A DNA stretch of 64,000 nucleotides from Crossaster papposus (Eukaryota; Echinodermata; Asteroidea; Velatida; Solasteridae): positions 2,480,001 to 2,544,000 of the forward strand of contig JBAIAA010000117.1 of the NCBI GenBank assembly GCA_037893245.1, read 5' to 3'. A program made the position numbers and the translations under genes. Of this stretch, positions 1 through 64,000 are shown piece after piece; the first letter of the stretch is position 1; the number at the start of each line of letters is the position of its first letter. Below the pieces are notes generated by a model. The model was not told the DNA's origin. It saw only the letters and a program-made list of their open reading frames with translations, and made no database searches.

Positions 1-3000
1 TTTGCGAAAGTGTCAAAGTAAATAGTTTGAAGAAAAACGTGTACAAACCCTATGGGGAAAAAAATTGCACCTTCAACGTCACGTCACGTGACCTTCAATG
101 ACGCAATCGTGCCGAATTTCTTCAATGGCCATCTGTGGGTGGTGTTCTAAGTGTATGCCAAGTTTCAAGTCGGTCGGGTTTACCAAAGTATCAAAGTCAA
201 TAGTCTGAAGAAAAACGTGTACAAAACCTATGGGAAAATGTTTACCTTTAACATGACGTCACGTGACCTTGAATGACGTAATCGCGACGAATTTCTTCTA
301 GGACCGTCCTTGGGTGGTTGTCTAAATGTATGCCAAGTCTCAAGTCGATCGGTTTTACCAAAGTGTCAAAGTGCTATACCAGAAAAAACGTGTACAAATC
401 CTATGGAGAAAAGTCTGAAGAAAAAAAAGAAAAAACTAGACATGTGTTTGTGGACAAACACGGAGCTGTTTCGATTGTCTAAAATACTTTCAATATGTGA
501 GTGGTGGTCGAAGTGTGTACCAAATCTGAAGTTGATCAGATTTACAAAAGTGCCAAATATATATTGGTTGCTAAAAACATGTACAAATCCTATGGGGAAA
601 ACTACACCTTTAATTTGACATCACATGACACCCGATGACGTCATCATTAGGTCACCATAATTTCCGTCTATAACACATCCCGAAATACCTAAATATCAAG
701 TTTGACCCTAATTGGACTTGTACTTCCAGAGATAGGGTCTTAAAAACTACACCTTTAATGTGACGTCACATGACCCACGATGACGTCATCATGACGTCAC
801 CCCGATTTTCGTTTATAACACATCCCGGAATACCTGTATACCAAGTTTGACCAAAATCGGACATGTACTTTCAGAGATAGAGGGTCCTAAAAACTACACC
901 TTTAATGTGACGTCACATGACCAACGATGACGTCATCATGACGATTGTCCTCTTGGCCCCCATGAGGATAGTGGTTGAGGTGTGTGTTAAGTCTCAAGTC
1001 AATCGGATTTACCAAAGTGTCAAAGTAAATAGAAAAGAAAAACGTGTACAAAACCTATGGGAAAAAAATTGAACCTTTAAGGTGACGTCACATGACCTTG
1101 AATAATAACACATCCCGGAATACCTGTATACCAAGTTTGACCAAAATCGGACTTGTACTTTTAGAGTTAGAGGGTCTTAAAAACTACACCTTTAATGTGA
1201 CGTCACATGACCCGCGATGACGTCATATTGATTATTTTTCTCTTGGCCCTCCTAAGGATGGCGGTCGAGGTCTGTGCTAAGTCTCAAGTCGATCAAATGT
1301 ACGAAAGTGTCAAAGTCAATAGTCTGAAGAAAAACGTGTACAAACCCTATGGGGAAAACAATTGCACCTTTAACGTCACGTCACGTGACCTTCAATGACG
1401 CAATCGTGCCGAATTTCTTCAATGGCCATCTGTGGATGGTGTTCTAAGTGTATGCCAAGTTTCAAGTCGATCGGATTTACCAAAGTGTCAAAGTCAATAG
1501 TCTGAAGAAAAACGTGTACAAAACCTATGGGAAAAATTTTACCTTTAACATGACGTCACGTGACCTTGAATGACGTAATTGCGACGAATTTCTTCTAGGA
1601 CCGTCCTTGGGTGGTTGTCTAAATGTATGCCAAGTCTCAAGTCGATCGGATTTACCAAAGTGTCAAAGTGCTATACCAGAAAAAACGTGTACAAATCCTA
1701 TGGAGAAAAGTCTGGAAAAAAAAAAGAAAAAAAAACTAGACATGTGTTTGTGGACAAACACAGAGCTGTTTCGGATGTCTAAAATGTCTTTCATTATGTG
1801 TGTGTGGTGGTCTAAGTGTGTGCCAAGTCTAAAGTCGATCGGATTTACCAAAGTGCCAAAGATATATTGGTTGAACAAAAACGTGTACAAATCCTATGGG
1901 AAAAACTGAACCTTTAATGTGATGTAACATGACACCCTTAATTTTTGTCTATAACACATCCTCGAATACTTGCAAACCAAGTTTGACCCCAACCGGACTT
2001 GTACTTACAGAGTTAGAGGATCTTAAAAAACTACACCTTTAATGTGACGTCACATGACCCGCGATGACGTCATCTTGATAATTTTTTTCTTGGCCCTCCT
2101 AAGGATGGTGGTCGAGGTCTGTGCTAAGTCTCAAGTCGATCGAATTTACAGAAGTGTCAAATTCAATATTTTGAAGAAAAACGTGTACAAAACCTATGGA
2201 GAAAATTGAACCTTTAATGTGACGTCACATGACACCCGGTGATGTCATAATTACGTCATCTTAATTTTCGTCTATAACACACCCTCGAATACTTGCAAAC
2301 CAAGTTTGACCCCAACCGGACTTGTACTTTCAGTGTTAGAGGGTCTTAAAAACTACACCTTTAATGTGACGTCACATGACCCGCGATGACGTCATCTTGA
2401 TTATTTTTTTCTTGGCCCTCCTAAGGATGGTGGTCGAGGTCTGTGCTAAGTCTCAAGTCGATCGAATTTACAGAAGTGTAAAATTCAATATTTTGAAGAA
2501 AAACGTGTACAAAACCTATGGAGAAAATTGAACCTTTAATGTGACGTCACATGACACCCGGTGATGTCATAATTACGTCATCTTAATTTTCGTCTATAAC
2601 ACACCCTCGAATACTTGCAAACCAAGTTTGACCCCAACCGGTCTTGTACTTTCAGAGTTAGAGGGTCTTAAAAACTACACCTTTAATGTGACGTCACATG
2701 ACCCGCGATGACGTCATCTTGATTATTTTTTTCTTGGCCCTCCTCAGGATGGTGGTCGAGGTCTGTGCTAAGTCTCAAGTCGATCGAATTTACAGAAGTG
2801 TCAAATTCAATATTTTAAAGAAAAACGTGTACAAATCCTATGGGGAAAAATTGCACCTTTAACGTGACGTCACGTGACCACGAATGACGTAATCGCGACG
2901 AATTTCTTCTAGGATCATCTGTGGGTGGCGCTCTACACGTAGGCCAAGTCTGAAGTCGATCGGATTTAGCAAAGTGCCAAAGTGTATTGTCCGAACAAAA

Positions 3001-3766
3001 AACGTGTACAAACCCTATGAAGAAGAGTCTGAAGGAGAAAAAAAAGAAAAAACTAGACATGTGTTTGTGGACAAACACAGAGCTGTTTCGAGTGTCTTAC
3101 ATTACTTTCAATATGTGTGTGTGGTGGTCTATGTGTGTGCCAAGTCTCAAGTCGATCAAATTTACGAAAGTGTCAAAGTCAACAGTCTAAAGAAAAACGT
3201 GTACAAAACCTATGGGGGAAAATTGAACCTTTAACGTGACGCTCCGTGACCTTGAATGATGTAATCGTGCCGATTTTTTTCTAGGACCGTCTGTGGATGG
3301 TGGTCTAAGTGTGTGCCAAGTCTTAAGTCGATCGGATTTACTAAAGTGTCAAAGTCAATAGTCTAAAGAAAAACGTGTACAAAACCAATGGGAGAAAAAT
3401 GTGCACCTTTAATGTGACGTTACGTGACCTTGAATGACGCAATCGTGCCGAATTTCTCTCAGAAACATCTAGGGATGGTCTTCTAAGTGTATGCCAAGTT
3501 TCAAGTCGGTCGGATTTACCGAAGTGCAAAAGTCAATAGTCTGAAGAAAAACGTGTACAAAACCTATGGGGAAATTTTAACCTTTAACGTGAGGTCACGT
3601 GATCTTGAACTACGTAATCGTGACAATTTTCTTTTAGGACCGTCCTTGGGTGGTTGTCTAAATGTATGCCAAGTTTCAAGTCGATCGGATTTCTCAAAGT
3701 GTCAAAGTGCCCTGTCTGAACAAACGTGTGCAAATCCTATGAAGAAAAATCTGAAAAACAAAAAAC

Positions 3767-3797
<31 letters not shown>

Positions 3798-4110
3798 CTT
3801 TAACGAAAACAAAAGCTGTTTCGGTGAAAAACCGAAACAGCTAAAAAAAAAAAAAGAAAAAAAAAAAATTTAACGATTACAAGAGCTGTTTCGGTGAAAA
3901 ACCGAAACAGCTAAAAACTAGACATGTGTTTGTGGACAAACACAGAGCTGTTTCGAGTGTCTAAAAATTACTTTCAATATGTGTGTGGTGGTCTAAGTGT
4001 GTGCCAAGTATGAAGTCGATCGGATTTACCCAAGTGCCAAAGATATAATTGGTAAAAAAATGTGTACAAATCATATGGGGAAAACCTGCACCTTTATTGT
4101 GACGTCACGT
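1..4110. repeat. CRE/E-box-rich satellite array, block 1
   Basis: Two diverged monomer types alternate. The longer one (about 175-180 bp) runs through AAACGTGTACAAAACCTATG, a TGACGTCACGTGACC composite, AATCGTGCCGAATTTCTTC and AAGTCTCAAGTCGATCGG. The shorter one (about 145 bp) carries ACCAAGTTTGACC, CAGAGTTAGAGGGTC and two or more further TGACGTCA palindromes. Some longer units have an inserted A-rich stretch followed by the self-complementary TGTTTGTGGACAAACA and then AGCTGTTTCG. Open frames here are short and driven by the repeat period, with no protein family visible, so I treat the block as non-coding. Monomer boundaries were judged by eye. Confidence 0.85.
3814..3911. repeat. pair of perfect hairpins in the satellite
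   Basis: Two 29-nt perfect hairpins lie at 3814-3842 and 3883-3911. Each has a 12-bp stem starting AGCTGTTTCGGT and a GAAAA loop. They are separated by poly-A and a TTTAACGA-type spacer. They sit in the A-rich segment of a satellite unit, directly before its CTAGACATGTGTTTGTGG stretch. They match the larger array at 9.9-10.3 kb. Confidence 0.9.
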
Positions 4111-4605
4111 GAATTGCATACCAAGTTTAATGGAGTGTACCAAAGGGTGCACCACTCTAATTGAAAGGAGAATTTCTACGCGAACTCATTAGCATGAAAT
4201 GTGCCCCCACAGTTTCTTTTGAAAAAGGAGACCGTTTGGTATAAAAAAATTATTGGATTGTGTAAAAATAGCATGGGATCAACTCCCTGGTTTTTGAGCT
4301 TCAATCTGAGGGCAGACTTGATAAAATCACGGTTAAAAAATGGGTCCTAATTGCCCTAAAACGTGGAGGGATGCCATTTGTAAAATGGCTGTTTTCAGTC
4401 TCGGGAAGTATCACTTTTCGGGAGGTGAGTTTCTTTTGGTGTGAATATTAAAACCAAGACAATAATCTAATTGTTGTTTGAGAAACCCCAGTGATGTCGG
4501 TGTGCATGAAACTTGGTACTGAACATTGTTGATTTTACACTGTTTTCAACGGGACTTGAATTAGGCTAGCTAATAGTGCATCCATAAATCGATGCGGCGC
4601 GTACG
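4111..4605. other. unique AT-rich spacer inside the satellite
   Basis: The satellite pattern stops near 4110 and unique sequence follows up to the piggyBac-like remnant. I see no gene, hairpin or clear terminal repeat. It may be the 5' non-coding part of that remnant's transposon, but I could not find matching TTAA-flanked termini. Confidence 0.4.
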
Positions 4606-5090
4606 ATGCGCGCGACATGTGTAACCACAACAAACATGGCGGATTCATCGGTCCTGCGACCCCGTAGAATGTCATCGCAGCAAGCCATGAATCTGCTTTC
4701 CCACTGCATTTCTAACGAGGAAAGCGACCAAGAAAGTAGCGAAGAATCAGACTACAATAAAGAAGAGAGCCAGTCAAGCAAGCCAGTGAAGATTCGGAGG
4801 ATTTCGAGCTTGATTCCGATGACAATGTGGGCCTTCCACCGGCACCGCCTAGGCAACGACAACAAAACGGTCGGCCACACAAGCGTCCACGAGATCAGGG
4901 CATTGCTACGGCGGCCAACACTGCGGCACAAATCAAATGGCAAGATGTCTCCAAATCGAAAAAAAGATGAACCCGGACATTCATTTCGATTCATGCCAAA
5001 CAAAACTTCATCCATTTACATTGTACATTTACATGCACTGCGATAAGAAAGCCTGTGATTTGTGCTGAATCTCGTTTTCTAGTAGTTTTA
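4606..5090 (+). pseudogene. decayed, internally deleted piggyBac-like transposase remnant
   Basis: Reading from the ATG at 4636 gives MADSSVLRPRRMSSQQAMNL followed by a strongly acidic Ser/Glu/Asp stretch, the usual look of a piggyBac-type transposase N-terminus. The frame then changes near 4790 to a second one reading EDFELDSDDNVGLPP and, further on, KWQDVSKSKK. A third frame gives DEPGHSFRF near 4970. About 40 bp later another frame reads YMHCDKKACDLC before a stop near 5085, which resembles the cysteine-rich C-terminal end of this family. The DDE catalytic core is absent. I infer a deletion derivative with several frameshifts. The family call rests on composition and short motifs only; an unrelated acidic host protein fragment is the alternative. 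Confidence 0.4.
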
Positions 5091-5635
5091 GGAAAAATAT
5101 CATAGCTCGCCCAAACTTATTCATATTGGGGATTTATTTTGACATATTGTTTTCAGGATCACCAGCAACATTTTCTGCATTGGAAAAGAATTTTTGAACT
5201 ACAATAAACACGTTTTACTAATAAATATGAGCAGTATTTTATTCATATTTCATATTTTCATTATTAATTTTCATATTTGACATGCCAGTAAATGTGAATA
5301 TTAAATTAAACAGTTCCTTTGATTTCACAATCACATTTTTCATATTGTTAGCTTCATTTTGATACCTAACTTTGCCCCATAGACCCCAGGATTAGGGAGT
5401 TTAGGCAGTTTTATTACTAGTGGTGACACGATTCTTTCATTGTGTAAAACAATTCCCCCAACAAAGATCAATTTCATATGGGGGGAAGTTGAACAACATG
5501 TTTGAAAAATTATCACTATACGGGGGGGGGGGGGGGGGGGAAGTTAAACTACATGTTAAAAAATATCACTTTGTTTCATCTCAGGTAAAATCGATAACTT
5601 GAACAAATGAGGGCGGCAAACAACTTTAACAGTTA
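5091..5635. other. AT-rich spacer with a 19-nt G run
   Basis: AT-rich, non-coding. A run of 19 G residues lies at 5522-5540, a likely length-variable and assembly-sensitive tract. Nothing else is recognised before the satellite resumes near 5636. Confidence 0.6.
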
Positions 5636-8600
5636 CACGAAGTCGATCGGATTAACCAAAGTGTCAAATTCAATAGTCTGAACAAAACAAACAATGAGGG
5701 CAGCAAACAACTTTAACAGTTACACGAAGTCGATCGGATTTACCAGTGTCAAATACACAAAGTCGATCGGATTTACCAATGTGTCAAATTCAATAGTCTG
5801 AACAAATCAAACAATCAGGGCAGCAAACCACTTTAACAGTTACACGAATTCGATCGGATTTACCAAAGTGTCAACTTCAATAGTCTGAAGAAAAACGTGT
5901 ACAAAACCTATCGAGAAAATTGAACCTTTAATGTGACGTCACATGACACCCGATGACGTCATCATGATGTCATATTAATTTTCTTCTATAACATCCTGTA
6001 ATACCTGAATACCAAGTTTTACCCAAATTGGACCTGTACTTTCAGAGATAGAGGGTCCTAAAAACGGCACCTTTAACGTGACGTCACATGACCCCCGATG
6101 AGGTCATCATGACGATTTTTCTCTTGGCCCTCCTAAGGATGGTGGTCGAGATGTGTGCTAAGTCTGAAGTCGATCAAATTTACGAAAGTGTCAGTCATTA
6201 GTCTAAAAAAAAACGTGTACAAAACCTAAGGGGGGAAAATTTGAACCTTTAACGTGACGTCACGTGACCTTGAATGACGCAATAGTGCCAAATTTCTTTC
6301 AAGACCATCTGTGGGTGGTGTTCTAAGTGTATACGAAGTCTCAAGTCGATCGGATTTACTAAAGTGTCAAAGTCAATAGTCTAAAGAAAAACGTGTACAA
6401 AACCTATGGGGAAAAATTTAACCTTTAACGTGACACCCCGTGACCTTGAATGACGTAATCGTGCCAAATTTCTCCTACGACCGTCTGTGGATGGTGGTCT
6501 ATGTGTGTGCCAAGTCTCAAGTCGATCGGATTTACTAAAGTGTCAAAGTCAATAGCCTAAAGAAAAACATGTACAAAACCTATGGGGGAAATTGAGGCTT
6601 TAACGTGACGCCCCGTGACCTTGAATGACGTAATTGTGCCGAATGTCTTCTAGGACCGTCTGTGGATGGTGGTCTAAGTGTGTGCCAAGTCTCAAGTCCA
6701 TCAAATTTACGAAAGTGTCAAAGTCAAGAGTCTAAAGAAAAACGTGTACAAAACCTATGGGGGACAAATTAAACCTTTAACTTGACGTCACGTGACCTTG
6801 AATGACGCAATCGTGCTGAATTTCTTTCAGAAACATCTGGTGGTGGTGTTCTGAGTGTATGGCAAGTTTCAAGTCGGTCGGATTGACCAAAGTGTCAAAT
6901 TCAATAGTCTGAAGAAAAACGTGTACAAAACCTATGGGGAAAATTTCACCTTTAACGCTAAGTCACGTGACCTTGAATGACGTAATCGCGACGAATTTCT
7001 TCTAGGACCGTCCTTGGGTGGTTGTCTAAGTGTATGCCAAGTCTCAAGTCTATCGGATTTACCAAAGTGTCAAAGTGTATTGTCTGAACAAACGTGTGCA
7101 AATCTTATGAAGAAAAGTCTGAAAAACAAAAAAAACAAAAAAAAGACTAGACATGTGTTTGTGGACAAACACAGAGCTGTTTCGAGTGTCTTACATAATT
7201 TTCAATATGTGTGTGTGGTGGTCTATGTGTGTGCCAAGTCTCAAGTCGATCAAATTTACGAAAGTGTCAAAGTCAATAGTCTAAAGAAAAACGTGTACAA
7301 AACCTATGGGGGAAAAATTGAACCTTTAACGTGACGTCACGTGACCTTGAATGACGCAATCGTGCCGAATTTCTTCCAGAACCATATATGAGTGATGTTC
7401 TAAGTGTGTGCCAAGTCTCAAGTCGATCAAATTTACGAAAGTGTCGAAGTCATAGTCTAAAGAAAAACGTGTACAAAACCTATGGGGGAAAAATTGAAAC
7501 TTTAACTTGACGTTACGTGACCTTGAATGACGCAATCGTGCCGAATTTCTTCCAAGACCATCTGTGGGTGATGTTCTAAGTGTATGCCAAGTTTCAAGTC
7601 GGTCGAATGTACCAAAGTGTCAAAGTCAATAGTGTGAAGAAAAACGTGTACAAAACCTATGGGAAAAATTTCACCTTTAACGCGAAGTCACGTGACCTTG
7701 AATCACGTAATCGCGACGAATTTCTTCTAGGACCGTCCTTGGGTGGTTGTCTAAGTGTATGCCAAGTCTCAAGTCGATCGGATTTACCAAAGTGCCAAAG
7801 TGTATTGGCTGAAAAAACGTGTACAAATCCTATGGGAAAAAGTCTGAAAGTGGAAAAAAAAAAGAAAAAAAAAACTAGACATGTGTTTGTGGACAAACAC
7901 AGAGCTGTTTCGAGTGTCTTTCAATATGTGTGTGATGGGCTTGTGTGTGTGCCAAGTCTCAAGTCGATCAGATTTACTAAAGTGTCAAAGGCAATAGTCT
8001 AAAGAAAAACGTGTACAAAACCTATGGGGAAAAAATAGAAACTTTAACGTGACGCCCCGTGACCTTGAATGACGTAATCGTGCCGAATTTATTCTAGGGC
8101 CGTCTGTGGATGGTGGTCTAAGTGTGTGCCAAGTCTCAAGTCGATCGGATTTACTAAAGTGTCAAAGTCAATAGTCTAAAGAAAAACGTGTACAAAACCA
8201 ATGGGAGAAAAATGTGAACCTTTAATGTGACGTCACGTGACCTTGAATGACGCAATCGTGCCGAATTTCTTTCAGAAACATCTGGGGGTGGTGTTCTAAG
8301 TGTATGCCAAGTTTCAAGTCGGTCGGATTTACCGAAGTGCCAAAGTCAATAGTCTGAAGAAAAACGTGTACAAAACCTATGGGGAAATTTTCACCTTTAA
8401 CGTGAGGTAACGTGACCTTGAACTACGTAATCGTGACAAATTTCTTTTAGGACCGTCCTTGGGTGGTTGTCTAAATGTATGCCAAGTTTCAAGTCGATCG
8501 GATTTCCCAAAGTGTCAAAGTGCCCTGTCTGAACAAACGTGTGCAAATCCTATGAAGAAAAATCTGAAAAACAAAAAAAAAAAAAAGAAAAAAAAGAAAA

Positions 8601-9890
8601 AACTAGAAATGTGTTTGTGGACAAACACAGAGCTGTTTCGGGTGTCTAAGATGACCTTTATTATGTGTGTGCCGAGTCTGAAATCGATCGGATTTACCCA
8701 AGTTAATTGGTTGAAAAATACGTGTACAAATCCTATTGGGAAAGCTGCACCTTTAATGTGACGTCACATCACACCCGGTAATGTCATCATGATGTCATCT
8801 TAATTTTCGTCTATAACACATTCTGGAATACTTGCATACCAAGTTTGACCCCAATCAGACATGTACTTTCAGAGATAGAGGGTCCTAAAATCTGCCCCTT
8901 TAATGTGACGTCACATGACCCACGATGACGTCATCATGACGATTTCCCCTTGGCCCTCATGGGTATGGTGGTCGAGGTGTGTGCTAAGTCTGAAGTCGAT
9001 CGGATGTACCGAAGTGTCAAAGATATATTAGTTGAAAAAAACGTGTTCAAATCCTATGGGAAAAACTGCACCTTTATTGTGACGTCACATGGCCCACGAT
9101 GACGTCGTCATGACGTCATCTTAATTTTCGTCTATAACACACCCTGGAAAACTTGAGTACCAAGTTTGGCCCCAATCAGACATGTACTTTCAGAGTTAGA
9201 GGGTCTTAAAAACTACACCTTTAATGTGACGTCACATGACCCGCGATGACGTCATCATGACGATTATCCTTGTGGCCCTCCTAGAGATGGTGGTCGAGGT
9301 GTGTACTAAGTCTCGAGTCGATTGGATTTACCAAAGTGTCAAATTCAATAGTCTGACGAAAAACGTGTACAAAACCTATGGAGAAAATTGAACCTTTAAT
9401 GTGACGTCACATGACACCCGATGATGTCATAATTACGTCATCTTAATTTTCGTCTATAACACATCCTCGAATACTTGCAAACCAAGTTTGACCCCAACCG
9501 GACTTGTACTTTCAGAGTTAGAGGGTCTTAAAAACTACACCTTTAATGCGACGTCACATGACCCGCGATGACGTCATCTTGATTATTTTTTTCTTGGCCC
9601 TCCTAAGGATGGTGGTCGAAGTCTGTGCTAAGTCTCAAGTCGATCGAATTTACAGAAGTGTCAAATTCAATATTTTAAAGAAAAACGTGTACAAATCCTA
9701 TGGGGAAAAATTGCACCTTTAACGTGACGTCACGTGACCACGAATGACGTAATCGCGACGAATTTCTTCTAGGACCATCCTTGGGTGATGGGTCAACTGT
9801 GTGCCAAGTCTCAAGTCGATCGGATTTACCAAAGTGCCAAAGTGCCATGCCAGAAGAAAAACGTGCACGAACTCTATGGAAAATAGTCTG
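5636..9890. repeat. CRE/E-box-rich satellite array, block 2
   Basis: The same two monomer families as block 1. The block opens with three short, degenerate copies sharing GGCAGCAAAC and CGAAGTCGATCGGATT (about 5600-5880), then runs through a near-regular series of ~175-bp units (about 5880-8500) and mixed ~145/175-bp units (about 8500-9890). TGACGTCA, TCACGTGA and CGTGTACAAAACCTATG recur in nearly every unit. Two degrees of homogeneity are visible: neighbouring long units differ at a handful of positions, whereas long and short types share only part of their length. No protein-coding content is supported. Confidence 0.85.
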
Positions 9891-9933
9891 AAAAAAAAAA
9901 AAAAAGAAAAAAAAAAATCAGAAGGAATACAAT

Positions 9934-10316
9934 AGCTGTTTCGGCTGAATTGCCGAAACAGCTAAAAAAACTTTAACGAAAACAAAAGCTGTTTCGGTGA
10001 AAAACCGAAACAGCTAAAAAACTTTAACGAAAACAAAAGCTGTTTCGGTGAAAAACCGAAACAGCTAAAAAAAAAAAATTTAACGAAAACAAAAGCTGTT
10101 TCGGTGAAAAACCGAAACAGCTAAAAAAGAAAAAAAAAAACTTTAACGATTACAAAAGCTGTTTCGGTGAAAAACCGAAACAGCTAAAAAGAAAAAAAAA
10201 AATCTTAACGATTACAATAGCTGTTTCGGCTGAATTGCCGAAACAGCTAAAAAAAAAAGAAAAAAAAAAACTTTAACGAAAACAAAAGCTGTTTCGGCTG
10301 AAATGCCGAAACAGCT
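9934..10316. repeat. seven-copy array of perfect 12-bp-stem hairpins
   Basis: Seven hairpins of 29-30 nt start at 9934, 9987, 10038, 10094, 10157, 10219 and 10287, spaced 51-68 bp apart. The stem begins AGCTGTTTCGG and the returning strand is CCGAAACAGCT. Two loop classes occur: GGT-GAAAA-ACC (four copies) and GGC-TGAATT-GCC or GGC-TGAAAT-GCC (three copies), so the loop-closing pair changes from T-A to C-G while staying paired. Spacers are poly-A with occasional G, plus a TTTAACGA(AA/TT)ACAA leader. The array replaces the A-rich segment of a satellite unit and ends block 2. Confidence 0.92.
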
Positions 10317-11470
10317 AACTAGAACTACGTCTGTTCAAGGAACAGAACATATAGACCATGGGATGAACATATAGACCATGTGACCCCCCTTTAGAAGCTA
10401 CCTGATATTTTCCAGAAATACAAATATGATCCTATTGAATCAGAACATCAGGTTTGCCAGAGAGAAAAATTGCACATTAATTAGGCTTAACCAATTAAAA
10501 TATCCAGCTTGAAAATAGCGCCCTCTGTTGGTCACTTCGGGAGAGGTGTGTACAAAACCTATGAGGAATTGAAATGTACACAAACAAATGGCAGGGGGCG
10601 ATTTGAGCTCGTCTGGACAGAAATGACTGCTCTGTTTTTGTCTTCTCGATTTCCTGTATATTCTTTATTTAAAGAAATATTCCTAAACCAAGATTGTTAT
10701 AGTTTTTTTCATGTTATCAACAGTTCAGTTTTTTGTTTTCATAGTTTCTTTTCATTTTATTAACCGAATGTTTGTATCTTGCCTGTCTTTCTTTTTAATT
10801 TTGGGACTCCCCCAAAAAAACAAATTAAACCCCAAAAAACACAAGAACAGAAGAAAAGGAGAAGAAACAGTTATAAGAACAATGACAAATATTTATTATA
10901 CATTATTGCAAATTTTGTATCATTATTTTTGCTATTTTTTTCACAATATCAGAACTTCATCAAAAACTTTTTTAGAATGGTATACGTTTAAACGCCATGT
11001 GATTGACAATCTTCAACCAATTGTTATCCTAAAAGATACAGCAATATTGATTATTGCTTTGTAAGTTATATCTGTGCAGTAATTGTAATTCAATGATATT
11101 TTAAAGTTAGAACAGATTTGTGTAGATGTACAGTGTAATAATTATGCTTAAATGAGTTACAGCTAAATGTAAACCAGCACATTAGCTTCTATTAATGTGA
11201 GCAAGTGCTTTGTTTCAACATCTGAAATTCATTTTTAAATTTGGTTATGATGCTTCAGTAAACAAAATTATAACTGCATTTATATACCTGTAAAAACAAA
11301 AGGATTATCTTAACCTGAGGTGAAATTAAAGGAGTGATAATTAAAATACGAAATTATGTGTCGCGATAAGTAATTATTCTTGAGGGCAAGACTTTCACTT
11401 TTACGACACTGAAAATTAGTGCCATTTTACTTATGTAAATCTTCTCAAGTTTTTTAATTTACATACTCCC
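10317..11470. other. AT-rich intergenic stretch, no gene seen
   Basis: GAACATATAGACCATG occurs twice in tandem near 10342-10380. CCTATGAGG preceded by GTGTACAAAA near 10550 recalls the satellite motif. The rest is AT-rich with only short chance open frames. Confidence 0.6.
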
Positions 11471-14163
11471 ATAAATAATAATAATAATAATAATAATAAT
11501 AATTTATTTTTAATATAGCGTCTTACATAAAAAATCTCAAAACGCTGTACAGCATTTTACAAATTATAAACAATAAGCTAAAAAGAGTAAGCAAAAATGA
11601 CAGTGTACAATAAGAATGACAATCACCATTACAAGACAATCAATAAAATAACACCACATAAAGGGCACTGAAAAACAAATGTACAAAGTCAGAGATAATA
11701 TCTTTTAAAAAGAAATGTTTTAAGATGGGTTTTAAAACTATCAAAATCGGTGATAATCCTTAAATGAATGGGTAAATTATTCCAAAGGGTGGGAGCATAC
11801 ATAGAAAAAGCCCGATCCCCATAAGATTTGCTAGGCTTTGGGCCAACTAAGGAAAAATTAAGTTTGACACCAACACAACTTCTAGTACGGATGTGAGAAA
11901 CGTAAATTGAAATTAATTCTGACAGATAGCGAGGGGCCGATTTACCATGATGAATAAGTTTAAAAATAACACAAACGATTTTATACTCAACACGAACTTT
12001 GACTGGAAGCCAGTGTAACTCAAAAAGAATTGGTGTCATATCTGAATGGCGATCAAACCGTTTCCTAATAACAAGACGGGCAGCAGCATTTTGAATATGT
12101 TGTAATTTCTGAAATTGATAATTGTATAAACCAAAAAATAAACTATTGCAGTAATCTAACCGGGATGTAACAAAGGCATGTATAAGTTTTTCAGTACTAG
12201 ATTGGTCTAAGAATTTTCTTAATCGACCAATCCGCCAGAGGGAGTGAGATGCAACCCTACACACATTAGATATATGAGCATTCAAGGTGCCACTCGAGTC
12301 AAGTACCACCCCTAGATCACGGACTGTATCAGAGGCCATAATACGGACATCACCGATTCGCACATCCGTCTTCACGTCCCGCAGACTGGAATCTTTGAAG
12401 CGTGAAGAAAACCACAAGACTTCAGTCTTGCTGTTGTTCAAGGCAAGCATATTTGTTCGCATCCAGCAACGGATTTCGTCAATGCAGGACTCAATTTGAG
12501 TCACACAAGAAAAATCAGAACGAGAGCCACAAGAAATATAAAGCTGACAATCATCAGCATAAATTACACAATTAAGACCATGGCGGGTGATAATGTCCTC
12601 GAGTGGATCCATGTAAAGCGAAAACAAAACCGGTCCCAGAACTGAACCTTGTGGCACACCAAATTGGAGAGTCTGCCGGTCTGACAGCAATGACCCTATT
12701 GACACCCTTTGTGTTCTACCACGCAGAAAAGAATTTAGCCAGTCATAGACTTTGCTCCTAATTCCGAAGCGGTCATGTAATCTTTTTACAAGAATGTCAT
12801 GGTCAATGGTGTCAAAGGCGGCAGACAGATCCAACATTACTAAAATTACATCATGTTGCCTACCGAGAGCACACATAACATCGTTGTGCACTCGTAAGAG
12901 GGCAGTTTCGGTACTATGGCCCTCACGATAGGCAGATTGAAATTTACCATACAATGCATTATCCTGAAAATATGTGTTAAGTTGAAGAAAACCAGCCTTT
13001 TCAAGAAATTTATCTAAAAATGATCAATTAGAAACAGGACGATAATTTTTCAAGACATTTCTATCTAGCCCAGTTTTTTTAATTAAAGGACTAACAATTG
13101 CCTCCTTACAATCAGCTGGAAAAATACCAGAATCAAAAGATGTATTGACAATGCGAGCCAGAATAGGAGCTAAAATATCAAGACAATCTTTAACCAGTTT
13201 AGTAGGCATAGGATCCAACAGGCATGTCTTAGCAGACATCTTACGCACTATATGTAAAACATCATCAACACTCACAGGTTCAAACCCATTAAACTGACAT
13301 GAAGAATGAGATTTATGTTCAGAGAAGGCAAAGTCATTTTCATTTTCAATACCAATCAGCAAATTAGATCGAATTTGAACAATCTTCTGACAAAAATAAT
13401 CTGCAAAAACATCTGGCAAGTTGGAGGGCTCTAAATCAGGAAAATCAGGTAAAATATCAGGTAAAATATGTCGGGACGACCCCTTAGCACAAGATAGTTT
13501 ATCTACAATTGAAAACAGTTCTTTTGAATCAGCAGCTTGAATACGGTTACGGTGAAATTCAGTCTTAGTTTTGTCCATGTTTTTGTTGTACGATGACCGC
13601 ATTGCCTTATATATCTGACCATGAACTTCAAGCTTCGTATGCAACCATTTCCGTTCAAGACTCCTTAAAAATCTGCGTTCTACCATAAGTTCCGATGAGA
13701 ACCACTCAGCCCGAGGTTTGTCCATTAGTGTTTTAGTGCGAAGTGGTGCATGTTCATCAATAGCATAAACAAGGGCAGAGTTATATCCCCGACAGAGGGC
13801 GTTCACATTAGCATTAGCATTGCTTTGCAGGTCATCCAGCGACGAACAAATTGAAGCTTTTAGTGAATCATTGTCAATATTGTGCAGAACACGATGTTGT
13901 TTTACTACCTTCACTGGCGGTGGTCGATGCAAGGTTGACACAAAATGAATCGAAGCATGATCCCAGGGCATGGATGAATCAGTCACAAAGTTACACAGCC
14001 AGGGGTCAGCAGCCCGGGTTAAAACCACATCAAGAGTGTGACCCTTAACATGGGTCGGCCCAACAAAACATGCTATGGAATAAGATAAGGCAGGTAAATT
14101 AAACCAATTTTCCTTGGATGAGCTTCTCCATTCTTGAAATGACAGTTGATAATCTTGCTGCAC
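11471..14163 (-). mobile_element. 5'-truncated L2/CR1-like non-LTR retrotransposon
   Basis: On the minus strand the element runs from within the endonuclease domain near 14163, through reverse transcriptase, to a short 3' UTR reading GCGTTTTGAG and GACGCTATATTAAAA. It ends in an ATT-type microsatellite tail at 11474-11503. A simple-repeat tail instead of poly-A, and the reverse transcriptase motifs, fit the L2/CR1 group. The 5' end is missing, as is usual for target-primed LINE copies. The exact 5' junction is uncertain because sequence upstream of 14163 does not read as endonuclease. Confidence 0.85.
11689..14163 (-). pseudogene. LINE ORF2 (endonuclease C-terminus plus reverse transcriptase) with one in-frame stop
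   Basis: The upstream part (14163-13027) carries the end of the AP-type endonuclease, seen as GHTLDVVLTR and WDHASIHF, then a linker and the first reverse transcriptase block ending KNYRPVSN. A TGA at 13026-13024 follows directly. The same frame stays open on the far side down to 11689, with AFDTIDHDIL, FGVPQGSVLGP, the catalytic YADD (residue ~132 counted from the ATG at 12954) and a C-terminal block containing HWLPVKVRVEYKI and LWNNLPIHLR typical of the family. The codon at the stop would normally be Leu, so this looks like a simple nonsense change. The copy is dead in cis. Confidence 0.88.
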
Positions 14164-14420
14164 AGTGTCATTTGCTTTTGACTTGTACTCCCTGGCTACT
14201 TTGGTGTACTTTGGTAAAATGTACGGTGGTATTTTACCTCTATTGCTACTACATGTAGATTCCTATCCTGAATATCAAGTAACAGTAGCTCATCCTGCCT
14301 AATATTTGCTGCTTTAAGCAATTTCCCATCCGGCATTGTTTCGCAATTAACTCTTTGTTAGTATATATCTTTACAAACGATGCACTGAACAGGCAAGACA
14401 TGTTTTCTGCCTGGAAGAGG

Positions 14421-17400
14421 TTACACGTGTTGGTCACCAGCAGTTAAGGAACGCAGACCAGCTTGAATAAATTCAACAAAGGCTCCCCATCTTGTTCGTC
14501 TGCCGTTTTCTTCTTCAGCAGCTGAAAAATAACAACATATTACATAAATAAACTACAACAAGGCTCTAATTTTAACTTGTTATCCATTTATCCACTCCCA
14601 CAAAAAAACACTTACATGTACTTTATCTAAAACCTCTAATGAAAGTGGTTAAGAATACATTTTGTTGCCTTTAACTACAAAGTAGTAGGCATGTTTTTCT
14701 ATTATTTTATACTATTTTAATATTTCCCCCCAATTTTGTTTATGAATATTTGGCAATTGTTAGAATTATCAGAAATTGGTAACAAAAATGGGGGGCAGTT
14801 GTTGTCTTTTCTTTCGCGATCACCCGACAACTATATTGAATTTTTGGTAATACAATGCAAATTTTTGACCAGTTATGGGATATATAGCGCAATCATTTTG
14901 CTGGATGCCTAGTGTAACCGATACGGAAGGGCTACTGCACAAATTTAGGACAGGAAAGCAAACTTGTTTTCTTGAAGAAAATATATATCTAAAATTTTAT
15001 TGATTTTTATATAATTTGTCAACAGTTGGCACAGTTGCAAACAGTTGCACACATTTGATATGCAAGCTGGATATTACATAGACAATTCAATTTACAATAT
15101 TTCCACCAAATTTGGTATGACAACTATACAAATATGACAATCGATTTTAACACAACAACTGCTATTAAAAACGATGACTGTTAATTATCAAAAACGACAA
15201 CTACTATCCAAAACGACAACCACCACCCAAAACGACAGCCATAAGGTCTATTCATAGAAAAATAGAAAAGGTCAATGTTATGGGCAATCTCAAGTATTGG
15301 CAATTGTACATTTGTATACAAAGGAATGAATTGATTTTTAAAAGATCAATACAATCCAGTTAGTCTTGATAATACAATTCATAGATATTTTTAAGACAGG
15401 CAATTTACTAATACAAATTATTATATTCGCAATACAATATCTAAACATTCATAATTTAAGGGTGTGCAAATATGAAACTTGCAAATCACCATTGCTTCCG
15501 TATGGATTAAAGTTAAGACACAATACCATTGGGTGAATAAATATATATTTGTTTAAATTGAACATACCTATTCAAGGTGTATAAACAACCCTGAAGACGC
15601 AACACTAAATGCCTCAACTCCAGAATCCAGTACCCTGTCAAGTTACAACAAGTATCAATAAATATACACATTTGTATCACTACTATGTTTTTTAAAAGTA
15701 TAAAGGTCAAACAATGTCCAAGATATGTTCCTAACAATATACTACCATATGTACAATAGATGTTGCAATCAAAATGCAGTGCAGTGTGTCCAAACATTCC
15801 CAGATGTGCATTTTGAATTTATTAAGCAATGCAAGGATGGAGGTTACTAACCCCAAAATATAAGGTGCGATATACTCGTAGGATGTTTTATCCCGAGTAC
15901 ACAACCTGGTGCATCAATTTAAAATAATTTAATAAGGTACACTATACTCTAGGATAATTTGTCCCGAGTAGACAACTTAGTGCATCAAATGCAAAAGGAA
16001 TTAATAAAGGAATTTCACACAAACAAATGCAAGTTATAACACTCACCGACCAAAGCGGCCCCACACCTCACATGCCTCCAAGAAGACGTGAAACTTGTCC
16101 TAAGACATAATATTTTTAATACATGTACCAACGTTCGCAAAGTGTGTTGGCAAAGGCATACGCAAAGCAAATGCATGTGCTGCGTTACTGGCTCAGCTAT
16201 AGAGTGACTCTCTATAAGACCACGCGTCCAACAAGAAAACTAAGTGGAATGCAAGGAATTTATCAAAATAAAGCCTGAGCATTGTCATTCTAAAATCAGC
16301 TGACTATAGCGCACAGCATACAATATGTAAATTGATGACTATAGGGCGCCGCCAGGCGAGTCAGTTACACAATAATAATTTAAATTGGTGGCGCTATTTA
16401 CAGTGCAAACAAAACAATCTACAAGTACCAGGCAGCGTAACAGTCTGGCTGGTTACACTAGTATCATTATTTACTTTCCAATAAGTAAGATATTTTCCTA
16501 ATAATTAAGTAGTAAATATTTTTGATATCTGCAAACGGTGTATCCTTCCTTTAACACAGAATTCATAAAGTCCTATATTTATATTTGAATCTATTTATAT
16601 TTACATACAAATTACATTAAGCAGATGCCAAATGCTATTTTGTGCTGTTTTATTTATATAAGGGATTTTACTACCTTGTTCTATTTCTCTCTGGTCTGCC
16701 ATTTTGTGTCTGTCTTCAGCCCGTTCGACTTGCAGAAGTGGTGAAGATGATCCCTCGGATTGTCGCTGTGTCTCCTACAGAATAATAATTTAAACCTGTA
16801 GTACAAACTTGCCCCAAAAATGCTCAACGTAACAGTATTAAAAACACCAAGAACTGGAATTAGTTTCATACTTGGCCACCACCACATTTTATAAACAATA
16901 AATTCCTAAAAAGGCTTTAAAAAGTGGTGACATTTATTTCTTTAGCCTTTTGGGGAGTTTTAATTTATGAAATAAAATGCGGTGGCCAAATACGGAGTTC
17001 TTTCCCCATAGACAAAAGACACTATTTAGTAAGGGACACTTTGTTGTACACAGGGTTAAGTACCCAGCATCAGTCCCCGCTTTGCACAGAATAAATATAA
17101 ATTTAAAAAATGGCCACTGACTTGAAATTGAACCTTACAACAATGATAAGGCATAACATTGGATGTCAGACAAGTCGACCGTTGAGACAACTCGACTCGG
17201 GACAAGTCGACCGTTGAGACAACTCGCCCGTTGAGACAACTCGCCCGTTGAGACAACTCGACCTTTGTGAGACAACTAGACTCGAGACAAGTCGACCGTT
17301 GAGACAACTCGACTCGGGACAAATATAAAAATTATGAAATAATATTAACGCAACCCCCAGCCTTACATGTATATCACAACCCGGCCCGAAAAAAACAACA

Positions 17401-18043
17401 TAACTCCGAAACGGCGATCAGCCGCCGTCAAAATCCCCGCTACTACTATCCCAAAAGCATGCGAGTCGACTTGTCTCAACGGTCGACTTGTCTTTCCATT
17501 TATCAGACATACGGGCGAGTTGTCTCAACGGTCGAGTTGTCTCAACGGGCGAGTTGTCTCAATGGTCGACTTGTCCCGAGTCGAGTTGTCTCAACGGTCG
17601 ACTTGTCTGACCCCCCATAACATTAACAATAAATTAACCGAATTTTTGCCATATTGTCCCATTCCTCCATGGCTGTCCTAGCCACAATATACCAAATCCT
17701 ACCTTCTCTGGGTACGTCCACGGTCCTGGAAAGCACTTGAAAGAGCAATGGGGTGGCTGGCGTCTTCACTTCCAAGAGGCACGGCTTGGCCTCTGCTTAC
17801 CCGGCTTGCCGATGCCGAACACCCTCGTGCGTGGTCTATCAATGAACGACAACGTAGCTTTTTGGCAGTTTGGGGCAATTTAAAGCTTTGTCATCGCGCA
17901 CAACACTCTCTGAATTTAGCCTAGCTCTTCACGCTAAATTGTATTACTTTAGATTTGGCATAAGTTGTGTGCATACAGCAATACAAAGGACTTTCGTCGC
18001 CGGCTTCATCTTTAGCTAAATTCGCGTCCGATGAAGACGCCAT
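14421..18043 (-). CDS. three-exon gene for an unrecognised 98-residue protein
   Basis: Proposed exons on the minus strand are 18043-17948, 16774-16675 and 14521-14421. The start sits in a CAAGATGGCG context. Donors are GTAATA and GTAGTA; acceptors are TCTGTAG and TTTTTCAG. Exon lengths of 96, 100 and 101 nt keep one frame throughout: exon 1 begins MASSSDANLAKDEAGDE, exon 2 has ERAEDRHKMADQREIEQ, and exon 3 has RRTRWGAFVEFIQAGLRSL and ends GDQHV then TAA. The protein is charged and hydrophilic, with no signal peptide and no family I recognise. A further 53-nt piece at 16099-16047 with good splice signals (CTTAG acceptor, GTGAGT donor) does not keep this frame and could be an alternative exon. 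Intron 1 contains a foldback transposon. Support is splice-phase consistency only. Confidence 0.5.
14524..16040. other. AT-rich intron, minor degenerate repeats
   Basis: This lies inside the last intron of the proposed minus-strand gene. AAAACGACAAC recurs loosely near 15165-15240. A ~75-bp segment with TATCCCGAGTA/TGTCCCGAGTA and GTGCATCAA is present twice at about 15865-15980. No coding signal. Confidence 0.5.
17161..17615. mobile_element. foldback (FB-like) transposon with perfect 9-bp TSD
   Basis: The two arms (about 17161-17320 and 17462-17615) are inverted copies built of short tandem modules, GACAAGTCGACCGTTGAGA and GACAACTCGCCCGTTGAGA type, around a ~140-bp unrelated centre. Outer ends read GGATGTCAGACAAG on the left and, reverse-complemented, GGGGGTCAGACAAG on the right. 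They are flanked by a perfect direct repeat CATAACATT at 17152-17160 and 17616-17624. Long inverted repeats made of tandem subrepeats define foldback elements, and a 9-bp duplication is what FB/MULE-type transposases leave. No transposase is encoded. Confidence 0.85.
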
Positions 18044-18160
18044 CTTGCACAACGTGATCGCACCGACTCCGCTGTAACAAGTCGTGACATTGGTCAACGT
18101 TGCATGAAAAACTCGTTGTGATTGGTTAGCAGTAAAAGTCATCGATTTATCTTTACATGG
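18044..18160 (-). promoter_or_regulatory. candidate promoter with two CCAAT boxes
   Basis: Immediately upstream of the proposed first exon (minus strand) are two CCAAT boxes, at 18093-18089 and 18125-18121, 46 and 78 bp upstream of the ATG. No TATA box is evident. Spacing and GC content fit a TATA-less housekeeping promoter. This is inference from motifs. Confidence 0.4.
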
Positions 18161-18599
18161 TTCGTGAAAATCATGGCTTTATTTCTTGAGTATTTTTCCA
18201 ACTCAAATTTACTATTACTTGATAATGCGAATGTTTTAGGCTTGGCGAGTTTTAGGGTGATGAAAGACGGAATTTACACGAATTTTAAGCCCAAAATGTA
18301 ATAGCTTCTTGAGGGGGGTCACAAAATCAACGAATTTGTGAGATCATCCTGCGGCCTAATAGGGCTTTTCCGCTTTCGCATTTTTTTAGAGTATTTGTTT
18401 TCAAAAAAACCGAATTTAAGTTAATTTAAACAGATTAAAATAAATTCAAACTGATTAAAACGATGACGTCACACGTTTCGGAACTTTTTGTGCAACTATC
18501 TATCACCTAACAACACAAAATGAGGTGTTATGTTAACACGATCCTTTGCTGAGATATGCCTTCAACGTCTAAAAACGTAATAATTCAAATATAATCGTA

Positions 18600-19860
18600 A
18601 TACGACGTAACATTTGTCAACATGACGCTAGAGGGCGCTTTAACATTTTATGAAGTCACTGTTAACATTTTTGTTACTTACAATCTAGCCAGCTCCTAAC
18701 ATCGTTGAAAGTAAGTTCACATCGTTTTTTACTTTTAAATTATAAGAAACTTCCGGTTTGGACCGGAAGGAAGTGTCAGGTCTTTTTGCATGTAATACAA
18801 ATTATGAAGACCATCTATCAATCCCCCTAAAAATCTAAATCAGATCTCTTACAGTTGATTTTATATTGATTTTCAAAGATTAAATTTATAAATATTTGGT
18901 TGCTTGTAATCTGACACTTGATGACGTCATCGTGACGTAATTAACAGAAAGCTCGAGAGCTGTCTTAACTTTGCTATTTAAAGCAAAAATCTGGATTATA
19001 TCTATCGCGGTTGATTTTTAAGCGACGTTTTAAGGTTTTAAGGTCTTTTCATTGTAACTTTCGGTTTGGTGACGTCATAAATACTTCCCCTTCGCAATAT
19101 GGTCTTAGCATAAAGCTGATTATATACACTGGGTATAAAGTTATTTCAGCAAACTTCGCTACACACATCAACCGAATATTCATTTTAACCATTTTTCAAC
19201 CTGCCGCTAGAGGGCGCTATAACATGTTATGACGTCGCCGGTATTTTTTTTGAAAAATACAATCTAGTCAGACACTAACATCGTTGAAAGTAAGTTTATA
19301 TCATTTATCACTTTTAAATTATAAGGCACTTCCGGTTTAGACCGGAAGGAAGGGTCACGTGATTTTACGCACATGAGATAAAATGAAGATCCTGGATTAT
19401 TCTATCTGTTGCCACAAAAATCAAGTTTCGGTCTTTTGCGGTTGATTTTGTATTGATTTTCAAAGATTAAATCAATTAAATCAAGTTTCATGACGACCGA
19501 ACATTCCCTTATATGTGTTTCGAAAAAGTGCATTTTTGATGATGTCATCATTACGTCATGCATTTTTCAAAATTGTGTACATATATACATATTGGCTAAC
19601 AAACCTAATATAAAAATAATTTTGAATTTAACATATTAGGTTCATGAGATATGGCTTAAAGGTTCAAAACTTCAAAAAGCTATATAAGATCACACGATGA
19701 CGTAATGATAACATCACCTCATACCGAGTTTCAACCCAATCGGACCTACGGTTTTCTTGATATAAGGGTCTTAAAATTTGCTTATTTAAGATGACGTCAT
19801 CATGACGTTGCTCTTTGGGACACAATGTAATTATGGGGTCTTTACATGGGACAAATTTCA
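18600..19860. repeat. dispersed CRE/ETS/E-box repeat, two tandem copies
   Basis: Two related copies begin near 18625 and 19198 with CGCTAGAGGGCGCT. Each then has ATGACGTC or a related site, AACATCGTTGAAAGTAAGTT and an inverted pair of ETS-type sites. The second copy reads CACTTCCGGTTTAGACCGGA and continues GGTCACGTGATTTTACGCAC. TGATGACGTCATCGTGACGT follows. Downstream (about 19690-19860) ATCGGACCTACGG, AAGGGTCTTAAAA and ATGACGTCATCATGACGTTG match the short satellite monomer of the first 10 kb, linking the two families. Confidence 0.75.
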
Positions 19861-20340
19861 TTAGAATAAGGGTTATATGATTGTATTGAGCAAAGTGAAT
19901 TGTTTAAAATTCAGGTGATGTCATTATGATGTCATTGTGAATGTTGGATATATAAAACAAAATGTTTCCCAAATAGTTGAAAATGTATTATAATATTGAT
20001 TGTATAAGTAGATTCTATGTATTTTGGGAAGTGATGTATTGCAATTTTAGTTTGGACTCTTAAACACGAAATGAAGTTGGACAACGATACCAACATGAGC
20101 ATTTTGAAAGTTTTATTCTGGAAGTGGATAACACAAAAAGGTAATATCATGTAATACATTAAATAGTAATCAGTATACGAATGTATATAATTAAAGGATG
20201 CATGATTTGCGTGTGATTAGTTACTAACTGTAAAGGTTGAAGAACTCTGAAATACAAAGAACGTTGTTATTTTGTATGTATCAACAGTTATAAAAGATGT
20301 TAAGTGATTCATAATAGATTTGTTGTGAAAGATTTAACGA
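19861..20340. other. AT-rich intergenic, nothing recognised
   Basis: AT-rich sequence without repeats or coding signal that I can support. Confidence 0.5.
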
Positions 20341-20359
20341 ACTTTTTGGTAGTTTTGAA

Positions 20360-20830
20360 AATATATATACGAGATCTACTCAAAGCAAGTTTTCACAAAA
20401 ATATATATGTGATCCACTGAAACAAAGTGTTCTATTATTTATGCGAGTACTCCAACGAAGTGTTCCAATATTTATATGTGATCTCTTCAAACAAAGTTTT
20501 CTGATTATGTGATTTACTCAAACAAAGTTTTCTAATATTTATATGAGATCTATTTATATGTGATCTATTCAAACAAAGTTTTCTGATTATGTGATTTACT
20601 CAAACAAAGTTTTCTAATATTTATATGAGATCTATTTATATGTGATCTATTCAAACAAAGTTTTCTGATTATGTGATTTACTCAAACAACGTTTTCTAAT
20701 ATTTATATTAGATCTACTCCAACAAAGTTTTATAATATTTATATAAGATCTACTCTAACAACGTTTTCTAATATTTATATTAGATCTACTCCAACAAAGT
20801 TTTCTTATATTTATATGAGATATACTGTAG
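20360..20830. repeat. AT-rich tandem repeat with GATCTA(C/T)T modules
   Basis: Modules of about 35-40 bp contain CAAACAAAGTTTTCTAATAT, TTTATATGAGATCTA and GATTATGTGATTTACTCAAA. A ~75-bp higher-order unit repeats almost exactly at about 20515-20690. Edge copies are more diverged. Confidence 0.8.
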
Positions 20831-20909
20831 AATCTATAATACTTCTATAATCTGTAGAACCATAACAGATTTAACATAGTTCAGAAACGATTAAGAGATT
20901 TAATACAAG

Positions 20910-21970
20910 TGATAACTTTTTCATACTTTCAATTACACCTGTTGTCATAAAATGTGGAAAACGTAGAAAGGGCTTGGTTGGCGTTTTTGGGAAGTTTCAA
21001 TAGTTGTGATATATTGAGTTGTAAAATGTAAGGAATGTGTAGTTTTAGTTAAAACTTAAATCACTTGGTTTGATGTCCTAAATAATTCTACTGTCATCTT
21101 GTTTTATGATAGCAGGTGCAAAATGAATAAAATCATGTTTTCTGTAAATGATTTAAAGAATTAGTGAGCAGTTTTTGTATTATTTATATAAAATCTAGTC
21201 CAACAAAGCAAACATGTTGATATTTGGTGGGGGGGGGGGGGGGGGGGGGGGGTTGCACATTTGTAATCTAAAAGTTTGGAAGTAGTTTTTATATAATTTC
21301 ACCTTTAATTGGCGACTTGCCTATTGTAGTAAGATTCTGTCTGTGCGAAACCTCTTTTAAAACTGTGTTTTTTGTTTGTGGGAGAAGATGTTATATGTTT
21401 ATTGGAAATCATGTACATTGATTTAATAAAGTTAACATAAGATTAAGAGATTGAATACAATATTGATGAACTTTTGATTCTTTTAATTACACCTGTTGCC
21501 ATAAAATGTGGTATGTGTAGAAAGGGGTTTTGTAAGTGTTATGGGATGTTTTACTGGTATAAATTTTGTGTTGCAAATGTGAGTAGTGGGTAGTTTAGGT
21601 TTTTAACTGAAATTATTTGGTTAAATGGTTTAAATAATAACGCTGTGTGGTCTGTTTTAGGGGAGCATGTACTAAGTGATTCATAACAGATTTTCCTTAA
21701 ATGATTTAATAAATGTTTTGGCAGGTTTTATCATATATATGAGATTTCACCTGTTGATACTTTCAAATATCTGAAACGTTCACAAGGGCTTTGTAAGCGT
21801 TTTGGGATTTTTAACTGTTGGACATGTTGCAAAATATAAGGAGTCAGTATTTGTTTTTAAACTGGAATTATTTGGTTTGATGTCCTAAATAATAACACTG
21901 TGGTGTTATTTTATGGCAGCAGGTGCAAAGTGATTCATAATAAAGTTTTTTGTTGTGATTAGTTTGTTGT
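20910..21970. repeat. three diverged ~250-bp direct repeats plus a G tract
   Basis: Three related segments start near 20915, 21470 and 21740. They share CACCTGTTGTCATAAAATGTG-type sequence, TTTGATGTCCTAAATAA and a GCAGGTGCAAA(G/A)TGA end. A run of over 20 G residues near 21230-21252 separates the first from the second. Non-coding. Confidence 0.6.
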
Positions 21971-23270
21971 CATTATACAAACAGCAGTTGAACAGAAAGT
22001 CATGCAGCTATGCCTGTGAAGTCAGTTGTTGTCTGTAGGAGAAACGAAATAAATATGAAAGGATTATGGCATAAAATGATGGATTATAAAATGGTCGGGG
22101 CTGAATGTGTTAGTGCTGGTAATTTGAAGAGATAAATTGGTAGTTATGGAAGTTGAAAATTGTGTGTGTATGGTTAGCCAATATTTTTACTTTGTGTACA
22201 TAGTATGTTAAGTCAGAATGCCTTTTGAAAAGTAATTAATGTTTGTTGTATTTTGTCAATAGAGGGCGCTATTCAATCAGACTATAAGCTGGGAATTATT
22301 TTGATCACGTTTTACATTCGCCATTTTTGTTTGTACAAAACATTAGTTTAACGCGTCATCCCAAAGTCGTAGGTAAAATTATAACATATTAAGGTTCCTT
22401 TATGTATGAATTAACAGGTTTATAGGCACTCTTTGAATTTAGGGATAAACTTGGGGTATTTATTTGGGAACAAAAACGTAAACACAAGAACAAAATAGAG
22501 ACAGTTTATTATGATTGTGAGCTCATGTCATGACAGTGTGGGGTTTATTACACGAGGGAAAATTATGTACATGTAAATAGGTAGACTTTCAGATAAGGTT
22601 AAGTTTATCTACCGGCTAATTGTTCGTTACTCAGTGATTGTTTATGATTACTTATATTTAATTAGATAACCAGATTGACATTGTTAATTCGGGTTTGTAA
22701 TTTACCACAATTTAAAGTTAATTTGTGTATTTGTTGTGGACAGATTAAACCGTGTTTATGTTCAACGAGAAAGAGAGTCCGACACTTTATCCGCCACATA
22801 GTACATATGCACTGGCTTGGATTGTCATCCATAGTGTACGCAAGCTGTACGTGACAGAGTGAAATTGTATTTGAAATAAATAGAACTGGTAGTTACCTTG
22901 ATGGTAGTTGGTTTTTTACTGTTGTTCCTCATTGTCTTCAGACCTGAAATTGAGAATTAATTAATGTATGGATTAATTATTGTTTGGAGTTGTATGCAGG
23001 GTGTATCAAAAAGATGTGAACAATTTGATAAGACAAGACAAGATATTGGTTTACCTGGGAATTAAAGCATATCAACAAAATACTTCATACTTTAAAATGT
23101 AGTAGTAATTTTTGAATGTTCAGTTATTTTAGATACAGCATGTAGTATGTGTGCCAAACTTGGGAACTGGAATAGAATAATATGGAAAAAAAATTAAAAA
23201 TCTAACAGTTCTGAATCTTTTAATTTATTTGATAGATTTAAGGGAGACGATGGGTAGTTTGTAATGCATA
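21971..23270. other. intergenic region with one orphan exon-like segment
   Basis: Mostly AT-rich. On the minus strand, a segment at about 22943-22898 is bordered by CTCAATTTCAG and GTAACT and would read SEDNEEQQ then a stop in one frame. It could be an alternative 3' exon of the OB-fold gene upstream of it, but no matching donor is obvious. Confidence 0.3.
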
Positions 23271-23276
23271 TGGTGT

Positions 23277-23282
23277 TTTATT
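23277..23282 (-). terminator. polyadenylation signal AATAAA of the OB-fold gene
   Basis: AATAAA on the minus strand lies about 25 nt after the stop codon at 23308-23306, so the proposed mRNA would have a very short 3' UTR. Confidence 0.5.
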
Positions 23283-23305
23283 GGTACAGTTGGTTGTAAG
23301 GGTTG

Positions 23306-26300
23306 CTAAAAGTTGCTATGGATATCTTCATACATTTGGCGAAGACTCTCCATGATACGTGTCACTTGAAGGTAGGTTGCTGTCAGTGCGACTGGCAGAT
23401 GTTGCTTAAGGTCTGATTGCTCCGTGTCGATGGTGTCCAGCAGCACGTTCTTGGACACCGTATACTGTTTGTCATCGTCAGTGATGATGCGGAACATTCC
23501 TCTGCAAAGAATAAGTAAAACAAAATATGATTATGAAAATAATGATGTATTAGTGTGTGGACTTTTAGAAAATGTGGTGTTGAAAAGTAATTAATATTAG
23601 GAGAAATGAATGGATGTATTGCAGGAGAATTTGTAGTTTGGTGTGAAAGCATTTGTTGTATGCAAAGCTGTATATATTGTAGTACAAACTGTCATTGCAT
23701 TTGAAATGGATGAAGTATTTGGTTTTAAGGCACTATAGATTTAAGCCTTGATGATGTAAAGTTAGTGATTGTGATTGTGTGTATTAGGATATGATTGCGT
23801 TTGGACTAGAAAAGGTTCACAGTACCGAATAATACACTGTAGTAACACCATGTGGGTTTTGTTTCGTGAAGGCATGTGTGGTGCCCAAGGAGATTAATTA
23901 AATTGCAGTTCATTTTTGCCAGAAATCTGTTATGGTGTTAATGTAAACAGGTTTTATGTTTGGTTTTTGAGTGTATGTGACAAATAAAAGTTGTGCTATT
24001 AGTAGTGTTGTAATTTTGTTTGTTAATCAAGTTTGGTAAGTCAACATGGTTGGTTTAAATGTTATGTGATTAGTTTGAATTCACATGTATATAAAGGCAT
24101 GGCAGGGTAAATGCTTGTCACTGTTTGTAAAGGTTTATAGCGTGTTAAGAAGGCAACATAGTAGTTTAGTTTAACTGTATTAAACTGTGCAGCTTTTGTG
24201 GCAAGTGTTGCACTTAGTCCATCAAAAGTAGACAGTCAGTGTGCCTATACATTGTTTCCTGCAAACTCTAGTGGTGATGTGATGGACTATATAACAGTTG
24301 ATGGAGTAATTACAGGTGCTTTCAAGACATAAGACAATCAGTACTGTTGGCATTACAGAATGAATTGAATGCCCAACAATGCCTGTGGGCTTTTGGCTGA
24401 AGTTCATTAAACTCCTGTAACGTTTGGTTGCCTGAGAGGCGTAATATAGCAATTCCGCCAAAATGTGTGAGAATTGAGCGATGTATTTTGATGGGTTGAG
24501 TCAGATTAAGTTACAGTTGTGCATTTTTGGAGAACAAGATTTATGTGTTTTCTTTCTTTCAGTTGTAGTTGTTGTGAGTGAGGAGGCGTTTGCAGTATGA
24601 ATACTAGAAATGAAGTGATATATTTGGACTTACGGAGTATCTTCGCAGAAACCTGTCACTATAATTGTAGCAGTTGTGGTAGTTTCTTGTACCTGTTACA
24701 AAAGAAAAATGAAAATGTGATATGATATTAAGACAATGAAAAATTATGGGGTGGTTATCATCTCTTATATATGTTAGTATTGTTATTTCCGTTAATGCAA
24801 ACTTAATGGTATTTAGTAGGTAGTGATAGTTAGAATTGAGCATGTATGAGGAATGAAACATATGAATTGAAGTGGTTAAGTTGTTAGGTATGCATACTTG
24901 TAATTATTGTAACTATGTGTGCAAATAAAAAGTAGTGATTTAACAATAGTGGATGGTATGTTGCAGAAATGATTTCTGTTTTAACATGGCATTATGTACA
25001 ATTGCCATATTGTGAATAATGACAAGGTAAAAATGGTAATTGGAAATGGGAGCATTGTATCATGTTGAATTATTTCAGAGCAGTAATGCATTTTTAAATA
25101 TGGAGAATATAATGATGTGAAGGTAGCAGCAGCTTATTATGGATGCAAGATGGGCAACGTGGTCACTGTGCGACTGATAGGGAGCTTTAGTCTAGTGCTA
25201 TGTAAGACATTCGTTCCATAAGTGTGCAAAAATACATGTAACAGTGGTGCTGATGAATGTTCTCAGGCAGAGTGAATACCTGTAGTCTGCAATGATGGTG
25301 TAAGTGTGAAAGAAATTATGAAACCCAAAACAATTTTAACTCATGAAATGATCATTGGAGGTATGATTGATGTTCACTTGAGTAACACAGCCTTCCAAAT
25401 AGACTTTCAGTTGGCATGTACCAACTCAAATAACAAGCCTATGTATCTTGTGGAGACTCTATAGCTTTACCTCAGCACAGTGATTTTTGCGCTCAAATCC
25501 TATTCCAATGTGTTATTGTAGAAATGATTGGAAGTAGTGGAATTGGAATTTTCTGTAGACATAGTAATTATACACATTTGTTTATTGTGGAAGCATTTGA
25601 CTGTTTGTATTTATTTGAATACATGCAAGTTTTGTTAGTATAAACTGGATTGTATACACACCTCTATGGCTGTGTGTTCTGTGGCATTGAAGGTATCTGT
25701 TCCTCTGAATTGGCGTTTTTCGATATTCTTCACGAGAACAGGAGTGTTGGTTGGAGGGATTTCTTCATCTGCATGGCTGTCCCACAAGTTAATTTTTACT
25801 CTCTTCTTGTCCTGCAGATCTTCCAGTTCGAGTTCTCTACGTTTCGATTTTGGGGTGCACTTTAGGGGTGAAATCTGGAATAAGTTTTGGAATCATAAGA
25901 CAATATTATAACAATGTAGTTATGTTGTGTTTATAGTTTACTATTATTGACCACATAATGCACTACCTTTTGAAAACTGAAAAGAGCATATCCAAGTATG
26001 GTTTCGAAGTATGGGAAAGTTGTGATAATCCTTCGAGTGTGATATACCGTACAGATATATATTTTTGGTGGCAGATAAACATACCTCTTTTACTATACCA
26101 GAAATCGACATTCTGGGTTTGGATGTAAGCAGTGCTTGTTGAATGTCCATTTGTGGGGCATTGTAGTATCGATGCATTGCTTGTTCGTCAGGGTTGAAAT
26201 CAGACGACTCAAATATCTGTAAATGTAAGTGCGCAAATAATATTGAAAATAGTAGGTTATATCACACAAATAATTGTGTTATTAATTAGTTAATGTGTGG

Positions 26301-26863
26301 ATGAACAATACAAAAAAAATTACATTTGATTATTGGTATGTGGCACTTATATGTTTTTTCTTGCAGGTAGGCTCGATTTACCCTGTCTTTGATAGTGGAG
26401 AATAAAAGAGTGGGGGTTTTCTGGGTAATTAATGAAAATTTGTATGGCAGGTTATTATAGAGAGGATAAATGTGTGTAGTGGTTTTACTGCTGGAAAGCA
26501 AAGGAATATGTATTACATGCAACTCTAAAACTCTTTGTAAGTGAAGTTCTTTAGAATTACATGTATACGAAGAAAGTGAATAGTTAGAGGGCGAATAGTG
26601 CATAGTCAGAGGGCTTAAAAAATGTTGGTACTTACAAATGATTTTGATGTCAATCTCAAAAGTGTCCGGTTGTCCTGATGTGCCACATTACAAAATGTTG
26701 CCTGGAATGACTCATTCTTCACCAGTTGATCCCTTTGTTTGATTACACTGGTATACAGCTCGTAGATATCATTTTGTGTGGTGATGATGTCAACGCACCA
26801 CGACTCACCACGTTTGAAAGGGTTGGTTAACACTCGAAACGTGTATTTTCCTTGAGATGACAT
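23306..26863 (-). CDS. five-exon gene for a probable RPA-like OB-fold protein (275 residues)
   Basis: Exons on the minus strand: 26863-26636, 26216-26085, 25874-25662, 24692-24634 and 23501-23306 (228, 132, 213, 59 and 196 nt). All junctions keep one frame and have good signals: donors GTAAGT, GTATGT, GTGTGT and GTAAGT; acceptors TTTACAG, TTCCAG, TAACAG and TTTGCAG. The protein opens MSSQGKYTFRVLTNPFKRGE. The middle has a basic KSKRREL stretch then RVKINLWDSHADEEIPP and TPVLVKNIEKRQFRGTDTF, a beta-strand pattern typical of the RPA1/OB-fold single-stranded-DNA-binding domain. The end is QVTRIMESLRQMYEDIHSNF. A splice acceptor (TATCTAG) directly precedes the ATG, so an upstream exon, probably untranslated, must exist; the GC-richer region near 28340-28460 is a candidate. 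The OB call is inference from pattern. A transposon-borne SSB is the alternative. Confidence 0.62.
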
Positions 26864-27323
26864 CTAGATATGAGAAAAGAGATACATGTACTTGTACATC
26901 ATGTAGGTCATTGCATTATAAATGGGTAGTAGCATTTTGAAATATTTGAGGTAATTCTAATTGTAGGTCAACAGGGCAGATATTTGTTATTGTATGGAAG
27001 AATTAACAATTGAATTTGTAATTGTCATTATACAATCCATATACACGTATGCAGTTGTTTTTAGAAAATTATGTAATAACATAGCAAAGTCATGTAACTG
27101 ATCAAACTGAAATGGTAGCTGAAATATTAAGCCTTCATGCAACTGTGGAAGTCAGGGTGAGCTGTACATGTTTTTTCTGTTTCAGGATGCACATCTCCAG
27201 TAGGCCTATACTATCATGCAACGTATGACCCAAAGAAAATAAATCCATAGACAGTCACCACCTCCGACCTCCTGCAGAAAATCTGTTTCCTTCTTAATTT
27301 GTGTGTGTGAGATTTACAACTGT

Positions 27324-27770
27324 TGGTACTTTTAAAGTCATATTTACCCTCCTATGGTAACATGCATTGTCAGCCTGCTTATTTATTATTACTTGAGTCA
27401 ATATTGGTCAAGACCCTCATTGGTTTGTACACAGTAGGCCAGGAGGTGAGGAAGAAAATGTTGATGATTGGTGACCTCTCAAGCAAAGGGACAGTTAAGA
27501 AAAATGAGTGGTGGTTCAGTATGGAATAGTTAACAAAAATGGTGTTGTAGTCTAGTTAATCATTTTGCTCCCTTTGCTTAAGAGGTCACCAATGGTCAAC
27601 ATTTTCTTCCTCACGCCATGGCCTACTGTGTACCGTGGAGGAATAACTGCTCTTATTCTTCCATGTGTGTACCAACCAATGGAGGTGTTGACCAATATTG
27701 ATCTAAGTAATAACCAGGCCGACAATGCATGTTTCCATTGGAGGTTAGAAAAACTTTAAGTGTACCGGTA
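27324..27770. repeat. large imperfect inverted repeat (~190-bp arms)
   Basis: The left arm (about 27324-27498) and right arm (about 27567-27770) are inverted copies separated by ~70 bp. Matching blocks include ACATGCATTGTC, TCAATATTGGTCAA, ACAGTAGGCC and GAGGAAGAAAATGTTGA, TTGGTGACCTCT. The right arm carries ~35 bp absent from the left. No terminal duplication or coding region is seen. Transcription across it would give a long hairpin RNA. Confidence 0.75.
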
Positions 27771-28465
27771 ACCTTAGAAGAACAGACTGTATGGCAACCA
27801 CAAGGCAAGAAAATCATACTTTCTTTAATCACGTTTATAGGCCTCTACTACTAGTACTTACTAGGCACTATGGCATGATCAGTGAAATTGAAAGTTCAGC
27901 TTGTTTATTGTTGGCCTAGTACGTATGCTCTGATCATGCTCATGATATTCTCATAATGGAAATCCTCGATAAAGCTACAACTAGGCCTAGTTGTTAGTGT
28001 CAGATGTTTGATATTTAGGTTATCGTGATGCGACTGATTCATGTCATTTCTGATAGACTGCAGTTAACATGGTTAAAACTAAAGGTGGTGCGGCGTGTGT
28101 CCAACCACGTGGCCTTGCGTAGGTGATAATTGATGTTTTTAATAAAGCAGATGTGAACAACTTTCATTCTCGTGGCCTTAGAAACACACTTAGTTATTGT
28201 TAAGAACTGTTTTAAGAGAGTTGTGTTGTTTCGGTAGAGAGATTCTTTGTAAAATGTTTTGTAAATGAATTTTACCTTGGAATTTCGATGCTTTGCTTAC
28301 AGTCAGTAGAGGCGCAGGCAGTATCACCTGGAATACTCGTATCTGTCGTGAAAAATAGAAAGTTGAACTGCAGTGCATGCGCCCTCTCTACAAGAGAGGT
28401 TTGGTATCTGCCTCTTTAATTGTGTTTGTTGTATGGAGCGGATCGCGGAGCCATGCTGCCGGATG

Positions 28466-28923
28466 CAGGGTGACCGTTTTAGCCGATTTTCGGCCATTTT
28501 TAACAATTTTTTTTTTTTTAATGAGTTTGACAACAAAATTCACAGAATGGATGATTTTTGTTGGCAGATTTCTGGTAGAACTCTGTAAAAATAGTTATTT
28601 GACAGAACAACATAGGCAATTTTAAAAAATGGTTTGTTTTGTTTAAAGAAGCTGAAATGTTTTTTAATGCACCCTTACATAATGGTTGGGTGGTTTAGGT
28701 AGTGCAGGTTTTATGAAATTTATGCAATTTTATAACGTGTATTTTACTGTTAATAGTTGATAATGTATTGGAACCTCAATTATGGCAAAACTACAGCATA
28801 TAGATGTGATTTCATTTAGTGTATTTTGTGTAATCCTGAGGAATTGGACATAATTTTTAAAATATGTGACAGATTTGTGAATTGCATTTAGCAGAATTTT
28901 GCCATGACCTTGCGGTCACCCTG
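28466..28923. mobile_element. candidate MITE with CAGGGTGACCG inverted ends
   Basis: CAGGGTGACCG at 28466-28476 is matched by its exact inverse CGGTCACCCTG at 28913-28923. Similarity does not extend inward. The left flank GCCGGATG resembles GCCGGACG beginning 3 nt beyond the right end, an imperfect 8-bp duplication. CAGGG ends and 8-bp duplications are hAT features, but the 3-nt offset and short TIR keep this tentative. Confidence 0.4.
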
Positions 28924-30590
28924 GGGGCCGGACGAACATGTGCACATACGCGTACAGTGCGCGCTGCATAGCAAGCATGCAAACCATGCGGTACATAGTT
29001 CTTCAACAAATCAGCGTAAGTCAAGTGGTGGCATTTGATACGTAAAAAAGTTGTAAGAACATTTGTGTTTGTTGTATGATGAGTTTGACATTGATTGTGA
29101 AAGATCAGCAAACCTAAATCTCCGGTCCTGACTCTGCATTTATGTGCAGATTGTGCACACTGAATGGGACCAACACTCGATCCACTTAATTAAACAATTA
29201 TGATATAACAAAAGTCTTAAACGAGAGTCGACTGTATATAATATTGTTAAAGTGGTATACTACATTGTATTTTTTTCATGGTAATCATGAAATGATTCAA
29301 CACTGAAAAGCCTAACTCAATTGCAGTGAACTTTCAAACATAATTTTGTTTAACTTTAACATAAAGATCACAAATGTTAGCCAAGATTTTTGTTATTTAC
29401 TAGTTCTATGTGTGGTAAAAATGCAAAACCCAATAACCAAAATGTGTATGAATTGTCTAAATTAACTACACCTTTCTCCTTTCTGTAACTACTCAAATTG
29501 TTAAAGGATTAAAATGAAACAGAACTTTTTAATTACATGTTTTGTAAATTATACATCAACAGTGGCAGGTAAACAAAAACTACACGTCATATTGTAAAGT
29601 ATTACTTCAGAAATGTGCATGCAATAAACATTATTTCCCCAAAACATTATGAAATATGTAAACTGTGTGAAATACGTGTATAGCTTAAATGGAAAATAAA
29701 AAAAAGAAATCAACTCGAACTGTGTGCGATCTATTAACCATATCTGATTTAGTGAACATACACAAGTAAGATGCTTGTTTTCACCAAGTACATAGTCCTT
29801 CAACTAAAAAAGGGAAAAACATTTATTGATTTTAGTACTGATGCAGTCCATCAACATATCAAATTGATGCTAGAACACTCCAGGTCTGAACATCAAGTTT
29901 CAATCTCTATACAACTTTAAGATGACAACCAGATCCAATTAGAGAATTGTTCAAAATGTAATTCTAGAAAATCTAAGGAAGAGTAAAATATATTGTAACA
30001 AGAAGTTGGACATGACATGGGCGGTAAGCACTAAGAAATCAGCCAAAATGACAACCTACAGCCACACTTGTTGTAGTCGTGTAGTGGGACAGTTGAACAG
30101 TGTCTTCCGACATGTACCAGTGTAATCTTAGCGTGTTATTCAAATTGACGTCAATCTATTAAGGGGAAAGTTGAAATATTAAAGTCGCCTTTAAAATACA
30201 AATCCAGGAACCGATCGTTAGATTGAAGACTGAATTGTGTGTTTCAACATTAAGTTGTCACAAAACTAATGTTGATGTACTCTTAACCGAATGAGGGCGC
30301 TCTTTACTTTTAATGGTCCACCGATACAAAACACGAGCAAGAAACGTATCGCTGTGTGGTACATATGTACATGTATAACTAAAAAACACCGCGTAGATGC
30401 AAAGACGTTGGTAAATTGAGTCTATTTATCAAATGCCAGATTTAAATTGTTTTTATCATTACATGGTATATTAAAATCTCGGATTTTCTGCCAACATATA
30501 CATGACTCATCGAAACCCTTTTAATAACGTAAAGACTTTTAAATGACATTTATTAAAAATTAAAAACCCACAAAAACATTATTAATCTAT
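28924..30590. other. intergenic, no gene seen
   Basis: AT-rich, with only short chance open frames. No repeat array or splice-consistent exon chain was found. Confidence 0.5.
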
Positions 30591-31461
30591 CGGCAGACGG
30601 CGCTATACTATTTTATGACGTCACCGATTACATTTTTGTTAAATAAAACCTAGCCAGCGACTAGCATGGTTGAAAGATTGTTCACATCTTTTTACATTTT
30701 CAAATTAAAAAGCACTTCCTGTTTGGTCCGGAGGGAAGGCCGGGTTAGGTAATTGTAAAGGTAAAAGAAAAAATATTTGAAGCCTATTTGAAGCCAAAAT
30801 CTGGATTAAATCTCACGCGGTTAATTTTGCAGCAATTGTTTCGGGGTCTTTTCATTGTAACTTTCGGTCTAGTGACGTCATCAATATTTATCTTTCTCAA
30901 TATGTTCTTAACATGAAGCTGATTATAACACATTAACAGATTGTTCATTTTAATCATTTTCAACCTGCCGCTAGAGGGCGCTATAACATGTTATGACGTC
31001 GCCGGAATTTTTTTAAATAAGTTTATTCTAGCCAGACACTAACATCGTTGAAAGTAAGTTCATATCATTTTTCACTTTCAAATTATGAGGCACTTCCGGT
31101 TTAGACCGGAAGGGAGGGTCACGTGATTTTACGCACACGAGATAAAATGAAGATTCTCAATTATTCTATCTATTGCCACAAACATCAAGTTTCGGTCTTT
31201 TGCGGTTGATTTTGTATTGATTTTCAAAGATTAAATCAATTGCACCTTTAAGATGACGTCACGTGACCCCTGATGACGTCACTATGACGTCTGTCTGCGA
31301 GACACCAGTTCACTATAGGGCCTTTACCTGGGATTAAGTTTTATGGAAATACGACTTTTGTTTTCTATTAAAAGTGACGGGCAGAAAAAACGTGTACAAA
31401 GTCTATGGGGTTTAGGTTACTAAAAGCCAAAAAGGAAGAAGAAGAAGAAGAAGACCGGAAG
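30590..31461. repeat. dispersed CRE/ETS/E-box repeat, further copies
   Basis: Same family as 18.6-19.9 kb. One copy starts near 30596 (CGGCAGACGGCGCT) with CACTTCCTGTTTGGTCCGGA. A better preserved one starts near 30967 with CCGCTAGAGGGCGCTATAAC, CACTTCCGGTTTAGACCGGA and GGTCACGTGATTTTACGCAC. It is followed by TGACGTCACGTGACC and TGATGACGTCACTATGACGT. AAAAACGTGTACAAAGTCTA at about 31388 again echoes the 10-kb satellite. Confidence 0.75.
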
Positions 31462-32194
31462 CAGGGGGGGGGGGGGCGGAGGGGGGGCCCTTCGAGACTG
31501 TGATTGCGCAACGCTGACGTACCGTCCATTCTCAAAATAGGGGGGAACAATTTTCTCACGCGAAAAATAAAGAGTTTTTGGCATCCAATCTCAACATCTT
31601 GTCTTTTGTAGTTGTAAAAGGTTGTTATTTACCTTAATTTTTATCATCCAATGACAAAAATTGTATTGAAAATAAAAAAAAGCAGTCGAAAAAATTAAGC
31701 GTTGACGTACCGTTGATGCACGTAGAGATTGTGCACAAATACTAAAACGACGTTGACAAATACCTCCCCTAAAAAGGGCAATAATAATCGATAAATTGTG
31801 AAAAATCGTGCTTCGAACCCACTCACTTTTTTCCATGGATACGTTTAAAAAGGATGTAGCAGTGATATACTGAATTTAAAAAAAAATCTGCCTGTGAACC
31901 CCTTGCGTTTTATCGTGTTGTTTTCAAACAAAAATGGCAGAAAATGACATCGCCCCAAAAATAATTCGTGTAGATCGTGCCTGCGTACCTAGCTTTGCGG
32001 ACGTTGTATGAATCACTGAATTCGGAGAGCGAGCGCGGAGCAAATTTGTACGTGTTTCAACGGTGCGCTTCGCGGTAGCGATCTATACGTATTTACTGTG
32101 TGAGATGTGTGGCTAATGAGCGTGGAAGAACGAATGAGATACATTTCAACGTTGGTGGCGCACTTTGTTGGGCCTCCCCTCCGCCCCCCCCCTG
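31462..32194. mobile_element. hAT-like MITE with perfect 8-bp TSD
   Basis: The left end is CAG followed by a G run, CGGAGGGGGGGCCC. The right end, reverse-complemented, is CAGGGGGGGGGCGGAGGGGA then GGCCC, so the inverted ends differ mainly in G-tract length. ACCGGAAG flanks the element perfectly on both sides (31454-31461 and 32195-32202). CAGGGG ends plus an 8-bp duplication fit the hAT superfamily. At 733 bp with no transposase it is non-autonomous. It landed in the ETS-type site of a dispersed repeat copy, whose remainder (GGTCACGTGATTTCACGCAC onward) continues at 32203. Confidence 0.85.
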
Positions 32195-32202
32195 ACCGGA
32201 AG

Positions 32203-32404
32203 GAAGGGTCACGTGATTTCACGCACAGGAGATAAAATGAAGATCCTGGATTATTCTATTAATTGCCACAAAATTCAAGAAATAATCTAGAAATATTTGG
32301 TTTACTTGTAATCTGACACTTGATGACGTCATCGTGACGTAATTAACAGAACGCTTGAGTGCGTTGTTAATTTTTCAGATGATTGAGTGAGTAAGTGAAG
32401 AAGT
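32203..32404. repeat. right part of the dispersed repeat copy split by the MITE
   Basis: GGTCACGTGATTTCACGCAC, GATAAAATGAAGATCCTGGA and TGATGACGTCATCGTGACGT follow in the same order as in the copies near 18.9 and 19.4 kb. The copy ends shortly before the rDNA-bearing element. Confidence 0.75.
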
Positions 32405-33573
32405 GTGTCTGTCACAGACATAAATAACCTATAGACGGACAGCAGGGGGCGTCAGAGTGAAATTTCATGAAAGCCACACATCGTGGGAAAATTGTTTAAT
32501 TTTAATAAGAACTCATTATATATTTTTGACTTTTTTTTTTTTTTTTTTTTTAGAACTATGCAGCATTTATATAGTTAACAGCTGAATTTTTTTTTAGTTG
32601 ACATCAGCTGCGTTTTCCACCGAAATTACCGATTTGTATCCGTCCTCCCGATTTCATACTTAGTAGTCATGCGCAGTTGAAATTACGGTACCTGGAGGTT
32701 GATTTCCATAGGCGTTAAGGCCGAGTTCGGGCGGTCTGTTCTTGACACGCGAACTCTGTTCTTACGCTCGAACGGCGGGAACGCGACCCGTGAACATTGT
32801 AGTCTGGTTGCCTATGTCATGATAGCATAAGTGAACTAAAATTTTCCTACACTAGATATTTTTGATGTTTTTTTGTAGTTTTGACGCTCAGGAATCCAAA
32901 TCAAATTGTTACCATTTTTTCCGATCAGCCGTTTGGCGGCCATCTTGAATTTCAAAATGGCTGCCATTTTCAATCTAGTTTGTACTATATCTCAACTTGT
33001 GAGTGACATAGAGCTGTGAAATTTGTGGCAATACCCCCCATCTTTATGATACCAAGCTTTCAGTTGAAGCCATAATCAAACTTGTATCAAGTGCCCGCCA
33101 TCTTTAATTTCAAAATGGCCGCCATAGTCACTCTTTTTGCACTATATATACTTGTGCAGGTAATATAGAGCGGGGGAAATTAGAGGCATACTCATTTGTT
33201 ATGCTAATCTTTCAGTTTGAATCATAATCACACTCTATCATGTTGTATCAACTTTCATTTTCTATTCCAAGAAGATGGCTGCCATTATGATGCATAGATC
33301 CTCATGAATATATCTAGTATTGATGCAAGTATAACAGTGTCATATATCAGGTTTGCCTGTATATATTTGCTTACATTGATATTCATGTATGTACTATGAA
33401 ATACGTTACATTTGCAGGTACTTCCCGGATGGCCCTTATTGGTATCCTTACTTCTTAATATGACCACCTGAGCCCTCCAGAAATGCCAGGCCGAGATGAT
33501 AGAGCCTGTCGAAGGGGAACGATTTTCAGCGGACTTGACCGGCTCTCTAACGGCTTCTCGAGTAAAGCTGCAA

Positions 33574-33905
33574 TTGTACGAGGAAGGGCCTTTGAGCGTG
33601 TGACGGCCAGGCATTCGTGGGTGGCAGACCCACGAGCAGGAGGTGCCCCGAGTGCCATCCGACTTGTCGTACGAGGAAGGCCCTGTGAGCGTGCGGCGGC
33701 CAGGCATTCGTGGGTAGCAGACCCACGAGCAAGTTGTTCCCCGAGTGCCATCCGACTTGTCGTACGAGAAAGGCTCTGTGAGCGTGCGGATTCCAGGCAT
33801 TCGTGGGTGGCAGACCCACGAGCGGGCGGTGCACGGAGTGCTCTGCGACTCGTCGTACGAGGAAGGCCATGTGAGCGTGCGGTGGACAGGCATTCGTGGG
33901 CGTCC
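33574..33905 (+). repeat. 93-bp rDNA spacer-type tandem repeats
   Basis: GCATTCGTGGG recurs at 33611, 33704, 33797 and 33890, exactly 93 bp apart, with TCGTACGAG and GTGAGCGTGCGG in between. Each unit contains the small inverted repeat CGTGGGT...ACCCACG. A GC-rich subrepeat array of ~100 bp units upstream of an rRNA promoter is typical of intergenic-spacer enhancer repeats. Because 93 is divisible by 3, several frames are open here without any coding meaning. Confidence 0.8.
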
Positions 33906-34148
33906 GGGCCGAGATGAGACGGGCCAGCTGGGGCCTGTTGGAGGGGTACGATTTTTGGCGGATTTAGAGACGTTCTCTCGATTAGGCCGGATGGGTGCGC
34001 CGCGACCTGCGGGCGGAGGCCGCCGGTCGTTGACAGCAGGTGCCCGGGGAAGCGACGAAACTTCTGTCGGCGGAGAAGGAAGGCTGCGTAGGAGTAGCCG
34101 AAAAAGTCCCCGTTCGGGCGATCCGAGGCGAAAAAGACCGAGAGGCGA

Positions 34149-34405
34149 TTTGTACACGTTCCTATGAGATAAGCGAGAATTAGACGGGTTGGGTCGAGTA
34201 CGAGAGCGTGCGCGGCCAAAAATCCCGGGTAGCCGACTGACGATCCCGCGTTCCTCCGATTGCCTCCGGGTTTTTTTGTACACATCTGGACGAAGAGTGG
34301 GATATTTGTTCGGATTGGGTCGAGTCCGGGAACGGGCACCGGGTCCCGATCGTGGAGAAATCGCGCCGATGGCCCCAAGAGCTCCCTCAGCTCCGATTTG
34401 GTCGA
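34149..34405 (+). repeat. promoter-proximal ~130-bp spacer subrepeats
   Basis: Two diverged units share a TTTGTACAC start (about 34152 and 34276) and GGTTGGGTCGAGT / GGATTGGGTCGAGT with GAGAGCGTG / GGAACGGGC following. Two more related starts, TTTCTACACAACCCTATGGG (34422) and TTTGTACACGACCTATGGAG (34508), bracket the promoter motif. Confidence 0.55.
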
Positions 34406-34476
34406 CCCTTTTTGTGTCCGGTTTCTACACAACCCTATGGGACGAGCCTAAATGGGGGCCATCGCGTTGGTGTGGC

Positions 34477-34490
34477 TATATATAAGGGGG
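34477..34490 (+). promoter_or_regulatory. candidate RNA polymerase I core promoter
   Basis: TATATATAAGGGGG lies at the transition from spacer repeats to the GC-rich 5' spacer, about 935 bp upstream of the 18S start. A TATA-like motif running into a G stretch marks the Pol I start site in several eukaryotic groups. I therefore place transcription start near 34484-34487, reading toward 18S. Lineage-specific Pol I promoters vary greatly, so this rests on position and motif only. Confidence 0.5.
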
Positions 34491-35421
34491 CAGGTGGTCA
34501 GGCGAAGGTTTGTACACGACCTATGGAGCGGATCACCACTCGGACTGTCCCCCGTCGCACACCCGTCGTCCGATCGGTGTGGGATGCATCCGGATTGGTT
34601 CTCGATACTCTGGGTTGGCTCACCTGGGTTGGCGACAGAACCGAGAGCTGGCCCGTGGCTGCGGTGCCCTGGCTTCCGGAGAGCGAGGCGGAGCGGGGGA
34701 TGATTTCCCTGCCCGACTCCGCGTCCCCGCCGACCTGTCGCGCCCAACCCGGGCGGTGAGAAGCGAGCGACCGACCGCGCCCGCAGCTGCGGTGCCCGGA
34801 GAGTTGAAGCAAGTGGGATGGGGGATTTTTTTCCCTCCGCCCGCCAAACCTGTCGTGCCCTTTCGAGGCACTCGGACAGGCCCGCCACAGTGCGATGGGA
34901 TCGCCGTGGCCGGCCCGCCCGCACCGCCCGCGCCCGCTTTGCGGCGCGGAGCGGGCCCGCCACGACATCCCGCCGGGCTCCCGGAACCCATGGCAATCAG
35001 AGCGGCCGCGCGGGCCGTCGAGACGCGGGAAGCCAAGACCCTCCCGCTCTCGCCAGCCGAGCGGCACCTATTTCGAACGCCCGCCGCAGTATCGCGGCGG
35101 GCGGTAGCAAGTTCCCCAGGCGGGGCGCCAAGCCGCAGCCCAGGCGGCGGAACGGGCGGCGGGCAGCAGCCCGCCCCGGAGCGGACCGAGGCGGCCCACC
35201 CTCTTCTGAGGGCTGGCCCTCTCAGACCGCCGGATTGAGACGAGAGGAGGCGGCGGAGGAGGCTCCCGGGTCCCTTAGCCCGGTCACGATGCCTCCGAGA
35301 GAGAGTGAGTGTTCGGATGAAGTACACCGGCGCCGCAGGCCCGGCAGCTGCGGCGGGTCCGGCCGGAGAGCGGCGGGCCCACGCGCGTGGGTAAGCCCGC
35401 CCACCCAGGCCCCAAGGGGGC
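34491..35421 (+). other. 5' external transcribed spacer (captured)
   Basis: About 930 bp of very GC-rich sequence ends exactly where 18S begins. It has long chance open frames on both strands, as expected from GC richness. No protein homology is visible. It should be annotated as rDNA spacer, not as genes. Confidence 0.75.
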
Positions 35422-36030
35422 TACCTGGTTGATCCTGCCAGTAGTCATATGCTTGTCTCAAAGATTAAGCCATGCATGTATAAGTAAAAGCTTTTACAAG
35501 CAAAACTGCGGATGGCTCATTAAATCAGTTATGGTTCCTTGGAGCGCATCCCCCTACATGGATAACTGTGGTAATTCTAGAGCTAATACATGCCAGCAAG
35601 CGCCGACCTTACGGGAGGCGTGCTTTTATTAGGAACAAGACCAACCCGGGCTCGTCCCGGCTCCGTTGGTGAACTCTGGATAACCTGGCCGATCGCACGG
35701 TCTTCGCACCGGCGACGGATCCTTCGAATGTCTGCCCTATCAACTTTCGATGGTACGTTATGCGCCTACCATGGTCGTAACGGGTAACGGAGAATCAGGG
35801 TTCGATTCCGGAGAGGGAGCTTGTGAAACGGCTACCACACCCAAGGAAGGCAGCAGGCGCGCAAATTACCCACTCCCGACACGGGGAGGTAGTGACGAAA
35901 AATTGCAATACAGGAATTTTTCGAGGCCCTGTAATTGGAATGAGTACACTTTAAATCCTTTAACGAGGATCTATTGGAGGGCAAGTCTGGTGCCAGCAGC
36001 CGCGGTAATTCCAGCTCCAATAGCGTATAT
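35422..36030 (+). rRNA. 5' fragment (about 609 nt) of 18S rRNA, truncated and decayed
   Basis: It starts with TACCTGGTTGATCCTGCCAG, the universal beginning of eukaryotic small-subunit rRNA, and continues collinearly through GATAACTGTGGTAATTCTAG and GCCAGCAGCCGCGGTAATTC to AATAGCGTATAT. It then stops abruptly and joins the right arm of the TIR element at about 36031. Some positions that are nearly invariant in eukaryotes differ: 35821 and 35824 in what should be GAGCCTGAGAAACGG, and 35840 in CACATCCAAGG. Roughly two thirds of 18S is missing, so this cannot give a functional rRNA. Confidence 0.95.
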
Positions 36031-36658
36031 CAAAATAGAGTGAAATGGCGGCCATTTTGAAATTTCAAGATGGCGGGCACTTGATACAAGTTTAATAATG
36101 GCTTCAACTGAAACCTTGGTATCGTAAACATGGGTATTGCCACTTATTTCACAGCTCTATGTCACCCACAAGTTGAGATATAGTACAAACTAAATTGAAT
36201 ATGGCGGCCATTTTGAAATTCAAGATGGCGGAAACTTGATACAAGTTCAATTATGGTTTATACTGAAAGCTTGGTATCATAAACATGGGTATTGCCACCA
36301 ATTTCACAGCTCTATGTCACCCACAAGTTGAGATATAATGTAAACTATATTCAAAATGGTACTAGCCATTTTGAAATTCAAGATGGCCGCCAAACGGCTG
36401 ATCGGAAAAAATGGTAACAATTTGATTTGGATTCCTGAGCGTCAAAACTACAAAAAAACATCAAAAATTTCTAGTGTAGGAAAATTTTAGTTAAATAACA
36501 CAAGTAACCATACTATTGCACTCGGAACAAGAACACACACCACCTATCCACCAGGGTTTTGCAAGAACAAGTTACGCGTGTCAAGAATAGACCGCCCGAA
36601 CTCGGCATAATTGTCCGTCTATAGGTACGGGTACGTTATTTATGTCTGTGGTGTATGT

Positions 36659-37209
36659 AAACGTTGAAAACGGTACAACGCCCTCTATTTTCGGCTAATC
36701 AGCGCGTTGATCGCGCAAGGCATGATGTGAAAATATGGCGCAGCTAGATCGTAGCCATGATAACGAGGCTGTGTTCCTCGCGACATAGGGCCGTTTTCTA
36801 AACCCCTAGCTCCGGCTCATCGGCTTCAGATTATTGTTAAGTTGAATAAATGATGCACAAACGAAACGAAGCTGGTGTTTGGAAAACGGTCTTAGTTTAG
36901 GTTGTTATTGTATACGATCAGTACCAGATATCATTATGGGCCATGCCAGGTTTGTAAACGAAAACAAGATTTGTCAATCTTTAGGAGATTTGTGGTTTAA
37001 AATTTCATTTTTCGATAAAATTTGTGTTTAGTTTGTAGTTATAAATGTCCATTGGATGATTATGATTAGATGTTTGAATTTTGAAATTAGCGTAGTCATG
37101 TTAGTGTTGGTGGTTTTGGGTTAACTTTAACATTAAGCTCCGGTTAAACGTTCGTTAGCTAAGAAAATAAGTCCAGATACATCATGTATACACACGTACA
37201 TGTACATGT
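36659..37209. other. intergenic flank of the TIR element
   Basis: Unique sequence with no gene or repeat that I can support. A GTACATGTACATGTA run ends it. Confidence 0.5.
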
Positions 37210-38614
37210 AGACCACAGGGCATGGCCGATTATCTTGCACCTTCTTGACGCATATCGTGAATCTATATAAATTTTACTTTAAACTACTTAGGAAGTTGTT
37301 GGGAAACTCACAAATAAAATCCCCAAACGGTCTGCGAACCAGTACTCGATAAAATCTCAATTTAAAATTCATGTTTTCCAACGACCAATCAACGAGGCCC
37401 TTCTGTCGTGGTGCGGCACGTTTGTGCGAATAGTGGGAAAATGGACCAATAGCGGGCGTTGTAAAATAGAGCGAGCGTAGGCGCTGTTGACACGAGCTGC
37501 TCAGACGATAGCGATTTGAAAAAGAAAAAGTATATTATGCACGGTTTAGATGCAGATTCCAGGGTTTTGTTGTTCTCTGAAAAGAGTTTAAAAAAATTCC
37601 ACGCTTGTGCCGGTAGGTGGAAAAATGTATTCAAGCAAAAATCGCCCCAAAAGCGGAGATGATCATATTGGCATTCCAATCGTACACGCACTGGTTGATG
37701 TACCGCAGGAATCCGCATTGTCAACAGTACGTGATGTAGTTGAGTATATGCCGTTAAAAAAAGAGAACAGAGGTGGAGTTTGGACAAAAAGACCCGAACA
37801 ACTGTCCTTGACAAACATTCACAATGCCAGACGCTAACTGCAGGAAAGCTTCTGGAAGCAGCGAGGAAAAAAGAAGATCAGTGGCTGCTCTCACAGATCG
37901 AACGGAAGGATCTTGTCACCACAGAAACATTGTATCACACAGTCTGCTTTCCATCTGACTCTCCCTAATATAAATTCAGCTGGAAATGGGCAAAATGTTT
38001 GTTATAACAAAATTGTGTATTAAATGTAAATCGGTACAAGTTGTTGTTCACCCACTCACAAGTACATTGTTAAAGACATGGACAAATTTCAGTTTTACCG
38101 TCACGAATAAACATGTATCAAAGACTAAAGCTAAAAAAAAACTCTGGTCGTGTATATATTTGTTTCATACAATTTACATTTAGATTTTTAACCCCCCCCC
38201 CCAAAAAAAAAAATTAAACAATTATAATACAAAAATCAAACAATAACAATAACAAAATGACACTATTAAAAAGTTCAAATTATGGCAATGAACAAAATTT
38301 GTATTTAATAAGACATTAAAACACATCCTAATTCCTCTTTAATCGAATTCTGTCTCTGTAGATTCCCTTTTGAGCAAGCAACTGCAATAAGCAATCTTTT
38401 CCCATTTCCAATCCTGGTCAATAGAGGGCGCCCGTTATACACAGGTGATTAAAATGCAAATATTTAATTAACTGGTGAACATTTAATTGGGGATTTTGGT
38501 TTTTCGTGATCCACATGATCCCAGCTAACAGACTGCAGTGATTCCACTTAGATTCAAGAGGTGCGCCAAGGAAATTGATTTCTGAGCACATTTTGCAGCC
38601 ATGCCCTGTGGTCT
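37210..38614. repeat. 17-bp inverted repeat pair around the remnant
   Basis: AGACCACAGGGCATGGC at 37210-37226 is exactly inverted at 38598-38614, just outside the protein remnant. Both outer flanks contain ATGTACATGT, but this is low-complexity and palindromic. The pair could be the ends of a small DNA element. Confidence 0.4.
37500..37968 (+). pseudogene. frameshifted remnant of a TE-associated uncharacterised protein family
   Basis: One frame gives LFSEKSLKKFHACAGRW (about 37567-37620) and runs to a stop near 37656. A second frame carries the middle. A third (37780-37968) reads QTLTAGKLLEAARKKEDQWL and RKDLVTTETLYHTVC. The order 'SE(E/K)SLKKF', then 'A(R/K)KKED..LL', then 'KDLVAxExxYHxxC' is that of a widespread family of uncharacterised, usually transposon-linked animal proteins with a Cys/His zinc-binding patch. 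At least two frameshifts, and the lack of the long downstream part, show it is a relic. The function of the family is not known to me. Confidence 0.5.
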
Positions 38615-41104
38615 AATGTACATGTACATCATGTACCGGTACACACGTACATCATGTACAATCGATGTACATGAATGGTGTAGTCTGACAATGCGCTTTT
38701 CAGAACTGTTTGGTGTTCCCCAACCCTCACAGTCATGACAGTACATTACATTTACATTAGATATAGAATGCAGGGCCACTCAACTACTGCCGGGTTTATA
38801 TTAGATAGAATTCCACTTTCTCAAATAGTCCTACTCCTAATTACAGTGTACATGTATTGTGATCAGCTTGTTAAAAAAAATAAAAATTGTGGACCGATTT
38901 ATACGTACAACTATAGCAATATGGCTAAATGTTTCACTTGGAAGGAATGTTGGAGCGTGACAGTGTTTTTTCCTTTGATTATGTCAATGAAGGTCAATCA
39001 GTGCAAAAATGTTGAAAATATATCAGTGACGCCGGGAACTGAGAAATTTACATTTCCAATGTTTTTAGGAAATACTAGTAAGATCATGCTTAGATTTAAA
39101 AAAAAATTGTTTGACTGTCTATATACTTCGTACACAATTACCGCTGAATCACATGTAGTGTCAAGGTACTACATTCTTTTCCTTTTTAATACTGACGAAC
39201 CGATGTGATTGGACATGAACAAATTACATGACTGACTGCAGCCACGGGTCATCTTTGTCATGTCATATGCATAGGTCATCATATCTCTGTATGGGCTCGA
39301 TCATTTTTGAAGGGGGAATTATTTTGTTTTCATTGTGTAATGGCAATGGTGTATGTGTGGATATAACATGCTTGTATGTTTTGAAATTATTTACAAAATA
39401 ATATTTTGCCGATTATTATTAGTTGAACATTTACAGTTAAATTAACAAACACAATTTTGTTTCAGTTAAATTTATTTAAGGCTAAACAATAACAACAAAA
39501 TGGAAAGTAAAGACAACTGAAATAATTGTTAGGATTTCTGTGATAAATTGTATTGATTTCATGTTATAAGTTAACTTGTACAGTATTTAGAAAAAGAAGC
39601 CAAAAGCAGTAATTTCAGCATTTAAAAGCTGACACAGAGGCCTCCGAAAGATGTGTATAACAGCATGTCATGTCCATACCTTGCTGTTTTTCAATAAAAA
39701 ACAATAATTTTCCTTTAAAAAATGGTAAAGCCCATCAGGACCCACAAATCAAAATACCACCACGTGACCCATGGCTACATGTGTACATGTACATGTAATT
39801 TGTTTACGTCAGATCATGTTGGTTGGTGAGTAAAACAATTTTTTTTTTTTCAGGCCATGGTCTACAAATATTTTAAAAGTCTCAAGGAGCTGTAGTTAAT
39901 TTACAATGAAGATAGCTTTTGAGGGGAGATTAGTATTTGAAAAAGTGGAATTCTAGCCTAAAGATGAGTACAATTTGTGTCAAAATTATTTATGAGTATT
40001 TTGATGACTTACTAAATTTGGAGAGTCAAGTGTTTTGTTTTTTAGTCATTTTAGGAAGTGACTTGAGTTAAGTTGATTGTGTGAAATTGAGTTCTAGTGT
40101 CAAGTTTCCTTATTAAATATGTCATTTTTGTGTACACCGGATTGAAGTTTTACAATTTACATGTGAGTGAATTGAATCAGTGATATCAAACACCAAGTGG
40201 TAAATTAAAATGACAGATCAAGAAAATGGGCTATGATACAGAAGAATTTTCCAACTGGTGTCGTGTAGTCCTTAGAAAAATAAATATCTGGCATGATTTC
40301 AAAATGATGCAACCTAAGTAAGAATAACATAATTTTGCTGATGGTTCAAGTCAAAATGTTTTTTCCTTACATTGACTTGAGTTGATCAGTTGAGTGAAGT
40401 CTGTTGGAACTGAGGTTGACATGACACCAAATTTGTGACTCGAGTGGGAAATATTGAATCAAGTTGGTAGAATTATTTCAGTGTACATGTAACATAAATG
40501 TACTGTACATGTGTGTTGATGTTTATAGAATACAGATAATCTAATTTTAAACACTTCAAGGTGCTGAGGAATTATGAACTTGCTTATTCTTACTTTAATT
40601 AAAGCAAGTTTTGCTATCAAAGTAAGTTTAACCAGTTAATGGCGGATGACGTATACAAATGCATACAAGTTTTTTGCAGATTCGAAGCGGAGGACGGATA
40701 AACACGTCATGAGCAAGTCTGGGAATATCGGTCAGCAACGGGCGAGGCCGGAAATATTATGGGTGTGCTTCCCACTAATATGTCGCCTGAAACTCGTCAT
40801 GATTGATTTAATAAGGCCAAGTAAAAACATAACAGTGGATTGGCTTGTATTTTGAAGGAGTTGGCTCCTTGTTTTGCCATTTTGACAACAGTTTTGAATA
40901 GTTGACATTTTTCCTGGATATGGTTTTCATCTGTTCCTTTTTTTGAATGACTGTACATGTAGTCTTGTATGTAGAGGCTAGAGAATATACATGCGAGTCT
41001 ATAATTACCGTTGTTACAAAATGTTAAAATAAAAAAGTAAAATGATGCCCTGTGCCCAAAACATAAACTGATTGTGACAACTTTTTGTTTTTACTTGGCC
41101 TAAT
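38615..41104. other. AT-rich intergenic and Helentron 5' region
   Basis: GTACATGTACAT-type simple repeats occur at 38620-38670 and 39780. A short ATGGCGGATGACGTATACAA segment near 40640 looks like a gene start but stops after about 20 codons. No other gene signal was found. Confidence 0.4.
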
Positions 41105-41176
41105 ATGAAGAAATTGTTGCTTATAAATCTGCACATTGTATTAATTATGATTTTTTGTTTTTGTTTTTTGCAGAAA

Positions 41177-44100
41177 ATGGTGAAGACTGTGAAAACTGCA
41201 GCAGGGAAAGGCCATCACTTCAGACATTGTGTTCCATCAACTTCCCTGAGGTTGGCACCTCCTCGGGGAAGACGCATGCCCAAGTGTAGGCATTGCGCAA
41301 CCCAGCTGGCACACATACAGCGTGTGTTCGTACTCCGAGAATTTGGGGGCCAGTGTCCCCCCAGTTCTCTTTACGAGGGTACTGGGACCAGTGTGTCCTT
41401 CAGCTGGGATATTATGGCTTATAAAAGGTGTACCCTATGCTTAATGAATGGCTTAATGAATGGCTTAATGAATGGTTCAATTAATGGCTTATTGAGAAAG
41501 TATCAGAGAGGCTCATTGAGCTATAAACCGAAGAGAGGTTACCAGAGGCATGAGCTGAGAAAGGATGCAGATCTTGTGGCTGAACCTAAGAAGAAGATAA
41601 TTGCTAATGTGAGTATCAAGAAAAAAGGAAGCAATCACACAGCAGTGAGAGAGTTAAAGGTGAGGAACAAGACCTGCTGTAGCAGAAATGAGGTATTGGC
41701 ATGTCTGGTAGAGTACAGTAGAGAGGAAAGGAAGGTTTCAAAACCAAATAGAAAGAAAATTAGAAGATGTCAACGAAGACAGGCAAACAAAAGGTTGAGG
41801 AATAGGAGGATCATTGAATCACGTATGAGTAAGGAAGAGAGGAAGAACCATGAAAAAGCACAGAAAAGTATCCAAAGTCACACAAGAAGAAGTCTGAGCT
41901 ATGTCATCACGAATATGCAGATTAAGAAGGAACAATGGAAAAAAAAGACAGCTAGCAAAAGTCACAATAAAGAACAAGATTCATTGAAGAAAAGTAAATG
42001 TTCACATGGAGTAATTAAGAATGGAAGAGGAAACGGGTCACATGAAAGAATTGAGAAGGCAGAGAATAAGACTATCAATCACGCTGTGAAAGAATCACAA
42101 GCTATGTGTTGGTTATGTGATCAAGTAACTACTGCAGTTAATAGAGTTGTGGACTGTGATACTTGCAATATCAGCTACCATGTCAATTGTATGGGGTTTT
42201 CAAACATGCAGTCTATGTTGGCAAGTAAATCAGTATCATGGTTGTGTTTGAAATGTGGAAGATGTACTTCTGCAGACTCTTTGTTGTATAATCTTGGCAT
42301 TCCTACAGATGAAAACAAATTTCAGATGACATACGAAGTGAAAATAGAAGATAGAGCTGTCAATTCATGTACTGAAGAGATTTCTCACTCGTTGGAAGAT
42401 TATGGTCAAGTTTCAACAGAGAATGGAAATCATGGAGGTGAGACCCAGAGAAGTACCAGCAATATAAAACATGTAAAAGCACATATGAAATGCAGAGATA
42501 CAGATTCAAATGAAAACCTGCAAATAAATGTAATTAGGCAAAGTGGAGGTTATAACCTGCGCAGCAAGAAAAGTACTAATGTTAATAGTGAAAAGGAAAA
42601 ATCCAAAGGAAATGAGGTTAAAGTACAGCAGACGAGAAGGCAATCTGTCAGTCGAGGTCAGCAGCATGATGTGAGCAGCAATGATGCAACTTTAGAAACC
42701 AAACCTACTAGATCTAAGCTTCAAAGCAGAAAAGAACAAGTGTCGGTAGTAAATGAAAAGGATAGAGATGTGAAAAAGACGTCAAAACGAAAAGCAGGAG
42801 ATATTTTGCAAAATTGTGTTGAAAAAAATGATTGTAGAAAAAAGGTCAGAATCCTCACACAAAGAAATAATTCACAGAGAATTGGTAAACCTGGTGAGGA
42901 AAACCAAACATGTCGTGAAAGCAGTTCTAGTAAAAACAGTCAAAAGACAGATGTCAGATGCATTCAAGGCAGTTTTCATCAAGGTGATTTCAGATTTGCA
43001 GACTTAGCTGGTAGACAATGTGTTTGTATGAGCCTCTGTGGAATCCTCTTCAGCCAGATAAAATCGTTGAACAAGTGGTGTCCTAAAGACATGGATTTTG
43101 TGTTGAACACTGGAAATGAACTGTACCGTTATTTGTCTCGTAGTTCTACAATGAAGAATGAATATTTGTTAATCAGTGAGTTGCCTGATGAAATTGATGC
43201 ATTCAGTAAACATTTTCATATGAAGATTGATGAATCTTTTTCTGGTACTTTTGCAGAACAAACAGTTTTGGCTGAGTTCAATATGATTCCATTCAGTACG
43301 GCAGTAGAGCAGACAGTTCAGAAATATTGTGCATGTTTTATCTGTTTCCATGGAAACACATTTGCAGTAATTGCTCAAGATGGCTTGTATTATATTTTTG
43401 ATTCACATAGCAGAAACCAGAATTCGCACTTAGATTCTGAAGGGAGGAGCTTGCTCAAATGCGTATCATCATGGCAAGGTGTGTACAGGTATTGTACTGA
43501 ACTTGGCAAATCTATGAATGTCAAAGATTATGAACAGTTTGAAATAACAGGTGTTACGGTCTGGATAGATAATGATGTCAGTGTTTGTATACATAATGAC
43601 GAGACTGCAAAAAGTGCGAATGCAAGCACTAGTACATGTACCGGTAGTATTAGACAGAAAACAGAGGAACCTAAAGAAAATGACATACAAATTGTAGAAG
43701 TAGAGAAAGTTAATTTTAAGTTTGTTCCATTAACTCATAGTAATAGGATTGCATTATGTGAGAGGTTGGGTGTGACCAAAGTTATACTTAATGATGATAA
43801 AATGTCTATGAAATGCAAGAACTTGGGGAGACCGGACTCTATAAAGAAAATTAAAGGTGATGGCAACTGTTTTTTCAGAGCGATTTCTTTTGCTATATCA
43901 GGAACTGAAGATAATCACATGAAATTGAGATTGGCAATTGTGAATCATTTGTTGGAAAATGCAGCTCAGTTTAGGGGCTATTTACGTGAAGGTTACAGAA
44001 CAGTAAAAGAGTATGTAACAAGTGCAGGATTGTACAATGATGGTACGTGGGCTACTGAGGTGGAAATCATTGCAACAGCACATATGTTGGATTGTAATAT

Positions 44101-44533
44101 CTACACGTATGATGATGCTAATGAGTGGTATTTATTTTCAAATAGATACATATGTACAGATAGTAGTATTGACGGTTCAGTGAAGTTTGGAATTTATTTG
44201 TACCATAGAAATAGAGTACATTATGATTTGGTGACACAAGTACATAAACCCGGAACTGTGAAGTTAGACAGCTGTAAAAATAAAAATGAATGTAAACTGT
44301 CAAATACAACAGTATCACAGCGGTCAAATTGTGGTAAACGTGTAAATGTGGTGACGCAAGTACATAAACCCATAACTGTGAAGTTAGACAGCTGCGAAAA
44401 TAAAAATGAATCTAAAGACTCAAAAATAAAAATATCAAAGCAGTCAAATTGTAAAAAGCGTAAACATGTTAATGTGAGATTGAATAAAAAACTAAAAAAA
44501 GAGCAGAGCAGAGAAAGATATTGGAAAAAATAA
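41177..44533 (+). CDS. Helentron protein, N-terminal part: PHD finger plus two cysteine-protease-like domains
   Basis: I start at 41177, not at the upstream in-frame ATG at 41105, because TTTTTGTTTTTTGCAG directly before it is a strong splice acceptor. Residues from this ATG: a basic Lys/Arg-rich region; a PHD-type zinc finger at ~311-362 (CWLCDQV, CDTCNISYHVNC, WLCLKCG); a papain-like C76-type region at ~610-760 with QCVCMSLCGILFS (Cys615) and FDSHSRN (Asp742, His744); and an OTU domain at ~890-1020 with GDGNCFFRA (Cys898) and RNRVHYDLV (His1015). Both protease domains keep the residues expected for catalysis. In other systems they remove ubiquitin; a role against host control is plausible but unproven. 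The frame ends at a TAA (44531-44533) beyond which the same frame stays open. Confidence 0.85.
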   Translation: MVKTVKTAAGKGHHFRHCVPSTSLRLAPPRGRRMPKCRHCATQLAHIQRVFVLREFGGQCPPSSLYEGTGTSVSFSWDIMAYKRCTLCLMNGLMNGLMNGSINGLLRKYQRGSLSYKPKRGYQRHELRKDADLVAEPKKKIIANVSIKKKGSNHTAVRELKVRNKTCCSRNEVLACLVEYSREERKVSKPNRKKIRRCQRRQANKRLRNRRIIESRMSKEERKNHEKAQKSIQSHTRRSLSYVITNMQIKKEQWKKKTASKSHNKEQDSLKKSKCSHGVIKNGRGNGSHERIEKAENKTINHAVKESQAMCWLCDQVTTAVNRVVDCDTCNISYHVNCMGFSNMQSMLASKSVSWLCLKCGRCTSADSLLYNLGIPTDENKFQMTYEVKIEDRAVNSCTEEISHSLEDYGQVSTENGNHGGETQRSTSNIKHVKAHMKCRDTDSNENLQINVIRQSGGYNLRSKKSTNVNSEKEKSKGNEVKVQQTRRQSVSRGQQHDVSSNDATLETKPTRSKLQSRKEQVSVVNEKDRDVKKTSKRKAGDILQNCVEKNDCRKKVRILTQRNNSQRIGKPGEENQTCRESSSSKNSQKTDVRCIQGSFHQGDFRFADLAGRQCVCMSLCGILFSQIKSLNKWCPKDMDFVLNTGNELYRYLSRSSTMKNEYLLISELPDEIDAFSKHFHMKIDESFSGTFAEQTVLAEFNMIPFSTAVEQTVQKYCACFICFHGNTFAVIAQDGLYYIFDSHSRNQNSHLDSEGRSLLKCVSSWQGVYRYCTELGKSMNVKDYEQFEITGVTVWIDNDVSVCIHNDETAKSANASTSTCTGSIRQKTEEPKENDIQIVEVEKVNFKFVPLTHSNRIALCERLGVTKVILNDDKMSMKCKNLGRPDSIKKIKGDGNCFFRAISFAISGTEDNHMKLRLAIVNHLLENAAQFRGYLREGYRTVKEYVTSAGLYNDGTWATEVEIIATAHMLDCNIYTYDDANEWYLFSNRYICTDSSIDGSVKFGIYLYHRNRVHYDLVTQVHKPGTVKLDSCKNKNECKLSNTTVSQRSNCGKRVNVVTQVHKPITVKLDSCENKNESKDSKIKISKQSNCKKRKHVNVRLNKKLKKEQSRERYWKK

Positions 44534-47380
44534 AATGAGGCCAATCCAACAAACTGTGAAAATGTAAAAAAAAATAAACGTAGCACACGAAAGAAAGAAA
44601 AATACCACAGCTGTGCAAATTATAAAGAGGATGCAATAGAGTATGGCAAACAAATATACCAAGAAAATGCTTCAAAAAGAAAAGAGTCATTAAAGCAAAA
44701 ATATAAGAAAAATGCAGAGTATAAAGACAAAAAAGTTGGAAGTGCAAAACAAAGATACCATGAAAATGCTGAATATAGGAGTAAGTACACAAATAATGCA
44801 GCACATAGACAAAATATGATTAAATATGCCAAAACTAAGTATCATGAAGATGCAGCACACAGGCAAAATAAGATCAATTCTGTGAAAACTAAGTATCTTG
44901 AGGATGCAACACACAGGCAAAATAAGATCAATTCTGTGAAAACTAAGTATCATGGGGATGCAGCTTACAGGCAAAGAAAGACCAATTCTGTGAAAACTAA
45001 GTATCTTGAGGATGCAGCACACAGGCAAAATAAGATCAATTCTGTGAAAACTAAGTATCATGAGGATGCAGCACACAGGCAAAATAAGATCAATTCTGTA
45101 AAAACTAAGTATCATGGGGATGCAGCTTACAGGCAAAGAAATACCAATTCTGTGAAAACTAAGTATCTTGAGGATGCAGCACACAGGCAAAATAAGATCA
45201 ATTCTGTGAAAACTAAGTATCATAAGGATGCAGCACACAGGCAAAGAAAGATTGATCAGGCAAAAAGAAAATATCAGTGTAATTTAGTGTATAGAAATGC
45301 TCTCATCAGATCTATAAAAAACAAGTATGCTATCAATAGATGTTATCGGATAAATTTAATTGAAAAAGGAAAAAGAAAATACCAGAAGAATAAAAATTAT
45401 CGTAAAAATATGAAAAGAATGAATAAAGACAGGTCAAACAGAAGGAAAGAAAGTCTAACTAATATGAATAATGTTGTGCAAAATTGGAGACGAAGTGTAT
45501 CTGCAGGACCCGAGTATGTATGTGCAGTTTGTCATAAACTTCTTTTCCGTAAGCAAGTTGTTAGGTGTAATCCAAATAAATACAGAAGTGTTGTTTGTAT
45601 ATCTGACAAGTATTTGCATAGGTGTGGAGAGTGTGATGAAAACTGTCTAGTGTCACAATCAAGTAGGTCATCTCTGTGGATTTGCTACACATGCCATAGG
45701 AAATTGCTTCAGAACAAGATACCATCAGAAGCTTGTGCAAACAATTTGTCATTGAAAGATATCCCTGAGGAATTGAGTTGTTTAAATACATTAGAGGAAC
45801 ACCTTATTGCAATTAACATTGCCTTCATTAAAATGATAGCTTTACCCAGAGGTGGACAGAATTGTGTACATGGCCCGGTAGTTTGTGTACCTTCGGATAT
45901 TTCAGAAACGGTGACATCATTGCCTAGATGTAGAAATGACCAATTAATCAGAGTTAAGTTGAAGAGAAAATTATCATTCAAAGGGTATTACCAGTATCAA
46001 TTTATAAGCAGGGAACATGTTGAGCAGGCGCTGTGTTATTTAAAAACAAATAATAAGTGGTACAATAACTTTGAGATAAACTGTGAGTGGGAAAATCCCT
46101 TGAAAAATGAAAATAATAGCGAAGTACATGAAAGTGATGATTCTACTAACAGTGATGATGAAACAGATGAAGACACAGATGAGGAGAGTTTGACAGGAAT
46201 AGCTTATGATACATGTATGCAACCAGTGAATGTTGCCTCTGAGGTTCTCGATCAATATTTTGATGATGTGCTCTGTGTTGCACCTTGTGAAGCAAACAGC
46301 CCAATCCGAGTATTATTGGAAGAAGGTAATGAGGCTAAGTGTTTTCCAGCATTGTTTCCAAGAGGCGAACCCATATTCAGTGATGATCGTGATGTCAGAT
46401 TAAGTCTTATCAGATATTTTCATAACAGGTTAATGAATGCAGATAATAGATTTGCAAAGAGGATTCAGTACATATTTTATGCTCAGTACCTATCGGAAAT
46501 ACAGCAAGTAATGTCAAGTGTATCAATTGCAATGCGTCAGACTTCGGGCAAAGTACACAGTGCCGTGAATGTGAATGCTAGCATGATTAAAGATAGGGAT
46601 CAACTCAGAGATATATTACAATCTGATAGTGGTTATAAATTCTTGAAGCCAATCAGAGGTACACCTCCATACTGGCAAGCAGCTCAGAAAGATGTCATGG
46701 CTATGATTAGACAACTTGGAATTCCAACATGGTTTTGCTCATTTTTAGCGGCAGATATGAGATGGCCTGAAATTATAAATACAATATTGAGGCAACAGGG
46801 TGATTCCAGAGATATTGATGAATTAGATTGGAATGAAAAGTGTAAAATATTGCGAAGTAATCCAGTGACTGCAGCTAGAATGTTTGATCAAAGATTCCAC
46901 ACATTTTTAAAAGATGTCATCATGTCTACAGCTCATCCCATTGGCAAAGTCAAGGATTATTTGTATAGAGTGGAATTTCAGCAGAGAGGATCTCCACATA
47001 CTCACTGTTTGTTTTGGATTAAGAATGCTCCAAGATTGGGAGTTGACAATGATAAAGATGTTATTAAATTCATTGATACATACATTAGTTGCAAAATGCC
47101 TTCAGAGGAAGAGGACAAAGAGTTAAATGACATAATAAGTCATGTACAGCTACATAGCCGAAAACATTCAAAATCTTGTAAGAAAAAGGGCACTGACTGT
47201 AGATTTAATTTCCCAAGACCACCATCCAGTAGAACATTCATTACTGAGCCAGATCCAATTGATGAGGATGATGATGATAACATTGATGATAATGTTGACA
47301 GTGATCATGGTGAGTTTTCTGGTGATGAACACAATGATACTGATAAAAGTACTGGAAAGAGGCATAATGAGGCCAAATAA
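44534..47380 (+). pseudogene. Helentron protein, central part: repeat region, DUF6570-like, Rep HUH motif
   Basis: This is the same frame as the preceding protease part, open from the base after its stop but without an ATG until 44816. Eight 54-bp repeats (about 44829-45260) encode 18-residue units such as KTKYHEDAAHRQNKINSV; degenerate units already occur before 44816, so the domain spans the upstream stop's far side. A Cys-rich DUF6570-type region follows (VCHKLLF, WICYTCHRKLL, IALPRGGQNCVHGPVVCVPS). The Helitron-like N domain comes next (GTPPYWQAAQKDVMAMIRQL), and the Rep metal-binding HUH motif HTHCLFW at 46997-47017. An acidic tail precedes a TAA at 47378-47380. Confidence 0.85.
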
Positions 47381-47383
47381 TTA

Positions 47384-49228
47384 TTGAAGTCTGTGTGGGA
47401 AGCAATACAGAATGAAAAGAACCAGTATTTATCAACTACAGAATTGTTTAACATAATTAATATTACACAAGATGAGTTTGAAAAAGCAAATAATGTTTTG
47501 AATGCTAAACCTACTATTGTCTTAAAGAGAAAACCACAAGATGTATGGGTCAATCTGTACAATCCTAATTTGATAAGATGTTGGAATGCTAACATGGATA
47601 TCCAGTATATCAGTGATGCATATGCTTGTGCAGCTTATGTTGTGTCATATATGTCAAAGTCTGAACGTGAAATGGGACAGTTATTATCGAATACACAGAA
47701 AGAAGCAGAGAAGGGTAACTTAGATGCCAGACAAAGTATGAAAGAATTAGGTTCTGTGTATCTACATAATCGAGAAATATCAGCACAAGAAGCAGTGTTT
47801 CGTGTTTGTAGTCTGAGATTGAAAGAAGGTTCTAGAAAAGTAGAATTTATACCTGTAGGTGAGAATCCTGTTAGAATGAGCTTGCCACTGAGTGTAATTC
47901 AGAACAGATGTGAGGATGATGACCGTGATATATTTATGACTAACAGAGTTGATCGCTACAAAGCAAGACCACGTATTGCTAAATTTAATGACATGTGCCT
48001 TGCAACATTTTGCTCAGAATACAGAATTATTTATAATGCAAACACAGACATGAAAAGAAATAAATCACCAGTGTATGCACTAAAAGATGGTTTGGGCCAC
48101 ATACAGAAACGGAGTAGAACTGAGCCTGCAGTGATTAGATATCCTAGATTTTCAGAGAATAAATATCCTGAGAAATATTATCATAGTATATTGCAGCTAT
48201 TTCTTCCATATCGTGTAGATGCTCAGCTAAAACCACCTCAATTTGAAACTTATGAAGAATTTTTCAAAACTGGAGCTATATGTGTAAAGAAGCAATTAAA
48301 CCTTGTTAAATGCATTGTTGAAAGTAATCGGTCTATTTATGAGGCAAATGCAGAGTGTCTTGCAGCAGCAGAAGAGCATGTAAGAAAGTTTGGTCCTCAA
48401 GAAGATGCATGGGCTCTGATTTGTCCTAACTCTGAACAAGAAAGACTTGACTGTGAAGCAAAACGTAAACCAGTAACAGAGGAAGAGAATGAATTTGATA
48501 TCCCTGACCTAAAAGTTGATGGAAAAGATGGTAAAATATGCAATATTGAACCACATTCAGTAAAGATTTCAAAGCATGAAGCTCTGAATTTATTAAGATC
48601 ATTAAATGAAAAACAGAGACAGGTGTTTAACAAGATTCGTAATTGGTGCTTACAGAAAGTGAATGGTAAAAATCCTGAAGCATTTCATGTATTTGTGACA
48701 GGTGGAGCCGGAACTGGGAAAAGCCACTTAATAAAATCAGTCCATTATGAAGCGGCAAGACTTTTTTGTAGAAAGACTGATAACCCTGACAATGTTTCCG
48801 TATTAATAACTGCACCTACAGGAGTTGCTGCATTTAATATTCATGGTAGTACAATTCACAGTGCCTTGTCAATCCCTGTTGATGCTAGATTACCTTATCA
48901 ACCACTTGGTGAAGAGAAGTTGAATACATTAAGGAATAAATTGCAAGATCTTCAAATTGTAATTATTGATGAAATATCAATGGTTGATCACAAGATGTTG
49001 TGCTATATACATGGACGTTTGCGTCAGATAAAACAAACACGCAATCATAATCCCTTTGGTAATGTCAGTATTTTAGCTGTTGGTGATTTTTATCAGTTGC
49101 CTCCAGTAAAAGGAAAGCCACTTCATCAAAGAGCAGTTGCAGTTGATTTCTGGAATGATAATTTCAAGAAAGTCGAGCTTGTTGAAATTATAAGACAAAA
49201 AATGATGTTAAATTTGCAGAAATACTGA
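47384..49228 (+). pseudogene. Helentron protein, Rep tyrosines and first half of PIF1 helicase
   Basis: It continues in the frame of the central part after a single TAA. The catalytic Y2 motif YVVSYMSK has tyrosines at 47636 and 47648, so the stop separates the HUH motif from the nicking tyrosines. Downstream is a PIF1/RecD-type helicase: Walker A GGAGTGKSH (about 48701), TAPTGVAAFNIHGSTIHSAL, Walker B IIDEISMVD (about 48961) and VGDFYQLPPVKG. The frame is lost at a run of six A (49197-49202), where one base appears to be missing. The open frame then ends after 8 more residues. Confidence 0.88.
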
Positions 49229-50673
49229 ATAGACTACGTATCAGACCAAAGAACAAAAAGTTATCAGATGAAGATGTGTTAATTTTAAGATCCCGAGAAA
49301 CTGGAGAGGATTGGGATGATGCATTACATATCTTTCCATGTAACAAAGAGGTGGACGAATACAATACTCAGACATTATTTTCAAAGTGTACTGATTGTAC
49401 ATGTATTGTTGCAAAAGATTTGCGAAAGGATTCGTGCAAAGGTAAAGCAAAGGTAAAAGTTACTAAAAAATCAATGTACACAAACTTGCCTGAATCATTG
49501 TGGCTTGGTGTTGGTGCTCGAGTAATGTTAACTAAAAATATTGACACTTCAGACGGACTTGTGAATGGAGTATTTGGCATTGTTCGTGCAATAAATATGT
49601 TGCCTGATAATTCGTGGCCAAAGTGCATTGAAGTTGAGTTTGATAATAAGGATGTTGGGTCTAAGTTGAAAGGAAAATTTAAATCATCAAATAAAGAAGA
49701 CACAGTTCCAATTCAAAAGGAGGAGGAAAATGTTACTAAGCAGTGTGTTAGACAACAATTTCCCTTAAAATTAGCCTGGGCATGTACAGTTCACAAAGTG
49801 CAAGGAATGACAACAGATAGAGCAGTTGTTTCTCTCAAGCGTACATTTTCTTGTGGACAAGCTTATGTTGCACTGAGCAGAGTAACATCTATGAATGGTC
49901 TTGTCATTGAAGGTTTTGATGAAAAATATATTTACTGTAATAAGGTAGTATCAGAATCATTGAAAAATATGCCAGCATTTATTAATGAGACAGAATCAAC
50001 AAAAGCAAAATCCAATTTGACCGTTATAATGATGCATAATATTCAAGGATTAAAGGAACATTATATGGACTTGACATTGAATAATGAAATGATTAAATCA
50101 GATTTCATTTGCCTTACTGAGACATGGCTTGATGATGAACTGTACTGTGATACAGAATTAACTGAATTCAAAGCTTATCATCAAATCAGAAGTACTTGTT
50201 ACAATAATTCCAGTAATTTAACAAGAGTGTTAAAACAGCAGTGTCACGGAGGCGTCAGTGTATATGGAAGAAGGAACAGAGCTTTCAGTAGGCTTATGCT
50301 GTCAGTGCAAAATATTGAATACATTGCATTTAAGATAATTAGTAAGATATCATGCTCTGTGGTAGTCATTTACCGTCCAGCATCATACTGCACAAATGAA
50401 TTTATTGGTAATCTTACAACTTTACTTGATGAACTTCATAAGGTGTCTAATAGATGTATTATCATGGGTGATTTTAACGAAGACATTCTGAAACATTCTT
50501 CAGGTATTCAAAAGCTAATTGAAGGTCATGGCTACAAACAGATTGTGACTGAGTCAACAACTGAGGGTGGAACTTTGATTGATCATGTTTACGTTAGGAA
50601 TATGGATTCAGTGAATGCTTCAGTAGTCCCAACATATTATAGTTATCATGAGTCGGTTTGTATAACTATGTGA
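49203..50673 (+). pseudogene. Helentron protein, rest of helicase plus AP-type endonuclease
   Basis: The helicase resumes in the -1 frame right after the A run, passing through GLVNGVFGIVRAI to motifs V-VI (WACTVHKVQGMT, GQAYVALSRVTSMNGLVI). It is fused to an apurinic-type endonuclease with all main blocks: ICLTETWLDDE, VIYRPAS, MGDFNED (Asp/Asn pair), GTLIDHVYV and YYSYHESV. The last replaces the usual SDH triplet with SYH, but the His is kept. A TGA at 50671-50673 ends the protein. Linking EN to the helicase C-terminus is typical of Helentrons. Confidence 0.87.
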
Positions 50674-51016
50674 ACACAGGAGAAAAGACAACGGCTGTGG
50701 TTCTGAGTAAAAATATAGAATACATTAACTGCCAACAAATGTTGAGAAGAAATTCTGAAAATAAGTAGAAGATCCTTAAAGTAAACCAGGCCAGTGAAAG
50801 CAAACAACTAATTCGTACAGATTTTACCTTCTGCATACTTCCGCAATAACACATTGTACATTGCAGTACGTACAGTATACGACGTAATGGCCAACATGTT
50901 CAATATTTGGAATAATATGGAGCTTACATATATGAATAAATGTTAATTCTAGCCAGTTACATGTATGTAACTATCTCTCAGAAGGCTCCCTCTCACAGTT
51001 GAAAAAATAAAGTCTT
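50674..51016. other. 3' flank of the Helentron coding region
   Basis: AT-rich, non-coding. It probably holds the element's 3' untranslated end, but no convincing terminal hairpin or CTRR-like end could be fixed. Confidence 0.4.
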
Positions 51017-51165
51017 AACCGCAAGGAAAGCCTCAAGAAAAATCACAAGGAAAGCCTCAATGAAACCCTCAAGAAAAAGCCTCAAGAAAAGCCTCAAGAA
51101 AAGTCTCGAGAAAATTCTCGAGCAAAACCTTGGGCAAAGCCTTGGGCAAACTCGCCTATCAAATT

Positions 51166-53130
51166 CTCATCGATCAAATTCTCATCGATCAAATTCTCAT
51201 CGATCAAATTCTCATCGATCAAATTCTCATCGAGCAGACTGTCATCGAGCAGACTGTCATCGAGCAGACTGTCATCGAGCAGACTGTCATCGAGCAGACT
51301 GTCATCGAGCAGACTGTCATCGAGCAGACTGTCATCGAGCAGACTGTCATCGAGCAGACTGTCATCGAGCAGACTGTCATCGAGCAGACTGTCATCGAGC
51401 AGACTGTCATCGAGCAGACTGTCATCGAGCAGACTGTCATCGAGCAGACTGTCATCGAGCAGACTGTCATCGAGCAGACTGTCATCGAGCAGACTGTCAT
51501 CGAGCAGACTGTCATCGAGCAGACTCTCATCGAGCAGACTCTCATCGAGCAGACTCTCATCGAGCAGACTCTCATCGAGCAGACTCTCATCGAGCAGACT
51601 CTCATCGAGCAGACTCTCATCGAGCAGACTCTCATCGAGCAGACTCTCATCGAGCAGACTCTCATCGAGCAGACTCTCATCGAGCAGACTCTCATCGAGC
51701 AGACTCTCATCGAGCAGACTCTCATCGAGCAGACTCTCATCGAGCAGACTCTCATCGAGCAGACTCTCATCGAGCAGACTCTCATCGAGCAGACTCTCAT
51801 CGAGCAGACTCTCATCGAGCAGACTCTCATCGAGCAGACTCTCATCGAGCAGACTCTCATCGAGCAGACTCTCATCGAGCAGACTCTCATCGAGCAGACT
51901 CTCATCGAGCAGACTCTCATCGAGCAGACTCTCATCGAGCAGACTCTCATCGAGCAGACTCTCATCGAGCAGACTCTCATCGAGCAGACTCTCATCGAGC
52001 AGACTCTCATCGAGCAGACTCTCATCGAGCAGACTCTCATCGAGCAGACTCTCATCGAGCAGACTCTCATCGAGCAGACTCTCATCGAGCAGACTCTCAT
52101 CGAGCAGACTCTCATCGAGCAGACTCTCATCGAGCAGACTCTCATCGAGCAGACTCTCATCGAGCAGACTCTCATCGAGCAGACTCTCATCGAGCAGACT
52201 CTCATCGAGCAGACTCTCATCGAGCAGACTCTCATCGAGCAGACTCTCATCGAGCAGACTCTCATCGAGCAGACTCTCATCGAGCAGACTCTCATCGAGC
52301 AGACTCTCATCGAGCAGACTCTCATCGAGCAGACTCTCATCGAGCAGACTCTCATCGAGCAGACTCTCATCGAGCAGACTCTCATCGAGCAGACTCTCAT
52401 CGAGCAGACTCTCATCGAGCAGACTCTCATCGAGCAGACTCTCATCGAGCAGACTCTCATCGAGCAGACTCTCATCGAGCAGACTCTCATCGAGCAGACT
52501 CTCATCGAGCAGACTCTCATCGAGCAGACTCTCATCGAGCAGACTCTCATCGAGCAGACTCTCATCGAGCAGACTCTCATCGAGCAGACTCTCATCGAGC
52601 AGACTCTCATCGAGCAGACTCTCATCGAGCAGACTCTCATCGAGCAGACTCTCATCGAGCAGACTCTCATCGAGCAGACTCTCATCGAGCAGACTCTCAT
52701 CGAGCAGACTCTCATCGAGCAGACTCTCATCGAGCAGACTCTCATCGAGCAGACTCTCATCGAGCAGACTCTCATCGAGCAGACTCTCATCGAGCAGACT
52801 CTCATCGAGCAGACTCTCATCGAGCAGACTCTCATCGAGCAGACTCTCATCGAGCAGACTCTCATCGAGCAGACTCTCATCGAGCAGACTCTCATCGAGC
52901 AGACTCTCATCGAGCAGACTCTCATCGAGCAGACTCTCATCGAGCAGACTCTCATCGAGCAGACTCTCATCGAGCAGACTCTCATCGAGCAGACTCTCAT
53001 CGAGCAGACTCTCATCGAGCAGACTCTCATCGAGCAGACTCTCATCGAGCAGACTCTCATCGAGCAAACTCTCATCGAGCAAACTCTCATCGAGCAAACT
53101 CTCATCGAGCAAACTCTCATCGAGCAAATC
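51166..53130. repeat. 131-unit 15-bp minisatellite
   Basis: Units are in perfect 15-bp register. Four copies of CTCATCGATCAAATT (51166-51225) come first, then one CTCATCGAGCAGACT and nineteen GTCATCGAGCAGACT (51241-51525). About 102 identical CTCATCGAGCAGACT units (51526-53055) follow, then four CTCATCGAGCAAACT and a final degenerate unit. Related, more degenerate sequence extends outward on the left from about 51017 (AAGCCTCAAGAAAA type) and on the right to about 53300. Because the unit is 15 bp and lacks stops, five of six frames are open for over 600 codons. These are not genes. Confidence 0.97.
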
Positions 53131-53333
53131 TTTAAACAAAACCCAAAGCAAATTTAAAGCCCTATATCAAAGCCTCAAAGGAACCCCCAAATGTATAGTC
53201 CCAAAAAAAAGCCTTTTTCATGTTTGTACCAAAGCTTTAAAGAAAGCTTGTATTTATTGAAGCTTCAACTGAAGTCTCAAGTAAAGTTTCAAAGGAACCT
53301 TTACAAACATCTCGAGCAATTATTACCCTATTA

Positions 53334-55833
53334 ATGCTCCACTAATACTTTGTTATCGCTCATTCGATAAGTGTTGCACTAACAAATTAAACTGATTGTT
53401 GTCATTCAATGTCAGATGTACTCGTCAAGTGGATCAGATCAACTCGCCTATCAAGGTCTGAAGGATACTTCATTCGAAACAGCTACCTAATTACACTGTT
53501 ATACATGTACATTGGCAACGTTACATTATTGAAGCATCCAATGGACAGGTGAGTACAACACTTTTTGAACAGTTTGTTTTTCCATTTCACAACATATAGC
53601 TTTTAGCTGACCTAGTAGTTCTCTGGGTGACCAAATAAGTGCTGCAGTTAATAAATGCCCAAGTACAATTTTTCAGCCCGTTCTGATTTTCTGCACCGTG
53701 CATATACATTGTTGTGCTTCAGTTCTTTGAGATACATGGAGATATGTTTTTGTTATATTTAGTATTGCCTGCAGGGTTCATGTTGTGGCAGATTCCCATT
53801 CAAAACCTGGTGCAGTTATAATAAGTCTTAATTATAGTATTTTTTAAAACATACCAAAATAATAAAGAGATTTTGTGTGATCTTAAAAGATCTTATTATT
53901 GTACAAGTCATCAATCAACCTCTCTCTTTTGTTTATCTTGAACAAAAAGGTTGACCTTGTTACTTTAGTCAAAGTAACCTGTACTGGATTCACCAGTTTG
54001 CTGCTAGTCCGCAGTATGTACTGTACATACATGGCTGCACTTCATCACTTGAAGGTAAGTTTAGTTTGGGTAATTATGTTATTGGGTGTACTGGTACATG
54101 ACATTTATTGTTTTATCATTCGTAAAAGCTCCATATATAACACCATAAGCAAATGTGTCAGTTCCATGTTTGGGTTATAGTATTTATTTTTTTTCTTCAA
54201 GGACCAAAGTTTTGTTAAACCAAATTAACACTACCATAAACACTACTTTAACATCCACTCTTGTGGTGTGTAAAAATTTAGATTGACAATGATGAATGCA
54301 GTATAAAATCATTTCAAGTCAAATTATAGTATGAAATGCCAAAGCTTCTGTATGTCTATATTTCATTATTTGAAGCTCTATCACCAATTCTCTGCCATAC
54401 AGGTCATTAGTCAGCACATCCAAGTGGACACTGGTGACACTAATTAAGTGTCCTTCTTGCAGTTTACTACTTATTTCGGGTAAGTACATTATATTATATT
54501 ATGTCACATTTTGCAAGCTTCATTGTCATTTCAACCTGAGGGCAGTTTCATGCAAATGTGGACATTCTATTGATAATGAAGTCTTCAATATAGAATGATA
54601 CATTCAACTTTTGCATGTAATTGCCCTGCAAGCTACTTCAGATAAACAACACATAGAACACTGATGAAGCATACAATCATTAATAAATATAAACAGAAAC
54701 AAATAGACTTCACACATTTGGCTTACATTACTAGATTATTGCCATGTATTATGCAGGGTATAACTTGCTTTGGGCATGGAGCTATTATGCTTTAGGGAGC
54801 CACAACAGTACATGTACTTGTAAACATACACATCGTATACAAGCCTTGATGCCATATGCAGTGCAATTGGTATCTTTATGAGCCTTTCTTTATATTTTTA
54901 GTTTTATTTATTGAGGGGATGCTTGTTATCTTTACAGAGTATGACTTTGGCTTCGCGCTAATGACGTGAAGCAAATGGCGTCTTTGCTTGCTTGTACTGT
55001 GCTCATCAGAAATACATATCCTTCCTCATGGTCATACAAGTAGAAGAATACTGCCAGTCAGTTGTACAGTGTTGGACATCAACCATATCCTCTGATCATC
55101 CTCCCGTAGGATCAGCTCCTCTATCTGCTGCTTATGGTAGGCTCTCATCAACTGCTCAATTCGTTATTTAGCTACAGCAAGACCAGAAATAGATTTTCTG
55201 AAAACTCCAACTACATAAGTTACTGAACATTGATATTACGCAAAGTCCTTCACATAATTGTACTTGAAAAAGCAAACTATTTTGCCACCAGGGAAGATAG
55301 GAGACTCTAATGTTGTACATAAAAACAAATTATTGAAAATGGCGACATCCCAGTGCCAACAGGGCACCACCTTCAATATCGACTAATGCTGCCAAGTGTT
55401 GAGTGCACATAAAAATAGCTGAATTTAAATGGTAGACACCGTGAAATATATACTGTTACTCGATCTGCAATAAATCACATGGAATGCAGTCCGGCGAACC
55501 TGGGTTCCACAAGACTTGTTATGAGTGGTTTATAAAGCTGATGGAAAATACATCAATTTGCAGTATACTTTAGCTCCACATAATTCATTGATCTAAAAGT
55601 GCGTTCTAGGAAAAAGGACAATTGTAGGTTGCGCAAGATATTGGATGATAAGCACCAACAGTTTCAACAAACGTTCTTGTAAGGGAGTGAATTGCACTTA
55701 CCATAAATTTATGAACTTGTTTTTGATTGTCCTACGACCAAACAACAGAGAACGTTGATGCTGCCAGGTACAAGGCTTTTTGTCCTTTTTCCATCCTCAG
55801 AACAGAGTCACAAACAAAAACCATCCCGCACCC
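53334..55833. repeat. 2.5-kb tandem duplication, copy 1
   Basis: It starts ATGCTCCACTAATACTTTG and ends just before the same words recur at 55834. It contains three segments with good splice signals on the plus strand: an exon-like end at 53548 before GTGAGT, a 40-nt segment 54015-54054 (GTCCGCAG acceptor, GTAAGT donor), and 54403-54479 (CCATACAG acceptor, GTAAGT donor). A 93-codon open frame at 53899 starts with TTG, crosses these junctions and matches nothing known. I therefore regard any transcript as non-coding. Confidence 0.9.
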
Positions 55834-58800
55834 ATGCTCCACTAATACTTTGTTATCGCTCATTCGATAAGTGTTGCACTAACAAATTAAACTGATTGTT
55901 GTCATTCAATGTCAGATGTACTCGTCAAGTGGATCAGATCAACTCGCCTATCAAGGTCTGAAGGATACTTCATTCGAAACAGCTACCTAATTACACTGTT
56001 ATACATGTACATTGGCAACGTTACATTATTGAAGCATCCAATGGACAGGTGAGTACAACACTTTTTGAACAGTTTGTTTTTCCATTTCACAACATATAGC
56101 TTTTAGCTGACCTAGTAGTTCTCTGGGTGACCAAATAAGTGCTGCAGTTACTAAATGCCCAAGTACAATTTTTCAGCCCGTTCTGATTTTCTGCACCGTG
56201 CATATACATTGTTGTGCTTCAGTTCTTTGAGATACATGGAGATATGTTTTTGTTATATTTAGTATTGCCTGCAGGGTTCATGTTGTGGCAGATTCCCATT
56301 CAAAACCTGGTGCAGTTATAATAAGTCTTAATTATAGTATTTTTTAAAACATACCAAAATAATAAAGAGATTTTGTGTGATCTTAAAAGATCTTATTATT
56401 GTACAAGTCATCAATCAACCTCTCTCTTTTGTTTATCTTGAACAAAAAGGTTGACCTTGTTACTTCAGTCAAAGTAACCTGTACTGGATTCACCAGTTTG
56501 CTGCTAGTCCGCAGTATGTACTGTACATACATGGCTGCACTTCATCACTTGAAGGTAAGTTTAGTTTGGGTAATTATGTTATTGGGTGTACTGGTACATG
56601 ACATTTATTGTTTTATCATTCGTAAAAGCTCCATATATAACACCATAAGCAAATGTGTCAGTTCCATGTTTGGGTTATAGTATTTATCTTTTTTCTTCAA
56701 GGACCAAAGTTTTGTTAAACCAAATTAACACTACCATAAACACTACTTTAACACACACTCTTGTGGTGTGTACAAATTTAGATTGACAATGATGAATGCA
56801 GTATAAAATCCTTTCAAGTCAAATTATAGTATGAAATGCCAAAGCTTCTGTATGTCTATATTTCATTATTTGAAGCTCTATCACCAATTCTCTGCCATAC
56901 AGGTCATTAGTCAGCACATCCAAGTGGACACTGGTGACACTAATTAAGTGTCCTTCTTGCAGTTTACTACTTATTTCGGGTAAGTACATTATATTATATT
57001 ATGTCACATTTTGCAAGCTTCATTGTCATTTCAACCTGAGGGCAGTTTCATGCAAATGTGGACATTCTATTGATAATGAAGTCTTCAATATAGAATGATA
57101 CATTCAACTTTTGCATGTAATTGCCCTGCAAGCTACTTCAGATAAACAACACATAGAACACCGATGAAGCATACAATCATTAATAAATATAAACAGAAAC
57201 AAATAGACTTCACACATTTGGCTTACATTACTAGATTATTGCCATGTATTATGCAGGGTATTATGCAGGGTATAACTTGCTTTGGGCATGGAGCTATATT
57301 ATGCTTTAGGGAGCCACAACAGTACATGTACTTGTAAACATACACATCGTATACAAGCCTTGATGCCATATGCAGTGCAATTGGTATCTTTATGAGCCTT
57401 TCTTTATATTTTTAGTTTTATTTATTGAGGGGATGCTTGTTATCTTTACAGAGTATGACTTTGGCTTCGCGCTAATGACGTGAAGTAAATGGCGTCTTTG
57501 CTTGCTTGTACTGTGCTCATCAGAAATACATATCCTTCCTCATGGTCATACAAGTAGAAGAATACTGCCAGTCAGTTGTACAGTGTTGGACATCAACCAT
57601 ATCCTCTGATCATCCTCCCGTAGGATCAGCTCCTCTAGCTGCTGCTTATGGTAGGCTCTCATCAACTGCTCAATTCGTTATTTAGCTACAGCAAGACCAG
57701 AAATAGATTTTCTGAAAACTCCAACTACATAAGTTACTGAACATTGATATTACGCAAAGTCCTTCACATAATTGTACTTGAAAAAGCAAACTATTTTGCC
57801 ACCAGGGAAGTTAGGAGACTCTAATGTTGTACATAACAACAAATTATTGAAAATGGCGACATCCCAGTGCCAACAGTGCACCAACTTCAATATCGACTGA
57901 TGCTGCCAAGTGTTGAGTGCACATAAAAATAGCTGAATTTAAATGGTAGACACCGTGAAATATACTGTTACTCGATCTGCAATAAATCACATGGAATGCA
58001 GTCGAACCTGGGTTCCACAAGACTTGTTATGAGTGGTTTATAAAGCTGATGGAAAATACATCAATTTGCAGTATACTTTAGCTCCACATAATTCATTGAT
58101 CTAAAAGTGCGTTCTAGGAAAAAGGACAATTGTAGGTTGCGCAAGATATTGGATGATAAGCACCAACAGTTTCAACAAACATTCTTCTAAGGGAGTGAAT
58201 TGCACTTACCATAAATTTATGAACTTGTTTTTGATTGTCCTACGACTACATAAGTTACTGAACATTGATATTACGCAAAGTCCTTCACATAATTGTACTT
58301 GAAAAAGCAAACTATTTTGCCACCAGGGAAGATAGGAGACTCTAATGTTGTACATAAAAACAAATTATTGAAAATGGCGACATCCCAGTGCCAACAGGGC
58401 ACCAACTTCAATATCGACTAATGCTGCCAAGTGTTGAGTGCACATAAAAATAGCTGAATTTAAATGGTAGACACCGTGAAATATACTGTTACTCGATCTG
58501 CAATAAATCACATGGAATGCAGTCCGGCGAACCTGGGTTCCACAAGACTTGTTATGAGTGGTTTATAAAGCTGATGGAAAATACATCAATTTGCAGTATA
58601 CTTTAGCTCCACATAATTCATTGATCTAAAAGTGCGTTCTAGGAAAAAGGACAATTGTAGGTTGCGCAAGATATTGGATGATAAGCACCAACAGTTTCAA
58701 CAAACGTTCTTGTAAGGGAGTGAATTGCACTTACCATAAATTTATGAACTTGTTTTTGATTGTCCTACGACCAAACAACAGAGAACGTTGATGCTGCCAG

Positions 58801-58866
58801 GTACAAGGCTTTTTGTCCTTTTTCCATCCTCAGAACAGAGTCACAAACAAAAACCATCCCGCACCC
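55834..58866. repeat. 2.5-kb tandem duplication, copy 2, with internal 523-bp duplication
   Basis: It is nearly identical to copy 1 over its first ~2.4 kb, with scattered single-base differences (e.g. T to C near 56466, and ACACACACTC for ACATCCACTC near 56750). A segment of about 523 bp beginning CTACATAAGTTACTGAACAT is present twice in tandem (about 57723-58245 and 58246-58768), which accounts for the greater length. The splice-like signals are conserved. The high identity points to recent duplication. Confidence 0.9.
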
Positions 58867-58973
58867 ATGCTCCACTAATACTTTGTTATCGCTCATTCGA
58901 TAAGTGTTGCACTAACAAATTAAACTGATTGTTGTCATTCAATGTCAGATGTACTCGTCAAGTGGATCAGATC
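58867..58973. repeat. start of copy 3, interrupted by the LTR element
   Basis: The first 107 bp match copies 1 and 2 up to GGATCAGATC, where the others continue AACTCGCC. Here the LTR begins instead. The rest of copy 3 should lie beyond the right edge of the window. Confidence 0.9.
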
Positions 58974-59132
58974 TGTAGAGATATGGAGTCGGAATAAGGA
59001 TGAAACAATGGAACAATTGTAGAGTCCTCCATGTATGTGCATGTGCTGTTGGGTGCACGTTTATTAATATGGCCCCCAGCATGAGCCCTGTTTACCTCTG
59101 CCTGCATACGCGCATAAAGTAGTATCACAACA
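58974..59132 (-). repeat. 3' LTR (about 159 bp)
   Basis: Minus-strand limits are TGTTGTGATACTACTTT... at 59132 and ...CCATATCTCTACA at 58974, giving TG...CA ends. It is very short for an LTR. The boundary with the host repeat is exact because the uninterrupted sequence is known from the two other copies. Confidence 0.75.
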
Positions 59133-59146
59133 TCCCCCTCCTTTTG
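59133..59146 (-). promoter_or_regulatory. polypurine tract
   Basis: CAAAAGGAGGGGGA on the minus strand directly abuts the TGTTGTG start of the 3' LTR. This is where plus-strand DNA synthesis is primed in LTR elements. Confidence 0.8.
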
Positions 59147-59320
59147 AAATAACATAACTGACAAAAATTCAGTTCTCAGTTGGTGGATTAAATGTGGTCA
59201 TGTGTCTAATCGGCAACTTTGGACTCTTAACTGGAAAACTTGGAATTAACAACTTGCAGTTTGCAACTTCGGAATTGGCAAAACAAAACAAGAATTATGT
59301 ACAAATACATGTGTATGTAC

Positions 59321-62300
59321 TCAAGTGTCACTGAATCGGGATGGTCGACGGCTGACTCGACCGGACCTGGTTGTGACCTTTGGTTCAGCATGTGTTGATG
59401 TGGGATGGCCTCGGACTTGCCCATCACGAGCTACATTTGCCTCCGAGTGGGGAGGATAATGCGGCTCAGATTTTTCACGCACGCTTTGCTTGGTAGTCTG
59501 GTAATTGCCTTCTTGGACCAATTTATCAGCAAAACGAACGTACTTGCGTGGCTTATCGAACTGAATGCGCTTTGCTGGCATTGTGTCTGCAGTAGGTTGT
59601 GCAGTGATATGCTGCTGGTTAGGCATTTCGCGCAAGTGTGCTCGGTTGCGGCGGAGTATGGTACCATTTGGTGTGGAAACCTCATAGGACCGTGGTTCCT
59701 TCCGGACTTGTGTGACCTCTCCAGGGATCCAGGTTTTGTCGGCTTGATTGAGGATCCTGACCTTCTGTCCAATAAACAGAGGTGGAAGCGTTGGTCCTGC
59801 ATGTTTGTCGTGTTGTTGCTTCATGTTGTGTGCTCTGTCCAGTAGGCGTTGAAAAGTTTCTGAAGGTGGTTGTTGCGTGTTGTTACTGGGTAAGGTGGTG
59901 CGAACTGGACGGCCAAACATGATTTCTGCTGGTGCTGGCAGACCAGTGTCAATGGGTGTGGCTCTCAAGTTGAGTAGAGCGCGGTGGATGTCTTGGCCTG
60001 TTTTGCGGCATTTCTTCAATACCGACTTGACAGTACGGACTGTACGTTCTGCCAGACCGTTGGAACGGGGATAGCGTGGTGAAGACGTTGTGTGCTTGAC
60101 AGACCAGTTGTCACACATATCCCTGTAGGCTTTCCCTATGTACTGTGGGCCATTGTCGGATACTATCTCCACGGGTGCCCCCAGTAATCCAAAAGTAGAG
60201 GCAGTGAGTTGGGCAATGGTTGCACTGGTAGTGCTTTTCAGGTGGAATACAACTGGAAACTTGGAGTGGTAATCTATGATGACAAGGTAGTGTTCTCCAT
60301 CCAGCTCGAATAAGTCAGTCCCCAGTTTGGTCCATGGGGTTGTCGGAACCTCATGCGGGTCAAGTGGTTCTTTTTGTTGTTTGGTTTGACTTTCTTGGCA
60401 AGCCGGGCATCCTTTGACGAGTCTAGCTATGTCTTCGTTGATTTGAGGCCAGTATACAGAATTCCGTGCCAGGCGTCTCGTCTTTTCAATTCCCAAGTGC
60501 CCAAGGTGCAGTTGCTGGAGGATATCGTCGCGCATACTCTCTGGTATGAGCACCTGTCTACCTTTGAAGACTACTCCGCTGGAAACTCCGAGTTCATCTC
60601 GATAGGGCCAGTATGTCCGCAGTTGGGAAGGGAGTTCCTTGATCGATTCTGGCCATCCCGTGTAGATGGTCTGTTGTAGTGCCCTCATCACAGGGTCGTG
60701 TGCGGTTTCACGCTTAAGTGCTTCGCGCTTGCTGCAACCGAAATGGACCAGGTATAGGTCCTCGCTGGTTGTACTGTCACTGGGATCAATGTCATCCACG
60801 TGTAGGTCCAGGGGTACGCTGTCTCGCTTTGTTGGGTTTGGCAGGCGGCTTAGAGCATCGGCAAGTACCATAGACGTTCCTTGTTTGTAAGTGATGGTGA
60901 AGTTGTAACCCTGAATCTTAACGAGGAGTCTTTGGAGGCGCGGTGGAGCACTAGTTAGAGGTTTGTTGCAAATCGTCACCAGTGGTTTGTGGTCTGTGTG
61001 GACGTGGAAGTCTGTACCAAAAAGGTACAAGTGGAATCGGTTGATACCAAACACAACAGCTAAGGTTTCTCGCTCGATGTTGGAATAGCAGGCTTGGGCT
61101 GGTGAGAGGCTTTTCGAGGCAAAAGCGACTGGGTTGCCATCTTGCAGGAGGCATGCTCCTAGCCCTTTTTGCGATGCATCCACTTCCAAGGTGGTTGGTT
61201 TATCGGGGTCGTAGTACTGCAGGCATGAGCCACTGGTGATCGAGTTCTTGATGGAGATGAATCCCGCTTGGTGATCCTCCTGCCACATGTAGGGGACGTC
61301 CTTGCGCAGTAGATCCCTCAGAGGTGCTGCCTTGGTTGCGAAGTGTGGTATGTATGCGGAGACGTAATTCATCAGCCCAAGGAACTTCTGCAGATCCTCT
61401 TTGTCCTGTGGAGTGGGGATAGCATGGATGTCCTCGACTCGCCCTGGATCCGGGTAGATGCCAGAGTCGGAGTATACCGAACCAAAGAAGTTAATCTTGT
61501 TCACCTTGATCTTGCATTTTGCGCTGTTGAAGACTAAGCCCTCGCGTTCAGCAGTCTGCATGAGGCGCAGTAAGTTTGCATCGTGTTCAGCTTCTGTCTG
61601 CCCATATATCGCAATGTCATCTGCGATCCCCACACAGCCGGGTACCTGGTTGATGATGTTATCCATACCTTGTTGAAAGATATCCTGGCTCACTGATATC
61701 CCAAATGGAAGCCTTCTGAAACAGTAACGCCCAAACGGCGTTCTGAATGTAGTCAGCTCCTGAGATTCTTCGTCAAGGTGGACTGACCAGTATCCTGCTT
61801 TGGCATCTAGTTTTGAGAAAAACTTTGCTTTAGTGAATGCCGGGTTGAGCTCTTCCAATGTGGGTATCTTGTGTGGACACCGCTTGAGGCTATTATTGAG
61901 ACGCTTTGGGTCTAAGCAAATTCTCAAGGTTCCATCTTTTTTTACGCACGTGGTGATTGAACTGCACCAGTCGGTGTGGTGCTCGACGTAACGGATTACG
62001 CCGTCTCGTTCCATTTTGTCCAGCTCTGCCTTCAGTTTCGGCTTGAGGTGGATGCTGTACTTGCGTGGTGCATCTATGCTTGGGGCGGCATCTTCCTTGA
62101 GGTGGAGGTGTGCTTTGGCTTTGAAATTCCCAAGCGTGTCAAATTGCTTCGGAAACCTGCTTTTTAGGTCGTCCACTGTTTTGATGGGTACATGCAACTG
62201 TTGGCCGTTGTTCGCAGTTGGCAGTTCTGGGGTTGGCCGTACATCCGTGCTGGTCGTACTTACTGGTATTGCAGGTTGGCTCACGGAATGGATGGTCACA

Positions 62301-63586
62301 ATCTGCAGAGTTTTGCACATTGGTAGACCAGCTATGGCTGGGCCTTGCACATCTACGATGTAGAACTGCTGCTTTGACCACGCTGAGCCTTTATATCGGC
62401 ACATAATGTGGATGCGCCCAAAGCATTTGATGTCTGAACCGTTATATGCCGTTAACTTTGCCTTGCTTGGTTGTGCGAGTGACTTCCACTTGTCGCCGTA
62501 CATCTGCTGAATGGTACGTAAAGGCAGGGTGTTGGCACCTGCTCCCGTGTCGACTTTGAGTCGGAGGCGCTTTGGGCCCAGCAAGTCCGGACACAGCACA
62601 TCCAGTGTAGTGAATGCCTCGTTTGGTGCTGGCGATTGCATGGCGTTCACATCTGCCAGGGTGATAGAGTAGAATACACCCTCCTCAGCCTGCTCAGTGT
62701 TGGTGTCGGATGATTGGTTGTCCCAAGTCACAGGTCCATCGGCTGATGTATCGTCGGTCATGAGGTCCACCTGCCTATTACTGGTACGACTCCTTGCGTT
62801 GCCACTTGTATTTCGCGAGTTTGGATAGCCGCGTTGGCGTGATTGGCTGCGCAGTCTGCGGGGAGATTCGTCTTGGCGTTGCATGCGCTTTGATTTTCTG
62901 CAATATTTTGCCCAATGGCCTTTGGAACCGCAGGCCTTGCATGTGTCATTGTATGCTGGGCATTTGCGCGGCTGGTGCACGAGACCGCAATTTGAACAAG
63001 CTCGCTTGGTCTGCCGCATGGCATTGACGGCATTATGGGGAGTGGTACTCTCCAGAGATTGCAAGCAGTTTTGGCTCGCCGCCACGGCTTCGTATTTTCT
63101 GCCTTCTATTAAAAGTTCCTCTATGGTAAATCCCTTTGGTTTGTCAAGGAGATCTTTCTGGAATGCTTCATATGGTGTGGAGGCAACTACCAGCTCTAGA
63201 ACGCGTTCGCTCAGCTCGTCGGGCTGAAAATCGCAGTGTTTTGCCTTGTCGCGGCACCTCGTAACAAACTCGTCCAAGGGTTCCTGTGGTTTTTGTCTGT
63301 AACGCATTAGTTCTAGTCTATGTATACGAAAATTAACCTTTATCATTAATTGGCTCTCAAATAATGTCCAAAGTTTGTTTGGGTCATTTTGTTCCTCATC
63401 ACTCAGACCTGATGCATTTATCCTTTTCAATCCTTCATTTCCTACGGCAATCTTGATCTTGACTGCTATTTTCCTTTGATCAGTTACATCATTGTCCAGG
63501 AGGCAAAGGGACATGCGCTGTTTGAAAAGTTGGAGCTCCTCTGGTATGTCTGGAACATCCCAGTGCATTTCCGGGTATTTCGCCAT
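59321..63586 (-). CDS. Gag-Pol polyprotein of a Ty3/gypsy element (1421 residues, intact)
   Basis: A single uninterrupted frame. Gag-like region to ~190; two zinc-binding patches at 197-229 (CSNCGLVHQPRKC, CKACGSKGHWAKYC); protease VDTGAG at 345-350; reverse transcriptase with LDAKAGYW and a variant active site IADD at 654-657 in place of the usual YxDD; RNase H (EVDAS, IERETLAV, TDHKPL) at about 800-870; and integrase with an HHCC zinc finger (His ~1027-1030, Cys 1060/1063) and a DDE triad at Asp1091, Asp1144 and Glu1180. It ends with a GPY/F-like tail (VRILNQADKTWIPGEVTQV). The domain order (RT-RNaseH-IN) fixes the superfamily. The Gag-Pol fusion and CCHC pattern suggest a Mag/SURL-like lineage, less certainly. 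No envelope-like frame follows. Intactness implies a young copy. Confidence 0.95.
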   Translation of the reverse strand: MAKYPEMHWDVPDIPEELQLFKQRMSLCLLDNDVTDQRKIAVKIKIAVGNEGLKRINASGLSDEEQNDPNKLWTLFESQLMIKVNFRIHRLELMRYRQKPQEPLDEFVTRCRDKAKHCDFQPDELSERVLELVVASTPYEAFQKDLLDKPKGFTIEELLIEGRKYEAVAASQNCLQSLESTTPHNAVNAMRQTKRACSNCGLVHQPRKCPAYNDTCKACGSKGHWAKYCRKSKRMQRQDESPRRLRSQSRQRGYPNSRNTSGNARSRTSNRQVDLMTDDTSADGPVTWDNQSSDTNTEQAEEGVFYSITLADVNAMQSPAPNEAFTTLDVLCPDLLGPKRLRLKVDTGAGANTLPLRTIQQMYGDKWKSLAQPSKAKLTAYNGSDIKCFGRIHIMCRYKGSAWSKQQFYIVDVQGPAIAGLPMCKTLQIVTIHSVSQPAIPVSTTSTDVRPTPELPTANNGQQLHVPIKTVDDLKSRFPKQFDTLGNFKAKAHLHLKEDAAPSIDAPRKYSIHLKPKLKAELDKMERDGVIRYVEHHTDWCSSITTCVKKDGTLRICLDPKRLNNSLKRCPHKIPTLEELNPAFTKAKFFSKLDAKAGYWSVHLDEESQELTTFRTPFGRYCFRRLPFGISVSQDIFQQGMDNIINQVPGCVGIADDIAIYGQTEAEHDANLLRLMQTAEREGLVFNSAKCKIKVNKINFFGSVYSDSGIYPDPGRVEDIHAIPTPQDKEDLQKFLGLMNYVSAYIPHFATKAAPLRDLLRKDVPYMWQEDHQAGFISIKNSITSGSCLQYYDPDKPTTLEVDASQKGLGACLLQDGNPVAFASKSLSPAQACYSNIERETLAVVFGINRFHLYLFGTDFHVHTDHKPLVTICNKPLTSAPPRLQRLLVKIQGYNFTITYKQGTSMVLADALSRLPNPTKRDSVPLDLHVDDIDPSDSTTSEDLYLVHFGCSKREALKRETAHDPVMRALQQTIYTGWPESIKELPSQLRTYWPYRDELGVSSGVVFKGRQVLIPESMRDDILQQLHLGHLGIEKTRRLARNSVYWPQINEDIARLVKGCPACQESQTKQQKEPLDPHEVPTTPWTKLGTDLFELDGEHYLVIIDYHSKFPVVFHLKSTTSATIAQLTASTFGLLGAPVEIVSDNGPQYIGKAYRDMCDNWSVKHTTSSPRYPRSNGLAERTVRTVKSVLKKCRKTGQDIHRALLNLRATPIDTGLPAPAEIMFGRPVRTTLPSNNTQQPPSETFQRLLDRAHNMKQQHDKHAGPTLPPLFIGQKVRILNQADKTWIPGEVTQVRKEPRSYEVSTPNGTILRRNRAHLREMPNQQHITAQPTADTMPAKRIQFDKPRKYVRFADKLVQEGNYQTTKQSVREKSEPHYPPHSEANVARDGQVRGHPTSTHAEPKVTTRSGRVSRRPSRFSDT

Positions 63587-64000
63587 CGTGACTGGTTGGC
63601 TAGTCTATGATGCACAGTTCCGGCTGGTTGGCGGAGTGATACGTTTCAGGCAACTCGGCACCTCGCTACTCGGCGGAGCGATACAGTCAAAGGTCAATCA
63701 AGCTGACTGAGCACGAGTGCTGTGTGTGAAACTGCTGTATGGGATTATGTGTCCCTACGCTACTTAAAGTAGTACCAATTAATGTACATAAAACTTAAAT
63801 TACCGCTAATCTGCGCAGTATACTTATCTGGGTCAAAAAAAATTCCCCAAACCCACACTATTATACGAAATAATAAGTATGAATCTACAGAAAGCGTAAT
63901 GTTCAAAATAACAGTCAGTTTCACATACAGTTCACCGACCGTGGTGCTGCTTCCGTGCCGCGATCTTGCTTGGCGGGCAGTCCCGTTAGCCCTGGCCGGC
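63587..64000 (-). other. 5' leader of the LTR element, cut by the window end
   Basis: Non-coding sequence upstream of the Gag-Pol start. Two similar segments with GGCGGAG(T/C)GATAC lie near 63631 and 63672. No primer-binding site or LTR start could be fixed here. Confidence 0.5.

Follow-up and report, generated by a model that had tools for sequence, protein, structure and literature searches.

A candidate non-autonomous TIR transposon enclosing the head of an rDNA unit

Analysis of a 64-kb stretch of animal genomic DNA (hereafter the window) identified a segment of 4,238 bp (32413–36650) bounded by inverted repeats, in which a single contiguous rDNA block of about 2.5 kb lies between two long arms. 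The block is made up of spacer, a promoter-like motif, the presumed 5' external transcribed spacer (ETS) and the start of the 18S rRNA gene. The segment is best explained as a single non-autonomous cut-and-paste transposon, perhaps of hAT- or P-superfamily-like type, with terminal inverted repeats (TIRs), having the captured head of an rDNA unit as its interior, and we consider this reading likely.

Results

Terminal repeats and flanking sequence

The outer ends of the segment are formed by a 16-bp TIR, CACAGACATAAATAAC, located at 32413–32428 on the forward strand and present as an exact inverted copy (16/16) at 36635–36650 on the reverse strand. A search of the window allowing up to three mismatches returned four matches to this sequence, against a shuffle mean of 1.36; these two were the only exact ones and the remaining two, at 11061 and 47380, carried three mismatches each. 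Behind the TIR lies a second block of 13 bp, CTATAGACGGACA, with only two occurrences in the window, one at 32429–32441 (forward strand) and the other inverted at 36612–36624 (reverse strand). The block abuts the TIR on the left and is separated from it by 10 bases on the right.

Immediately outside the TIRs, the candidate 8-bp target-site duplication consists of GTGTCTGT on the left (32405–32412) and GTGTATGT on the right (36651–36658), which are identical at 7/8 positions. Random 8-mer pairs drawn from the window agreed at least this well with a frequency of 0.00073 (~7e-4), and flank identity at alternative lengths was 3/4, 0/5, 4/6, 0/7, 0/9, 6/10 and 0/11. An 8-bp target-site duplication that had acquired one later mutation would look like this, although caution is warranted because the motif is GT-rich, of low complexity and carries a mismatch. 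A target duplication would imply that the two outer ends were inserted together; it does not follow that the rDNA was already inside at the time of insertion. Among the features by which TIR transposons are recognized, inverted termini were found as an exact 16/16 pair with a second 13-bp block, and the target-site duplication was found in imperfect form, as 8 bp with one mismatch.

The rDNA interior

The left junction between arm and rDNA falls somewhere within 33286–33485, a stretch where GC content rises from 0.30 in the 33300 bin to 0.47 in the 33400 bin. The following region (33486–34476, forward strand) includes an array of 93-bp tandem repeats at 33576–33900 and is assigned to the rDNA intergenic spacer through its contiguity with the ETS and 18S sequences. 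Spacer-type sequence reaches at least back to 33486, since 33486–33548 resembles 33904–33978. The spacer ends at a promoter-like sequence, TATATATAAGGGGG (34477–34490, forward strand), which we take to resemble the Pol I promoters of other organisms, and its position between this motif and the 18S gene marks the GC-rich sequence of about 930 nt at 34491–35421 (forward strand) as the presumed 5' ETS.

The 18S rRNA gene is truncated to its first 609 nt (35422–36030, forward strand). The match to the Rfam model SSU_rRNA_eukarya (RF01960, 565 bits) begins at model position 1, corresponding to 35422. When Rfam was run on the whole window, this match was carried on to 36466, inside the right arm, and the 3' end was therefore set by alignment to other 18S sequences, in which similarity ends after 36030 and the arm repeat starts. 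The cut 18S sequence is thus joined directly to a copy of the arm tandem repeat and not to a terminus. This was the only rRNA match at Rfam gathering scores in the 64 kb, which indicates that the flanks of the element do not belong to an rDNA array.

The inverted arms

The two arms are most alike in a 129-bp core, located at 32834–32962 on the left (forward strand) and 36364–36492 on the right (reverse strand), where 128/129 positions are identical in inverted orientation. A further inverted block of 44 bp, nearer the ends, pairs 32720–32763 (forward strand) with 36563–36606 (reverse strand) at 89% identity without gaps, or with 42 identities, one mismatch and two gaps in the gapped alignment. 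Identity in the arm blocks outside the core was 92/98 and 88/102, and a third block showed 104 identities against 12 mismatches, with 16 gap positions. At most 105 nt match exactly in inverted orientation between the two arms, compared with a maximum of 14 among 200 dinucleotide shuffles, and the similarity is far above chance expectation.

On the side facing the rDNA, both arms contain subterminal repeats with units of about 155 bp. Repeat detection found about 2.2 copies in the right arm (36031–36387, reverse strand), and sequence comparison showed approximately two units in the left arm (32934–33285, forward strand) that diverge inward. The left arm also contains a T-rich segment at about 32442–32715 (limits set by eye), visible from the alignment and the end sequences, that has no clear counterpart on the right and makes this arm longer by roughly 270 bases. 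The overall difference in arm length is roughly 250–450 bp and varies with the position assigned to the left junction. An inner copy of the TIR was sought at both arm/rDNA junctions and none was present at up to three mismatches.

These observations bear on an earlier note on this DNA, which had described long inverted arms enclosing rDNA from the spacer repeats through 609 nt of 18S. The enclosed rDNA agrees with that description, given the Rfam match from the first model position and the alignment end at 36030, and the flanks together with the junctions uphold the proposal of one TIR-bounded unit. The arms were as described in their core and exact outer TIRs, but the left arm is not a plain mirror of the right, owing to its extra bases and to the lower identity outside the core. 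The mobile Pol I promoter that the note also proposed is an inference from a motif resembling those of other organisms.

Coding content

Pfam scanning covered 18 of the 30 open reading frames (ORFs) of at least 120 aa, eight located elsewhere in the window and ten inside the element. No cut-and-paste transposase domain was detected among these 18 ORFs, as would be expected of a non-autonomous element, and no Pfam family was found in the ten element-internal ORFs at E 0.001. The protein search with the ORF that spans the left junction, in which 3069 candidates were scored, gave no match at E 0.01 or better. Four probes (a 24-mer of the arm, the end motif, a 19-mer of the spacer and a conserved stretch of 18S) each gave 0 stretches in viral_contigs, a collection that is not expected to hold the host.

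A Helitron ORF matched 223 proteins at the cut-off, with scoring confined to the 7995 candidates that had most words in common with it, and the best named matches among the best 120 of the 223 came from Argopecten irradians (59%) and Ptychodera flava (57%). A Gypsy-type ORF matched 86 proteins, with identities of 50–66% in Patiria, Strongylocentrotus, Holothuria, Diadema and Lytechinus, and further matches in Priapulus (56%), Solemya (48%) and a moth (27%). Taken together, these matches point to an echinoderm or some other marine invertebrate as the likely host.

Age and decay of the rDNA block

Observed/expected ratios for CpG and for TpG+CpA, respectively, were 1.16 and 0.86 in the spacer, 0.99 and 0.92 in the ETS and 0.97 and 0.95 in the 18S fragment. 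The corresponding values were 0.89 and 1.20, and 0.81 and 1.26, for the two arms, and 1.00 and 1.20, and 0.83 and 1.28, for the two flanks. Read from base composition, this pattern suggests that CpG decay may have acted on the rDNA block at this site for less time than on the sequence around it, although the higher GC content of the block is a confounder.

The 18S fragment was compared with other 18S sequences obtained through a conserved 18S stretch, which matched six records from prokaryote assemblies that are evidently eukaryotic contamination. One of these (L006) covers the last 58 nt only and was left out of the recount, leaving five sequences. The window 18S deviated at 43/422 columns that are invariant in this small and distant set. 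When each sequence was dropped in turn, the dropped sequence deviated from the other four at 1/423, 0/422, 22/444, 3/425 and 96/518 columns, and the window sequence deviated at 44/423, 43/422, 56/444, 44/425 and 68/518 of the same columns. With sequences so few and so distant, these differences can be explained by divergence between clades. Changes at 35511, 35821 and 35824 affect letters that are both invariant among the five sequences and upper-case in the Rfam consensus; they hint at some drift, which would speak against a wholly fresh copy.

Discussion

Origin of the element and alternative explanations

Under the preferred reading of a single TIR transposon with captured rDNA, a transposase supplied from elsewhere, belonging to a superfamily that duplicates 8 bp (hAT or P at a guess), would recognize the outer ends in trans. 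The rDNA may have been acquired through abortive or aberrant gap repair with rDNA as the template. Alternatively, two neighbouring copies of the element within one rDNA unit may have fused with the loss of their inner ends. The captured block would include the putative Pol I promoter. Capture could have taken place at the present site rather than before the element moved. In the strongest version of this reading, which we regard as doubtful, the element would belong to a multi-copy family and would carry spacer repeats, ETS and 18S head together with a functional Pol I promoter. Each insertion would then bring transcription of the nucleolar type, as well as homology to rDNA, to a new chromosomal site.

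The element may have been inserted without rDNA, the block then being copied in place by break repair on an rDNA template and never having moved with the element. This scenario is a sub-case of the single captured element, so that the chances of the two overlap, and we hold it to be plausible without being probable. It fits the single copy observed, the CpG-rich interior lying between arms and flanks that are richer in TpG+CpA, and also a target duplication, which speaks only to the joint insertion of the outer ends. The window holds no direct evidence against it, and copy number alone separates it from capture before movement. A different reading of the same arms is that two elements of one family, inserted in opposite orientation, flank a dispersed rDNA fragment and that their inner ends decayed later. 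Unequal arm length and an identity that varies from block to block are what this would predict, but the lack of any inner TIR copy at up to three mismatches at the arm/rDNA junctions tells against a pair of complete MITEs flanking the rDNA, the 8-bp repeat common to the outer ends would not be expected from separate insertions, and the 18S sequence runs straight into the arm repeat. On this balance the two-element reading appears unlikely.

Misassembly commonly arises both at rDNA and at inverted repeats, and with both present here a pile of rDNA reads might have been falsely joined to a repeat element. The rDNA is nevertheless contained in a TIR unit whose flanks match in the manner of a target duplication, and each of the two junctions is internal to the arms. 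An artefact would need two independent chimeric joins; we rate it as quite improbable. That rDNA and TIRs adjoin could in principle also reflect insertion of a transposon into an ordinary rDNA unit. Such an insertion would leave the rDNA outside the TIRs and not inside them. It would call for rDNA beyond 32413–36650, where none was seen, and it sits badly with the lack of any further rRNA match at Rfam gathering scores in the 64 kb, which makes this reading scarcely credible.

Significance

The movement of rDNA between chromosomes is disputed, and one study of Lepidoptera came down on the side of satellite-mediated homology rather than mobile elements (PMC10257491). A TIR element with a contiguous spacer-to-18S block would provide a concrete means by which rDNA could disperse. 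It would also make it possible to examine whether a Pol I promoter on its own is functional, or attracts the nucleolus, outside the array. If only this copy exists, the element represents one capture event of modest interest.

Comparison with known transposon systems

The hAT and P superfamilies both generate 8-bp target duplications; hAT elements have TIRs that start with YARNG, and autonomous relatives of P elements encode a P/THAP-type transposase. The candidate 8-bp duplication of the element agrees at 7/8 positions, and its TIR start, CACAG, departs from YARNG at the third position. MITEs and other non-autonomous hAT or P elements are characterized by TIRs, an 8-bp target duplication and subterminal repeats. 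The element resembles them in all three of these features as generally described and differs from them in its host-derived rDNA interior.

The closest known system is Pokey of Daphnia, a TIR transposon of the piggyBac superfamily that carries a repeat of about 200 bp derived from the IGS and another of about 50 bp derived from ITS2, in 2–5 copies (PMC3849761). Both Pokey families have the ITS2-derived repeat and also IGS-derived repeats, which seem to undergo concerted evolution with the rDNA of the host (PMC3849761). The likeness to the present element lies in a TIR DNA transposon that carries host rDNA sequence (PMC3849761). Pokey has a specific 28S insertion site and a TTAA duplication, whereas the element described here has an 8-bp flanking repeat, and the TTAA characteristic of Pokey and piggyBac was absent from its flanks (GTGTCTGT and GTGTATGT). 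The rDNA of Pokey consists of short spacer repeats that lie upstream of a transposase gene, in the 5' noncoding region; in the present element the ten internal ORFs show no transposase domain and the rDNA forms one contiguous spacer-ETS-18S block. The earlier note had called capture of an rDNA promoter-to-18S block unusual, a view to be held less strongly in the light of Pokey, in which rDNA spacer sequence is already found (PMC3849761). Our search of the open-access literature (titles and abstract openings) found no report of a TIR element with a Pol I promoter and 18S, or with a contiguous spacer-to-18S block, and this block is what appears to be new relative to known rDNA-bearing TIR transposons.

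The spacer-ETS-18S sequence within the arms also places the element beside the Pack-TYPE transposons (Pack-MULE, Pack-CACTA and others), which are alike in having captured host DNA inside TIRs. In the route proposed for Pack-CACTA, inner TIRs are lost between neighbouring elements and the outer ends then enclose host DNA (review, PMC8616336), which could give the structure seen here. The Pack-TYPE elements treated in that review come from plants, mainly from the MULE, CACTA and Harbinger groups, and the cargo discussed consists of host genes (PMC8616336), whereas the present element carries rDNA as its cargo and resides in an animal genome.

Other repetitive and mobile sequences

In the left arm of the inverted-repeat element enclosing the rDNA block, approximately 270 bp (32442-32715) that include a run of 21 T have no clear counterpart in the right arm, and this segment may be a nested insertion. 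Two further inverted-repeat pairs, at 17158-17618 (106 nt, 94%) and 27427-27633 (65 nt, 91%), are possible MITEs. Dense satellite-like 145-, 175- and 322-bp arrays with GTGACGTCA motifs occupy 1-10318, and a self-complementary unit of approximately 63 bp is found at 9907-10318.

Pfam analysis identified a Helitron-type element on the forward strand (41105-50673), with OTU protease, PHD finger, Helitron_like_N, PIF1 helicase and endonuclease domains spread across four ORFs. A short distance downstream of these ORFs is a tandem array of the 15-mer TCTCATCGAGCAGAC (51165-53126; ~131 copies, 99% matches), in which several reading frames are open.

On the reverse strand, a reverse transcriptase ORF (RVT_1, Pfam; 11689-12954) and its neighbouring ORF (13024-14163), which had no Pfam match, probably represent a single broken non-LTR retrotransposon (11689-14163). 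The same strand carries an open Gypsy-type LTR retrotransposon polyprotein of 1421 aa (59321-63586).

Protein searches showed that most of the best named relatives of the Gypsy-type polyprotein were from echinoderms, and relatives of the Helitron-type element included scallop, hemichordate and oyster sequences among the matches listed (best 120 of 223).
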